From Romanomermis culicivorax (Eukaryota; Nematoda; Enoplea; Mermithida; Mermithidae), in assembly GCA_963922205.1 (NCBI GenBank), contig CAWUHX010000428.1:120741-184740 (forward strand): a stretch of 64,000 nt of DNA, given 5' to 3'. Below are positions 1 through 64,000 of this stretch, one piece after another. The translations under genes and the position numbers were made by a program. The stretch's first letter is position 1. The number at the start of each line of letters is the position of its first letter. The notes below the pieces were generated by a model. It was not told the DNA's origin. It saw only the letters and a list, made by a program, of their open reading frames with translations, and did no database searches.

Positions 1-2458
1 CCGAATTTTCCCCAGAAGCTGTTGAGGCACAGTTTTGCGAGAGCTCTCAAGCCTGGGTTTCTGTTGATTTTTGAGGGATCCAACTGAATATTTTCTTCAT
101 GGACCCATTCCTGAAGGTATTTTTGTTTGTCCTCACTGTTTTTCACCCACAATGGCCATCCATCTGCTTCTTATTTGATTTTTATGAATTGATTCATATA
201 CTGAGTGAATAAGCCATATGGCAAGCTGCTGTTACTATTTTTGTACTCTGAGAATTGGGAATAATGACATACCTCATGTATTTCAAGGACAACATATGCG
301 AGGTCCACTGCTTTCTAGAGTTCATGACATACCCACGTACCACTGAGTGACCTTTCATCATCCATATATCCACATTTATTATTGTTTTCATTCGCACACA
401 TTTTACATAAGGGGAATGTCAATTTTTGTCTTGTACAGTATGGTAACACAGGATGCAATAAATCTGGAGGGAGTAATACTTTACATTTAACTAGCCCTTC
501 ATACGGTTTGATCCCTGGCAATATTGGTTGAAAGTTTTCAGTTATAATGTTGGGGTGACCCAAAGGGAACCGTCCATATTTACATACCCATGGGTACAGG
601 CTGCATATATCAGCGTAATGAATTTTTTCACCTTTTTTTGTACGATGATATAAGCAGGTAGCATTGGTATGGCCACCAAAGAATGCATCCCTAGAACTGA
701 TAGGGTCATTCAATTTGATAGAATCATAGAATTTCTTAATATTAGGATCAATTTTGAGTTGCCTATCGAGTTCACATTCCCACATTTCTGTTACATTACA
801 CCTATTTATGGGTAGGAATGCAATTTTGTCGAGTGTCCTCTGGTGTGCATCCTCCACAGTCATTAAGCCATTTACTATTTTTTATTATGATCGGTGAAGC
901 ATTTTGGGCACCCATGGTAGTAACAACCTTGAAATTCATATATGTTGTTACCTTGTATACTATCAACTTTGTAATTGCCAATTTTTATTTTGAGACCATT
1001 GCCAGCATGTTTAATTTGTATATTATTATTTGTTGTTAACCACTTTAATCATTTTATGGCTATCATGGACTGCATGTGCTCACGTTTATATCCTCCATAA
1101 GGTACCACACCAATGACGTTTTCAGGCATATGGTTGAGTCTATACACGAGATTACATGCACTGGCCATTGTTAGGCTACTTAAGAAGGGGTCCACACCAG
1201 TTTGATCGATGAATAGTTGCCAAAATTTTCTGCAACATTGTTGCAAGATGTCTACATCACTATGACAATAGGCTAGAACTTTGTGTTTGAAGTTAATTAC
1301 AGTATTCTTTTTTGAATTGTACCATTTATAGAATTTTTCAACCTCATCCGGTTTCATTGAATCAACTCTAAAATCCTGGGGTGCTGGTAGTGGTCCCACA
1401 TAATCCCAGTTTGCTCTTGTATCGAAATAATAAGGGAAATATCCTTTTTTTAAGTTCCTCCATACCAAATGCTTTGGGTAATGCAGACAAGGGCATGGGT
1501 AAGAAGTTGAAGCTATCAATCATTTTTATCCCCCCCCACCTTCAATTGAAATTAACTCGAGCCCCTGAGAACAATATTGGGTTTAATGCAATGCTTGTGC
1601 ATGTAATGTAGAATAAATTGTCCATTGAAGCCCTTGGAATTATGTGCTATTGCTATGCAATTCTGATTCTGCTCACTAAATAACCAAGTGCAGAATTCTT
1701 TCAGGCAACTTTCCTCCACAAAATTGTGCAGGTTTTGCCCACAATCATCACAATCATCCGGCAATTCATTATTTCACCCTTGTTTCCTGGGTTGTCTCAA
1801 AATCTAAAAATATATAGGACTGAGTATTTTTGCCTTTCTTTGGTAAGCTGGCTTTTTGAATAAAGCACTGGTGATTACCACATGGAAGGGACATGTGGCA
1901 CACTGTACAGTAGAATGAATAGTATGTGTGTTTGTTTTTACACCCACATAAGTTGCCGCAGGTCTTACATATGTATAACTGCTTGCATATTGGGAGACAG
2001 GGTTCCCCCTTTGAAGTATTAAAAAATGCAGGCATACTACTTATGACATCATAATGCCTATCATGTAAGTATAAATTCAATATTTTGTCAGCAGGTTGAC
2101 CTTCATAAAATAAATCGTTAGAATCCTCTTTGCACCATACTTTTATTTGATAATGGGGCAAAAGTGCAGTCTGCATTTTTTCTAGTTCAGTGTAGCCACA
2201 CCTTGTCGCAAGGTTCCCAAGACCCGCCACGGCCATTAATTGGTCCGCCAATCGTTTTTGCATAGTATTAGGGGTATTGCCCGGCTTACGTATAGTATTT
2301 AGGTGTGGATCCTTGTCCACATAGGCGTGGGCCACAGCCAATGCACTCACACAGAATAAATTATCATTATTTTTTATCTTCATGATGTGTCTGTTACATT
2401 TGAGTTGAATGTACCCATATTTTTTTATAATATACCACCCTTTTTTGAGAAATAACAT
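1..2458 (-). pseudogene. Family B (protein-primed type) DNA polymerase, copy 1, intronless, partial
   Basis: This is a replicative DNA polymerase of the kind carried by Polinton/Maverick elements and related viruses. Reading on the minus strand, a Cys-rich N-terminal part (2458-1769) leads to exonuclease motif I (DFETTQ, about 1786-1806). Exo II follows (AHNSKGFN, about 1625-1660), then Exo III (YCHSDVDIL, about 1250-1275), polymerase motif A (DICSLYPWV, about 577-612) and motif B (LAKLCLNSFWGK, 1-50). The window edge cuts the gene just after motif B. It is broken by a short deletion plus frame change after Exo I, by stops near 1050 and 850-870, and by frameshifts near 400 and 120. No intron interrupts it, unlike the second copy at 58.8-64 kb. 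No other Polinton gene (integrase, ATPase, capsid) lies next to it. The family call is firm; the element type is inferred. Confidence 0.88.
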
Positions 2459-2548
2459 GGGTAAATTTGACCATCATATCCTCCTCAAATGTCGTATCAT
2501 TGTTGGACTGCTCCAGTCATTCAATCTTTGACAGTCGTAATAGAGACT

Positions 2549-2850
2549 TTTAAAATTAGCTCTCCCTTTTTTTGGTCACTCATAAAAAGTTACTTCATCA
2601 ATCATCCTTTTGTTCAACTGCAACTTATTGCATCCAAAAACAATCCCAATTTTCTTAAATTAGCTATCCCTTTTTTGGTCACTCATAAAAGTCACATCAT
2701 TATTTTTAAACACTGGACATGATTCATCACTCATTCTTCTTTTATTCAATTGCAACATATTGTATGTAAAAATAATCCCAGTTTTCTAAAATTGGCTAGC
2801 CATGTTTGACGTCACTTTTTGTTCAACTAAAATATAGAAAAAACTCAGAC
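2549..2850. repeat. Imperfect tandem repeat, about 2.5 units
   Basis: Units start at the phrase AAATTAGCTnTCCCTTTTTT near 2553 and 2657, with a diverged third near 2788. They share a run resembling TTGGTCACTCATAAAA followed by ATCATCCTTTTGTTCAACTG. Unit spacing is about 104 and 131 bp. The repeat lies just upstream of the polymerase pseudogene. No coding potential was seen. Confidence 0.6.
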
Positions 2851-3298
2851 AAATATAAAAAACGCCCATCTTCTCTAAGTGTAGCTACTTTTTTGACATC
2901 ATCATTATTTTTGGTGTATACTGGCATTATTATTCAAAAGCATCATTTTGTTATTCTTAGTTATTTCATGCAACTTGCGTTCAATATTTTTTCTTTTGAA
3001 TATGACAAATTCTTTACCATTGGAGCTGCTTTTTCATATTCTAATGTATATTCCTTGGTAAAAACGCATTAGAACCTGCAAACTCCTGTGCAAAAAGTGG
3101 CGCAATGGGTGTCATGTGTGCCAATTCCCTTCATCTTCCTGAGTAACTATTGACATCAGCCGTCATGCAGCCGACTTTCAAACTAATAAAAGAATTATAT
3201 CCAAAAGAAACTTTATACCAGAAATAAATGATGGATGATGTGTGGGTTGGACTCATACCCAGACTACAGTCTCATATGTTTAACTTGCGATGCATCTA
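2851..3298. other. No gene recognised
   Basis: AT-rich spacer between the tandem repeat and gypsy remnant C. I see no convincing ORF, LTR terminus or RNA gene. It may hold the eroded leader of element C. Confidence 0.4.
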
Positions 3299-4600
3299 GT
3301 GACACTATACAGGACATTAATTACTATGAAGAAGCCAAACATTTGTTAATGTTCTCTCTTGCCCTTAAGTGTGACAGATAGCTCTTGAATGCAAGTTAGA
3401 ATCTATCTACCTGAGTACAGGTGAAGACCCAGCCACTTTCCTCAGTCATTTTATGACTTATGTTCAACTTCTTTCTCACAATCAAGATCAAAAATTCTGC
3501 TGCCAGAAAGTTTATCAAAGCATTTTTGATGAAAAGGCTCATTTTGTACGAAATGCCTATTGGTGACAATGCTCAAGAACTCTCCACTGTGCAACAACTT
3601 GCCACTGCTGTTTCAAAAGTGAGAAAAATGCTTGATGCAATGAAAGCTGAGAACAATCCATTCTTGTCAATCAACCATATCCTCATGTCCAGCAACAACT
3701 TCCTACTCCTCGAAGTCAAAGATGTTATGATAGAAGGCATGTACCTTCATCTCACTCTCCTAATAGAAATTCTGAAAACTCTCACTCCGATGAACCTTGC
3801 ATCTCTTTTGGTGAAAACATTGTTCCTGTAGATAAAATCACCGACCTTTTGCAACAAATTGTGGACAGTGTTAAAGAAGTTACTCAACTTCTTCTCAACT
3901 CTGACACTTGTCCTTCGCACTCTCAAAATCTGACAAATAGAAGTCACAAAAACTCTACCAAGTGGGATTTTTGGGCTTCCCAATGCAACTGCAATTGTGA
4001 TCTTATAACTGCTGCAGTTTTCATTCCTTTAATGATCACTCTCAAAGTCATGATCAAAACTGACCTTTATCTATTCAATCAGCCAGTGACAGGTGTGAGG
4101 CTAACAAAAGCAACACACAATACTGCTGATTGAGAATAGTTGGAGTGAGTTAACCCTTAAACTTAACAAAATTCTGATCATCAACTTGTTCACTATACTG
4201 GTAATAAATATCAAAACTGTTACAACCCCAATTTTGGACATGATATCCCTATCAATGCAAATTGGCAAAAATCAAAATAACAGAGGCACTACAGTAACAG
4301 AGGGAACTCTTACTACTGTGGCAATGACAGTTCATATTATAACACACATATGGGTAGCAATGCTGAAGTTTGTAATACTGTTACGTCTAATCTTCAATAT
4401 GATTCAGCCAATTACCCTATTAAATATCACACATATCCATATGATACCACTCCTACCTTGGTCTTCTTTTCCCATTAATTGTAGATTATTAACAGAAACT
4501 GCTTCTTCACTTTTTCCTTACCTGCCCAGGTAAGTCCTCAGGAGTCGCTTCTAGTAGCACTTCTGAGTGTGCTACTGTTTCTGATAATATTCCTCACCCA
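3299..4600 (+). pseudogene. Gag-region remnant of Ty3/gypsy element C
   Basis: The best coding stretch is 3460-3831, followed by 3849-4133 in another frame. These carry helical, polar peptides without an intact capsid motif or zinc knuckle. The assignment as gag rests mainly on position, directly upstream of a recognisable reverse transcriptase on the same strand. The region is riddled with stops and frame changes, more so than elements D, E and F, so C looks like the oldest gypsy copy here. No protease motif survives that I can point to. It could also be unrelated degraded sequence. Confidence 0.35.
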
Positions 4601-4748
4601 CCCTCAGCAAATATGGTTCAAACTACTCCTAAACCTGATCCTTCAACAAACTACTCTCTTTTCTTGCAATATTATTAGTTGGGATGTGGAAGCCATCTCA
4701 GGATAGGACCCCTAGACTGCATACACAGCAATATGCCAGATCAGTTAA

Positions 4749-6640
4749 TTGACTCCTGCCAGTGATGAAAATGCGTCTTCTACTCAGAAGGCTGAAGCCA
4801 TCAAACTGCTTAAGCAGTATCACAAAGTCTTCAGCTTAGCTGGTGATTCTCCTACCTTCACTCATGAGCTCACTGTGAACATTGCTACTGGTAATGCAAA
4901 ACCTATTACTAGATACTACTATGGTGCTCGTATTGATCAACATCCAATAGCTAGATCTGATATTCAAGAAAAGCTGGATAAAGACCTTATCAAACCCTCA
5001 TGTTCTTTATAAGTTGCTCCTCTTTTTTAGTAAAAAAGAAGGATGGTTCCTGGCGATCAGTAGTCAAATAATGAGGCATTAACAAAGTTACATCCAGTGA
5101 TCTTTTTCCAATTGCACAAATTGATGGCCACCTGGATGTAATGGGAAAAGCAAAGTTTTTCAGAACTCTGGATCTAGAAGCTGGATACTCTTCCTTGATA
5201 ATGAATCAAGGGACAGGACTATCTTTATCTGTCAGGAAGGACTTTTTCCCTTTATGGTTTTACTTTTTGGCTTGAAAATGCACAAGCAGAATTCCCGCAT
5301 CTTCTGCAAAGAATTATCCCCCATATGTCTACATTGATGGCATTACCATCTTCTCAAGAACCTTTCCGGATCATTCAGAACATCTTCAAATAATCTGCAT
5401 AGCTTTTCGAGATGCTAATCTCACTCTTTGGCCTGACAAATGGGAATTCTTACCTCCTAAAGTCAATTTCTTAGGACACCTTCTTAATGCTGATGACATT
5501 TCTGCTGATCAGGTAACGGTGGAAGCACTTTGTGACTACCAATTTCTGAGTACCAAAAAGCAAATGCAAAGTTTTCTTAGCCTTATACAATAGTGCAAAA
5601 GATTTATCCCTAAGCTCACTACCTTATTGGTACCTTTTGATGAGTTGCTTTGAAAAGATGTGACCTATACTATAACTGATATCCAAAGACAAGTGTTTGA
5701 TGGTATCAAAACTGCTTTAACCTCTTTGCCTTTGCTGTGTCACCCTGTTTACAATGATAAAGCTCAATTTATCATCCAAACCGATGCCAGTACAACAGTA
5801 GTTGGTGCAGTGTTAAATCAAGAATCCAGCAACAATAAGTGGATTATCCCTTATAATATCTGTGTCCTCTCTGATGCTGAAACCCCTTGGAGTACGATTG
5901 AGTGAGAATGCCTAGCCATTGTATACAGTTTTTGGATGCACCATCACAATGTCTATGGACAGCTTGTTGTAGTATGCACTGACCACACATGACTTTAATG
6001 GTTAAAACATGAAAAGCATAAAAATACTCCACTGCTATGCTTGACAATAAGCTTGCATGACTATAACTATAAGGTTGAGTATGTCAAAGGAAATGATAAC
6101 ACCCGGCAGATTTATTGTCTCATAAAGATTTTTGCAAACCAACCCCTATCCATGTGACTGAACAACTTGCTGAAGAAATCTTTTGACTAAATTTTTGTTC
6201 TACTGAAAATCCTGTAGTTCCATCACATGACATATCTATGCTTTCCGCAGCACTAGAAACCACTTGTATAGATGTTTCTGAACCTAAAATTCTGACATGG
6301 ATGTGGCTACCTGTGCTATGACCAAAACTTCTGCAAACACTGGAACTACTGTCACCAACCCCCAATCTTTGTTAAAAGATGATTTCCAACTGCTGGTAAT
6401 AGAACCTCCTTCTATCACTACACCTGCTGAAATATGTTGACTTCAAAATGAGGATCCTGCACTCCCCAAAATTATCAGTGCCATTACTGCCAATAATCCT
6501 CTCAAAACTCCTACTTGTTTTTTCCTTGAAGATGGTATACTTTACCACAAATCAAAGGAATAGAGACAGCTCATAGCTACTTGTTCACACAATTCTCAAC
6601 CAATGCCATTGTTGCAAAAAAAGAACTATCAGGGACACAA
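4749..6640 (+). pseudogene. Ty3/gypsy element C pol remnant (RT, RNase H, start of integrase)
   Basis: 4749-5012 encodes the N-terminal part of a gypsy reverse transcriptase: SLAGDSPTFTHEL, then an RYYYGARIDQH motif matching those of elements E and F. The RT palm continues in a broken frame through KKDGSW (about 5030-5050). It reaches a catalytic box reading YIDG rather than YxDD (about 5330-5340), so the second aspartate is lost. RNase H begins at 5660, with IIQTDAS near 5770-5795. An integrase zinc-binding start (DGILYH) appears near 6530 and then similarity ends. No LTR was identified on either side. This is a dead, truncated copy. Confidence 0.75.
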
Positions 6641-7368
6641 GTGCACCCTTGATGCAAAAAAACCCCATTTTCACAAAGTTTGGAATGACTTTTCACTCAA
6701 GGGTAAGAAGTCCAGAGTAGAAAACTTACCTACTCTAGAAATGCCAGACTAAAATTAGTCGGACTAGGAAACACACTTCAAGACAAAAAAAAAACAATTT
6801 CTAACTGAATATTTATTTACAGAAACTTACCCTTGAATCACATCTTTCAAGATGTAATGTTTCTCATATAATAAAGACAACATGACTAATGCATAGATAA
6901 AAAAACACAGATGAGAATAATAATCATTTTCACAGGCACATTCACAACACCATGTTTTACAATAGGAAAGTGAGAATTGGCTACATGTCAAAACCAATAA
7001 GAGTGTATCCTGAAGAAGATACGTTTTTGTCAGTCTACTGTGCATAGTTTACTGTAGTTTCTTTTTTTTATTTTCGGACCACATGGGACCTGTTTCAAAA
7101 AATTTTATTTGGGACTAAATAATTCAACTCAGGAAGCATTTGTGGCTAATTTTTGATAAAAATGGTCCTTTTTTCGCCATTCTCTTTTTCTGCATATTTG
7201 GATGAAAAAACTATTCGGTATTTATCATACCTTTTATTGTTAAACTTCTTGGATTTTGTCACCTGTTGTTACTAGGTTAGATTTACAATAAATTCTTATA
7301 TTATTTCCCATATCTCATTTCGAATTTGAGATACAACTTCTACCAGCCCCATTGGGACCTAATAAAAG
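6641..7368. other. Spacer, possibly including the 5' LTR of element D
   Basis: No coding region is visible. The interval ends directly at a candidate primer-binding site (7369), so its distal part should be the 5' LTR of element D. I could not find a paired copy or a clean LTR start to define it. Confidence 0.35.
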
Positions 7369-7380
7369 TGGCGAGGCTGG
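7369..7380 (+). promoter_or_regulatory. Candidate tRNA primer-binding site of element D
   Basis: TGGCGAGGCTGG, beginning with the TGG that pairs with a tRNA CCA end. The identical 12-mer lies just inside the LTR of the retroelement at 44,529-44,540 on the opposite strand. That element's pol is the closest relative of D's pol. The tRNA was not identified. Confidence 0.5.
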
Positions 7381-7839
7381 CTACTTAATTTCACAACAAG
7401 TACAACATCAGCATCAAAATTATGATCTTTGGCTAGTTTTGTGCAAAATTGCACTATAATTTTTTTATCTTTTTTTTGCATGTGGATTCACCTTTGAGTA
7501 GAATCCAAGAAAATTCTACATAGCACAAACAGCACAGGGGAATTTTTATGTTTCCATAGCTATAGCAGCATGGAAACAAAAAGAAATATTATGCAGCTTT
7601 GTTTTGAACATTCCTCAATACAAAAAGTAATTTGCAAGAGTGTTTCTCACACCATACATACAGTGAGCCGCTGTTCTCTCACATAGCCAATTAGCCACAG
7701 AGTGAGACACCCCATTGTATTTTTATTTGTTTAAGTGATTTGCTTGTTTTTTTATAAAATTTTTCTTTCTTATCATCATTAGTGCTCCTGATTTTTCCTT
7801 TGTTTCTCTTTCATACTTGTGTTCTATAAAATTCAGAGT

Positions 7840-8218
7840 GGATAATGCAAACTTGTCTAGAATTTTGACTGAAAGCCAAATTTTTCAAAACATTATAGAC
7901 AAAACAAAAGTATCAGTTAAAATTTAACATACGAAAGTTTCTGATGAATCTGATGAACTTAATCTAGCTATTGATCATGCATTTCGGAATTACATTCATG
8001 CTATTGCAAGAAAACTACCAGATCTTAACATCAAGATTGACTATACCAAGGAACTGGTGAATTCAAATTCGGAAGATGCAAAAGTGACCAACTACCACTT
8101 GAATTAATTTTTTGCCTTCAAACTCCCACCTAATTTTGCGCGTGCTATTGGGGAATCCACTTCTGAATGGCTTGAAAAATTTGAAAAATATTCAACATCA
8201 CAGGGCATGTGAAGGCAA
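7840..8218 (+). pseudogene. Gag N-terminal remnant of gypsy element D
   Basis: One frame gives a gag-like peptide containing LPPNFARAIGESTSEWLEKF (about 8118-8180). This resembles the start of a gypsy capsid domain, with an aromatic-rich EWL..FE..S box. The rest of gag and the protease are missing: the sequence jumps near 8219 straight to the segment that precedes RT in the related retroelement. An internal deletion has therefore removed most of gag and the protease. Confidence 0.45.
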
Positions 8219-10977
8219 ACTGAAAATTCATGGAACTGTAATTCTACAGCCTCGAGCAGTAAGTTTGGTTATTGGAAAAATATCATATCTCTACTGTAAC
8301 ATAGATGAGATCATATTCTATCCAAAAGTATTTCATAGAAACAACAACAAAAATATTCATTTTGCAGCTTCAATTTCAAAAGTTAATAACAAACCCATAC
8401 CAATAAAAGTCATGAATATAATAATTTTTGTACAGTATTATGCAAAAATACAAGAGTTGGTGAAGTAAAACCACATGGTACTGAATCAGAAGCTGGAAAT
8501 TCATTTGAAAATCATGATGTTCTCACACAGAATATAATAGATCTCAAGTGGCTTGAAGAAAATGTTCAAGTAAATTCAGAACTAAATCAAGAAGACAAAA
8601 AAGATCTATTTGATCTTTTACTACAATATCCTAATCTTTATGCATTGGATGAAAAAGATACAGGAAGAACAGAATAAATACAGGTTCAAATTCTCCCGCT
8701 GGACAATATCCTTTCAGAACTGCACCAAGAGAAAAAGAATTGATAACTCAAGAAGTAAAAGCTTTAGAGACAATGGGAATAATTCAAAAAAGTACTTCCC
8801 CATGGTCAGCCAATGCACTACTGGTGACCAAAAAGCATGGTGGACATCACATATGCATAGATTCCAGAAAACTAAATGATGTAACCGAGAAAGACGTTTA
8901 TCTTTTACCAAGGATGGATGAAATCATGGACATTCTAAATAACATGAAATACTTTACTACTTCAGACCAAGCCAATGCATACTGGATGATCCCAATTGCA
9001 AAAGAAGACACTGAAAAAACTGCATTCTCTATGCCAATTGGTTTGTATGAGTTTGCTTATCTTCCTTTTGGTTTGTGCAAGGCGCCTGCTACATTTCAGC
9101 TGATAATGGATCTATTACTATTTGGCTTACAGTCGAATAATTGTTTTGTGTATTTAGATGACATCCTTATTTTTGAACAAGATCATCAAGAAATGCTTAT
9201 ATGACTGAAACAAATACTTGACAGATTGCAAAGAGGGGGTTTAAAATTACAATTGCACAAATGTAAATTCTCACAAACTGAAGTGGAATATGTAGGTCAC
9301 ACTATTTGGCAGAAAGGAATTCAACCTGGTGACAAAAAAGTACGAGTGGTGAAGGATATATCACCACCAAAAACAGCAAAAAAATTAAAATCATTTTTGG
9401 GACTTGTATCATATTACAGAAAATTCATCCCAAATTGTGCTCAAATTTCTTTTCCATTGACAAAATTGCTATGGAAAAATCAATGTTTTGTACGGAAAAA
9501 AGATCAAATTGATTCTTTTGAAAATTTGAAAGAAAAACTTCGAAATCCACCCATATAAATTCATTCAGATTTCACGAAGCAGTTTATATTACAAACAGAT
9601 GCTTCTAAGACTCGAATTAACACAGTACTCACTCAAATAGGTAAAGATAAAAAACAACATCCTGTAGCTTATGCAAGCTGAATTTTAAAACTGGCCGAAG
9701 TAAATTATCCAATCACTGAGCTAGAAATGCTAGCAGTGGTTGAGTTTGTCAAATATTTTCGTCCCTATCTTTACCAGCAGGAGGTAGTTATTCAAACAGA
9801 TCATACTGTGGTAAAAGCAGTATTGGAAAAAGGAAATCCATCATCAAGAATAGCACGTTTGACTCTGGCTGGGATAAAATGCACATTCAGCCACAAAAAG
9901 GTATCAAAAACAGTAATGCTGATTCCCTAAGTTGTAATCCTAATCCTAATGGTCAACAGTGTTTTGAAATTGAAACTGACTTGATTTGTAGGCTACAGGA
10001 AACTCAAATGGTTACTCAAATCATGAACATAAATTTTTCTAACGACATAATCAATATTTCAGGCCCACAGAAAAATGACGATGAACTGACAGAAGTATTT
10101 CAAAAAATCTCCAATGGAAACTTAATCGAAGTTGCTCCATACAAAATTTGTAATGAAATTCTATATATAACTGAAAATGATATTGTCCTAATTCCAAAAT
10201 CATTAAAAATGCTAATTCTGCAAACACATCATGATGGTAGATTAGCAGGACATTTTGGAGTAAAGAAAACCATACAACTTATCAATAAGGATTATTTCTG
10301 GAAAACTTTACAACATGATGTCAAAGCCTATTGTGGAATCTGTGACCTTTGCCAGGGCAATAAACCAATGCAGCACAAAATAAAAGCAAGTCTAAAACCT
10401 ATCAAAGTTAATTTACCATTTGAACATTTGGCAGTAGACTGCATGAGTCCACTCACTCAAACTGAAAATAGTAATCGGTTTATAGTGGTATTTATAGATC
10501 ACTTCACAAAATATTTAGAAGCATTTGCAACAGTAAACATCACTGCAAGCACAATAGCAAAATTATTTATAACAAAAATTATATGTCAACATGGTGCTCT
10601 GAGAATACTACAATCTGACAGAGGCACAGATTTCATGTCTAAACTCATGACAGAAATTACAAAATTGATGAATGTTACAAAAGTGCATACTACACCATAC
10701 CATCCCATAGCAAAAGGAGAAGTAGAACATTCTAACCCAACACTAGCAACATGAATTCGAATGTATGTGGATAAGAACCATAATGACTGTGATGAACATT
10801 TGCCCTATGCACTTTTTGCAGCAAATACACACTCAAATAGCAGCACAAAAGCATAGTCCTTTTGAACTTGTCTTTGGCCCAATGCCTGTTTTGCCAATTG
10901 AGGCAGCTATCAATCATAATCCACCATTATATCTCATTGATATGGCTGATTATCATTTAGAAGTGGAAAAACACTGA
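8219..10977 (+). pseudogene. Ty3/gypsy element D pol (RT, RNase H, integrase)
   Basis: The pre-RT region (8219-8460) aligns by eye with that of the minus-strand retroelement at 34.7-35.0 kb. RT motifs run from 8740: ALLVTKKHGG, then YLPFGLCKAPATFQ, then the intact catalytic box FVYLDDILIF (about 9150-9175). RNase H starts at FILQTDAS (about 9578-9605). Integrase (9930-10977) keeps the HHCC zinc site (HFG near 10,250; CDLC near 10,340). It also keeps catalytic Asp in AVDCMS (about 10,430), Asp in LQSDRGTDF (about 10,612) and Glu in GEVEHSN (about 10,718). Stops are few: TGA at about 9202, 9680 and 10,752, at positions where Arg is usual, and TAA at about 9556. The gene ends abruptly at 10,977, where element E appears to begin. 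Confidence 0.85.
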
Positions 10978-10984
10978 GCTAAAC

Positions 10985-11336
10985 TGATACTATAATTATT
11001 TTTCAATTTTATTTACGGTAAACAAACCAATAAAAACACATTCATAGTAATAAAATAATCTTGTGTATATAATCTTCCTTTGTTTATATTTGCATAACCT
11101 TTTCGTAGTGTTTTTGTGCCATAAAGACAGTTGTTTTTTTCATTATGTTTTCTTAGTTCTTAGTTGGGAAATAAAGATATGTACATGTGCGACCTGGCTA
11201 CTTTTTAGTTTTTAGTTATTGATTGTTGATCTACCTGCCTCCAATGCTCCTGCTTACGGACCCCCCTACCCAACCAAGGCCTAAACAGGCCCTCCGTCTC
11301 CTCCCTGCCACACTGCCAACTTCCATTTGTCTTTCA
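10985..11336 (+). repeat. Tentative 5' LTR of gypsy element E
   Basis: AT-rich, non-coding stretch between the truncated integrase of D and the primer-binding site of E. It contains AATAAA-type signals (about 11,165). The right edge is set by the PBS. The left edge (TGATAC near 10,985) is a guess from the TG...CA rule and the end of D coding. No partner LTR is available for comparison. Confidence 0.3.
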
Positions 11337-11337
11337 C

Positions 11338-11350
11338 TGGTGACCGTACC
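11338..11350 (+). promoter_or_regulatory. Candidate primer-binding site of element E
   Basis: TGGTGACCGTACC starts one base after a CA that could end an LTR. The gag ORF of E follows about 230 bp downstream. tRNA identity is unknown. Confidence 0.4.
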
Positions 11351-11575
11351 AGTTTGGATCAGGTGAGGTACAGGTAAGTAAGGTAAGTTGTTTATTCATT
11401 ATTTATTTTGTGTACTTATTGATTTGTATAATACCTTATTTACTGTTTATTGTTTATATATTGTTTGTATTTTTGCATATTTCTCTTCCGCTTTCTTCCA
11501 AAAATCGAACACAAGCCATTCATGCGTGGTTGCTTTGAAGACCAGTATTACAGAATTCTCCCTGGCTTAAGACCA

Positions 11576-13656
11576 ATGTCAAAACAACCATCGAAATTGT
11601 TAATTCTGCCACCAGACTCAACTGAGCAAACTGCACAGCCGCCCCCTTTAGTCACTCTAACGGCTCGCTCAAGATAAATTGGACCTCATGGCAGCCCAAA
11701 TGGAGAAAATGATGGTCATTCTAGGCCAGATGCAGAACCAAATCATTGCGCAGCAGCAAAAAATTATGGACTTGGAAACACGTAATTTTCCAGTGTGTAC
11801 ATCTAATGTAGCATCTTCCTCACACCCTCTGGGCCTGTTGCCGGCTGAGCAAGAGGGCTATGGGTTATCAAATCCACCCCATACCTTGCCAGTCGAGAAT
11901 CCTCGCGATACTGATGTCAGCAACTATGTTTTCCAACTGACACTGACATGGAAGGAAATGCTACAAATTTCAAATCAAATCCAATAACGAGTAGCCAATT
12001 TTACCCTGTGAATGGGCATTAAACTGTAGTTAGAATTGCAATTTTTTAAACCCTTAGATCAGCAATTTAGAGACAACCCTCCCTTGCCCCGAAAGCATCG
12101 AGCTAGAAATTTTACAACATACTACCGATCCCGATGTAGGCCACTTTATTAAAGATCGCCCTTCCTATGATGATGCAAGGCAAATTATTTTGATTTTTTT
12201 AGCCCCTCCTGGAACTTTAAGTGACCTTCACCATGAATGGTCTACCATCTTACAAGGAGACTCTGAAAGTTGTGTTCAATTTGTAAATCATTTATATTCT
12301 TATGCGCCTACTCTTTTCCAGGATAAAACTGAAAAGGAGAGAGATCAGATGATCATTACCCAGTTTTATAGCAAATCATCACCCGTCATACAGGCTACCA
12401 TGGACAAACACAAAGGGCAAATCGTCTCCCTTCAGGACTTGGTGATGTTCTGGGACAACCTGGAGAAAGAGTTGAAAATACAGGATGAACTATTCGAGCA
12501 GCAATTGCAAAAACATCATCGCCTCATTATAAACGAAGCAAAGCCTCCCGATCAAGTTAGTCATGTATCAAACCCAGACCCTACCCCCCCAAACTTACAA
12601 CAGATTTCGAGGCAATAATTTTAGAAATTCCAACAGTAATGTGTCCTATAGGGGCCATGGGAGCCAAAATATGGGTCCTCAGCCCAGTACTTACAGCAAT
12701 AACCCTTCTTGGCATCAGCAACCACCCCCTGTGCCACCCCTTGCCCCACAAACCCCTGCACCAGCGCCGCAACCCACTTATGATGCAATTCTGGCAAATA
12801 ACGCACTTCTGGGACAACTGATAGACCTCTTACAAAAGAATAACATTGCACCCCAACCCCTCCAGCGCCCACTTCAGTGTCACAACCACCAGGTATTTCT
12901 AGAGCATGCCTCTGTTGTGGTTATCTTTGTATGTTTGGGCATTCAACAGAGCGATCCTTGAAATTTCAAGAGTATGCAGCACAAAATCCTGCAGTGGACA
13001 TTTCAATTTATTATCGCAATACCCCCGAAACCTCATACCAACCATGTGCGCCTGCACCAACCCCAAACCAACCCTGTTTTGCAACTCCTTCCATTACTCG
13101 TCGGGGTTATGGTAGCTATACCACACCTCCCGGGAGACCACCAACATGGAAACCTACCACCTATTACAGTAACCAACCATATACCACAAATATTCAAAGT
13201 GTAGGTGAGAATACTACTGCACCAAACCAGTTCCCACCTCAATACTATAATCCTAATTATGTTATATCTTTTCCACCTTCCTCTTCTTCACAGGATCGAA
13301 CTACTGCTGCCCCATGTGTGCAATATGATCCTATTGATACTTCTAGGAACAAGTTACAGGCACCCCATAAGCAGGATTCATACCCTAATGATGGAAAAGA
13401 AAATGAAACGATGTCATTTTATAGCAAGGAGTCGACACCTCTGACTGAAAAAACTAGAGGTAATAAAATCGAAAATTCACAAAATTTAACTATTTTTCAG
13501 GATACAATTGAGTCGTTCGAAAACACTATTTCCACCCTTAGTGCCATGGAAAGGAACCCCGGATTTTCCCCCCATTTGACGCCGAGCAAAAGTATGTTTT
13601 TTCAAAGGTATTACCAAATGCGCCCTTTAGAGATAGAAGCCAAAATAGGTAACTGA
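11576..13656 (+). pseudogene. Gag of gypsy element E
   Basis: The start is taken at the ATG at about 11,576, followed by a frame change near 11,675. The product opens with a Gln-rich coiled coil (11,679-11,790, [12 protein letters not shown]...). A capsid-like domain follows (12,190-12,560) with the gypsy gag phrases SYAPTLFQDKTEKERDQMII and FYSKSSPVIQATM. The C-terminal third (12,563-13,656) is rich in Pro, Asn, Tyr and Ser, in two overlapping frames. A CCGYLCMFGH fragment there (about 12,913) may be a relic of a zinc knuckle. At least three frame changes separate these pieces. A single TGA at 13,654 separates the gag frame from the protease frame that follows. Confidence 0.7.
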
Positions 13657-15456
13657 AGAGGCTTGACCTTATTAGATACTGGGGCCACTACTTCCACTAT
13701 GGGATGTGACATATATCAACACATTACTCATATGGACCCCAGCAACTTACCCATGTCAGGGTACATAACGGTGGCAAATGGCCAACAGGCCCCCACTTTG
13801 GGACCTGTAAATTTTTATACGAAATTGGAAGACTTGGGTACCCATAGTATTTAATATATGGTATTAATATCCCCCGAACCAATGATTATATTGGGTACAG
13901 ACTTTCTAGTCCATGAAGATATCGGAGCAGTCTTTGATTTTCGAAACCGAACATTAACGATTGCCAATATACAAATAACTTTCAATATCCAATGCCCAGA
14001 GTCACCTTTACTAGCATTAATGTTACCGCCACCACCAGCCCTGTGGACCATATCCTCTCAAACGCCGTCAACAGCATTTATCAATGAAACTACATTGGCG
14101 CACCCCCTGATCTCCATGAAAAACGTTCTTATTCAGCCTTACACAGACCACATAATACTGGGTCTGGTCTTGCAAAAAATTGGAAACACCATCCCCTTGC
14201 ATTGTTTCTTCCAATGATGTGTCTTTGACTATTTCAATCAAACCTGCCATTATAAACCCACTTGTTGAACAATTCCCGATGGTAATTATAAACAATTCCA
14301 ACGAAACCATAAAAGTAAGCAAAAACGAGGTTATTGGTAAAATTGCTATGCTTATGCACGAGGTCATGACCTCACCTAACATTGCCACTAAACCTACTGA
14401 CGAAACCAACCAAATTTTCTTACCATACATTGACCAAATGGTGGCAAAATCAAACTTAAAGGATGCCCAAAATGGTAAGTTGCATGAATTTTTACATGCA
14501 AACCGCACTGCTTTTAGTCTAGCAGGTGATCCACCCATGGTTACACACCTGGTACACCATTCTATTGACACTGGGGACCCCAAGCCTGTAGCCAAACATT
14601 ATTATTGTGCACCAATTCAACAGCACCACATAGTCTGTGAGCACATTCAGGATATGCTGGATAAGCAGGTAATAGAGCCAAGTCTGTCCCTGTGGGTCAC
14701 CCCTTTATTTTTTGTATCCAAAAAAGATGGCTCTTGGCACCCTGTTGTAGATTTCGGAGGTATAAACAACATTACCAAAGATGATAGATACCCTCTCCCA
14801 AGGATAGATGATCACAACACTTGACTTAAAAAATGGGTACTGGCAAGTACCCATGACACCGGACTCCAAGAAAAAAACTGCATTCATCTCGCAAGATGGT
14901 ATATATCAATTCAGGGTTATGCCTTTTGGGTTAAAAAATGCACCTGCAGAGTTCCAACGACTCATGGAAAGGGTATTACAGCCTTACCTGTGGAAAATTT
15001 GTCTTTTTTATATCGATGACATTATTGTTTTTTCAGAAACTTTTGAACAACATCTTGAAAATTTACAAATTGTTTTTGATTCCTCACAGGCTGCAAATTT
15101 GAGTCTCAAACTGGAAAAGTGTGATTTCATGGCACAACAAGTAAGCTTTTTTGGGCATATCCTTAGCACTGATGGAATAATGCGGGACTCAAAAAATCAA
15201 AGCCGTGACTGAGTTCGATTTTCCATGAGATCAGAAAGCCCTTCAGTGATTTCTGGGCATGGTCCAGTGGTGTAAACGGTTCATAAAATGTCTCCCCCAA
15301 ATGGCAGACCCATTATACAAACTTTTGCAAAAAGAGGTAAAGTGGGATATCACTGAAGAACATATTTCTTCTTTTAAGGCTATTAAATCAGCACATACAT
15401 CAGCCCCATTCTTACTCTACCCATATACAATGGTTCAGCAACATTTGCTATTCAAA
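13657..15456 (+). pseudogene. Gypsy element E pol, truncated in RNase H
   Basis: The aspartic protease has the active site LLDTGATTS (about 13,668-13,695) and the second conserved box IILGTDFL (about 13,887-13,910), split by a TAA near 13,853. RT (14,180-15,240) shows SLAGDPP, then FVSKKDGSW, then RVMPFGLKNAPAEFQ and the catalytic FYIDDIIVF (about 15,006-15,035). The frame is lost near 14,810. TGA codons interrupt near 15,212, 15,227 and 15,239, the last where LQRFLGM is expected. RNase H is cut off right after a peptide ending ATFAIQ at 15,456, exactly where the LTR of element F begins. No remainder of E was found beyond the 3' LTR of F. Confidence 0.82.
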
Positions 15457-15959
15457 TGTCGGGGTTGCCCTGGGTGCATGTGTTCAGCTTCCGGCGTCAG
15501 TGCCCAGGTGGTAAGATGTGGTGAAAAGTGGCGAAAAAAGAATAAGTTTGAGTGGATTTATGTTGCCACTGTTTTGCATATTTTCGTTAATATTTTTATT
15601 ATTGGAAATTAGTTATGTGAGCATCACCACCATTCCCTTTTTATTATATTTTTGTTTTTATATTATTGGGGACATTGCTTTGTTTTCCCAATACAAAGCT
15701 CAAATGGTAATTTGTATTGTTTTGTGAGCACAGGGGAAGGTTCAATAGACCTAGGAGTGGAGACTTGGGTAGGAGCTCCTGAAGTATGTGTTACGGTGTT
15801 CTACCTGAGGTTTGGTGAAGTACTGAAGTGTATCTCATGAAACGTGTGAGAGAGTTTTAGTTTATTGTGTTTTGTTAGCCTGTGGTCAGAACTGTTGCAA
15901 CTTCTTTTGTATAAACCTGAAGGTCAGTTACATCATCCTCTACCCACAGCAGCCTAACA
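15457..15959 (+). repeat. 5' LTR of element F
   Basis: Starts TGTCGGGGTT and ends CAGCCTAACA. A second copy at 51,579-52,084 matches along the whole length, sharing CACTGTTTTGCATATTTT, GGAGACTTGGGTAGGAGCT and GGTCAGTTACATCATC. It is followed by a PBS and gag, as a 5' LTR should be. It interrupts RNase H of element E. Confidence 0.75.
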
Positions 15960-15961
15960 AG

Positions 15962-15971
15962 TGGTGAACTC
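15962..15971 (+). promoter_or_regulatory. Primer-binding site of element F
   Basis: TGGTGAACTC, two bases after the LTR end. It would pair with a tRNA 3' end of sequence GAGTTCACCA. tRNA identity was not assigned. Confidence 0.55.
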
Positions 15972-15983
15972 TTAACGCCTCTC

Positions 15984-18385
15984 ATGACAGGTAACCAGAA
16001 AACAACCAGGAAAATAACTAAACCATCAGGGTTTTACAAGCAGTTACACACAGGAAAAGTACAGAAGATGAGTGTTCCAATAGGAAAAACTTTGAGAACA
16101 CCTCCTATGTTACATAAACCTAGTGTTTCGAATTTGGACTGAAGAACATGCAGGGGTAGGACAAATTCAAATGCAGATGCCTGAGATCAAACTGAGGCAG
16201 GAAAGTAAAACTGTGGAAGTGTCAAGAGTGAAAGAGGAGATAATGCGAGGTAGTTTTGAGATGGCTAGGCAAGCCGAGATCGAAACTACTGTAGGTGGAA
16301 ATGTCAGAGGTCATTAGGCCTTGGAGAAGCAAAGACTGGTGACGCCTCCGCAAATTGTCCACCCCATGGTGGAAATGCTGGAGGAGATTAGACGGAAATC
16401 AAAACCCGCGTGGAAGTCAAATTTGTTGGACATGAATTTGGACAATTATATGATGACTGATATTTGAGGCGATACGAGGTCGAAGTGGCGAATTGGGTAT
16501 GATGTGAAGATCAAAAGGAACGAGTCGACCCCAAGGACCACTGAGTTCAGGCCTTGGAAAAGAAGGTCGAGTTATTAATTAAAGCATTCGAAAGCAGGCA
16601 AGATTGCAAAAAAGAAAGTGAAAAGGAGCAGCAAAAGAAGATTAGTGAGTCTTTTTACACAGAGAACAGAGTAGAAAGGGTCAATGAACCTAAAAGAGAG
16701 GTTCAATCAGAAGTCTATATAAGATCTCAGGATAATAGAGACAGATATTCTGCCAGAGATAAAGGATGGAGTGAGGAACCACAGAGTACGAGGAATGCTG
16801 AACAAGCACAATCAAATGCCTATGGTTATCTAGAAAATAGGAAGTCTAGGGAAAGGAAGGTGACTATCTGTGATGAATCATCCCAGGGAGAGGATAGATT
16901 TTCTCGTCCTACTCCTTGGAGAAATACCACACATAGAGCCGAACTTAGCCCTGAGAAGAGAAGAAAAAGAAAGTCCAAAAGTAGAAGGAGATCACATAGA
17001 TCAAGAGCTAGAAGTAGACATTACTCAGATAGTGATAATAGCAGTTCATCTACGTCGAACTCTAGCTCAAGTGTAGAAGTGGAGGTAAGAGATGTGGTAA
17101 AGGCCTTGAAATATAGACCTTTACATGACAGTATAAAGCTGATTGAGGCACTCAAATTTTTCACTGATCTGGAAAGTGAGTTTCTGGAAAATACTACTGA
17201 GAAGATCAAGAAGGAATGTTTGTGAATATTGTCTCAAAATATGGCTAGGAGGATAGTGAGAACATCATCAAGTTATACAGAAGCGTGGAGAGATATTTTA
17301 AAATATCTGGTGCCGACTTATGATTTGATGATGCTCAAAAGAGAGCTATTTAATATGAAACAGGAAGAAGGCGAGTCAGCCTTAGAGTTTTTAAAGAGAT
17401 TGAGTAATCATGTGGATCTGATCTATGCAGACCAGATTGATCAGGTAAGGCAGGAGAACATTATTAATAGCTTCATTTATAAGAGTAGTCTGTTATACCA
17501 GACTGAGTTGCAGGATGTATTGCCATCGATAAAAACGTGGCAAGACTTTGCATACACCATAACACAAATTGATAAGAAATATAAAAAAGTTTTTACTACT
17601 TTTGGTTCCAAAGATAAGCCTATAATAGTAAACCAAGTTGCAGCTATCGAGGAGAAATGCCTGGAAATTACTTTTGTAGGAATTGCTCAGTATGGAAGTA
17701 CTAAAAAGTACAACCAAATAAAGGCAAGACCACAAAATCAGTTGCAAAAGGCAGTAGAAGATTGGAAAAGTGATGTGAATGGTCAAGAGATGCAATCTGG
17801 TCCATCAACTTATGATGTCAAACAGACTAATGAGAAGCAGGCCAAGGAGTCATTTTTATCTATTCTCTCAAAGGAGTGGCAACAATTGGTTCAGAAAGTG
17901 GATAAATTGCAGGTCACCCAAAATGAAGCTTTGAAAGAGTTGACTACTATGAAGTCTGCGTCTGCTGAAAAGCAGAAGCAGGGGAAGCAGCAGAGACCCT
18001 ATTGCATCTATCATAAAAAAATACTCATGCTATGGAGGAGTGTAAAACTTTAGCTTACCGGCTTCAGCAACAGCAAGGGGGTGGATTTAACCGTGGCATG
18101 CGGAATCAGTATTATGGTGGTGATAGAAACACTTCATTTAGAGGAAGCTTTAGAGGTAGAGGTAGACCTCAGTTTGGATTCAGAGGAAGAGGAAGAGGTG
18201 CCTATTATGTAGGATTCCTGGAAGAAGATCAAATATATGGGTATGACCCAGAATTTGAGAGATACGAGGAATTCTGCAGACTGAGAGAGCAAGGCATCCA
18301 GTTGCAAATACAGCCTCAATTGATGCTACCTGCATCAACTTGTCAACTAGCAATTCAGGCTAGTGCCATCCAGGACCAGGCTTGA
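15984..18385 (+). pseudogene. Gag of element F (SR-rich, capsid domain, RGG tail)
   Basis: The first ATG after the PBS is at 15,984. Up to about 16,540 the frame is broken by several stops. From 16,554 a long frame gives a charged coiled-coil region, then an Arg/Ser cluster (RRKRKSKSRRRSHRSRARSR, about 16,954-17,018) and a poly-Ser stretch. After a TGA at 17,223 the same frame carries a gag capsid domain (17,229-17,600) with the phrase EEGESALEFLKRLSNH. The tail (18,032-18,385) holds a His/Cys pattern at the frame break near 18,020. It then has a Gly/Arg-rich RGG box (FRGSFRGRGR, about 18,137-18,166; FRGRGRGAYY, about 18,181-18,210). RNA binding by RGG and SR regions is a reasonable inference. 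Confidence 0.72.
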
Positions 18386-18427
18386 TCATTTGTTTCGAGC
18401 CAGTCCCAATCTAGTTCGCATGATGTA

Positions 18428-21400
18428 ATGATTACAGGCTGTGATGTGAATGATGAAAGCGAATCGAGTAGAAACAAATCTCCAAGTCTGATTCTAGGAA
18501 ATATTATTCACCTGGATAAAGTAAGGCCTCAAGAAAAAGTGAGGAGCAGAGATTTGGCTCATGTAAAGTATGGAAGGCAAGTGACAGATACGGAGAAGAA
18601 GCTGTTGGAAAATTATACAAAAACGGTTCTATTTTACATTAATGTAGTTGTTGGAGGAATGGCTACCAGAGTTTTAATTGATATAGGAGCGCAATATACA
18701 GTCATGTCTTCTAAACTTTAAAAAAAGGCATTAAATGTTGATTACACAGTGTACCCTCGTATTCTTAAGGTGACTGTAGCTGATGGAAAAATTGTGCATG
18801 CCTTCGGGTATGTGCCATTTTGTTTGAAGACTGGATTCGGACATTTTCCAGTCAATGCTATAGTCTTGCCAGATGCAGGTGAGGACCTGATCTTGGGCAC
18901 GGATTTTTTGGCACACCCAGATTTAGGTGTGGTTATTGATTTTAAGAGGAATGCCATGACAATTCAAGGCATTGAGAAAAAGATTGATGTAGTTCAAGTC
19001 CCTTCTGTAACTACTGTGCAAACAGTAATGGAAGAAGTGACTAAAGTCAGTGTTGCGTCGACTGATTGCACAAATCAAGTTGTTTATCCAAAAGTTTGTC
19101 TACTAAAGACAGCTGTTTCAATTGCCTATGTGGGAAAACCTACATTCCATATAGAACTGATGTTTTGATCAAGGCAAACCTTTAGGATCAGCATGAAGAT
19201 GCTACCTTAAATGGAATTATTGTCCAATCAAGAGATTCTGAAACAAAGTTCAGAATAGAAAAAGCAGTTGTAGACAGATCACATTAATTGTTTGTAGTAC
19301 TAATCTCCAATAACACAGGTTCTGGTTGTCAATTTGAGAGAGATCAAATCATTGGCTATACAGAATCAAAGTTAATTGAAGATGATGATACTTACAAAAA
19401 GGTGAAAGAAATGGAAAAAAAGGAGGAAAAAGAATATCAGACATGTATGGTAGAGGAAGAAATGACTGCAGTATCAAAATCTGATTCTGTAAAGTTTTAT
19501 ACTTCACTATGCAAGATGATATCAAAAGCCAAGATTTCGGAGGAACAGAAATGGAAAGCTATAGAATCTCTGTCGGAGTATAGAGATGTCTTTAGTGTGC
19601 CTGGTGATCCAGTAACTACAACTCCAGCTCATACGTGTAAAATAGATACATAAAATGCAAGATCTGTAGCGAAGAGGTATTACAGAGCTGCAATTAGTAG
19701 TCAACAGTGGGGCCACATATTAAAGAAATATTAGACCAAGGAGTGATAGAGTCCTCAAAGTCACCTTTGATCCTAGTAGGGAAAAAGGACGGAACTACGA
19801 GACCCATAGTTGATTTTAGAGGTATAAACGAGATGACCAAGGATGATAAATATGCCAATCCCAGAATGGATGATTATTTAGATTGCCTTGGAAGAGCCAA
19901 GTTTTGTAGGACTCTGGATTTGAAGTGGGGATATTGGCAGTTACCTATGGAGGAGGAAAGCAAAGAGAAAATGGCTTTTATATGTCAGGAAGGACTATTT
20001 CAAATTAAAGTAATGCCATTCAGGTTGAAGAATGCACTTGCCAAATTTCAAAGGATGATGGAGAGAATCCTTGAAGATTTGGAAAATTTGCCTAGTGTAT
20101 ATAGATGATATAATCATCTTCTGGAATATGTTGGAGGAGCACTTAGAGAATTTGACATTGGTGCTAGAAGTGATGAGGAAAGCAAAGCTGGCTCTTAAGC
20201 CAGACAAATGTGAATTTCTTTTTAGGACACATCTTGAATGTGAATAGAATTTCTCCAGATCCTAAGAAGGTCAATGCAATAAGGGAGTTTCTATTCCCGG
20301 ATTCTGTTAAGAAGATGCGAAGATTCCTAGGTATGCTACAATGGAGTAAGAAATTTATACCGGACTTAGCAGCACTAGCTGAACCTTTGTATAAATTGGC
20401 AGGTAAGAAGGGAATGTAGAATGTGACAGAGCAACATTACAAAACTTTTGAGAAGCTCAAAGTAGCATTGACCTCAGTGCCTTTCTTACAACATCCAATT
20501 CTAGATGGATCTGCCCGATTCATTCTTCAAACAGATGCTAGCGTTATATCAAGAGACTGACTCGGAATGTTGGGTAATAGCCTACAATAGTGGGATATTG
20601 CGGGCAGAAGAAAGGAAATGGTGCACCACGGAAAGAGAATGCTCAGCTGTGGTTTACAGCCTAAAAATTTATAAACATTATCTCTTGGGTCAAAAAGTCA
20701 CAATTCAAGCAGACCACAAACCTTTACTATCCATGGGGGTCAACACACAATCTAACAACAAATCAAAGAGGTGGTACAAATTCATTTGCCAGTTTAATCA
20801 CAAATTGGAGTACCTGCCCGGTAGACAAAATGTCATGGCGAATTTTCTCTCCAGAATGGAGGAACCCGATGAGCAAAAGGAGAAGTTGCCACCAAAGTGG
20901 GAACTTATTTTTCAGAAAGAAGAGATAAAATCTCCAGCTGAAGACAAAATTATTAACCAAAACCGCAAAGTTTTGGTGAACCAACTTCGGAAACTCAGAG
21001 GAGATGAAGTGGATGAGGCTGTAGGAGTGTTCACTTTTGTAAAGATGACCACAACTTCAGTGGCTTCAATGTATTGTTCAGGTGATGAAACTCAACTTAA
21101 TCTTTCTCCAGAATTTAATTATTATCAAACACCTGAGAAATATGAAATTGAGCCAGTAGTCACCATACAAATGGCAAAAAAACTTGCAGGGGGAGAAGAA
21201 AGGACATCCTCCTTGGCAGGCAAAGCGAATGGAGGAGATAAAGCATATTTTTGAACCAAAGGGTATGGAATTTGAGGAAGCCCCTCAAGTTGAAGACCAT
21301 AGACCAAAAGGACTTGTCTCAAACGCATTAATGGCTCAATTACAAGCCAAAGATAAAGGTATAAAAGTGATCTTCGAGAAACTAGGTGTTAACAGCAATA

Positions 21401-22549
21401 CCAAGTCTCAAGGTGACTTTTATATCGAAGAAGGGTTACTATATAGAGAAACTTTTGGTGAGGCAGAGGATCAATTTGTTGTGCCCTCTGCACTCAAAAA
21501 AGTTGTCCTACATCAGTATCATGGTGCAGTAATGAAGACACATCATTGGTTTAAGAGAACCCTTGCAATTATTAAAAAACAATTCTGGTGGCCAAGCATC
21601 AAAAAGGATGTTCAGAGCTGGATCAGCTTTTGTCCAGTATGTCAAATTACAATTCCAGGAAAAGCTACAATACCACCATTAAATCCAATTATTCCTAGAG
21701 GGCCATTTGACATAGTCTCTGTTGATACTTTGGGAATTTCTCCCATGAGTGAGAAGTGACCTTATGTGATAGTGTTTCAAGATTACTTCACTAAATGAGT
21801 GGAAGCAGAAATGATCCCAGATCAAGCTGCTGTAACCATTGTGGATAGTTTTTTATGGAATATTGTGTTTAGGCATGGAACCCCTGTGAAATTATTGAGT
21901 GATTATGGTTCATGCTTCACAGTTGTTTTGATGATGTCAGTCTGTAAGTTGTTGGAATGCCAGAAGATTTTTACAACTGCCTACCATCCACAAGGAAATG
22001 GAATGGTTGAAAGGTTTAACCGAACCTTGATCAAGCAGTTGCGAAAAGTCACCATTGAAGATTCTGATAAGTGGGACAGATATTTGCAATCTGTCGTTTT
22101 TGCATATAATGCCTCACCTCACACCTCAACAAGATGTTCATCATTTGCCTTGTTGAGAGGGCATGAGGCTAACTTTGGCATAAATTTTGGTGTTGCAAGA
22201 AATATAGTTTTGGCCCATGAACTATGAGGCTTATAAGCATGTACTAACTGAAAGTTTAGTAAAAACTTATGGGACTATTTCTGAAAACATCAAAAAGGCT
22301 CTGGAGAGCAGTAAAAAGTTTTTGGACTGTAAAGCAAAGGCTAATGATTATTCTGTCAATGATTGGGTCTTCCTGAATGTCGATAAACAGAAAAAACTGG
22401 GTCTTTCATGGCAAGGACCATATATAGTTACTGATAATAGTAGATCATCAGATAATGTGCTTGAAATCGCGCACTGGAGAGAGCCGCTGATAAAGCAGCA
22501 GGTATCCCTGAGCAGGTTAAAGCACTTTGGCTGTGAGGCCAGCAGATGA
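18428..22549 (+). pseudogene. Pol of element F (protease, RT, RNase H, integrase)
   Basis: The protease active site reads LIDIGAQYT (about 18,677-18,703), with Ile instead of Thr in the DTG triad. The second box LILGTDFL is intact (about 18,891-18,915). RT begins near 19,570. VGKKDGT and VMPFRLKNALAKFQ are recognisable, and the catalytic [10 protein letters not shown] is preserved after a one-base frameshift near 20,090. RNase H starts at FILQTDAS (about 20,520). Integrase (21,184-22,549) keeps the zinc-site Cys pair (FCPVCQ, about 21,631), Asp in SVDTLG (about 21,720), Asp in LLSDYGS (about 21,892) and Glu in GNGMVERFN (about 21,998). TGA interrupts at 19,166, 21,757 and 21,796, the last at the Trp usual in FTKWVEA. 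TAG replaces an expected Trp at 20,417. Confidence 0.85.
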
Positions 22550-23861
22550 CTGCAGTCTAAGGACGTGTCATCGATTGAAATGCAGTTTACTGTAGATTCG
22601 AAAATTAGTAATTACCAACTGCCATAGCGTGTAGCGCCATATTTCCTGTGTGTGTATGTGTATGTGATTACCCCCCCCCATATTTTTTCGCTCCAAATCT
22701 TGTGATTAGGTACAAATTGTAATTATTTGTATTTATTAAATATATTGATCACGTATTTATCACAAATTTGTAAATTTATTTCACGTAAAACTTAAATTTT
22801 TCAAAATTCTTGGTAAAAAACCACCCTTTGCAAAAAACCTGAAACCTTAAAATTTTTTGTGGCCCTTATTTTTTCAAATATTTCTGATTCCAATTAATTT
22901 TTTCCGAGGAATCAGTTAACTGTTGCTTCCAATTCTGTGAATATTTGGGAGAATTGGAAAACCACAAAGTTTTAGAGTGAAAAGAGACAAAAAGTAGCAG
23001 AAGCTGAGACTTTGTCGATTTTTCAGCTCTTAAAAAATTTTATCAAAAATTGATAGGGCTAAACTTCAAGAATTCGAAAAAGAAGCAGCTGAAATGAAAG
23101 AGAGGAGCAGAAGAAATGTCACGTCCCACAATGGATGCCGCACAAAGCAATATTTGGTCTGGGACCCCCATGTGGCCTATGGACAGCTGCAACTGCAGCA
23201 GGATAATTGGTACTTTTTGGTCAATGGTAAGCGATCTAAGTTGTTAACTTAGCTAATCTAAAAATTTTGGGCAAAGCAGGAAGTTATGGCTCATGGGTGT
23301 CTAGATTAAGGACTAGACAGTTTTCAAAAATTGAGTGCGTACAAATTTTTTCTGTCAAACTTGTAAAGAGTTGTGACAAAGCTGCCCATAGCCTGAAATA
23401 TGGACTTTTTGCGAAACTTCATGATTTTCATACACAAGTAGCCAGTTGAATAAATTCGTCTATGTGATGGAGAAGAACTGGAGTGTAGAAACTAGTCAAC
23501 TAGGGGTAGATAATTTGAAAATCAGTCAAAATTATAAAATTTCTTTTTTCTCAAAATTGTAAAGAATTTCCTCAAATTGCGTAAGTTGATAAGTTTCTTT
23601 CAACTTTTTCTTGGAAATTCTCAAATCGTCAATTGGATGGGCTGTTTTGGGCCTTGGATTAAGAGGGTTAGCAGTCATGTGATGGAGGACGCAGGTGGTC
23701 TGTTCATGCAGTCCTTAGTAAGTTAGAAGTCCGGGCCACGCTTGTGTTTAACTATCTGCCAACACTAACCCAATATGTATTTGGCACTATCAAATTGTCC
23801 TCTGCTTGCAATTTTCCTATTTGTGCTTACTGTTTGTGGTGAAGGTAGAAATTAACTGATG
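22550..23861 (+). other. Spacer between pol and the exonuclease ORF of element F
   Basis: Mostly AT-rich and non-coding. One short open stretch (about 23,032-23,251, roughly 72 codons) has a charged coiled-coil start (AKLQEFEKEAAEMKE) and a possible splice donor GGTAAGCG at its end (about 23,225). It could be a small leader exon for the downstream ORF, which would parallel retroviral subgenomic splicing. That is speculation. No LTR lies here. Confidence 0.35.
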
Positions 23862-24690
23862 TCTGACCAGTTAAAAGATTTTTATGAAAATTTAGTAAAT
23901 ATTTTGTCTAAATTTCTAGACTACAAGGTTAAATGTGTTGTCAGAGTTGGCAAATTGGATCGATGGTTTGCAACAAACTTCGGCTGATACCCATTGGAGT
24001 TGATGGAGCCGAAGATAGTTGAAATTGGTAGGGTTGCTGAGTTAATCGAAAGGCTGAAGGATAGCAGGTTTCGAGGTCAGCCAATCATTGGGTTCGATAT
24101 GGAAAAGGTAACTGAAGAGTATGTGAGTAAAGTCTTTGGGACTTCTGGGGTTGATAACCCATTAGGGAAGGAGTTCGCAAGGGTCATTAGCTTTTCAATG
24201 TTGACTGGAGATACCTTTGTTGTGGATACTATGGTAATCATGCCCAAGGAATGGATGCTCATTCATGAGCTCTTAGATTTGGACATGTTTACTGTTGGAT
24301 ACAATTTGGTTACAGATCTGGTTGCCATTTGGAATGTTAATGGGACAGGTAGAAAGAACCAAAATGTTGATTTAATGGGATATACGAAGCATAGAGTTAT
24401 GTCTTTGTATGGTCATTATTATGATGTAGCCAAGGTAGGAGACCGGTTGAATGGAAGGTTTTTGGCATTCTCCAGAAAGTTGGGACTTTGCCCCAAAATG
24501 TTTAAGCTGAAAGGGTTGTTCACAGAGCTATATGTGGCGGATATTGGTTATTTCCAAATCGATTTCCATCAGAGAATGGAACATGAGTGATTCTGTAGGC
24601 ATAATTCAATACAGTTTGAAATTAGGTATTCAGCACTTGATGCCTACTACTCATTATTGGTTTTCCTAGCTTTTTTTCCATTATGAGTTA
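23862..24690 (+). pseudogene. DEDD-type (RNase D/WRN-like) 3'-5' exonuclease domain in the 3' ORF of element F
   Basis: The start is the ATG at about 23,862, in frame with the rest except for a TGA at about 23,986. The domain has the three signatures of the DEDDy exonuclease superfamily in order. Exo I is IIGFDMEKV (Asp and Glu, about 24,087-24,110). Exo II is FTVGYNLVTDLVAIW (Asn/Asp box, about 24,288-24,330). After a second in-frame TGA (about 24,588), Exo III is YSALDAYYSLLVF (Tyr and Asp, about 24,628-24,666). Between Exo I and II, TFVVDTM and the following helix match the usual fold order. Such domains trim nucleic-acid 3' ends. I know of no Ty3/gypsy element with one downstream of pol. 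The reading frame is otherwise open for about 270 codons. The function in the element is unknown. Confidence 0.72.
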
Positions 24691-27600
24691 GCTATGGAAG
24701 TTGACATCCAATTCCAGTATTTTCCGCATGATTTGATGAAAGTGGATCAAATTCAGGCTATATAGATTTTTAAATATGATTCATGGCGAGAACTTCCTGC
24801 AAACCTTTTGTGGAAGTCTGGAAGTGGAAGAGCAACAGTCAACAAGTGTGTATCATGTAATGAGGCAGGAGATGTATGCCCAAATAGCTGCCCAGTTGGA
24901 CACCTCATTTGGAGGCCATACAGAGTACTGCTTCCCTCATTACATGGCAAATCAGAATAGAGGGAGAGACATGAGCATCCCTGAGGAGATTCATCCTGAT
25001 TATACTGTCAAGGAAAAAGGTAAGAATGTTGACAGGTATGATCATTGAGTGGGGATGAAGAGTTCGAAGAAGCTTTGTCGGGAAAGCAGATTAGAGCTCA
25101 GATTATAAAGAAAGTAGTGGATATAGTTAATCAAGGAAAAGGATTTATTAAACTTGATGAACCAGTATCTATGGTACTGTATGAAAACTTCATAAGGTGT
25201 AGGAAGGAGATGCAGCAACTGTTGGAGATTACATCTCTAGAAATTGATTACCACGAGTATGAACCAGTCAATATATTGAATGGTAAAGACTTGTATGTAA
25301 GACAACACTGGAGGATGGAAATTGCTCCATATTCTAAAATATTGGTTGAACACAATTTTAAGAATCTGGATGCTTAATGTAATAAAGTTCCCCTTACATT
25401 TCATTTGTTTTGGCCACATAGTAGTGAAGAGGGGGAAGAGTATCTGACTTCTTTCCTTGACCATAACTATTTGAAGTCCTTTAGCCCAGAGGGGAAGGAG
25501 TTACTTTTGAAAATGTTGTGGAGAGGAGATGGGTATGGTCAGTATTTACCTTTTAACAATAGTTTGCCAGTACAGAAGTGCATAAGCCAACCAAGGGCCA
25601 TGCAATTACTTGCTTGGGAAATCGTTTCGGGTTCATACCAATTCGATTTTGGCTGAAGACGAAATTGTGGGAATTGAAGCCAGCGGAGAAGCATAACCAT
25701 TTGGTGGAGTACAACCCTGTACAAGAGAAATCCATACTGCTACCAATGATTTTATTTTCGCCAAATAGTGGTCCGACTGCCAGGTTCACGATTTCTCATT
25801 GATCTGGAGGACATGATGAAGGAAAATTAAAGGAATTCTTTGAGAATATTTTGCCATCAGATCAACCAGGGATCAGAATTACACACATTGGCAATAAGGT
25901 TGTGGTAATGCTGATAGGTAAGCAGCCATCAGGGCCAGTTATAAGGGCTAAAGTAAGCACAATGGCAGTTCAGCAATCTGAAAAGCCTAAGGTAGAGAGT
26001 GCTAGGATGAATCAGGTGAAGGAGATGCAGGCTGAGCCTTTTGCCGCACAAGCACGGCAACAAGGGATATCTGCAGACCTCAATACACCTATAGATTTAA
26101 ATCAGGAAGGGGATGATTTAGAAGTGGACAAGGAGGTCACTGTTGAATCATCTATCCAACCTGATGAAGAGACACAGCTAAAGTCTTTGGTAGACCAGAC
26201 CAAAGGTTTACTTTCTGGGATGGATGTTAGAGCAAAACAGATGTTGGAAGAAAGCAATTTAATCACAGTTGCTGAAGCTCCAACAATGGCAGAGATTGAA
26301 GCAAGGCTCAGGGAGCACGCTGTAAAATAAATTGAAAGACAAAAAGAGATTTTTGTCAAAAAGCTTGCCGAGCAGAAAGTGAGATTGGATGAGCAGCAGA
26401 AGCAGCTTGAGCAGGTTTCTGGCTAGTTATACCATGCAGCTGACGCCTCTAGCAGCACCTACAGCCATTCCAGCTTCAGTAAAGCCACCTACTGCTTATG
26501 ACATCCTGAAATTGGCAGCACAGCCAGCTAGTACCCAGGTTACCCAACCTGCAGTCAGCAAGGCCATGCCGGCAATTCAAGTACCACAGAGACATCCAGC
26601 ATAAGACAAAGGTATACGGAATGTCTATACTGCCCAAGAAGTGAAGAAGTTTAGAGAGACTGGTCGTACAGAGGACCAAATTAAGAGGTTAGGAAGGAGA
26701 AATTTAGCCCAAAAAGCCAATAGGGCTGAAAAGAGAGAAGGAGAAGATGTTATAGAGATCAGTGATGACAAAAGGGGAAAAGACAGAAAGCAGGACATGG
26801 GTGGACTCGAAATTGTTGGATCTAGGACTCTATTGACTGATTCAACAAAGTCCAAGATGAAAACTACACCGATGAGCCAGAGGCTTGGAACCACAAGTTC
26901 TACAAGTCAAGTGCAGTCCATGGTAGCTATGGCAAAGGTACCTAGTAAGTCGACTACATTGCAGGTAAGCACTATGACTTAACGTACTTGGGCAAGCCCA
27001 TTTCTGAATCAGATCAGAGATCACATCAGACCCAGAGCAGTTCATCAGGGAAAAAAGTCATTTCCAAAACCTCTATGTCGGAGTCCACTAAGTCAGCCAA
27101 GAGAAGTAGAGATAAGGAAGTAACTTTGGAGTACTTGAGCTCTGTTTTGAGAGACAACTGAGATGTCCATAAGAGATTTCTGGTAGTGAAGGGAAAGATA
27201 GATTTTTTGACACCTGAGGTGATCAAATTTCTCACTCAGCATATGCCAGATGATGATAGGAATCAAATCATCTGCTCATTGGTGAATAATGGAGTAGAGG
27301 AACTTTATGAGAACTATGGGGATCACACTGAAGTTCAATGTGGTTTCCTGTATCATCACATCAACATTCCTGAACCCATTTGTGAATACATCTTGATCAA
27401 GATGATGCCCATCTGGTTTCACAATTTTGATGAAGAAATGGTTATGGCAACCTTGAGATACTTATGTACCATGGTTTTGCTAAAGTTAGAACAGCAGCAG
27501 TTGGGCGCGAGACACTTTGGTGCAGTTGATGCATGGGCCAAATCATTTGTTACGGAGAAGTACTATGCAATCTACCTGCTGGTAGAGGGTAGTACTGCAT

Positions 27601-28175
27601 TCAGGGAAGCTTATGCCAATGGAATGCAGGAACACCAGTGAACTGCAATGGATATGGCGACTAAGAGGAGATTGTCAGAAGTTGTTCAGAGGTTTTCTGG
27701 AAAGTTTCAGAAAGCCAAAGATGATGAAGGTCAACCATTTAAGATTCCGATTTTGACAGAATGTCAGCCTAGGGATATATCCAGGAGTAGGAGCCAGCAC
27801 TCCTGACATTCATCACATTCACAGGGTAGGCAACAGCCTGGAGTATTCAAGTTACCTTATGCAAACCAACAAAGTCAAGGTAGGACCAGCGCCTCCGCCT
27901 CTGGAGTGTCTTCCATAAGTTCCACTCAGGACCAGTACCAGAGAGGAACTGGAGGGGGATAGGGCAGAGATTGGGGTCAGGGACAGGTTCAAGGCTATGC
28001 CTTGAAGATGGTTAATCCACAGCTGTTTAGAAGTCAGGAGACTGCTGGGTTCCCTTGTGGGACTGCACCTCAAGAAGTTTTTGAGGGATTCCTCAGGGGT
28101 TGCAGAACCCAGGGTTGTCCCTATCCTGGCTGTGGCAGCTTTCAGTTTAGTGGTTATGGAGGTGGTGGGCAACAA
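24691..28175 (+). pseudogene. Remainder of the 3' ORF of element F, unrecognised (zinc-finger-like, coiled coil, C-terminal domain)
   Basis: Open segments follow one another on the plus strand with few stops. First is a Cys/His cluster CVSCNEAGDVCPNSCPVGHL (about 24,855-24,914). Then come acidic/helical peptides (25,045-25,656). Next is a long polar and coiled-coil region (25,851-26,600) rich in Gln, Glu and Ala, then a basic segment (26,640-26,980). A well-conserved-looking helical domain follows (27,186-27,641, starting KGKIDFLTPEVIKFL), and last a Gly/Gln/Ser tail ending in a Cys cluster (CRTQGCPYPGC, about 28,101-28,133). Stops include TGA at 27,160, 27,639 and 27,804, and TAA or TAG at 26,328, 26,602 and 27,959. 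I do not recognise the family. It could be one large protein with the exonuclease at its N terminus, or two proteins. Confidence 0.5.
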
Positions 28176-28499
28176 TAATTCATTTTAGCCACATAATTTT
28201 TGGACCGAAAATCGTTATTTCGTACAAATTTTATTTCAAAAATATAAAACACAAAGACACAAATAAAACACAAAATACAAAAAAAATATTATCTCATCAT
28301 ATTGTTGCTTTAAAATTTTAAATTTTTCGCGTTCCCAGTGCTCAAAACTTGCCCAGCAAAATTCGTTCTTTCCATCCATGTTTTTTTGGGCGTGTATATA
28401 GCCCTCATATTTTGTTGTCAAATTTCTTTTTGATTTAAGGGCCTGAAAGAGGTAGAGACATGAAATATTTTACGTATTGTTGTAAAATTATTTCATAAT
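28176..28499. other. Non-coding tail of element F before the hAT
   Basis: AT-rich, no gene. Its last 8 bases (28,492-28,499, TTCATAAT) are the target duplication of the hAT and recur at 51,139. Confidence 0.5.
28492..28499. repeat. Target-site duplication, left copy (hAT)
   Basis: TTCATAAT directly abuts the left terminal inverted repeat of the hAT and is repeated exactly on the right side. Confidence 0.92.
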
Positions 28500-29142
28500 T
28501 AGAGACCGGATTTTTATATGCTGCATAGATTTTTTAAAATACGATTTTTGAACTCTCTGTTGTCAGAAACATTGGAAAAACATGTTTTCGAGCCATATTG
28601 GGGGGTTATTTCGGTTATTTAGTGTATATTTGAAGATATTTAGCAATTTTCTCATTTGAGCATATATTTTACAGTTTTTGACGAGGTTTTTTTAACAGTA
28701 ATTCTTATTACAGCATTATATTTCATCATAAAATGTCAAAAATCGGTGCACTGAAGTTGCGTGAATGAGCTAAAGTGTAAAAATCTGAACATATTGTCAC
28801 AGATGGCACGATTTTAAAGTGTGAATTATGTGATTATGTTCTGAGCATAACGCAAAAGCAACAGAAGAATGTTATTGTTCAACACTTGAAAACGGCGAAG
28901 CATACTGGACTTGTTGCTAAATGTACAGCCAGTAAGCAATCGTTTCTCATCGACACTTTGAAAAAGTCCGAATTGGAGAGGTTGGCGACGAAAGAATTCA
29001 AATTAGAACTGACATAAGCTTTTGTACAATCTGGCATTCCTCTACACAAAATCAATTGTACAGCTCTGAAAGGTTTTTTAGAAAAATATACGAAGCATCA
29101 CATTCCGGACGAAAGCACGCTACGAAAAAATTATGTTAAAGT

Positions 29143-29191
29143 GTGTATCATGTGTTTGTTAAATTAATCAATAAATTATTTTTCTTGTTAG
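29143..29191 (+). other. Intron 1 of hAT transposase
   Basis: 49 nt, GTGTAT...TTCTTGTTAG, phase 2. Splicing joins a KNYVK segment to the IYEAT segment leading to the DETTD box. Confidence 0.6.
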
Positions 29192-29530
29192 AACTGAATT
29201 TTCTTGTCAGCTGATATATGAAGCAACCATAGTGAAGATAAAATGAATCATTGGTGACAGCGACATGTGTTTTATTTTGGACGAAACTACTGATGTTAAG
29301 CAACGTGCCATTTTGAATATTTTGGTCACTCTGGTGGCTAGAAAGCCTGTAAAACCAATGCTCTTGAAGGTGGATTTCCACTTTGAGCTGCTGGATTGCA
29401 TGAATCTTTTGAAAAAGTGCTTCTTATTAATCAGATGTATGAGCTGGAGAAGACCAATAATACAACAGTTATGCGTAGCTTCAATGATGCATGTGCCTTT
29501 CTTTGGGACGGAAATATTGAATAGGAAAGA

Positions 29531-29586
29531 GTACAAAAATGAACTTTTCAAAAGGTTTCTAATATATACATGTACAATTCTTTCAG
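29531..29586 (+). other. Intron 2 of hAT transposase
   Basis: 56 nt, GTACAA...TTCTTTCAG, phase 0. Splicing leads directly into the conserved VLLVVTDQAAYM box. Confidence 0.75.
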
Positions 29587-29732
29587 GTTTTATTGGTTGT
29601 GACTGACCAAGCAGCATACATGCTACTTGTACATGACGATTATTCGATTGCCGATGAATTTTTCCACAATATCCACAAAATAATGTTGAAAGCACCAGCC
29701 AGAATTCAAGTTTTTAAAGATACAACATGGTG

Positions 29733-29736
29733 CAAC
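29733..29736. repeat. Target-site duplication CAAC of the retroelement, left copy
   Basis: The 4-bp CAAC next to TGTCAC recurs right after the terminal GTGACA at 50,400-50,403. It is short, but the hAT reading picks up again immediately after it. Confidence 0.75.
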
Positions 29737-31143
29737 TGTCACATTAAGTAGGTTAGTGATCAGTCACATTGATGGGAAAACCCATACCATATCCCATAGG
29801 AAATATGGCCATGACACTGTAGGTGTCATGCTGTGACCCCCTGGGGTGGCTCCATTTATATATTCAGTTCAGGAACCTAACCCAGCTGGTACTACCACAG
29901 GTGAACCTATGGTGTACCTCGACCTTGTCCTTGGGTTCTGCTGTAGAATAATGGACAACCCGGCCGGGTCAGGGGTGCCAATCCCTAGTCCTCATTCACT
30001 GAGAATGAGAGACAGTGCCATTCGCAGAATGGCGTACTGTAGAGGACCTGATTGTTAACCTAAAACCCCTTATTGGCCCTGACCTTAAGGGTCTGAGGGC
30101 TTTCTCAACTGAGGGTACTTCCAAGGGAAACTAGCTTAGGGGAGATTCCCACAAATATACCCTAAACAATGATAACCCCTGAGAAGACTCACTAAATCCT
30201 CTTCTCAAAGTACTCTGCGCTGGGCGACGGGTTCAGGGGTCAAAGCGTGGGTCCTACGGACGGCGACAAGTGGGTACTGGAATCTGGAGTGATTCCGCGT
30301 AAGCGGTAATGCGGCTGCGGGTCGGCAGGCGGCAGTATCAAACGTTTCCTTGTGGAGGGCCACGGGATTCTCGATCAACGGCGACGGGTGGTGAACTCCA
30401 ACACTTGGGTTACTGTAGCAGGCCACGTAAAGAAGACTGGAGGTGAGAATATGCAAATTTATTCAAAGAGTGGCATTCAGTAGAAATATAAAAATTAAAG
30501 TAATAAAGACTGCGAACGGCAAAGGCGAGATGCAGGCTAAAAGACGCAACAACAGTTAGGCCCAAAAATGAGTGTCAAACTAACAAAACATGCTCTTTTA
30601 AAGGGCTCCATAAACTACAGTATGCCTTGGGCGGAGTTAACACTCCCCCAAGCTAACTTCTGCAGCGGAAATCCTTGCAGAAGATGCTTATGGTCACATA
30701 GACATTTTCCAGTTCACAACGTTAAGCATTGGGGCGAGTTTTCACTCTCCATGCTTAACATAGGAACATCATCTAGTGAGAATTTCAAGCTAGTCGTTTC
30801 AGGTTGCAAAACGTGGCTAGTTTTTACTGATAAGAGGTGCACGTTGTGCTCCAACTACAGCGATGAGCTCGTAGAGCTTATCTCTAACGGAAATTCTTGA
30901 CAAGCAGGTACATACCATAGTCTACCTGTGGGATCGAAAACAATAAATCAAAACGGAAATAAAATGTGCGCAAATGAAACAGAGACAAAACATAAGAGTA
31001 CACACATAAATTGCATGTAAAAATTATAAAAACGAAACATAAAATTGATGCAAATTACTGTAACCCAAAACGTAATGAAAAAAGTAACCAAGAGTTGTGA
31101 TTTGAATCACGTGACATTCCACGAAATTCGTCGGCACATGATA
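29737..31143 (-). repeat. LTR1 (3' LTR of retroelement unit 1)
   Basis: About 1407 bp, matching LTR3 (48,991-50,399) almost end to end and LTR2 over its first 900 bp. Its outer end is TGTCAC. The inner end reads ATGATA where LTR3 has GTGACA. Confidence 0.88.
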
Positions 31144-31675
31144 CAGCAGTCCTTCGAAAAAAGGCGTCCTCGTCCTTGTATACGGGGTGGGGCATGTCCG
31201 TGGAGGTCAAACATACAGGTGAGGGTGATGGCAGGGGGTCGATGGTCCAGTGGTTTTTCTGTGCGTTTTGGCTCGCAGGATTATGTTAATGGTGTGCGGA
31301 GTTGCTGACGTCAATTGGAGATGCGTGGAGTTGCTGATGTCAATTGATCCATTTGGTGAAGTTGCCAATTGTCGATTGATTTGTGAAATCTGTAATGAGA
31401 CTAAAAGAAAAATTTTAGGGGCGAGATATAGGCTATGGCTCGGATGCACCTGTGATATAAGGCAATACCCTAGTTTAGATGCTTTGGTTGCTGCTCATTC
31501 TCTTCTTTACACTGCTGTCCCAGCATGGAACAGGAGTGGGTATTCTGTGAGGGGCACGGTGGTCCTTCAAAGAAGGACGACCCCATCCGTAAGATTAAAG
31601 AAGAGAAGAGCCTCTTGATTACAGGTCGGAGACCTCTGCATCAAGATGCGGGTCAATGAAATCTTGTGTAAAATC
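31144..31675. other. Retroelement 3' untranslated region
   Basis: Lies between the end of integrase coding and LTR1. It contains one CRE-like palindrome TGACGTCA (about 31,307) and a related TGATGTCA (about 31,336). Both recur in unit 2 near 45,490 and 45,520. No gene was seen. Confidence 0.6.
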
Positions 31676-33148
31676 TCAGTTTGTTGATGGAATCAACAAA
31701 GGTGCCATCTCGATGAGCTGTGAAGTGGAAGGTACCTCATCTGCTTCAGTACGCTGAGCTGGTGACACGTAGTGTCTAAGCTGATTGACATGCACAGTAT
31801 CTTCTTGATCTGCCTCAAGCGGAATGGTGACATTGGGATATGTCACATTTGTTACAAAGTAAGGCCCATCATATATGGGCAGCAATTTAGGGGTCAGACC
31901 ACGTTTGCGGTTGGTGCGCAGTTTGAGCACCTGATCACCTACTTTGTATGAGACATCTCTTGCCATGCAATGGTAAGATCGGGCATAAGCCACCTGTGAT
32001 CTCTCAATTCGGCTCTGGATCAAGGTCAAGGCATTTGTAAAATGCTGTTTGACCTCTATATCATATGTAGAAACATATATGATATGGGCTGGAGGGTTGA
32101 ATGAGAGTCCCGCATCAACAGGTAGCCTGGGTGTATGACCATACATGAGCTCAAAGGGTGAATATCCTGTGGACTCATTCATGCCAATGTTAACAGCAAA
32201 CACAGAATACAGCAGATGTTCATCCCAATCAGTATGACCTTGGTGGACATACATACGTAGCCGTGTAGTTAGCGTTTGATTAGCATTTTCCACTTTTCTG
32301 TTTGTCATCGCGTGATAAGCGGTGGAGTGGATTTTCTTAGTTGAACAAATGGCAGTGATTTCAGTCATCAATTTGGATGTGAAATCAGTGCCACGATCAG
32401 ACTGAAGGATCTGCAGTGCCCCATGTCTGCAGACAATTTGTGTAACAAAAAGTCGTGCTATGGTTTGCGCAGTAATGTTTGGAGTAGCAAAAGCTTCAAC
32501 CCATTTGATAAAGTAGTCGATAAAGACTACAATAAAACGGTTTCCATTTTCACTAGTGGTCATTGGTCCTATACAGTCGACACCGACTCGATGGACACCG
32601 ACTCAATGGAACGGTCCCGTAATGGTGATAGGTTTCAGAGTTGCACGGGTCTTTTGTCTCTCCGGTTTTTTCCCTTGGCAAAGATCACACCGCTTTCAAA
32701 AGGACTTGACGTCCGCACTGAGGGAAGGCCAGTGGTACCTGCGGGCTTTAAGCCTTGCAGTACGTTTTGCACCAAAGTGTCCAGCAAGAATGTCATTATG
32801 ATGGGCCTCAATAATGGTAGTAACCATTGATCGAGGAACAACAATCTTGTTGGACTCACCTGTCCACTTCTGAAGGATGTTATCCAACAGGTGGTAGCCA
32901 TTAACATCATTCTGATCACCATAGGGTTTTAGTGACCTAAGAATGGAGGCTAGTTCTGGATCCTCAAATTGAGCTGCGAAAAGGTCATGGTGCTGTGCAT
33001 GCTGTGATATCTCTGCATTAGACTCAGATCTAGCCAAGTGCTGTGCACCATCGGTGGTCCTTTGGGATGATCTCGCCAGGTGCTGCGCACCATTGGAGAT
33101 CATTTGAGATGTTCTCCCCAGGCGCTGAGCACCATCGGAGATCATCAT
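31676..33148 (-). pseudogene. Integrase of the env-bearing retroelement
   Basis: The zinc-binding N terminus is in 33,148-32,640: AHHNDILAGHFG gives the two His, and a CDLCQ pair follows after a stop near 32,696. The DDE core spans 32,590-32,250, with Asp in VDCIGPM, Asp in LQSDRGTDF (about 32,390) and Glu in RKVENANQTL (about 32,290). The C-terminal domain includes YKVGDQVLKL (about 31,945) and IYDGPYFVTNV (about 31,860), the region that binds DNA in this family. A small direct duplication (GAGTCGGTGT twice) disturbs the frame near 32,585. It closely resembles the integrase of element D and the second copy at 45.9-47.2 kb. Confidence 0.88.
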
Positions 33149-33245
33149 AATTTCTCCCTCGGGTCTGTATAGGGGAGTATTGTTGATACTCTCCCCGACA
33201 AGGGAATTAGGATCAGGAAGGCGTGATAATGGGTCAGCATTACCA

Positions 33246-34325
33246 TTAGACCGACCTTTTTCGCAGCCGAATTGTCAGTTTGAATTCAGCTAATGCCAAG
33301 CCCCACCAAGCTCTCCGGGCTGAAGGGTTGGTTTTCTCCAACACAGCCTTAACAGTGGTATGATCGGTCTGAACGACCACCTCATGTTGAAAGAGGTAAG
33401 GCTGAAAGTACTTGACGAAATGGACAACAGCGAGAGTCTCTAACTCAATAATAGTGTAGTTCTTCTCAGCTGCCGTTAACCCTCTACTGGTGTACACAAG
33501 AGGATGGTGGTATCCATTATCGTCTAACTGGCTCAGAACTGCCCCTATCCCTGAAATACTTGCATCAGTTTGAAGTATAAAGGATTTCGTAAAGTCTGGT
33601 TGGCGCAGAAGAGGAGGGTTCATCAACAGCCTTCGGAGTTCGTCCAATGCCACTTGCTGGGGTTTTGACCACAGGAAGGTGACTTCCTTCCATAAGAGCT
33701 TAGTCAGCGGTTTTCTGAGCCGGGCGCAACCAGGGATGAAACACCTATAATAAGACACAAGACCAAGAAAAGACTTTATGTCTTTGGCGTTTTGTGGAAT
33801 GGGTAGATCCTGGACGGCAGCCAATTTGACTTTATCCGGCTCTAGTCCATTCTGTGAGATAGGGTATTCTAGGTATTTTACCTCAGAGTGCGAAAACTTG
33901 CACTTGCTCAGTCTGAGCTTCATTCCACCCTGACGGAGACGCATAAACACATCCGTCAAGCGCTCAAGCATCTGGGTGTGAGAGTTCCCAAACAGCAAGA
34001 TGTCATCGAGATAGGTCAGTGCTGTAGGCCACTGCAATCATGTGAGAAGCAGATCCATGAGGCGTTAGAACGTCTCAGGGGCGTTGCAAAGACCAAAAGG
34101 CAGATAGTTGAACTCGTAAAGTCCAATTGGCATGTTAAACACCGTTTTCTCCTTGTCTGCCTCGGCAATAGGTATAGACCAGTAGGTGTTAGCCTGATCA
34201 AGAGTAGTAAAGTATTTCATACCCCTGAGTGTGTCGAGGATATCATCAATCCGTGGGAGAGGATAAACATCCTTTTTCGTGACCTCGTTAAGACCATGAA
34301 AGTCCACACACATCTGATGTGACAT
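33246..34325 (-). pseudogene. Reverse transcriptase and RNase H of the env-bearing retroelement
   Basis: Finger and palm motifs are in 34,325-34,065 (VDFHGLNEVTKKDVYPLPR; FNYLPFGLCNAPETF). After a frame break near 34,050, the catalytic box TYLDDILLF is intact (about 34,000-34,025). The thumb region GLVSYYRCFIPGC follows, and RNase H starts at FILQTDAS (about 33,560-33,585) and runs on to TDHTTVKAVLEK. It belongs to the same gypsy lineage as element D by shared phrases such as DQANxYWxIPIA and LPFGLCxAP. Confidence 0.88.
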
Positions 34326-35395
34326 ATTTTTCTTGCGAACCAGGACGGTATTAGTAGCCCAGGGGAAGGGCTAAGCCGAATAATTTCTTTTTCCTGGAGC
34401 GCTTTGACTTCTTGTATGATGAGATCCTTTTCCTTGGGCGCGGTGCAGTAAGGGAAATGGCGGACTGGGCGAGCATCACCTGTGCTGATCTCGTGGTGCA
34501 CGAGGTCAGTGGAACTTGTGTCCTTCTCATCAATAGCATAGAGGTCAGTGAATGGGACCAGTAGATCCAGCAATGCTGTTTTATCCTGTGAGGAGATATC
34601 AGGTGATATCACAGCATATGCTTCGACCCACTCATGGTCAAGAATGGTATCAGACTTAACTGCCGATCCCTGTGAGGTATCAGTGTGCATCTGCAAATGG
34701 CCGATGGTCGTATATGGGTAGAGAAGCACTGGGTGTGTACTTGGGTTAACCAGTAGGGGTATGCGACCGTTAGTCACAGTGCTCACAGTACTGGCAAAAT
34801 ACACACTGCGTTGTTGTCCCAAAAGGGGCTTAGGAAAGAAGGCTACCTCGGGCACAGTTGCATATAATGGAGGTACAGGTGTAGTAAATTGTGTCAGCAA
34901 GCGCGGCTCAAGGACAATCAACTTCTGCAAGGGTAGTGCCCCAGGAGCAGAGGGAGGATTGTGAATGAGGCCGTCACACGGAACCGGAAGTTCCTTGAAC
35001 TGAATAAAGGATTTCTCCCAAGTCAAGCTGAAGCAATTGAACTATCCGAGGAAGTTCATCCCCAAGACTAGTTCAGCTGAACAGTTCTCCTGAACTTGGA
35101 ACTGGATCCGTTCAGAGACATCAGCCACTGTCACGGTGACATAGGCAGCGCCTAGCAGTAGAATCGGAGACCCATTGACTGCTATGGGGCGAGCCCTGGT
35201 CTCTGTGAGTACCAAGTCGGGTAACTGGGCCGCCAACTTGTGATCCAGGACTGAGAAAACTGCTCCTGTATCAATCAGAGCTTTGGCTTCCACCCAGTTG
35301 TTTGGTAGAACTCTGATATGAGGGGTCCTCATTTCAGTGGGGTAGAAGGCTGACACCACATGACCTGGGTCAGGTACGGGGTCATCAAAACTCAC
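34217..35395 (-). pseudogene. Second aspartic protease (PR2) and pre-RT region of the retroelement
   Basis: PR2 covers 35,395-35,042. Its active site is ALIDTGAVFSVLD (about 35,248-35,280) and it ends in LVLGMNFLG, the second retropepsin box, with Asn where Asp is usual. A single TAG at about 35,039 separates it from the pre-RT segment and the first RT motifs (35,026-34,217) in the same frame. Upstream, a single TGA at about 35,407 separates it from the env-protease frame. PR2 therefore once read through from the upstream gene without a frame change. This position, right before RT, is the normal one for a gypsy protease. Confidence 0.8.
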
Positions 35396-35410
35396 CTCTG
35401 GCGCATCGGT

Positions 35411-36445
35411 TCATTTCAGTATCGGCAAACTGGTGCGTCGGAGTAGTCCTACCAGAGCATAACCAACTGAGGATTCCGGATGGGGCCGAGGAGTGGGATG
35501 GACCTGAACAGTAAGTACATGATCCGATCTCTCTCCTGAGCTCTGAGTAGCTCCTAATGATTCGACCTCAGTATCAGAGAGTGGTGGCACCTCTAGTACA
35601 GGGAATGCAGGTCCATCAGAATCACTAGGCTCGTGAAAACGGCCTTTCTCTAATGTAACCAGAGAATTTCCAGGCAGAGGTCGAGGACAGTTTGACCCTG
35701 ACCGAGCCACAAAATGACGACTGGCCCGTCTAGAAGAGGTCCGGCTACCCCTGGTGTATTCAAGTGATGAGGCAACCGAGGAAGCTCGCAATGGTGGCCG
35801 AGAAACGGACGGAGTCCTTGATCTTGATCGAGACCCGGACCTGTGGGAGGCCCGTGATAGTAAACGTGTGTTCTCCCACCAGGGCTCGACCTGATCAATC
35901 TCGGCCGCTGTCAGAAGAAGTGGCAGTTCCACCGCATTCAACCAACAAACCTGTTGTTGGTAATCAAATGTGATATTCTGGAATAGTTCGAGAAAGTCCA
36001 ATCCGAGAATCAGACCGACCAGTGCCCAGAAAGGAGACGTAGTCTTACACACATGGAGATGTACATCCACTCTTGTGTGTGGCTGACGGGTTCCAGGCAA
36101 CATGATCTCATACAGCCCTGATAGTAGAGTATGGATGGCTTTTCCATTAATACTCATTAATGGGTTAAAGTTGTAATGTTGCTGGAAAGCCATTGCCGCC
36201 TTGGGACTTTCTTTAATCAAGGCTTTGTGAAGGCGTTGACTAATGATGGTTTGTGGACAACCAGTGTCAAGGAAAGCAGGAGTTTCCTTGTGGTCAACCA
36301 GTTCGACAAAACTTGGAGTGATCCTGTCTAACTGAGTTGGCACATCGTTCTGCACGTAATGAAAACCTACCCAACGCTGAACTTTCTGGAGGAGGTTCAT
36401 CCGAGAGTATTGGCTAACAAACCAAACCTGTCTTTTCCGCAGGTG
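35411..36445 (-). pseudogene. First aspartic protease (PR1) fused behind the env membrane anchor, with RS-rich linker
   Basis: This frame continues without a break from the env transmembrane segment. A retropepsin-like domain has the active site AFLDTGCPQTIIS (DTG at about 36,260-36,268) and, about 85 residues later, LILGLDFLELF (about 35,984-36,013), the second conserved box. A linker with many Arg-Ser pairs follows ([13 protein letters not shown], about 35,795-35,835), then an acidic Pro/Ser stretch ending at the TGA near 35,407. Finding a second DTG protease in tandem with PR2, attached to a membrane glycoprotein, is unusual. It may act in particle maturation or be a duplicated non-functional copy. 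Sequence alone cannot decide. Confidence 0.7.
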
Positions 36446-38199
36446 GTAACAGAGGTAATAGGAGACCCCAACGTAGATGAGAAATCCTGTACCAGCCAGC
36501 ACTGCCAGCGTGATGAGTGTGTTAAAGATCAACTGCACTGGTCCACTCAAAAGAGACTGCAGGCCCTGTATGAGGTTGTGCTGTTGACCCGTAATCATGT
36601 GGTTTGCTGTCAGACCAACACCTTCCAGTGAGGCTTTGATGTCAGTTTCTACCTCCGCAACCGCCTGATACAAAGTATCTGGTTGTAGGATAGACCAGCG
36701 GTATAATTTACCAACCCGTTCAAGACCCCTTCAATTTGCTCAGTCTTGTAAACGTATTGTTTAAAGAAAGCAAAACTTGAAGGGGTCATCGCCAACTGAT
36801 CGTGAAAGAGTGCAGGAGCCTCAAAGTGAGTGAGGTTGAAGCGCTGTTTCCAGAACAGTTCAAGCAGAATGTGGCTCACATGGACCATGCCAGACTCAGT
36901 AAACCAGCCCGAGCGATTTCGGAAAATCCGGTCTGGGCCAACGGGGGTGGCGAAACAAATGGTACCGCCAACCTGTATGGGTAGATACTTGTAACAGGTG
37001 TCCCCCACTCGGTACCAATGGTAGACATAAGTGGCGTTGATCTTTTGACATGGACATATCGTCAGTGCTTCACCCGTAAATTCCGCCGTCAGGTCATTCC
37101 TTTGCAGAAATGCCCGGGCTCCTAGTGTAGGGTCAAGACGAAGCAACTGCCAAGTCAGATCAAGGTAGTGTAGAGCGTGAGAACACAACTCAAGCCACAT
37201 GAACCGAAAATTGTTAATTTCTGATTCTTTGATCTGCTGAGCCAGGTAGTTCAGTTTGGCATTGACGGGGTCAGGACGGGAGTCCTTTGTCAATCGGAAC
37301 AACCTCTGGGTCAAGTTAAATCTTCGGTGGATGCGTAGAAGAAGACCCTGATCCGTTTGTACTGTGTTCAACCGGAGGTCAGGACACAGCCGAAAGAGGC
37401 GAGAGTTTCCAGGGATCTTCAGGGCAACCTGCAAATTATCGATGATGATATGGTTTCCTGACACAGACGCAGTGTAATTACCCTGAGGTGGATAATGACA
37501 CTGTGCTGTGAAGTTTGTGGCAGGCCACACAATTACCCCGTCTAGAGTAGTGCATTGACCTGCAGTGGGACTGCATCCACCTACATCGGCTAAGGTACTT
37601 AGAGCTGTAGTGCCATCTCAGGAGGCGACCTGTCCCTCCTCGATGAAGAGGTTAGTCACTGTCCTGCAGACATCACTGCAGCACCATGAGTACATCACTT
37701 CCAGTGTTTGGTTAGTGCTATAAAAGCCAGGACGTATTTCCATAAGCATTTGTAAACCAAACACCTTCATGTGATGTGCTAGTGTACAGGCCGCAGGCGC
37801 TAGATGCTGAGTGGTAATGACGTCTGCAGTAATGCCCCTAGATCCGAAAAAACCAGTGTTGGTGCACACCTTACGGTTACGCAACGTGCACTTCCATGCT
37901 AAAGTAGTGACTGGATCAGAAATAGGAACATACACTGTAACATTCATGCATCCTGGACTCCAAGAAGATTTTGGTGGCTTGCATTCAACTTTTTGAGGTA
38001 GCTCAAGTGGATGACTGCTTCTTGAAAGACCACAAAATTGGTACTGAGTAGCATGTATTGCGGAGTTCATTCCTAAGAACAGTAGTGTCACGAAGGCCCA
38101 ATTTATTATGTACAAACTATTTACAAACGATACCCATAAATATACACCAAAATGTACAGTTTTCACCCGTCGGGCGGCTTCATTCTTTGTCATTGTCAT
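36446..38199 (-). pseudogene. env: Envelope-like membrane glycoprotein of the retroelement (broken)
   Basis: This encodes a type I membrane glycoprotein, presumably for entry or cell fusion. The start is taken at the ATG at about 38,199, which overlaps the end of the small upstream ORF. A hydrophobic signal peptide follows (about 38,150-38,060, [13 protein letters not shown]). The ectodomain is Cys-rich, with at least eight Asn-X-Ser/Thr sites, for example NVTVY, NFTAQ, NATYV and NLTHF. It ends in one transmembrane helix (about 36,446-36,535, LITLAVLAGTGFLIYVGV) and a basic anchor HLRKRQ. Breaks are one TGA at about 37,616 and one frameshift near 36,660. The layout fits viral fusion glycoproteins, perhaps the chuvirus-like class III type captured by some retroelements. 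That family link is a guess. It sits upstream of pol, not downstream as in known env-bearing elements. Confidence 0.68.
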
Positions 38200-38772
38200 C
38201 CGACGATACCGGTTCCTCTCGGGGGAAGTCAATGACCAAGCCTCTGCACGGGTGGACTTCGCGAAGAATGCCAATCTTCAGGGACCGCCAGGCAGTTGCT
38301 GTCGGGAATGGCGAGGCCTCAACAATGCTGACGTCATCCTTGACAGCACGCAACGTCTCTCCAAAGGTGTTGGCGAACAGTTGCTGTTGAGCAATTGCGG
38401 CCAGTATTTGGGCCCCTGTCATTGTCGTTGACGGTGACATGGCAACAACTGCTGTGGGCCGCGCCTTGCGAGAAGCTTCCTCCACAGCCCGGCCAATGGC
38501 GTCCACTGCCGGTGACAACGGTTCACCGTCCAACAGACTCTTGTCCACTGGAGTGGCACCAATAGTTCTGTCGGTGATAAACTCGAGGGATCATCAAGCG
38601 ACGTCGGGTCCCAATATCCGCAATGCTGCTGGCGCCGATAGCACCACGTCGGCGGCTGTAAGCGCCTCAACCTCGAACAGCTCATTGAGTAGCGCCCATG
38701 GGAGGTGGGTATACTTTTTGGCCAAATCCGTTGACCAAACGGCCCGCATTGCGTCGGTGACGGATGAGGAAT
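38180..38772 (-). pseudogene. Small unrecognised ORF between gag and env
   Basis: One minus-strand frame of about 190 codons is open except for a tandem TGA TGA near 38,600. It is Ala/Val/Ser/Glu-rich and probably helical (for example [14 protein letters not shown], about 38,380-38,420). Its first codon can be supplied by splicing from the gag frame across 38,773-38,858. Its stop overlaps the env ATG by about 20 nt in another frame, as in reinitiation or shunted translation. The complementary plus strand is also open but looks like a shadow. I do not recognise a family. It may be an accessory protein or the C-terminal part of a spliced gag. Confidence 0.45.
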
Positions 38773-38858
38773 CTGTAAACGAGAAATCATTAAAGCCGGT
38801 GACTTATAAGGATATCTGATTTTCAGACCTGAAATGTCAGAAAAAGAAGGTAGTTTAC
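38773..38858 (-). other. Putative 86-nt intron between gag and the small ORF
   Basis: On the minus strand it starts GTAAAC and ends in a pyrimidine-rich TTTCTCGTTTACAG. The phase-1 junction joins ESMNLI to DSSSVTDAM, keeping both flanks open. Its length is not a multiple of three, and unspliced reading leads to a different frame. RNA evidence would be needed. Confidence 0.45.
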
Positions 38859-40600
38859 CTATCAGATTCATCGATTCCAATTGACCGACGACCTCCAATG
38901 CCGAGTCCATGGGAATTCCGGGCGGCAGTCCTTGGGGATAAAATGGGCCGGAGGCGCTGGTGTACCTTCCCTCGGTGGATGCGACGTGATTAGGCTGACG
39001 TCGCCAGTCGTCTTCGGTGTCATTGACAGGTTTAAGTTGACCAGCATCGCATATTTCGGTGGTGGCGGGGGGAAAACCCACACCGGAGTCAGTGCCGAAG
39101 CCACTGCGGCAGCTGCAAACCCAATACTGATTACACAGACAGGATAACACAGTTGTGAGTGATCTGCCAGATGTTCAGCCAGAACTTCATCATCCAGATC
39201 AAGCAGATTTGGGTGAAGAAGACCATCGGTAGCCCCTACTACATTATTTTGCCGTGTGGGTGACCGATATTGGTTCCATGTCCCGTGAGGAGTTGGATCA
39301 GGATAACACCAAAAATCTCCACTTGCCCCCTGAGGAGAGTAACCAGAATTACCAAAGTTAGTCTCACCAGGCAATGTCGAAATCCAATTTGGGCAGGCCA
39401 TGGCCCTGTGCACTCGTAGCTTTCGGCAATGGGGGCAGGGTCTGTCGCATCCATCAGTCGGGTGCACCCTTGTTCGACAAAAATAGCAACGGCTGGCGCC
39501 AGTGGCGGTGGGGTTGCTAGGGCCGGTGCTATCGGGATGTTGGGCCCGGCAATTAGCTTTGTTGTGGGTGCAACGTCCATGGTAGGAGCACATCTGTAAA
39601 TGTGTCCCTGATGGGCGATCACCAGCGTTTTGGACACGCGTCGACGGCATCGTTGATGGCGTCGAATTTCTTGGAGGCGGCGCCGTTTGCTGAGCTATAA
39701 GTTGGGCAACATGAGCCGTAAGCCGGGCCATCTCAGATTGTAAACCTCGAATTTTGTCGGACGGCGTTGCCGACGGATGTTGAGCAGTGCCCCTTTGATT
39801 CCACATTGACCTGACGTTGTCGGCGGTCCTCTGTTCTGAAGAGAAAACAGCATTAAGTGGGGCAGTATACCTAATCTCATCCCCAAAAATCTGTGATTCT
39901 GCATAGCCTGCTTTGAGAGTCTCTTCAAGAGTTGTGAACTCCCTGAACTTAATACTATCTCAAAGGACTGGTTTCAACCCTATCAGAAAGATAGGTTTTA
40001 TAATCGAATCCCTAACGTCAGTCGCGAGATCCCGATAGGCCACCCTGGACAGTCTCTTAAGGTGCTCAAGATAGACTATCGCGGACTCAGTCCGCTTTTG
40101 CAGACGATCCTGGATCAACTGCTGATGCAGATCTGAGTCACGCCCTACTGGAAAGTCTTTCCTCAGAAAAGCCCTGAACTCTTCGTGGCGGGTACGCTGC
40201 GGAGTACGACTGCTAAAGTCCGGGTAGGATGCGGGAGCAGGACTGTTAGGCAAGACTCCAGAAACGCGATTTCATATGCATGATCCATCTCTGTTACCCC
40301 TTGAAGTGTAAAGAAAGGGGTCAAGTGAGATATAAAATTCTTTATGGACTCACCAAAAGCACCTGAAAAGGCAGGACGGGCCATGAAGCTGGACACAGGA
40401 GGGTGCCTTCTGCCATTCATAGCCTCCAGCTTTTGGTTGAGTGGTCCTAGGGCATTCTCAAATGCAGCTTTGACCTTATTCTCAATCTATGAAGGTAGAT
40501 CAACTTCTGACTTCATAGTTGAGAGTTCGTCTTCCTGTAAGGTAGCTAAGACTGATAATCGTGCCTGTGAAGCTATTCAATCAAACTGAATGGAGAGGGG
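38859..40600 (-). pseudogene. gag: Gag of the env-bearing retroelement
   Basis: The N-terminal helical region (about 40,600-40,425) ends ALGPLNQKLEAMN. A capsid domain follows (40,420-39,950) with FGESIKNFISHLTPFFTLQG and YLEHLKRLSRVAYRDLATDV, broken by a frameshift near 40,250 and a TGA at 39,958. A coiled coil with Gln-rich tail leads to a Cys/His region: CSYHGRCTHNKANC (about 39,555-39,600), CYFCRTRVHPTDGC (about 39,445-39,490) and CPHCRKLRVHRAMAC (about 39,400-39,445). These are three zinc-knuckle-like units instead of one. Downstream is a hydrophobic stretch CVISIGFAAAAVASALTPVW (about 39,085-39,145) and Pro-rich sequence. The C terminus shifts frame near 38,920 and may continue through the small intron. 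Confidence 0.75.
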
Positions 40601-43600
40601 CTCACTTGTCTACTTAAGCTTAGTACTAAGGCGACAGTAACGTCTAGGTGTCTCTATTTTGTGAAAGTGAAGTAAGTGTTACTTTTGTAGTCGGGTGGTG
40701 AAGAGGCACAGAAATTACGAGATTGTTTATGGGACGGCGTTTTAGAGGCTTTAACTCTTGTTCTTTACAATAACTAGCGACCACTCAGTGATGGGGCTAG
40801 AAAAGAACAAGGTTTTAGCTCTCAGAACAGCCAGAAGGAAAGATAGGTTGACTCAGTAGGGAATTTATCTGGTCACCTATGTACTTAGAGAGGGGATAAC
40901 CCGAGTGTAAAGAGAGGTGAAATTATACCCAAACTTCAGAAATTAATGGGGCTAGACCTGGCTCTTTGAACTAAAAGTAAATAAATTTAAATGAAATGGT
41001 GGTTTCCCAACCATAAAAGAAACAGATGACGTGAGGACGTAGGGATAAACCCGCCCAAAAGGGAATTTTATTTGGACGTTAAGTCTGTTGTGCTAGTTTA
41101 CAAACTTTGGATATGGGAGGGCTCTTAACCAACGAAGTCCTACTCACCAGGAGTAGCGCATAGAGTAGCTTAAGAATTAATAAGTAAAGGGGGACAACTT
41201 AAAGTAAACTTAATGGGTGTAAATAGATAGGGACAAAATTAGTTTACACACCAGATTACGCAAAGAAGATGCGCTATTACGCAATCGGCCTCACTCACTA
41301 GGAGCAATTGCAAACTCTGAAAAGTGTGATGACTAGACAGGAGGTTCTCAAGGGGACGACATTTGCATGTACTTTACAACCGTGCCCAAAACCGGAATGC
41401 CTGTTTTGAACAGAACAGGAACTCTCCAGGAGCACTATATACAGCTGGGGGCCGGGATTCCAGTCACTGAGATGAAGTGAGGATCCCTAGGTCACCAGTT
41501 GGAGGCAAGAGCACCAGGTACCAAGGTGCTATTCTGACACACTCAGTCAGTAAATGGGTGGCATGGGGGTCCTTGGCCCAGCTGCTCCTAAATGGAGTTG
41601 GAGAAATGCAGGCTTCCTCCTATGAATTGAGGCTAGGCTCAACACATCTTGAGATCAGGGGTACAGTCTGTCTTGATTAAGTGAGTGTAAAGTGAGGGGC
41701 TAAGGTGGACTTAGTTGTGATGTGTTTAGGCGGACTTGAACATATTCACTCAGGCGGACTAGCAGCATATTATGCTATAGGGACAACCAACGAAGGCGGA
41801 CTCAGGATTAAGGGCAACTCTAGTGCGGACATTATTAGGCCAGCTAAGGAAGGCGTTTGAGTGTAAAGAATGATTACAGAGGGGCCTTTTACACTTTAAG
41901 CCCAACCAGTGGCTGTGCCGTAATTCCTGAGAAATTATTCTGGTGGGGACACTAAAGAAGATCATAGATGAGAAAGAAATGCGAGAATTTAGATAAGAAA
42001 TTTACAAGAAGGTTGTCAACCCTTGCTCTTGTTAAGCACAGGCAGTACCAACTGCAAATGCCTAACTGTTGCATATGTTGAACAACCAACCCAGCTGAGG
42101 CCGAGTGTAAACCCCTTCAAACCTGCAGTTAAAGCTTTGAAGGTAGTCACATGCTGATCCATCAGTGCTGCTACCCTGGCGGACAGCCTGATCAGTATCA
42201 TGGACGGAATGCATCTCAGGTTGAGTGAGCATGTCAGCTGATGTTTTCCACGCACCAGTGACACACAGACACAACCCTTAGACAAGAGCCGTAGGTGAGA
42301 ACGTGATACTCCAATCATCACCTAGGACTCAAGTGGCATCTTGGAAACCCACAGTAACCCCCGTGCTGACGTCAAAAGATGTGATATACACCACCACACA
42401 CTCGGTGCTGACCTCAGGTAACTGGGATGTAAGTGCCATAGTCTCATATTGCAGTATGTATGCCAAAAAGTATGAGCCTATGGCTACAGACTTCTTACGG
42501 CAATACAGGGCATCACTGTTGCTGACGCCAGAATAAGACTGTAAAGTCTTAATTCTGATACTGGAATAGAGACATTATCATTGTGGTCATCAGTAGATAG
42601 GGCCCTAAGGCCAGCAACCCTGCTACTTCAACATGGAGCATCGCCATTGCTGGCGTCAAAAGGTAATAGCTGAGTCTCAGTTATCCTACAACAATGATAT
42701 GAGATGCAGTTGTTGCAGACGCCAGATGTGGGGTTTGTAAGGCCTCACATCTCCGAACAACAATACGGTGCATTGTTGTTGCTGACGTCAAGGGCTGAAG
42801 CCGGAATAACCAACCAGTCCTAGTGCAACAACACGAGCCTCTTCTGTTGCAGACGTCAGAGAGACAGTGCCATACGGTCACCATCCTGCAATAATAACCT
42901 GTTACGTTGCCATTGCTGACGTCAGAGGTAGGGCCGGAGGGCCACCCACCCCTTAAAGCAACAGCAAGGGATGCAGCTGTTGCCGAGGCGGGGGAGGACA
43001 CAGAGAACCATCAACCCCTCTAATGGCCACATGCTATGCAGCCATTGCTGACGTCGGAGGCATGACCTAGTTAGGCATGCCTCAGTGCAACAGCAGCATG
43101 TGAGGTAGTTGCAGACGTCAGAGGTAGGGTCCCCAAAACACATCACCTCATAGCAAAACCACAATAAGTAGTTGTTGCTGATGTCAGTAGTCACGATCAG
43201 TAAAATTGTTACCACATGCAACCACCCAGAGAGAGAAGGAAGAAGGGGAAGACCGTACAGTAGTGGAAAAATAATAAAAATGACCTACTGAAGGGTTCCC
43301 AACTATGACGTATGTGTGAACGGTAAAAGAAAATGTTTTTTTTTTTGATAAATTTGAATAGAAGGGAAAAGAGAATAGTGTTTTTATTTGTTTTTCATAG
43401 GAAAAAGTATAAATTTTTAATTTGTTTGTTTAGAAAAAGGAGAGAAAATGGGTTATTAGTTTTTATTTGAGTTGATTCTTGAGATAAGAAAATTTATTGG
43501 GTGAAAAAGTTATGATAGTTGGGTCACACGTTACCCATAGAAGGCCGAGAAAAGAAAAAGTAAAGTAAATAAAATAAAATTTGAGGCCCAAGAGATAAGC

Positions 43601-44528
43601 AATGTGATCTGCTAAGTACGGTGTTATATGTGTCAACAGTATAATTTTGGCTTGTTTGGCCAGAAAAATAAGCAACTTGGCTAGTGCTCAATGAAGATAA
43701 GAAAAAAAGTTTGAGAAAGTGTGTTGGCACACATACCGGACACAGATAACATTTCACGACCACACTTGACATGCAGAATCAAGAGTGGAAGGAGTACGGA
43801 GATCCTGAAACCCTCAGGGGCTGTAGAACCTCATGGGCTGTGATATTTAAGTACCCATACCCAGGTATACTGTAGTTAGAGTACGTGCAAATTGCAGTCG
43901 TACTGTAACCAAATAGCCATGTGGGGGTACAGTAACCTATCCGATCACACGCAGTGGATGGAACCCAATTAATGGAAAAATGGAAAAAAATAAAAAGAAG
44001 GCTCAGAGGAAATTGAGGCAGAATACTCTATTTACCCGACTCTGGGAAATTTATGACCCTTGGGGATTGACTCTGGGGGAAAATCTGACACCAGGGGATG
44101 TATTAAAGCTTACGGGCGTTACAGTTTTTCATAATGTGATAATTTACACCTAAGAATCATTAATTTAATCACACATGGGGCAATCCGGACCTACAGTAAT
44201 TAAACTCTCACTCAAATGCAGTGCTATCTGAGTTGGCATAAAACTCGAACATAAGGGCCTATTCCGATGTGAGAGGTAGTGTACCTACTTACGGGCATAT
44301 CCGACTTACATAAGGGCAAAAATATCATGCTAAGGGTCAGTAATCCCACTTTGAATGCGAGATGGCAAACCTGAGAGAGGTTACCCCACCCAAGTGGTGA
44401 TTCTCATGATCTGAGAGAGGTTTCCCCACTCAGACCGAAATTTTACCTAATTGAAAGAGGTATCTCACTCAAAAGGGTAAAAAGGTTCGTTCCTAAGGAC
44501 TGTGAAGTCAGACTTAAAGGTCGATTTT
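40601..44528 (-). other. Long leader (5' untranslated region) of the retroelement
   Basis: About 3.9 kb separate the PBS from gag. I see no long conserved ORF. It holds a short cluster of GGCGGACT-type repeats (about 41,705-41,830) and the CRE-like tandem array described separately. A segment of it (about 41,950-42,860) recurs inverted at 48,017-48,951. Packaging or translational control signals would be expected here but cannot be recognised. Confidence 0.65.
42340..43200. repeat. Tandem array of about 66-bp units with CRE-like palindromes
   Basis: At least ten units share a core resembling TTGCTGACGTCAGAGG. Exact TGACGTCA occurs at 42,367-42,374, 42,783-42,790 and 42,917-42,924. One-base variants occur near 42,412, 42,851, 43,049, 43,114 and 43,180. 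TGACGTCA is the classic binding site of CREB/ATF bZIP factors, so the array may be an enhancer. Spacing is near 65-70 bp in the second half. Confidence 0.72.
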
Positions 44529-44540
44529 CCAGCCTCGCCA
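44529..44540 (-). promoter_or_regulatory. Candidate primer-binding site of retroelement unit 1
   Basis: On the minus strand, TGGCGAGGCTGG directly follows the LTR end GTGACA (44,541). It is identical to the candidate PBS of element D at 7369. Confidence 0.6.
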
Positions 44541-45477
44541 TGTCACATTAACTGAAAATGGGAGCCATGTCACATTAAGTGGATTGGTGATCAGTCACAT
44601 TGATGGGAAAACCCATACTATATCCCATAGGAAAAATGGCCATGACACTGTAGGTGTCACGCTGTGACCCCCTGGGGTGGCTTCTTTATATATTCAGTTC
44701 GGGAACCTAACCCAGCTGGTACTACCACAGGTAAACCTATGGTGTACCTCGGCCTTGTCCTTGGGTTCTGCTGTAGAATAATGGACAACCCGGCCGGGTC
44801 AGGGGTGCCAATCCCTAGTCCTGATTCACTGAGAATGAGGGACGGTGCCATTCGCAGAATGGGGTACTGTAGAGGACCTGATTGTTAACCTAAATCCCCT
44901 TATTGGCCCTGACCTTAAGGGTCTGAGGGCTTTCTCAACTGAGGGTACTTCCAAGGGAAACTAGCTTAGGGGAGATTCCCACAAATATACCCTCAACAAT
45001 AATAACCCCTGAGAAGACTCACTAAATCCTCTTCTCAAAGTACTCTGCACTGGGCGATGGGTTCTGGGGTCAAAGCATGGGTCCTACGGACGGCGAAGAG
45101 CGGGTACGGGAATCTGGAGTGATTCGGCGTAAGCCGTAATGCGGCTGCGGGTCGGCAGGCTGCCGTATCAAACGTTTCCTCAGGGAGGGCGACGGGATTC
45201 TCGATCAACGGGGATGGGTGGTGAACTCCAATGCTTGGGTTACTGTAGCAGGCTACCTAAAGAAGACTGGAGGTGAGAATATGCAAATTTATTTGACGAG
45301 TGGCAAAGGCAGTAGAAATATGTAAATTAAAGTAATAAAGATGGGGAACGGCAAAGGCGAGATGCAGGCTAAAAGACGCAACAACAGTTAGCCCAAAAAT
45401 GAGTGTCAAACTAACAAAACATGCTCTTTTTAAGGGCTCCATAAACTACAGTATGCCTTGGGCGGAGTTAACACTCA
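44541..45477 (-). repeat. LTR2, shared middle LTR, truncated
   Basis: Matches LTR1 and LTR3 over about 900 bp, then breaks off within GGAGTTAACACTC at about 45,477, lacking the last 500 bp or so. It begins with the LTR end motif twice, TGTCACATTAA at 44,541 and again at 44,568. It is the 5' LTR of unit 1 and what remains of the 3' LTR of unit 2. Confidence 0.82.
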
Positions 45478-45481
45478 ACCA

Positions 45482-48016
45482 GAGTTGCTGACGTCAATTG
45501 GAGATGCATGGAGTTGCTGATGTCAATTGATCCATTTAGTGAAGTTGCCAACTGTCGATTGATTTGTGAAATCTGTAATGAGACTAAAAGAAAAATTTTA
45601 GGGGCAAGATATAGGCTATTGGTTGGATGCGCCTGTGATATAAGGCAATACCCTAGTTTAGATGCATTGGTTGCTGCTCATTCTCTTCTTTACACTGCTG
45701 TCCCAGCATGGAACAGGAGTGGGTATTCCGTGAGGGGCACAGTGGTCCTTCAAAAAAGGATGACCCCATCCGTAAGATTAAAGGAGAGAAGAGCCTCTTG
45801 ATTACGGGTCGGAGACCTTTGCATCAAGATGCGGGTCAATGAGATCTTGTGTAAAATCTCAGTTTGTTGATAGAATCAACAAAGGTGCCGTCTCGATGAG
45901 CCATGAAGTGGAAGGTACCTCATCTGCTTCAGTAGGCTGAGGAGGTGACACGTAGCGTCTAAGCTGATTGACATGCACAGTATCTTCTTGATCTGCCTCA
46001 AGCCGAATGGTGACATTGGGATATGTCACATTCGTTACAAAGTAAGGCCCATCATAAATGGGCAGTAATTTAGGCGTCAGACCATGTTTGCCGGTGGTGG
46101 GCAGTTTGAGCACCTGATCACCTACTTTGTATGAGACATCTCCTGCTATGCAATCGTAAGATCGGGCATAAGCCACCTGTGATCTCTCAAATCAGCTCTG
46201 AATCAAGGTCAAGGCATTTGTAAAATGCAGTTTGACCTCCATATCATAAGTAGAAACATCTATGATATGGGCTGGAGGGTTGAATGAGAGCACCGCATCA
46301 ACAGGTAGCATGGGCATACCACCATACATGAGCTCAAAGGGTGAATATCCTGTGGACTCATTCATGCTAATGTTGACGGCATACACAGAATACGGCAGGT
46401 GTTCATCCCAATCAGTATGACCTTGGTGGACATACATATGTAGCCGTGTAGTTAGCGTTTGATTAGCTCTTTCCACTTTTCCGTTTGTCATCGCATGATA
46501 AGCAGTGGAGTGGATTTTCTTAGTTGAAGAAATGGCAGTGACTTCAGTCATCAATTTGGACGTGAAATCAGTGCCATGATCAGACTGAAGGATCTGCAGT
46601 GCCCCATGTCTGCAGACAATTTGTGTAACAAAAAGTCGTGCTATGGTTTGCGCAGTAATGTTTGGAGTAGCAAAAGCTTCAACCCATTTGATAAAGTAGT
46701 CGATAAAGACTACAATAAAATGGTTTCCATTTTCACTAGTGGTCATTGGTCCCATACAGTTGACACCGACTGGATGGACATAACTCGATGGAATGGTCCC
46801 GTAATGGTGATCGGTTTCAGAGTTGCACGGGTCTTTTGTCTTGCGGGTTTATTCCGTTGGCAAAGATCACATCGCTTTCAAAAGGACTTGGTGTTCGCAC
46901 TGAGGGAAGGCCAGTGGTACCTGCGGGCTATAAGCCTTGCAGTACGTTTTGCACCAAAGTGTCCAGCAAGAATGTCATTATGATGGGCCTCAATAATGGT
47001 AGTAACCATTGATTGAGGAACGACAATCTTGTTGGACTCGCCTGTCCACTTCTGAAGGATGTTATCCAACAGGTGGTAGCCATTAACATCATTCTGATCA
47101 CCATAGGGTTTTAGTGACCTAAGAATGGAGGCTAGTTCCGGATCCTCAAATTGAGCTGCGAGAAGGTCATGGTGCTGTGCATCCAGTGATATCTCTGCAT
47201 AAGACTCAGACCTCGCCAGGTGCTGCACACCATGGGTGGTCCTTTAGGATGATCTCGCCAGGCGCTGCGCACCATCCGAGATCATTTGAGATGTTCTCGC
47301 CAGGCGCTGAGCACCATCGGAGATCATCATTATTTCTCCCTTGGATCTGTATAGGGGAGTATCGTCAATACTCTCCCCGACAAGGGAATTAGGATCAGGA
47401 AGCGTGATAATGCTTCAGCATTACCATTAGACCAACCTTTTTCGCGGCCGAATTGTCAGTTTGAATTCAGCTAACGCGAGGCCCCACGAAGCTATCTGGG
47501 CTGAAGGGTTGGGTTTCTCCAACACAGCCTTAACAGTGGTATGATCAGTCTGAACAACCACCTCATGTTGAAAGAGGTAAGGCCGAAAGTGCTTGACAAA
47601 ATGGACAACAGCGAGAGTCTCTAACTCCATAATAGTGTAGTTCTTCTTAGCTGCCGTTAACCCTCTACTGGCATACACAACAGGATGGTGGTATCCATTA
47701 TCGTCTAACTGGCTCAGAACTGCTCCTATCCCTGAAATACTTGCATCAGTTTGAAGTATAAAGGATTTCGTAAAGTCCGGATGGCGCAGAACAGGAGGGT
47801 TCATCAACAGCCTTTGGAGTTCGTCCAACGCCGCTTGCTGGGGTTTTGACCACAGGAAGGTGACTTCCTTCCATAAGAGCTTAGTGAGCAGTTTGCTGAG
47901 CTGGGGGCAACCAGGGATGAAAGGCCTATAATAAGACACAAGATCAAGAAAAGACTTGATGTCTTTGGCGTTTTGTGGAATGGGTAGATCCTGGACGGCA
48001 GCCAATTTGACTTTTG
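45482..48016 (-). pseudogene. Partial pol of retroelement unit 2 (integrase, RNase H, part of RT)
   Basis: Nearly identical to 31,298-33,833 of unit 1. Integrase core Asp residues (VDCIGP, though in a shifted context; LQSDHGTDF) and Glu (GKVERANQTL) are readable at 46,480-46,790. The zinc-site His pair is in 47,228-46,878. RNase H spans 47,427-47,800. Stops and frameshifts differ from those of unit 1: near 46,190 a TGA splits the integrase C terminus. Similarity to pol ends abruptly at about 48,016 in the RT thumb, where an inverted piece of leader is joined. The RT palm, proteases, env and gag are absent, so this unit cannot be autonomous. Confidence 0.85.
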
Positions 48017-48951
48017 GTACTGTCTCTCTGACGTCTGCAACAGCAGAGGCTCGTGTTGTTGCACTAGGACTGGTCAGTTATTCGGGCTCCAGCCCTTGAC
48101 GTCAGTAACAACAATGCACCGTATTGTTGTTCAGAGATGTGAGGCCTTACAAACCCCACATCTGGCATCTGCAACAACTGCATCTCATATCATTGTTGTA
48201 GGATAACTGAGACTCAGCTATTACCTTTTGACCTCAGCCATGGTGATGCTCCGTGTTGTTGTAGCAGGGTTGCTGGCCTTAGGGCCCTATCTACTGATGT
48301 CCACAATGATAATGTCTCTATTCCAGTATCAGAATTGAGACTTTACAGTCGTATTCTGGCGTCAGCAACGGGGATGCCCCGTATTGCAGTAAGAAGTCTG
48401 TAGCGGTAGGCTCATACTTTTTGGTGTACATACTGCAACATGAGACTATGGCACTTACGTCCCAGTTACCTGAGGTCAGCACAGAGTGTGTGGTGGTGTA
48501 TATCACATCTTTTGACATCAGCACCATGTTACTGTGGGTTTCCAAGATGCCACTTGAGTCCTAGGTGATGATTGGAGTATCACCTTCAAACCTACGGCTC
48601 TTGTCTAAGGGTTGTGTCTGTGTTTCACTGGTGCCTGGGAAACATCAGCTGACATGCTCACTCAACCTGAGATGCATTCCATCCGTGATACTGATCAGGC
48701 TGTCTGCCAGGGTAGCGGCACTGATGGATCAGCACTTGACTACCTCCAAAGCTTTAACTGCAGGTTCAAACGGATTTACACTCGGCCTCAGCTGGGTTCG
48801 TTGTTCAACATACCCAACAGTTAGGCATTTGCAGTCGGTACTGCCTGTGCTTAACAACTGGGAGGGTTGACAACCTTCTTGTAAATTTCTTATTTAAATT
48901 CTCACATTTCTTTCTCATCTATGATCTTCTTTAGTGTCCCCACCAGTCCTG
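48017..48951 (+). repeat. Inverted copy of the retroelement leader
   Basis: This segment is the reverse complement of about 41,950-42,860, including several units of the CRE-like array. It is joined at 48,016 to pol sequence and at 48,951 to the PBS-LTR3 junction. The two copies could form a long inverted repeat about 5 kb apart. Confidence 0.85.
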
Positions 48952-48963
48952 CCAGCCTTGCCA
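48952..48963 (-). promoter_or_regulatory. Candidate primer-binding site of retroelement unit 2
   Basis: One substitution from the PBS of unit 1 (TGGCAAGGCTGG on the minus strand). It adjoins the LTR end motif of LTR3. Confidence 0.5.
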
Positions 48964-50399
48964 TGTCACATTAACTGAAAATGGGAGCCATGTCACATTA
49001 AGTAGATTGGTGATCAGTCACATTGATGGGAAAACCCATACTATATCCCATAGGAAAAATGGCCGTGACACTGTAGGTGTCATGCTGTGACCCCGTGGGG
49101 TGGCTTCCTTTATATATTCAGTTCGGGAACCTAACCCAGCTGGTACTACCACAGGTAAATCTATGGTGTACCTCGGCCTTGTCCTTGGGTTCTGCTGTAG
49201 AATAAGTGACAACCCGGCTTAGTCAGGGGTGCCAATCCCTAGTCTTCATTCACTGAGAATGAGGGATGGTGCCATTCGCAGAATGGCGTACTGTAGAGGA
49301 CCTGATTGTTAACCTAAATCCCCTTATTGGCCCTGACCTTAAGGGTCTGAGGGCTTTCTCAACTGAGGGTACTTCCAAGGGAAACTAGCTTAGGGGAGAT
49401 TCCCACAAATATACCCTCAACAATAATAACCCCTTAGAAGACTCACTAAATCCTCTTCTCAAAGTACTCTGCCCTGGGCGACGGGTTCTGGGGTCAAAGC
49501 GTGGGTCCTACCGACGGCAACAAGTGGGTACCGGAATCCGGAGTGATTCGGCGTAAGGGGTAATGGGGCTGGGGGTCGGCAGGCAGCAGTATCAAACGTT
49601 TCCTCGGGGAGGGCGATGGGATTCTCGATCAATGGCGATGGGTGGTGAACTCCAACGATTGGGTTACTGTAGCAGGCCACGTAAAGAAGACTGGAGGTGA
49701 GAATATGCAAATTTATTCGAGGGGTGGCAAATGCAGTAGAAATATGTAAATTAAAGTAATAAAGACGGCGAACGGCAAAGGGGAGATGCAGGCTAAAAGA
49801 TGCAACAACAGTTAGGCCCAAAAATGAGTGTCAAACTAACAAAACATGCTCTTTTATAAGGCTCGATAAACTACAGTATGCCTTGGGCGGAATTAACACT
49901 CCTCCAAGCTAACTTCTGCAGCAGAAATCCTTGCAGAAGATGCCTATGGTCACATAGAAATTTTCCAGTTCACAACCTTAAGCATTGGGGCGAGTTTTCA
50001 CTCTCCATGCTTAACATAGGAATGTCATCTAGTGAGAATTTCAAACTAGTCGTTTCATGTTGCGAAACGTTGCTAGTTTTTACTGATAAGAGGTGCACGT
50101 TGTGCTCCAATTACAGCGATGTGCTCAGAGAGCTTATCTCTAACGGAAATTCTTGACTAGCAGGTACATACCGTAGTCTACCTGTGCGATAGAAAACAAT
50201 AAATCAAAACGGAAATAAAATGTGCACAAATGAAACAGAAACGAAACATAAAAGTACACACATAAATTGCATGTAAAAATTTTAAAAACGAAACTTAAAA
50301 TTGATGCAAATTACTGTAACGCAAAACGTAATGAAAAAAATAACGAAAAGTTGTGATTTGAATCACGTGACATTCGACAACATTTGTCGGCACGTGACA
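48964..50399 (-). repeat. LTR3 (5' LTR of retroelement unit 2)
   Basis: The 1409-bp core (48,991-50,399) matches LTR1, ends in GTGACA and is followed by the CAAC duplication. As in LTR2, an extra TGTCACATTAACTG block (48,964-48,990) sits between the core and the PBS. Confidence 0.88.
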
Positions 50400-50403
50400 C
50401 AAC

Positions 50404-50992
50404 AAACGCATACTAATTTCTAAAATTCACCATTAACCTTCAGTTCCTTAAAATTTATAGGCTTAGCTCTGCCTCCAGATGCTATCGTCACCTGCTGGGG
50501 GTTGTGAATCAATTGCGGCATTTACTACTGTAAAATTAGGGCAACATCAAAAATTTTCTCGATGCTTTACAAGATGACGCGGCAACTGTGCACAGAGCTG
50601 AGGCGTTAATTGATAACGAATCCTTGAAAGATGAACTTTTCAACATTGCAACATACGAGTTTTTGCCGACTGCTATTGAAAAACTGGAAACGCAGGGGCT
50701 GGCTAAAGAGAAACAGTGGAAAATCGTTACGGATGCGTTGCAATGCATGGACGGCTTTGCAAAAGAAAAGTTGTTGGCCAGTTTGAATAGAAATCCAGAT
50801 GTTAAAGCATTTGTTGAGAATAAGGATCCTGAATTTCTTTTACAGACTGCATATGCTCCTTTGGTGTCAGTTGATGTAGAACGTTCGTTTTCTTTGTACA
50901 AATCTATTCTATCGGACCATCGTCATAATCTCACATTAGATAACATAGAAATGTTGAACATACTGACGTTCAATGAGTTTTTGTTTGCCTGA
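50404..50992 (+). pseudogene. hAT transposase, C-terminal half with dimerisation domain
   Basis: Resumes the hAT gene right after the CAAC duplication. About 50,465-50,530 reads LPPDAIVTCWG then INCGIYY across a TGA, corresponding to the LPP...TRWGTW box of hAT proteins. After a frame change near 50,535 the remainder is open to 50,992. It ends in the hAT C-terminal dimerisation motif APLVSVDVERSFSLYKSIL (about 50,847-50,903). This, with the terminal repeats, proves that the two halves belong to one transposon. Confidence 0.9.
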
Positions 50993-51138
50993 AGATGTTA
51001 CGTGGAGTAATAAATTTTGTTATGTGAGCCCACAATTTTTCCATTATACCATGTAATTTAGCCTATATATAGGGTATTTTTAGCCTATATTTTATCATAT
51101 ATTTCAGCATTTTTTAGCATATAAAAATCCGGCCTCTA

Positions 51139-51578
51139 TTCATAATCAGTTAGATTAGTGTAAAATAGGAGAAAATTTTTTGGGGTTTAGGCTAGTATTG
51201 GATGGGGCAAGATGGTTAGTGGCCCACAATAGAGGAAGGGCACCTATGGTAACTCAACCACTATACTAGAAAAACCAGTACATGGGAGAAGTGGAACAGT
51301 GGAGCCCCGGATCTAGGCACAGATCACTTTGCAAAGTTCAGGCTTGAACTACATTCGAGACTGTCCTGGTAGCCTGAAAATGAGTGCCTTGCTGATTGGA
51401 GTGGTCAAAGTCGCTGTTGCCTAAAGAACCTGGTAGGGGCTGGATTGCAATTTGGAGGGGGTAGCCCCAAAGAGTTGTTTTCCAAGAGAGAACTGTTATG
51501 CAGTTCTGGGCCTCAGTATGGGACTCAGGCTGCAGAAAGGTATTCACCTCCCATCGGTCAGTTTTGAAGGCTGAGGGA
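51139..51578 (+). other. Probable 3' non-coding end of element F
   Basis: Begins with the right copy of the hAT target duplication (51,139-51,146). No ORF of note. It ends in a fairly purine-rich GAAGGCTGAGGGA directly before the LTR at 51,579, which fits a degraded polypurine tract. Confidence 0.45.
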
Positions 51579-52084
51579 TGTCAGGGTTACAGTGGGTGCA
51601 CATGTTCAGCTTCCGGCATTGGTGCCCAAGTGGTGGAGGCAGCGAAAAGTGGCAAGAAAGAACAAAAATTAGCATAGATTTGTAGTGCCACTGTTTTGCA
51701 TATTTTTGGTATTTTTTTATTATTGGAAAATTGTTATGGCAGTGTCACTGTCTATCGTCATATTATATATTTTTTTTAATAATTTTGTGGACAATGTCGC
51801 TTTGTTCTCCCAATTTAGCCTTAGACGGAACTGGTATTGTTTTGTGAGCATAGTGGAAGGTATTTTTAAGAATATGATTGGAGACTTGGGTAGGAGCTTC
51901 TAAGGTATGTGTCAAGGTGTTCTGCCTGAGGTTTGGTGAAGTACTGGAATGTATCTCCTGAACTGTGTGAGAGAGTTTTGGTTTGTTGTATTTTGTTAGC
52001 CTGTTGTCAGAACTGTTGCAGCTTCCTTTATATAAACCCAAAGGTCAGTTACATCATCTGAACCCCTAGCAGCCTAACCCAACA
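51579..52084 (+). repeat. Second LTR of the element F family (probable 3' LTR)
   Basis: Starts TGTCAGGGTT and ends near CAGCCTAACCCAACA, collinear with 15,457-15,959. It could also be a solo LTR of an independent insertion. Confidence 0.65.
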
Positions 52085-52223
52085 AATTTCGGTGCGTTTT
52101 TAGAGGAAGAGATTTCCGACTGCAGAGAATTCAATAGATGTCATTACTTCACCCAAAATACCATCCTAATTGTGAGCAAATATGTTCAAATGTTTTTTTG
52201 GGGTGGAATTTTCAGCTATGGAG

Positions 52224-53530
52224 TGTCACATTAAGTGAAAAGTTGTGTCTCTCTGATGGACAGCTAGTCAGATTAATAGAGGGTGGCCTGACTAAGCCAC
52301 TGTAAGTGAGCTGTAGTCCCCAAGTCCCTGTAAGAGAAATGGGTCATCAGAATAGGGGGCCATGGGCCCACTATTGTGGTGAGGGCTAACTTCCCCACTG
52401 GGAACCTAAATGGGCTAGTACTAGCTATTTAAGAAACTATAGGTACTGCGGTGCTGTCCTGGGGTTACTACTGTGGAATAAGAATAATGCCCCCAGGTTA
52501 GGGGTGTCCAACCTTGGTTCTGTCCAGTATGAACAAGGGACAGGGTCATCTGTGAGATGACCTAGAAACTGGGACCCGATTGTCAACCAAGAGATCCCTC
52601 TTGACTCAATCTCAAGGGGAGGGAGCCCTTATTGACTGGGGAAGCTTAGGGAGGAAAAAACCGACTTAATAAGGGTTACCCCTAACAACAATGATACACT
52701 CTGAAACTCACCTAGGCTGGCTACAAAAGTGGCTTCCGCAGTGGGGATGGGTCTCTGTAGATGGTGATGTTAATTGAGGGGAATCCAGTCCTAAACAAAA
52801 GGCTGAGGGCTACTTTATTTGTAATAAATGATGATGGTGTCCTGGTACAGTAAGGATGGCAGTAGGCTGAATATGCAAATGAGGGTACAGATGGCTATAA
52901 GCGGTGAATGGATGTATAATAAAGATGGTATGATGCGGAGGGCAACTATAAGACATAGAAAATGCTGGTGGAAACCCAAAAGTGAGCAAAAGTACATGAC
53001 AACATGCACTTTTAAGGACCCTGTCAGCTACAGTAAGACCTAGGTGGAGTTTAGGACACCTTGGCCAACTTCTGCAGAGATAATGGTGCAGAAGGGGCCT
53101 ATGAGCATATAGACACTTGCCCAGTTTAAATACGTTTAGCATTGGGGCTCACTTTAGTGCGCATGCTAAACATATTAACATCTTTAGCTAAAATTTCCCA
53201 GCTATTCATTTAGCATTTGCAGGAGCAAAACTCACTTTGTTGACACAAGGGGCATGTAACATGACCGAAATAGCCGTGTGCACATAGTGCCCTTTGAAGG
53301 AAACTTTTTGCTAAAGAGGCAAACCATAGTCAGCATGGAATGAAGCAAAATGGAAGTAAAATAAATGACACAGCAAAATGGAAACAGAAACGTGTAAAAA
53401 TGACAAATGATTTGAAATAAAAATAAAATGACAAATGATCAGATTAATAATAAAATGATAAAAGATCAAAGTAACAAAATATCAGAGTGGGAACTCACAT
53501 GATGTTGATGATTTTGATCAGCACATGGCA
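52224..53530 (+). repeat. LTR4, relative of the env-retroelement LTRs (probable solo LTR)
   Basis: Begins TGTCACATTAAGTG like LTR1. It shares the order of many short blocks with LTR1: CAGCTACAGTAAGAC, TTTAGCATTGGGGCTCACTTT, and a run resembling GGGACCCGATTGTCAACC. It is clearly diverged and ends near GATCAGCACATGGCA. Strand is arbitrary because no internal genes are attached. Confidence 0.65.
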
Positions 53531-53889
53531 GGAGAATTGGATGGCAGCAGTCAGGTCACACAAATAAATATTGTAGGTGTAAGTAAACAAAGGTATTTCC
53601 ATGATTTTTGGGGGCAGATTGTTATAGAAGGAGTGGATCCTGGAAATTTGAGTGTAAAAAGTGTACTAAAAATTTTTTTCATACAGGGAAAGACTCCCAA
53701 TTTTGAAACTCTGGGGATGTATACCCCCATATCACCCCTTACACATGTATGCTTCAAACTGCACAGAACGTTTTTAGTTACTATTGTCACACACAGGGGG
53801 AAACTGCCTTCACTGTAAGCCAAACAGCTTCACAATGTCACCTGTAGTGGGGCTGTGCGCCTGACACTAAGGTGTTGGCTTTTCCACTG
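53531..53889. other. Spacer between LTR4 and LTR5
   Basis: A 97-codon open stretch exists here on the plus strand but matches nothing I recognise. It has no supporting context. Confidence 0.35.
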
Positions 53890-55048
53890 CTCAAGCTAAC
53901 CCCGTTATTACTGACTATAGAAGAGACTATAGGTACTCTGGTGCTGCTCTGAGGTTACTACTGTTGAATAAAGACACGGCCACCAGGTTAGGGTTTACCA
54001 ATATTGGTCCCATTCAGTATGATTGATGGACAGGGCCATCCGTAAGATGACCTAAGAGCTGGAGTCCCCATTGTGAACCAAGAGATCCCTTTTGACCTGA
54101 CCTCAGGGAAGGGGAATTACTGGTACCTAGGGGAAAAGCTATGAAGGAAAACCTGCTTAAGAGGAAGTGCCCTCAACTACCCCTAGCACTAATAAACCCT
54201 GGAACTTACCTAGTCTGGTCAGGGATTGGCTATGGTAAACAAATGGACAGGGGTACAGGTCACAGTGGATGGCGAAGTGGATTGGGGTGGATCAGCTAAG
54301 GTGGGCTAAAACGGCATCTGGTAGACAGCTTTATTCGAAACAATAATCAATGCAGGGGATTGGTAATGATAAACAATGGGGGTTCAGTACAGAGATGATG
54401 GAAAATGACGAAATATGTATATAAGGTGTGATGCGAAGGGCACAAATAGATGGGGAACCAAGATGATGGCAAACCAATAAAACAACAATAAATCAGCACA
54501 AGGGATGGCTAAGGACTCAAGAAAGTGCTGGAAACCCAGAAAATAAGCAAAAACATAGCACAACACATGATTTTAAGCATTTGTGGGCTACAGTAAAGCT
54601 TGGGCAGAGTTTACAATGCCAAGGCCAATTCCTGCAGTGTTATTTCTACAGAAAAGGTATGTCTGCACATAGGCACTTGCCCAGTTCGAATACATATAGC
54701 ATCGGGGCCGACTTAGGGCCCGTGCTAAAGATATGAACATCTTTTAGCTAAAGTTCCCACAGCTATTTGTTTGCCTCAGCAGTTGCGAAGCTCACTTTGT
54801 TGACACAAGTGGCATGTAATGCAACCCAAAATAGCTTTGAGCAAGGAGAGCAATTCCAATGGAACTCCTGCTAACAGGGCATACTGTAGCCTAAACAAAA
54901 TTAAACAAAAGAAAAGATGAAACACAAACAAAACAGAAAAGTCTAAAAATGACAAATGATCAAAATAACAAATGACAAATGTGGTCAAATAATAAAATAT
55001 CAAAATAACGGATCACATTATGTTCTTGATTTTGATCGGCATCTGACA
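53890..55048 (+). repeat. LTR5, second diverged LTR of the LTR4 type
   Basis: Collinear with LTR4 from about GACTATAGGTACT onward (both contain GGTTACTACTGT, CCAAGAGATCCCT, CATGCTAAA-like blocks and ATTTTGATC near the end). The first 200 bp or so of LTR4 are missing or unrecognisable. It ends near CATCTGACA at 55,048. Confidence 0.55.
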
Positions 55049-56470
55049 CTGTCAATTAAACATGTATCAACTTTAGTTGACCCATAAAATCCAACTAATC
55101 CAATTTTGAAACGTATTCAGTGAAAAATTTGAACAAAACATTTCACAGGGATGCCAATCATGTTCAATCATAGGAGTGGGATAGGTGCCAAACCCTGTTC
55201 CAAGATCCAGCTCCTCAGTTTCCAGCAAATGGTCCACTGATCTTAGTCTAGGTATTTTATATGATACAGATCACTGTTAGTAGAACAATGTTATTGATAA
55301 TGCATCTCGACACTACTGATTACTTCCCAAAACTTATCATTATCAGCTTCAATGAGCAGGCAGTTCAATGTGGACACGAGATATTCATACACGTTGAGAT
55401 TCTGAAATAACCTGTGATTTGAAATAACTCAAACATAAAAATGCTTGATATACATTATATACACTATTGAGTGAACAACCAAGAATATGCTATTTGATAC
55501 GTCCAAGATCATGCACCATATATTCAGATTGCTGTGGATCTAATTTGATTGACCAAAAAGATCCTCGATATCTTCAAAATTAAAAATGTTATTCCATCAA
55601 CCTGCCACATTTGAGAAAAGATCCAAAATGCAACAGGTCATGAGAAATAAATCTAGCTCAATATGGATCACAAACCCATCCTGCATATTTATTACAAACT
55701 TTTAAAACGAAATTTCTGTACATTCCCGGAAATTCTTGCACTATAATTTGCTCCTTGCAGGAAACTTCTATCCCTCGCAGAACACTTGTTTTCACTCAGG
55801 CCAGCTGAAAGACGCAGTAATATAATAATCTTCAACCTGCACAGCAAATTTAAGAACTGTGAGCATCATCCACAAAAAAAATATTTTGATTTTGTCTGGA
55901 TGGTGTGAATTTCAATAATTTGGGCATCCTCAAGTTGACTAGTCTTTTTGTAGTTTCATCATATAATGAGATCGGCGACTTTATCTTGTAAATCGAACGA
56001 ATTTAACGAATATGTATACAAATGATGATAATTATGAAAAAATGAAGTGTCTGAAATATGCTAGATGGGATGAGGGACAATTGACAAATGCGCAATTTGA
56101 TTCACAAGTTGTAATTTTTAATGAAAAATCAGTGTCGTTAGCATACATGCACTGCATAGAAATTCTGCTGGTGGTCAGCCAGGATAGGGGGTGGAATACA
56201 AAATTTTTTTAAATTCTTGATGATGAAAAGAAAAGTCTCAGAAAGTCATTTAACATACAAGCAGCATATTCTTCAAGCCATATTAGTCAGATATGTGAGA
56301 TTATTGGCTTAGACAGCACTTTTTAAAGTTTTCATGTTACTTTTTTGAATCAAGTACGATTTGTTTAGAAAAATTGTCAAACTACAGCATCATTTCCGTT
56401 TTTATGATGACTCTCTCTTCTCTCTTGCTCATTTTCCTTTGTCATCTTCTCAATCATTGCTGGAAAAGTC

Positions 56471-56535
56471 AAATCTGCTGGGGGTCAGCATAAATCTGCT
56501 GGGGGTCAATAAAAATCTGCTGGGGGTCAACCCCC
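56471..56535. repeat. Three copies of a 21-bp unit
   Basis: AAATCTGCTGGGGGTCA recurs at 56,471, 56,492 and 56,513. Non-coding minisatellite. Confidence 0.8.
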
Positions 56536-57149
56536 CAAACCCCCCAGGTGCATGTATGGTCGTTAGAGTTACTGTATTTTCCGTACGACTAATAGTAGGA
56601 CTAGAGGGACGAAGCGCGTATCTCTTTTCTATCTTTTCTATCATATCACCCCCTCACGCAAACACGTTATTTACTCTATAATATAATTAGTTGTATGTGC
56701 GTATTGTTGGTTCTTCATTTGGAAGAGCCTGAACAGCAGAGCTGCTGTACCCTAAGCCTAAGCCTAAGGAAAATTTTTAAGGTAAAATAAATGTCTACTC
56801 ACAAGTCACAGAAATCCATGCTCAAAATTAACAAACAATTCATATGCAATAATCAGGCTGAAGGCCGGGAACTGACTTATAAAATTTAGCCCACAGAGAC
56901 TTCACTTTCAAATGCCTGATTTGAAATTGGGCATGAAGCGCTGGAAAATTTTCAGTATTTCCCTTTTATAACACATATAATGCATTTTCGACGGTATTAC
57001 TGCAGCTGGTGCACACTATCCTATAGGGTTTAAATGATGAGTGTATGTACAGTATATTTGTCAGATTATCGATTATTGTAGCAAAAAGATCAACTTGCTC
57101 ATCAAACTTCAAAATAGCTACAAGAAGCTGAAAACACGTCAAATGGCAG

Positions 57150-57525
57150 GGACACCACCTTGGGAGGCTTGGGCACGACCACAGGACCCAGGAGAGGTCA
57201 AGGGGTAAGGGGATGCACAATTTTCTGCAAATTGTGCTGTTTCTTGGAATCTTTTCAACAATTTGATTAAAATATTGACTACTAAAATGAGCCTTAAGTG
57301 GGGCACATTGTGACAAACCAGGCCACATGCCCCGCGGGAGGTCAAGGGGTAAGGCACCCCACAATTTCTTGCAAATTGCGCTGTCTATTGGAATCTGTTC
57401 AACAATTTGATTATAATATTTACTACTAAAATGAGCGTTAACTGTGACACATTGTGAGGGGCCAGGCCATATGCCCAGCGGGAGTTCAAGGGGTAAAATT
57501 CATAACAATGCACAATTTTCCAGAA
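57150..57525. repeat. Tandem repeat with 144-bp period, about 2.5 units
   Basis: The phrase GGTCAAGGGGTAA (or a close variant) starts near 57,196, 57,340 and 57,484, exactly 144 bp apart. The rest of the unit is similar, for example TGATTAxAATATTxACTACT. Satellite-like. Confidence 0.8.
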
Positions 57526-59422
57526 AAAATTTCAGAAAACTAAACAAGTAGAAAAAAAACTACAGAAAAGCCAAAAAAAAATTAAAAAATTATGAAAAAA
57601 ACATTTTTTGACATAAAATAAACCACAAAAACAAATAAAATCCGAAAAGCCTAAAATTCCATCATGAACTCTAATTTTGCAATCAAAAAAAAACAAAAAA
57701 TCAACAAAAAACAAAAAAAAACACAGAACAAAAAAATTTAATCATAAACTGTAACGACCAGTTCTTAATGATACTTTACTTGACCCTAAAGAACCGTGGG
57801 GATGGTTTGCGGTCGCCGGGGATGATGTACAAATGGGACCGAATACGTATAAGGCAATGATGAAATAAACGCCGAATCAACGATCGCTTGCTCATGGACA
57901 AAAAGAACACACAATGCTTGCTTGCAAATAACATGAAACGCTTAATTGCTTTCAGAAGTCTCACTTTACAAAAACATGCTTGCAAATAAAATGCTAAGAA
58001 TCGCAAAATCTGACAGAATCATGCTTTGCTTCTCTTTAAATACTGCTTCTGTGGCCATTCCCTTGGCTCATGGGAGGTCTTGTTTCTGACAATCTTCTTC
58101 TGCCAATCGCTGCTTCTTGCTTCTTTCGCTTCGCTAGTTTGGTCATGCCTTCCAATGCTTCCCTGGTACCGTATGCTTTTCATGCTTCTCTTATACTTGC
58201 TTCCTACAGTGGACTTAACCAGGCCTCTGTGCTTCCCTATGCTTCTCTATCTATTTCCTCTGCATATACATGTTTTGTAGGGGCCATCCTTACCCTTCGA
58301 CTTGAGACTGGTGTCTGGCAGGGCTTTTACTTTTTACTGTGTGCAGGTGTTGTTTATGATTTTTATGGGAAATTAATGTAGCCCTGGAATGTGTACTTTA
58401 GTGTACATTCTAGAGGACCAGCTGCCGATGTGCAATTTAATTAGAGCATCTTAATTGGGTCAATAACGGCTACTGGAGTGTGGATATGATCAAAATATAG
58501 TACTTCACATAAATTTACGGTAATGTTTGGGTGTGAATCCCAGACACCCTCGAGACCTTAGTAGTAAGGCTGGCCTGTATATGTCCTATGGTCAAGGATA
58601 CCCCTATCTTTTGTGTAGGACCTATAATTTGTCCTTTTTGGCTGATTTATAGGTCATATGGTAAACATATACAGTCGATTTTTTCTCGATTTATAGGTCG
58701 TACAGTTGAGCATACAGGTTCAGGTGTTACCGTAATAGTAGAAATACAGTAATATTTGGATTATGGTAATAGTGGAGTTAGGGTAATAGGTGTCTTACTG
58801 TAGGTGGAAAAGGAAAATTGATGATGAATGGAAAATGGAAAAGGAAAACTACTTTTTCTTTTCCATTGTTTTTTACAAAAGCAAAAACCATTTGACGAAG
58901 CGAATAAAAATTAACTTTTTTCATAGTATCTGATGACAAAGTGATACTGGGAACCTTGATTACATGACGGTTTTGGTCCGTAGATGAACTGTACAATTTG
59001 TAAGCGTAATTTTTAGGACCTCCACTGACGAATTCGATAATGTAAGATCCAGGACGGTATTCACATAGTTCATCAGTCATTTCACCAAGGCACCAGCCAG
59101 TGGGTACTTGATATTGTTGTTTGTCAACTGTTGACAAGCAAATAATACGGTCCATGTCAAAATACAATACTCAACTTTTTAATCGTTCAATGTAAGAATA
59201 TAACTTTATTCGAGCTTGAGCTGTCGTATAAGCTGCAAAAATGGCATTAGTATTCCCCATGACTTCAGCAAAATCCTCATGTTGACAATAGGTCATTGAC
59301 ACCAATGGTTCATTGATTAGTCTAACATTCTTAATAATGTTGACCACATTTATCACAAGTTCAAAATACTCTTTGGGTGCATTGTGGATAACAGTCTTAT
59401 CCGTATTGTTTGGCTGACCAAA

Positions 59423-59479
59423 CTAAAGACGTAAAATAATTAAATAAATGAATAAAATACAAAAACTATGCAAAGTTAC
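59423..59479 (-). other. Intron in polymerase copy 2 (57 nt)
   Basis: GTAACT...GTCTTTAG, phase 0. Joins motif B FWGK to FGQPNN. Confidence 0.85.
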
Positions 59480-59661
59480 CTTTCCCCAGAAACAATTCAG
59501 CATTAATTTTGCCAAAGCCCTCTTTCGAGGATTTTTCAAAATCCAGTGAAATATTCTCCGGACTGTAGATCCAGCGAAATATTCTCGCGACTGTAGACGT
59601 CCATCTCGTATTCTTGTTTTTGCTCATCTGTTTGAGCTCTAGCAGGGTAACCTTCACTCTC

Positions 59662-59712
59662 CTATGAAAATTACAATCAAATTCTGTCACATTTACATAA
59701 TATAAAACTTAC
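59662..59712 (-). other. Intron in polymerase copy 2 (51 nt)
   Basis: GTAAGT...TTTTCATAG, phase 0. Joins FMKMKL to ESEGYP, aligning with copy 1. Confidence 0.85.
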
Positions 59713-59829
59713 TAGTTTCATTTTCATAAAAGTGTTGATGTATTGAGTGAATGAACCACCATCAGGGTTTTCAGTTGGATGATATTGTTCGATATTATTG
59801 TGATGCCAAACTTCAAAAACCTTGAGGAT

Positions 59830-59882
59830 CTGAAAAATAAAAATATACATAGGAAAAGTGAACCATTACAGTAACAATATAC
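59830..59882 (-). other. Intron in polymerase copy 2 (53 nt)
   Basis: GTATAT...TATTTTTCAG, phase 0. Joins LEKGYK to ILKVFEVWH. Confidence 0.88.
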
Positions 59883-60298
59883 CTTATATCCTTTCTCTAA
59901 GGCTTTGTATAATTCTATTGTAACCCATGTACCATCTAATGCTTGGTCTTGGTCATTATGCTCTCATGTGGTCTTTTGTGAATCATGCCTACAAGTTTTG
60001 CATAAAGGAAACAATAATTTACCACCATGTCGATATGGTAGAACAGGATGTAAGAGTTTGCGAGGAGGTAAAACTGTACATTTGATAATTCCCTCATAAG
60101 GTTGAGAAGTTGAGCTGACCTCTCCAAAACATTTGTTGAAGATTTTCGGATGACCTGTAGGGTATTTCCCATATTTGTTGACAAATGGGTATAAACTGCA
60201 CACATCTACATACTTGATCTTTTCCAGAGGTGTTCCATCTTCATTGTACTTAATTTTGTGATACAGTTTCACAGCATTAGTGCAACCACCAAAGAAAG

Positions 60299-60351
60299 CT
60301 AAAAGCAAGAAAACTTTTGACGAAATAGAAAAGAACATTTTAAGATTCTAC
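60299..60351 (-). other. Intron in polymerase copy 2 (53 nt)
   Basis: GTAGAA...TGCTTTTAG, phase 1. Joins INPRE to AFFGGCTNA. Copy 1 reads SRDAFFGG without a gap. Confidence 0.92.
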
Positions 60352-60496
60352 CTTCTCGAGGATTTATAGGTTCAGGTATTTCAATTGTATCAAAAAATGT
60401 TTTCTTTTCATGATTTGAATGAAGTTGTTGTAAGAGCTCGCATTCCCAGATTTCAACCACGTTATAACCAATTGATTGGAGTTCCATAGCCCGATT

Positions 60497-60519
60497 AAAA
60501 GTGCGATCATATGCATCGA

Positions 60520-60539
<20 letters not shown>
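60497..60539. repeat. 15-bp inverted repeat across the 3' splice site next to the GATA tract
   Basis: AAAAGTGCGATCATA (60,497-60,511) and its exact inverse (60,525-60,539) flank a 13-nt loop that contains the splice acceptor at 60,520. One arm is exonic, the other intronic. Confidence 0.85.
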
Positions 60540-61224
<685 letters not shown>

Positions 61225-61582
61225 CTGATAAACCATCAACCTTGTATTTTCCAATTTGAACTTCACCACCATTAAGTTCATGTCGAATATACAGTTTTTT
61301 CATTTTTATAGGATAACCATTTCAATTATTTTAAGGCTATAACAGACTGTCTTTCTTCTTTACCATAACCTTTGTACAGTATGACCCCAATACTATTTGG
61401 TTTCAAAAATAAACATTGGAAAACCAAGTTGCAGGCACTAGCAATAGTTATCGATTTTTCAAAAAGATCAACATGTGTTTCTTCCATAAAAAATCCTGAA
61501 ATTTCATGCAACATTGTCCTAAAACTTGCACATTGGTACGACAGTAATCAAGTAACTCGTTATCAAAATTAAATTGACACCC

Positions 61583-61634
61583 CTGAACAATGACACACAT
61601 CTAAATGCAAAAACCATACTTTTTGCAAACTTAC
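61583..61634 (-). other. Intron in polymerase copy 2 (52 nt)
   Basis: GTAAGT...CATTGTTCAG, phase 0. Joins WYNGKFEA to GCQFNFDN upstream of Exo III. A weaker alternative acceptor lies 18 nt earlier. Confidence 0.75.
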
Positions 61635-62390
61635 TGCTTCAAATTTTCCATTATACCAATTGAGAAATGTGGCACGAGCTGTAGGCTTCATAGCATTGTA
61701 GCCCTACATGTCCGGCAAAGGATACGGTCCAATATATCCATAATTTTCCTTTCTATTAAAGAAATGGGGGAAATATCCTTTACATATTTCACTCATTCCA
61801 AATTTTTTGGTAGAGCCGCCAAAGGCATTGGAAGAAAGTTCAGAGAATCAATAATTTTTATTGATCCTACCTTGATACACATCAACTAAAAACTATAAAA
61901 CAATTACCTAATTCACCCTTATTAATGATATGTAGTTTATGATGACCATTAGGATACAAAAACTGCATTATAAATTGTCTATCGAATCCTCGAGAATTAT
62001 GTGCTATTGCTGTAATGTTTTTCATGCCTTTTCCAAAAAGATATTCGCAGAAATCATTTAGACATGTAGAGCCTTTGAATACACGCTCGCGTTGACTACA
62101 TGTATTGCAACAAAAATTTCCTTCACTTTGACGACACTGATCCCACACAGTATGGACAACGCATAAATTTGGCTCATGTTCAAATACATCCCCTAATTCC
62201 GTTTGTCATAGAATTTTTTCCTGCGTAGTCTCAAAATCATAAAAAACAACTTTTTGATTAATGAGGCACTTATCAGTAATTTCTGTTTCATTATCAACTA
62301 GACACTCATCATCATCATCATTTGTTTCAAATACATCTTCTTCCTCTTCAACTTGCTCGCTACCAACAGGTTGCATAAAACATAAATGTC

Positions 62391-62443
62391 CTGAAATTTA
62401 AAAATTTTAAAATAAACTAAAATAATTATACTGTATCTAATAC
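62391..62443 (-). other. Intron in polymerase copy 2 (53 nt)
   Basis: GTATTA...AAATTTCAG, phase 1. Joins NKSLPRK to GHLCFMQ. Downstream runs an acidic spacer leading to Exo I. Confidence 0.88.
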
Positions 62444-62872
62444 CTTTTCTAGGTAGGCTCTTATTGCATGTTTTGCATTCAAAATAACCACAATTATGTG
62501 GTTTAGAATGTGCTCGCCGAACCAGTGTATCACATTGCTTGCACACTTTGAAATGGTCACAAATAGACACCCCCATGTTTTGAAGTTTCAATTGACCTCT
62601 TTGAGTAGAAACAAACTCTTATCAAGCAAAACACACTTGATGTTTAAAATATCACTGACAATCTTTGCATTTTTGAGCATTAAATTGATTACATCGGGGT
62701 GTATTGTAACACAAATGGCAAACATTTCTGCATCTGTGTTCCATTTTGTTATTGTAGGCTAGATTGCAATGAGGGCAAAAGTAGCTGTGGTCAAAAAAAC
62801 CAGGCATCTTTGTAATAACCAAGTAATGGTTATCATGGTGATAAATATTCAAAACATGCGTTGCTTCAGGTC

Positions 62873-62921
62873 CTTAAAACTCTAAATGCATACACAATAA
62901 CAGAAAAATAAAAACTCTAAC
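62873..62921 (-). other. Intron in polymerase copy 2 (49 nt)
   Basis: GTTAGA...TTTTAAG, phase 1. Joins DLIFR to GPEATHVLNIYHHD, collinear with copy 1. Confidence 0.75.
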
Positions 62922-63278
62922 CTCTAAATATTAAATCTTTAAACCATTCTTTGCTAAAAATTTTGATCTGATAATCAGGTAATAAAACAGCTTGCAGTTT
63001 TTCCCATTGATGAAAACTGCAAGACCCTTGATGATTAGCTAATCCTGCCAAGGTCATCAGTTTTCTAGCAACCTTTTCTTGCAGCACATGTGACTTGTCA
63101 GACTTTCGAATACTTTCCCATTTGTGCACAGCATTCCTATCTTTTTTATGATTGTAAGCTCTAGCAACAGCTAGAGCTCTAACAAAACATAAATCATCCG
63201 TGTTGTTGATTTGAATAATAAAGCGTTTATCTTTCAGGAAATCATTAGGTTTTAAATACTGATGACCATTGTGAATAC

Positions 63279-63366
63279 CTTAAGTTAGAAAAACATTAAA
63301 AATTTCTAAAAGCTAAAATACAACTGATTGGGTAAGTAAATAAGTAAGTAATTTTAATTAGCTTAC
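63279..63366 (-). other. Intron in polymerase copy 2 (88 nt)
   Basis: GTAAGC...CTAACTTAAG, phase 1, with a branch-point-like CTAAC. Joins TQPAGS to IHNGHQYLK. Confidence 0.7.
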
Positions 63367-63882
63367 TGCTACCAGCAGGTTGTGTTACAACAATTGTATG
63401 AATTGTAGCTTGACGGCTATCAATTTGTATTTGTTCATTTGATTGAAGAACAGCATTAAGAGTGTTTACAATCAAATCTCCAGTTAAAGCATGTTTTGGT
63501 CTAAAAGGTATCAAAACGTGACCTTTTCTCTAATCTGGATGGTCAAAGGAAAACCCCATAAGCACATTATCATCGACATTCTCAGAAATCGGCTCTACTA
63601 TACCTCAAAACGTTGGTGCAAGTTGAGCATTTAAATCAACCATACCTTCAGTATTATGAAAGTTCAAAGAGTACTCCCGACCTTCGGTACTAAAATGACT
63701 AATATTCATGGTACTGGGTTGACCGAATTCGAAAAAATCATCTGCAACAAAAGATTAGTTTGTTACACCTCCACTACTCCGACCACCAATTTGAACTGAT
63801 TCATAAATTTCTTCTTCATCCAAACTGTGAGGTGTATAACTTTTGTATTGATCATCTTCATCATCATAATCTAAAATAGTTC

Positions 63883-63974
63883 CTTCTTCTTCTTCTTCTT
63901 CTTCTTCTTCTTCTTCTTCTTCTTCTTCTTCTTCTTCTTCTTCTTCTTCTTCTTCTTCTTCTTCTTCTTCTTCT
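63883..63974. repeat. (CTT)n triplet repeat encoding poly-Glu
   Basis: About 30 CTT units. On the minus strand these are GAA codons in frame with the acidic N-terminal region of polymerase copy 2 (EEEGTILDYDDEDD). The repeat runs straight into the synthetic adapter. Confidence 0.9.
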
Positions 63975-64000
63975 AGTACTCTGCGTTGATACCACTGCTT
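63975..64000 (-). other. Synthetic SMART/PCR adapter, not biological
   Basis: The reverse complement begins AAGCAGTGGTATCAACGCAG and continues AGTACT. This is the well-known SMART-type primer used in cDNA kits and in PCR-amplified low-input long-read libraries. Its 5' end coincides with the last base of the window. Confidence 0.97.

Follow-up and report, generated by a model that had tools for sequence, protein, structure and literature searches.

The window (the whole 64,000-nucleotide stretch of Romanomermis culicivorax DNA that was analysed) carries on its minus strand a decayed copy of a large retrovirus-like family in which the envelope gene lies between gag and pol. For retroviruses and LTR elements with env, a gag-pol-env order and packaging of the polymerase as a Gag-Pol fusion are regarded as standard. 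Here, the env–pol order, the shared frame, the selection acting on it and its presence in several families and in other sources were observed directly. These elements probably represent a Ty3/gypsy-type lineage in which a class III-like (Monjiviricetes/gB-related) fusogen sits between Gag and Pol and is read into Pol as a membrane-threading polyprotein.

Gene order and reading frame in the window

The features of the window are listed below. P0003, a 2604-aa protein from another source, was used as the reference for colinearity.

29737..31148, minus strand: 3' LTR, about 1.4 kb, 93.3% identical to 48991-50404
31676..32980, minus strand: broken integrase with H2C2, rve core and SH3-like tail; colinear with P0003 2179-2584
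33246..34361, minus strand: reverse transcriptase (RT) and RNase H (PF17919 5e-32, PF17917 6e-32, PF00078 1e-8); P0003 1762-2129
34217..35026, minus strand: protease–RT segment, an ORF in the frame of PR2 and the anchor; equivalent position in P0003
35042..35395, minus strand: PR2, retroviral-type aspartic protease (LIDTGAVFS ... LVLGMNFL; PF13975 5e-8, PF13650 3e-6)
35411..36425, minus strand: PR1, an additional domain resembling aspartic proteases (FLDTGCPQTIIS ... LILGLDFL), then an S/R/P-rich linker
36458..36553, minus strand: Env C-terminal membrane anchor, in frame with PR1 and PR2 (from sequence)
36649..37530, minus strand: Env ectodomain, central and C-terminal part (PF24664 Monjiviricetes_fusion, E 1.1e-9)
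37618..38274, minus strand: Env N-terminal part (ORF), signal-peptide-like segment at about 38068-38133; P0003 724-1286 matches 38301-36682
38180..38548, minus strand: C-terminal part of ORF X (the 'small ORF'), -1 frame, across the gag-env junction
38868..39806, minus strand: Gag C-terminal part, Cys/His zinc-finger-like region (from sequence)
39858..40486, minus strand: Gag capsid region, broken; matches P0003 30-254
41940..42872, minus strand: 5' leader fragment, assigned from its position; inverted copy at 48015-48946 (93.4% identity)
44529..45476, minus strand: truncated LTR; 44568-45476 is 94.1% identical to 29737-30645
45482..48014, minus strand: pol fragment from a second copy, which carries an internal deletion; 94.1% identical to 31299-33833
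48952..50404, minus strand: LTR of the second copy, 93.3% identical to 29737-31148

The truncated LTR is either the 5' LTR of the window element or belongs, as 3' LTR, to a deleted copy next to it. The window holds two copies, both broken, along with truncated LTRs and a leader piece in inverted orientation.

Read along the minus strand, the order is gag–small ORF–env–PR1–PR2–RT–RNase H–integrase–LTR. Up to integrase this is the order proposed in the initial annotation, which was borne out; the window is colinear with parts of P0003 residues 30-2584. The matching parts are gag (40486-39858), env (38301-36425), protease to RT/RNase H (35323-33258) and integrase (32980-31715). The integrase match in the window copy (PF00665, 5e-6) was under its cut-off, and the gag pieces matched no Pfam gag family and were named through their match to relatives.

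Three ORFs occupy a common frame, namely 36673-35411 (anchor and PR1), 35395-35042 (PR2) and 35026-34217 (pre-RT), since their starts (36673, 35395 and 35026) are 1278 and 369 nt apart. The frame is broken by two stops, at 35411-35413 and 35042-35044. The ORF coordinates therefore agree with the single frame and two stops described initially, whose positions (about 35,407 and 35,039) were only a few bases off. In the window copy, ectodomain and anchor of Env do not have a common frame: the two ectodomain ORFs (37618-38274 and 36649-37530) share one frame, and the 857 nt separating them from the anchor ORF is not a multiple of 3, which places an additional frameshift near 36.65-36.69 kb.

Related copies, other sources and selection

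The genome contains at least 40 matches to the env region, the window copy included (40 of 1045 candidates scored). A COX1 gene on its contig C117 reads with mitochondrial code 5, which, judged by conserved residues, points to a host among the protostomes but outside the flatworms. Among 20 family copies fetched downstream of env, two of them truncated, the order env–PR1–PR2–RT–RH–IN was found in 18 and an LTR followed the integrase in 17; only two were open from the anchor to RNase H. None of these 20 copies, nor any of the loci and proteins examined from other families and sources, showed a gag-pol-env order or had env separated from pol by an LTR or other insertion boundary.

Less-decayed copies were found, and the order with env inside was inserted recently as one LTR-bounded unit. 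In three other copies, the element lies between nearly identical LTRs with TG..CA ends and is flanked by 4-bp target duplications, the boundaries being read by eye. In the window's family, the LTR pair of C431 is 99.3% identical over 1436 nt, and the LTRs of C82 show 99.5% identity over 1132 nt, with 98.0% in an overlapping stretch of 407 nt. In C15, which belongs to a different family, the LTRs are 100% identical over 894 nt in overlapping comparisons, and the internal region is almost filled by one ORF.

At loci matched by a Gag-Env protein, each of the 37 gag matches lies 868-1087 nt upstream of an env match and within the open frame of the latter. At 17 of 39 related loci the open frame spans 2400 codons or more, the longest having 2583 codons. 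Such frames, together with the matches of the env region across the genome, indicate that the arrangement is not due to chance. Env, protease and RT form one frame in L043 and L046, two loci of another family, and in the proteins from other sources. Three of the latter, P0003, P0005 and P0007 (2535–2604 aa), hold Gag, Env, PR, RT, RH and IN in a single chain with env ahead of PR, RT, RH and IN, although for P0005 and P0007 the Pfam gag match, and for P0007 also the protease match, fell under cut-off. The former Env-Pol polyprotein suggested at first is supported as regards the shared Env-Pol frame and too short as regards its extent: at other loci a single ORF runs from Gag through Env to Pol. 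No relative was confirmed among 245 pattern-matching stretches in IMG/VR or among 44 in bacterial and archaeal contigs.

The order PR-RT-RH-IN is kept in the family copies and in the other-source proteins, and Pol is nearest to Ty3 among solved structures (PDB 7q5b, E 4e-125; 4ol8, E 2e-90). In an RT-RH tree built without the L039 and L042 families, a split with a support of 0.997 separates three further gypsy elements found in the window from the env-bearing ones.

Purifying selection acts on env as on pol. With 7-19 copies per segment, the share of substitutions at the third codon position was 0.62-0.67 in env, PR1 (0.67), PR linker, PR2, pre-Pol, RT-RH and IN; for gag, three close copies gave 0.66. 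In the L038 family the share was 0.44-0.67, falling to 0.30-0.38 in the last intervals, which hold few changes. The L043 linker has an excess at codon position 2 (0.33-0.35), for which a fast-evolving linker is an unproven explanation.

Encoded proteins and their expression

The initial annotation had proposed chuvirus-like, baculovirus F-like and retroviral glycoproteins for comparison with Env. By profile, Env is of the Monjiviricetes/gB kind and neither baculovirus F-like nor retroviral. PF24664 scored over its cut-off (27 bits) in all 68 scored env matches of the genome, with 37.3 bits for the window and 67.0 bits for L043. When an env profile was compared with PDB sequences, five matches were obtained up to E 1, the best being 5c6t (E 9e-6). 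Four of them are named gB, and the fifth, named 'ORF8', we take to be a gB as well. The single env sequence L004 gave no match in PDB up to E 1, and Pfam Glycoprotein_B was under cut-off in P0002 and L042. As a profile, Env thus appears related to the class III fusogen of herpesviruses, gB, and is designated class III-like. The N-terminal part of the L004 Env aligned with P0001 and P0002, and many env cysteines are invariant between sources. Hydrophobic segments flank the ectodomain on both sides, and a strong one lies behind env, at the anchor position, in P0001 and P0003-P0008.

Both proteases of the initial annotation are present, PR1 being an extra protease: two PF13975 stretches were found in L026, a member of the window's family, and a single Pfam protease stretch in L043, L039 and P0003-P0008. 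PR1 of the window itself matched PF13975 weakly (E 0.12, under cut-off), and its DTG gave 16 motif matches over 20 copies. For gag, the region of L029 (window's family) equivalent to the window capsid matched PF19259 Ty3_capsid over cut-off (1.3e-7); in L043 and P0007 this match was under cut-off. The Gag C-terminal region of L029, equivalent to 38868..39806, lies in the env frame.

From hydropathy and orientation, a membrane-threading polyprotein may be proposed. Gag would remain cytosolic, an internal signal segment would direct the Env ectodomain to the ER lumen, and the C-terminal Env anchor would return the chain across the membrane. The protease directly after the anchor would then free RT, RNase H and integrase on Gag's side, and Pol would reach the budding site via the Env anchor, by analogy with the flavivirus chain. 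In the window's family, the arrangement would be Gag, the overlapping ORF X, then Env-Pol, with Pol made as an Env-Pol fusion. Chances appear even that this describes a widespread lineage, at least partly invertebrate, with capsid, fusogen and polymerase in one Gag-Env-Pol chain (Env-Pol in some families) and with the polymerase packaged via the Env anchor, not by a Gag-Pol fusion. If so, proteolysis, reinitiation or the overlapping ORF X would determine the stoichiometry, in place of the usual Gag-Pol frameshift.

A less likely but serious alternative is that Env-Pol (and X) are made from separate spliced or reinitiated messages, with the full-length RNA serving for Gag; the unbroken Gag-Env frame of some families would then be a by-product of compact coding. 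The gag-env junction of the window's family bears on this point. The 'small ORF' noticed at first does exist, but as the C-terminal part of ORF X, which spans the junction and whose substitution pattern shows selection. The whole of X is free of stops in 6 of 10 copies. Its ATG is kept in 11 of 11 copies and its stop in 10 of 10, which favours separate messages. The same holds for an in-frame ATG before the Env signal segment, present at the main site in 5 of 10 copies (L001, L002, L005, L007, L008) and at a nearby site in L003, for the lack, over L029 4141-4420 in the Gag frame of 11 copies, of any X XXY YYZ heptamer that would allow a -1 shift from Gag to X, and for the long 5' leader (about 2.2 kb in C431). 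No tandem repeats were found in L029 1-2400.

In contrast, L029-L032 have no ATG ahead of the signal segment and two of the four are open throughout; the nearly uninterrupted C15 and the 37 gag matches in the open frame of env also argue against separate messages. Translation may also start at a later ATG, which closes the signal segment (L029 4922) and is found in 8 of 10 copies. As the Gag-to-Env frame is open in 3 of 10 copies, with some stops recurring between copies and the main-site ATG in half of them, a continuous Gag-Env-Pol is not general in the window's family, and some of its copies are predicted to make Env-Pol from an ATG of its own. X itself is apparently specific to this family, since no long -1 ORF (longest listed, 65 aa) was found in L043 and L046, the two copies of the L043 family with gag in the env frame.

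It is improbable that the internal glycoprotein is no longer a fusogen and only anchors Gag or Pol to the membrane, as its ectodomain is under purifying selection and retains the invariant cysteines and the gB profile match. Slightly more doubtful still is the excision of env as an intron to give Gag-Pol, which would make the internal position a regulatory choice and not a polyprotein. Because the coding frame continues unchanged across env, in-frame excision is possible in principle, and another Ty3/gypsy element, Cer1, is reported to make a spliced product (PMC10309623); nothing in the present data requires it. Finally, a local rearrangement or chimera of decayed elements, to which the broken copies, truncated LTRs and inverted leader piece of the window might point, is refuted: 18 of the 20 other copies have the same order, as do copies flanked by target duplications, other families and other-source proteins.

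Comparison with known systems

The preferred reading, a fusogen internal to a polyprotein, was compared with known elements. The Metaviridae/Ty3-gypsy (Ty3 and the env-bearing errantiviruses) share the TG..CA LTR ends, the 4-bp target duplication, the Ty3-type capsid, the PR-RT-RH-IN order and an RT nearest to Ty3 among solved structures. In contrast, env, if any, is located downstream of integrase in their ICTV profile (PMC7879559), whereas here it is found upstream of the protease, between gag and PR, and fused to Pol. Anakin, a BEL/Pao element of mosquitoes listed in PMC7642597 as LTR, GAG, PR, RT, RH, integrase and GLY, also holds a chuvirus/Monjiviricetes-kind glycoprotein within an LTR element; however, its Pol is of the BEL/Pao type and the glycoprotein is listed after it, whereas here Pol is Ty3-like and env precedes PR. 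In PMC9094657, the Atlas virus, a hookworm belpaovirus, is described as a single Gag-Pol-Env polyprotein with a class II Env in last position. One long Env-containing polyprotein is likewise found here, in families other than that of the window, with the difference that Env is internal.

PMC10084718 reports no clear evidence that Jingchuvirales glycoproteins were captured by Gypsy or Copia elements; a Monjiviricetes/gB-like fusogen in Ty3/gypsy-type elements is documented here. In the literature covered, which left aside bioRxiv as a collection and most subscription papers, no report of a gag-env-pol order was found among the hits listed, and a report elsewhere is possible. Annotation that seeks env after integrase would miss such elements. 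A BEL/Pao-like element represented by P0009 has a related env (29-38% identical to 14 others compared) placed differently from the present one, after the apparent end of a BEL/Pao Pol (DUF5641, E 0.015, under cut-off), which is the usual order.

Env inside the polyprotein would be another workable plan for such elements, and invites comparison with threaded polyproteins of the flavivirus type. In flaviviruses, capsid, glycoproteins and enzymes derive from one membrane-threading chain. The Gag-Env-Pol product might work like such a capsid–glycoprotein–enzyme chain, although the flavivirus genes are unrelated and reverse transcription is not involved.

Env-bearing element of the window and its copies

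Between about 29.7 and 50.4 kb, the minus strand of the window carries one decayed LTR element together with pieces of a second copy. By sequence match, this element is colinear with P0003, a 2604-aa protein from another source. Its gag pieces matched no Pfam gag family and were named through their similarity to P0003 and to the gag of other copies.

Terminal repeats of the element
29737-31148, minus strand: LTR, recurring at 48991-50404 (93-94% identical)
44529-45476, minus strand: truncated LTR, 93-94% identical to the LTR at 29737-31148

Since these LTR copies are only 93-94% identical, the insertion is probably old. PR1 (35411-36425 in the window, and in the copies) is an extra aspartic protease domain between the Env anchor and PR2, the retroviral-type protease. 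The initial annotation had described the env anchor, PR1, PR2 and the pre-RT segment as a single frame interrupted by two stops, and reading of the window ORFs bore this out. The Env ectodomain of this copy is broken, its frame being different from that of the anchor. Elsewhere in the window, a low-complexity tandem repeat (unit of about 52 bases) occupies 60541-61195.

When the 359-Mb genome was searched with the env region, at least 40 matches were found, including the window copy; this is a lower bound, as the best 40 of 1045 first-look candidates were scored. Downstream parts were fetched for the best 20 of the 39 other matches. The series env, anchor, PR1, PR2, RT, RNase H and integrase was complete and in order in 18 of these 20 copies, and an LTR followed the integrase in 17; L015 and L021 are truncated copies and L010 has no LTR match. 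The reading from the anchor was open to PR1 in 13/20 copies, to PR2 in 6/20 and to RNase H in 2/20. Gag precedes env in the upstream pieces of four copies, among them those on contigs C431 and C82.

These two were traced to their ends. LTR identity is 99.3% over 1436 bp in the C431 copy; in the C82 copy it is 99.5% for a stretch of 1132 nt and 98.0% for an overlapping one of 407 nt. Both copies have TG..CA LTR ends and 4-bp target duplications (ATAG and CGCT, respectively), boundaries having been read by eye, and they are single insertions bearing gag, env and pol. The env-before-pol order pointed out earlier is thus not a local REARRANGEMENT, since the 18 copies and these two LTR-bounded insertions agree. 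From the coordinates, the 5' leader that separates the LTR from the gag ORF (L029/L030) is very long, about 2.2 kb in C431 and 3.9 kb in C82; tandem repeats were sought in positions 1-2400 of L029, and none was found.

Substitutions were counted by codon position against L029 or L026, two copies of the family, each copy being used once and copies having less than 96% identity. The third-position share was 0.62-0.67 in env-N, env-C, PR1, the PR1-PR2 linker, PR2, pre-Pol, RT-RNase H and integrase (7-19 copies per segment). For gag it was 0.66 (67 changes in three close copies), shorter gag windows nearing the env junction being less clear (0.35-0.50). Because the copies have a common history and many of them are defunct, these counts reflect selection that acted in the past on the source lineages. 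The constraint on Env as a protein was about as strict as that on Pol, and the env-bearing element is one coding unit, selected and recently inserted.

Gag-env junction, Env and proposed mechanism

In the window's family, the small ORF at the gag-env junction, ORF X, comprises 190 codons in the -1 frame; its ATG is present in 11/11 copies and its stop is kept in 10/10. Over L029 4170-4800, changes fall most often on the second codon position as counted in the Gag/Env frame, equivalent to the third in the -1 frame (share of 0.49 in six copies and 0.54 in three close copies). Six of ten copies (L029-L032, L007, L008) have X open over its full length, whereas in the others it is interrupted by stops or, in L005, by the loss of a single base. 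The Gag/Env frame is open across X in three of ten (L029, L030, L008), and two of its stops recur in L007 and L001. An Env-frame ATG lies just ahead of the X stop in L001, L002, L005, L007 and L008 and nearby in L003; L029-L032 have none at this site. A further ATG, where the signal segment ends, is found in 8/10 copies. By this pattern of ATGs and frames, the family shows two states: an Env-Pol with a separate start next to the X stop and, in some copies, a frame running open from Gag to integrase. The one-chain state is found in the L043 family, another env-bearing family of this genome, and in the foreign proteins P0003, P0005 and P0007.

The central part of the window Env matched PF24664, the Monjiviricetes fusion protein family (37.3 bits, cut-off 27). 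When a profile of seven env sequences was compared with the PDB, herpesvirus gB was the best match (E 9e-6 and 2.5e-4); five PDB sequences were retrieved up to E 1, of which four are named gB and the fifth 'ORF8', which we take to be a gB. A single env sequence gave no PDB match. The ectodomain, counted in two copies, is 516-520 residues long, contains 8-9 N-glycosylation motifs along with 16-17 cysteines, and is flanked by one hydrophobic segment before it and a strong one after it. In P0007, the first segment is under the hydropathy threshold, yet visible in the sequence.

In the proposed mechanism, the internal signal segment would direct the Env ectodomain into the ER lumen and the anchor would stop transfer, with Gag and Pol ending on the cytosolic side. 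The protease adjoining the anchor may release the enzymes, and Env would carry Pol to the particle. PR1 and PR2 of the window's family both carry DTG (16 and 19 motif matches, respectively, over 20 copies) and could act as a linked pair. Pfam protease stretches number two in L026 and one in L043, L039 and P0003-P0008. The protease active-site motif of L038 (contig C201) is DCG, not DTG or DSG.

Other env-bearing families and proteins

With P0001, a Gag-Env protein from another source, as query, the same genome gave at least 39 env and at least 37 gag matches (best 39 of 5039 candidates scored). Each of the 37 listed gag matches is located 868-1087 nt ahead of an env match, with which it shares strand, frame and open frame; in L044 and L045, env matches without a gag match, gag is upstream in another frame. 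For 17 of the 39 listed env matches, the surrounding open frame has 2400 codons or more, the longest having 2583. L043-L046, the four loci read among these 39, form one family. In its copy on contig C15, the LTRs are 100% identical over 894 bp (overlapping comparisons), the 4-bp target duplication is CAGT and, from the coordinates, the ORF leaves only about 30 nt to the LTR on each side. A PF24664 search of the genome gave at least 68 matches, 68/68 being above cut-off (best 68 of 2320 candidates scored). On the minus strand of contig C180 (G000), matches at 404-910, 8769-9275 and 17134-17640 are spaced by exactly 8365 bases, which suggests that copies of an env-bearing element are arrayed head to tail.

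When the L043 env region was used against the protein collection, six relatives were found (3923 candidates). P0003, P0005 and P0007 (2604, 2597 and 2535 aa), from JGI, NCBI and ENA contigs of 10.5-11.3 kb, have the order PF24664, protease, RT, RNase H, integrase, with a Cys/His knuckle pattern N-terminal to env. Their gag-type Pfam matches ahead of env are below cut-off, save the P0003 zinc knuckle, as is the P0007 protease match. P0006 is Gag-Env-PR, and P0004 and P0008 are partial Env-PR-RT proteins. The labels of P0008 and P0010 are those of bacterial MAGs, which was taken for contamination.

Evolution and comparison with known elements

The trees, which are unrooted, contain few taxa and gapped rows. 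In the RT-RNase H tree, three further gypsy elements of the window are divided, by a split with support 0.997, from a group made up of the env-bearing elements and the 8.6-kb element of the window, whose env, if any, lies outside the window.

Other pol fragments of the window placed in the RT tree
4731-6103, 14249-15423 and 18671-22194, plus strand: gypsy-type pol fragments, other side of the 0.997 split
8435-10974, plus strand: RT-integrase fragment, env-bearing side, 53-54% identical to P0003 over RT-RNase H

Upstream of the 8435-10974 fragment, no env or gag match was found within the window. In the env tree, too, P0003 pairs with P0004; the L043, L038, L039 and window families, all of this genome, group together (0.906), and the L042 family is placed elsewhere, without support. 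In P0009 (739 aa, NCBI contig of 5.7 kb), a related env is fused behind an apparent end of a BEL/Pao Pol (PF18701, with E 0.015 below cut-off), which is the usual order. This order, with a related env, suggests a possible exchange of env between BEL/Pao and Ty3/gypsy elements.

Among known elements, as described in excerpts of the respective articles, Anakin is a BEL/Pao element with a chuvirus glycoprotein (PMC7642597) and Atlas virus encodes a single Gag-Pol-Env chain of 2828 residues (PMC9094657); for capture of Jingchuvirales glycoproteins by Gypsy or Copia elements, the excerpt reports no clear evidence (PMC10084718). The window's element is Ty3/gypsy-like in Pol and Gag. However, it departs from the order stated for Metaviridae in the corresponding part of the ICTV profile, where env is encoded downstream of integrase (PMC7879559), and because of this departure it was classed apart from ordinary Ty3/gypsy members.
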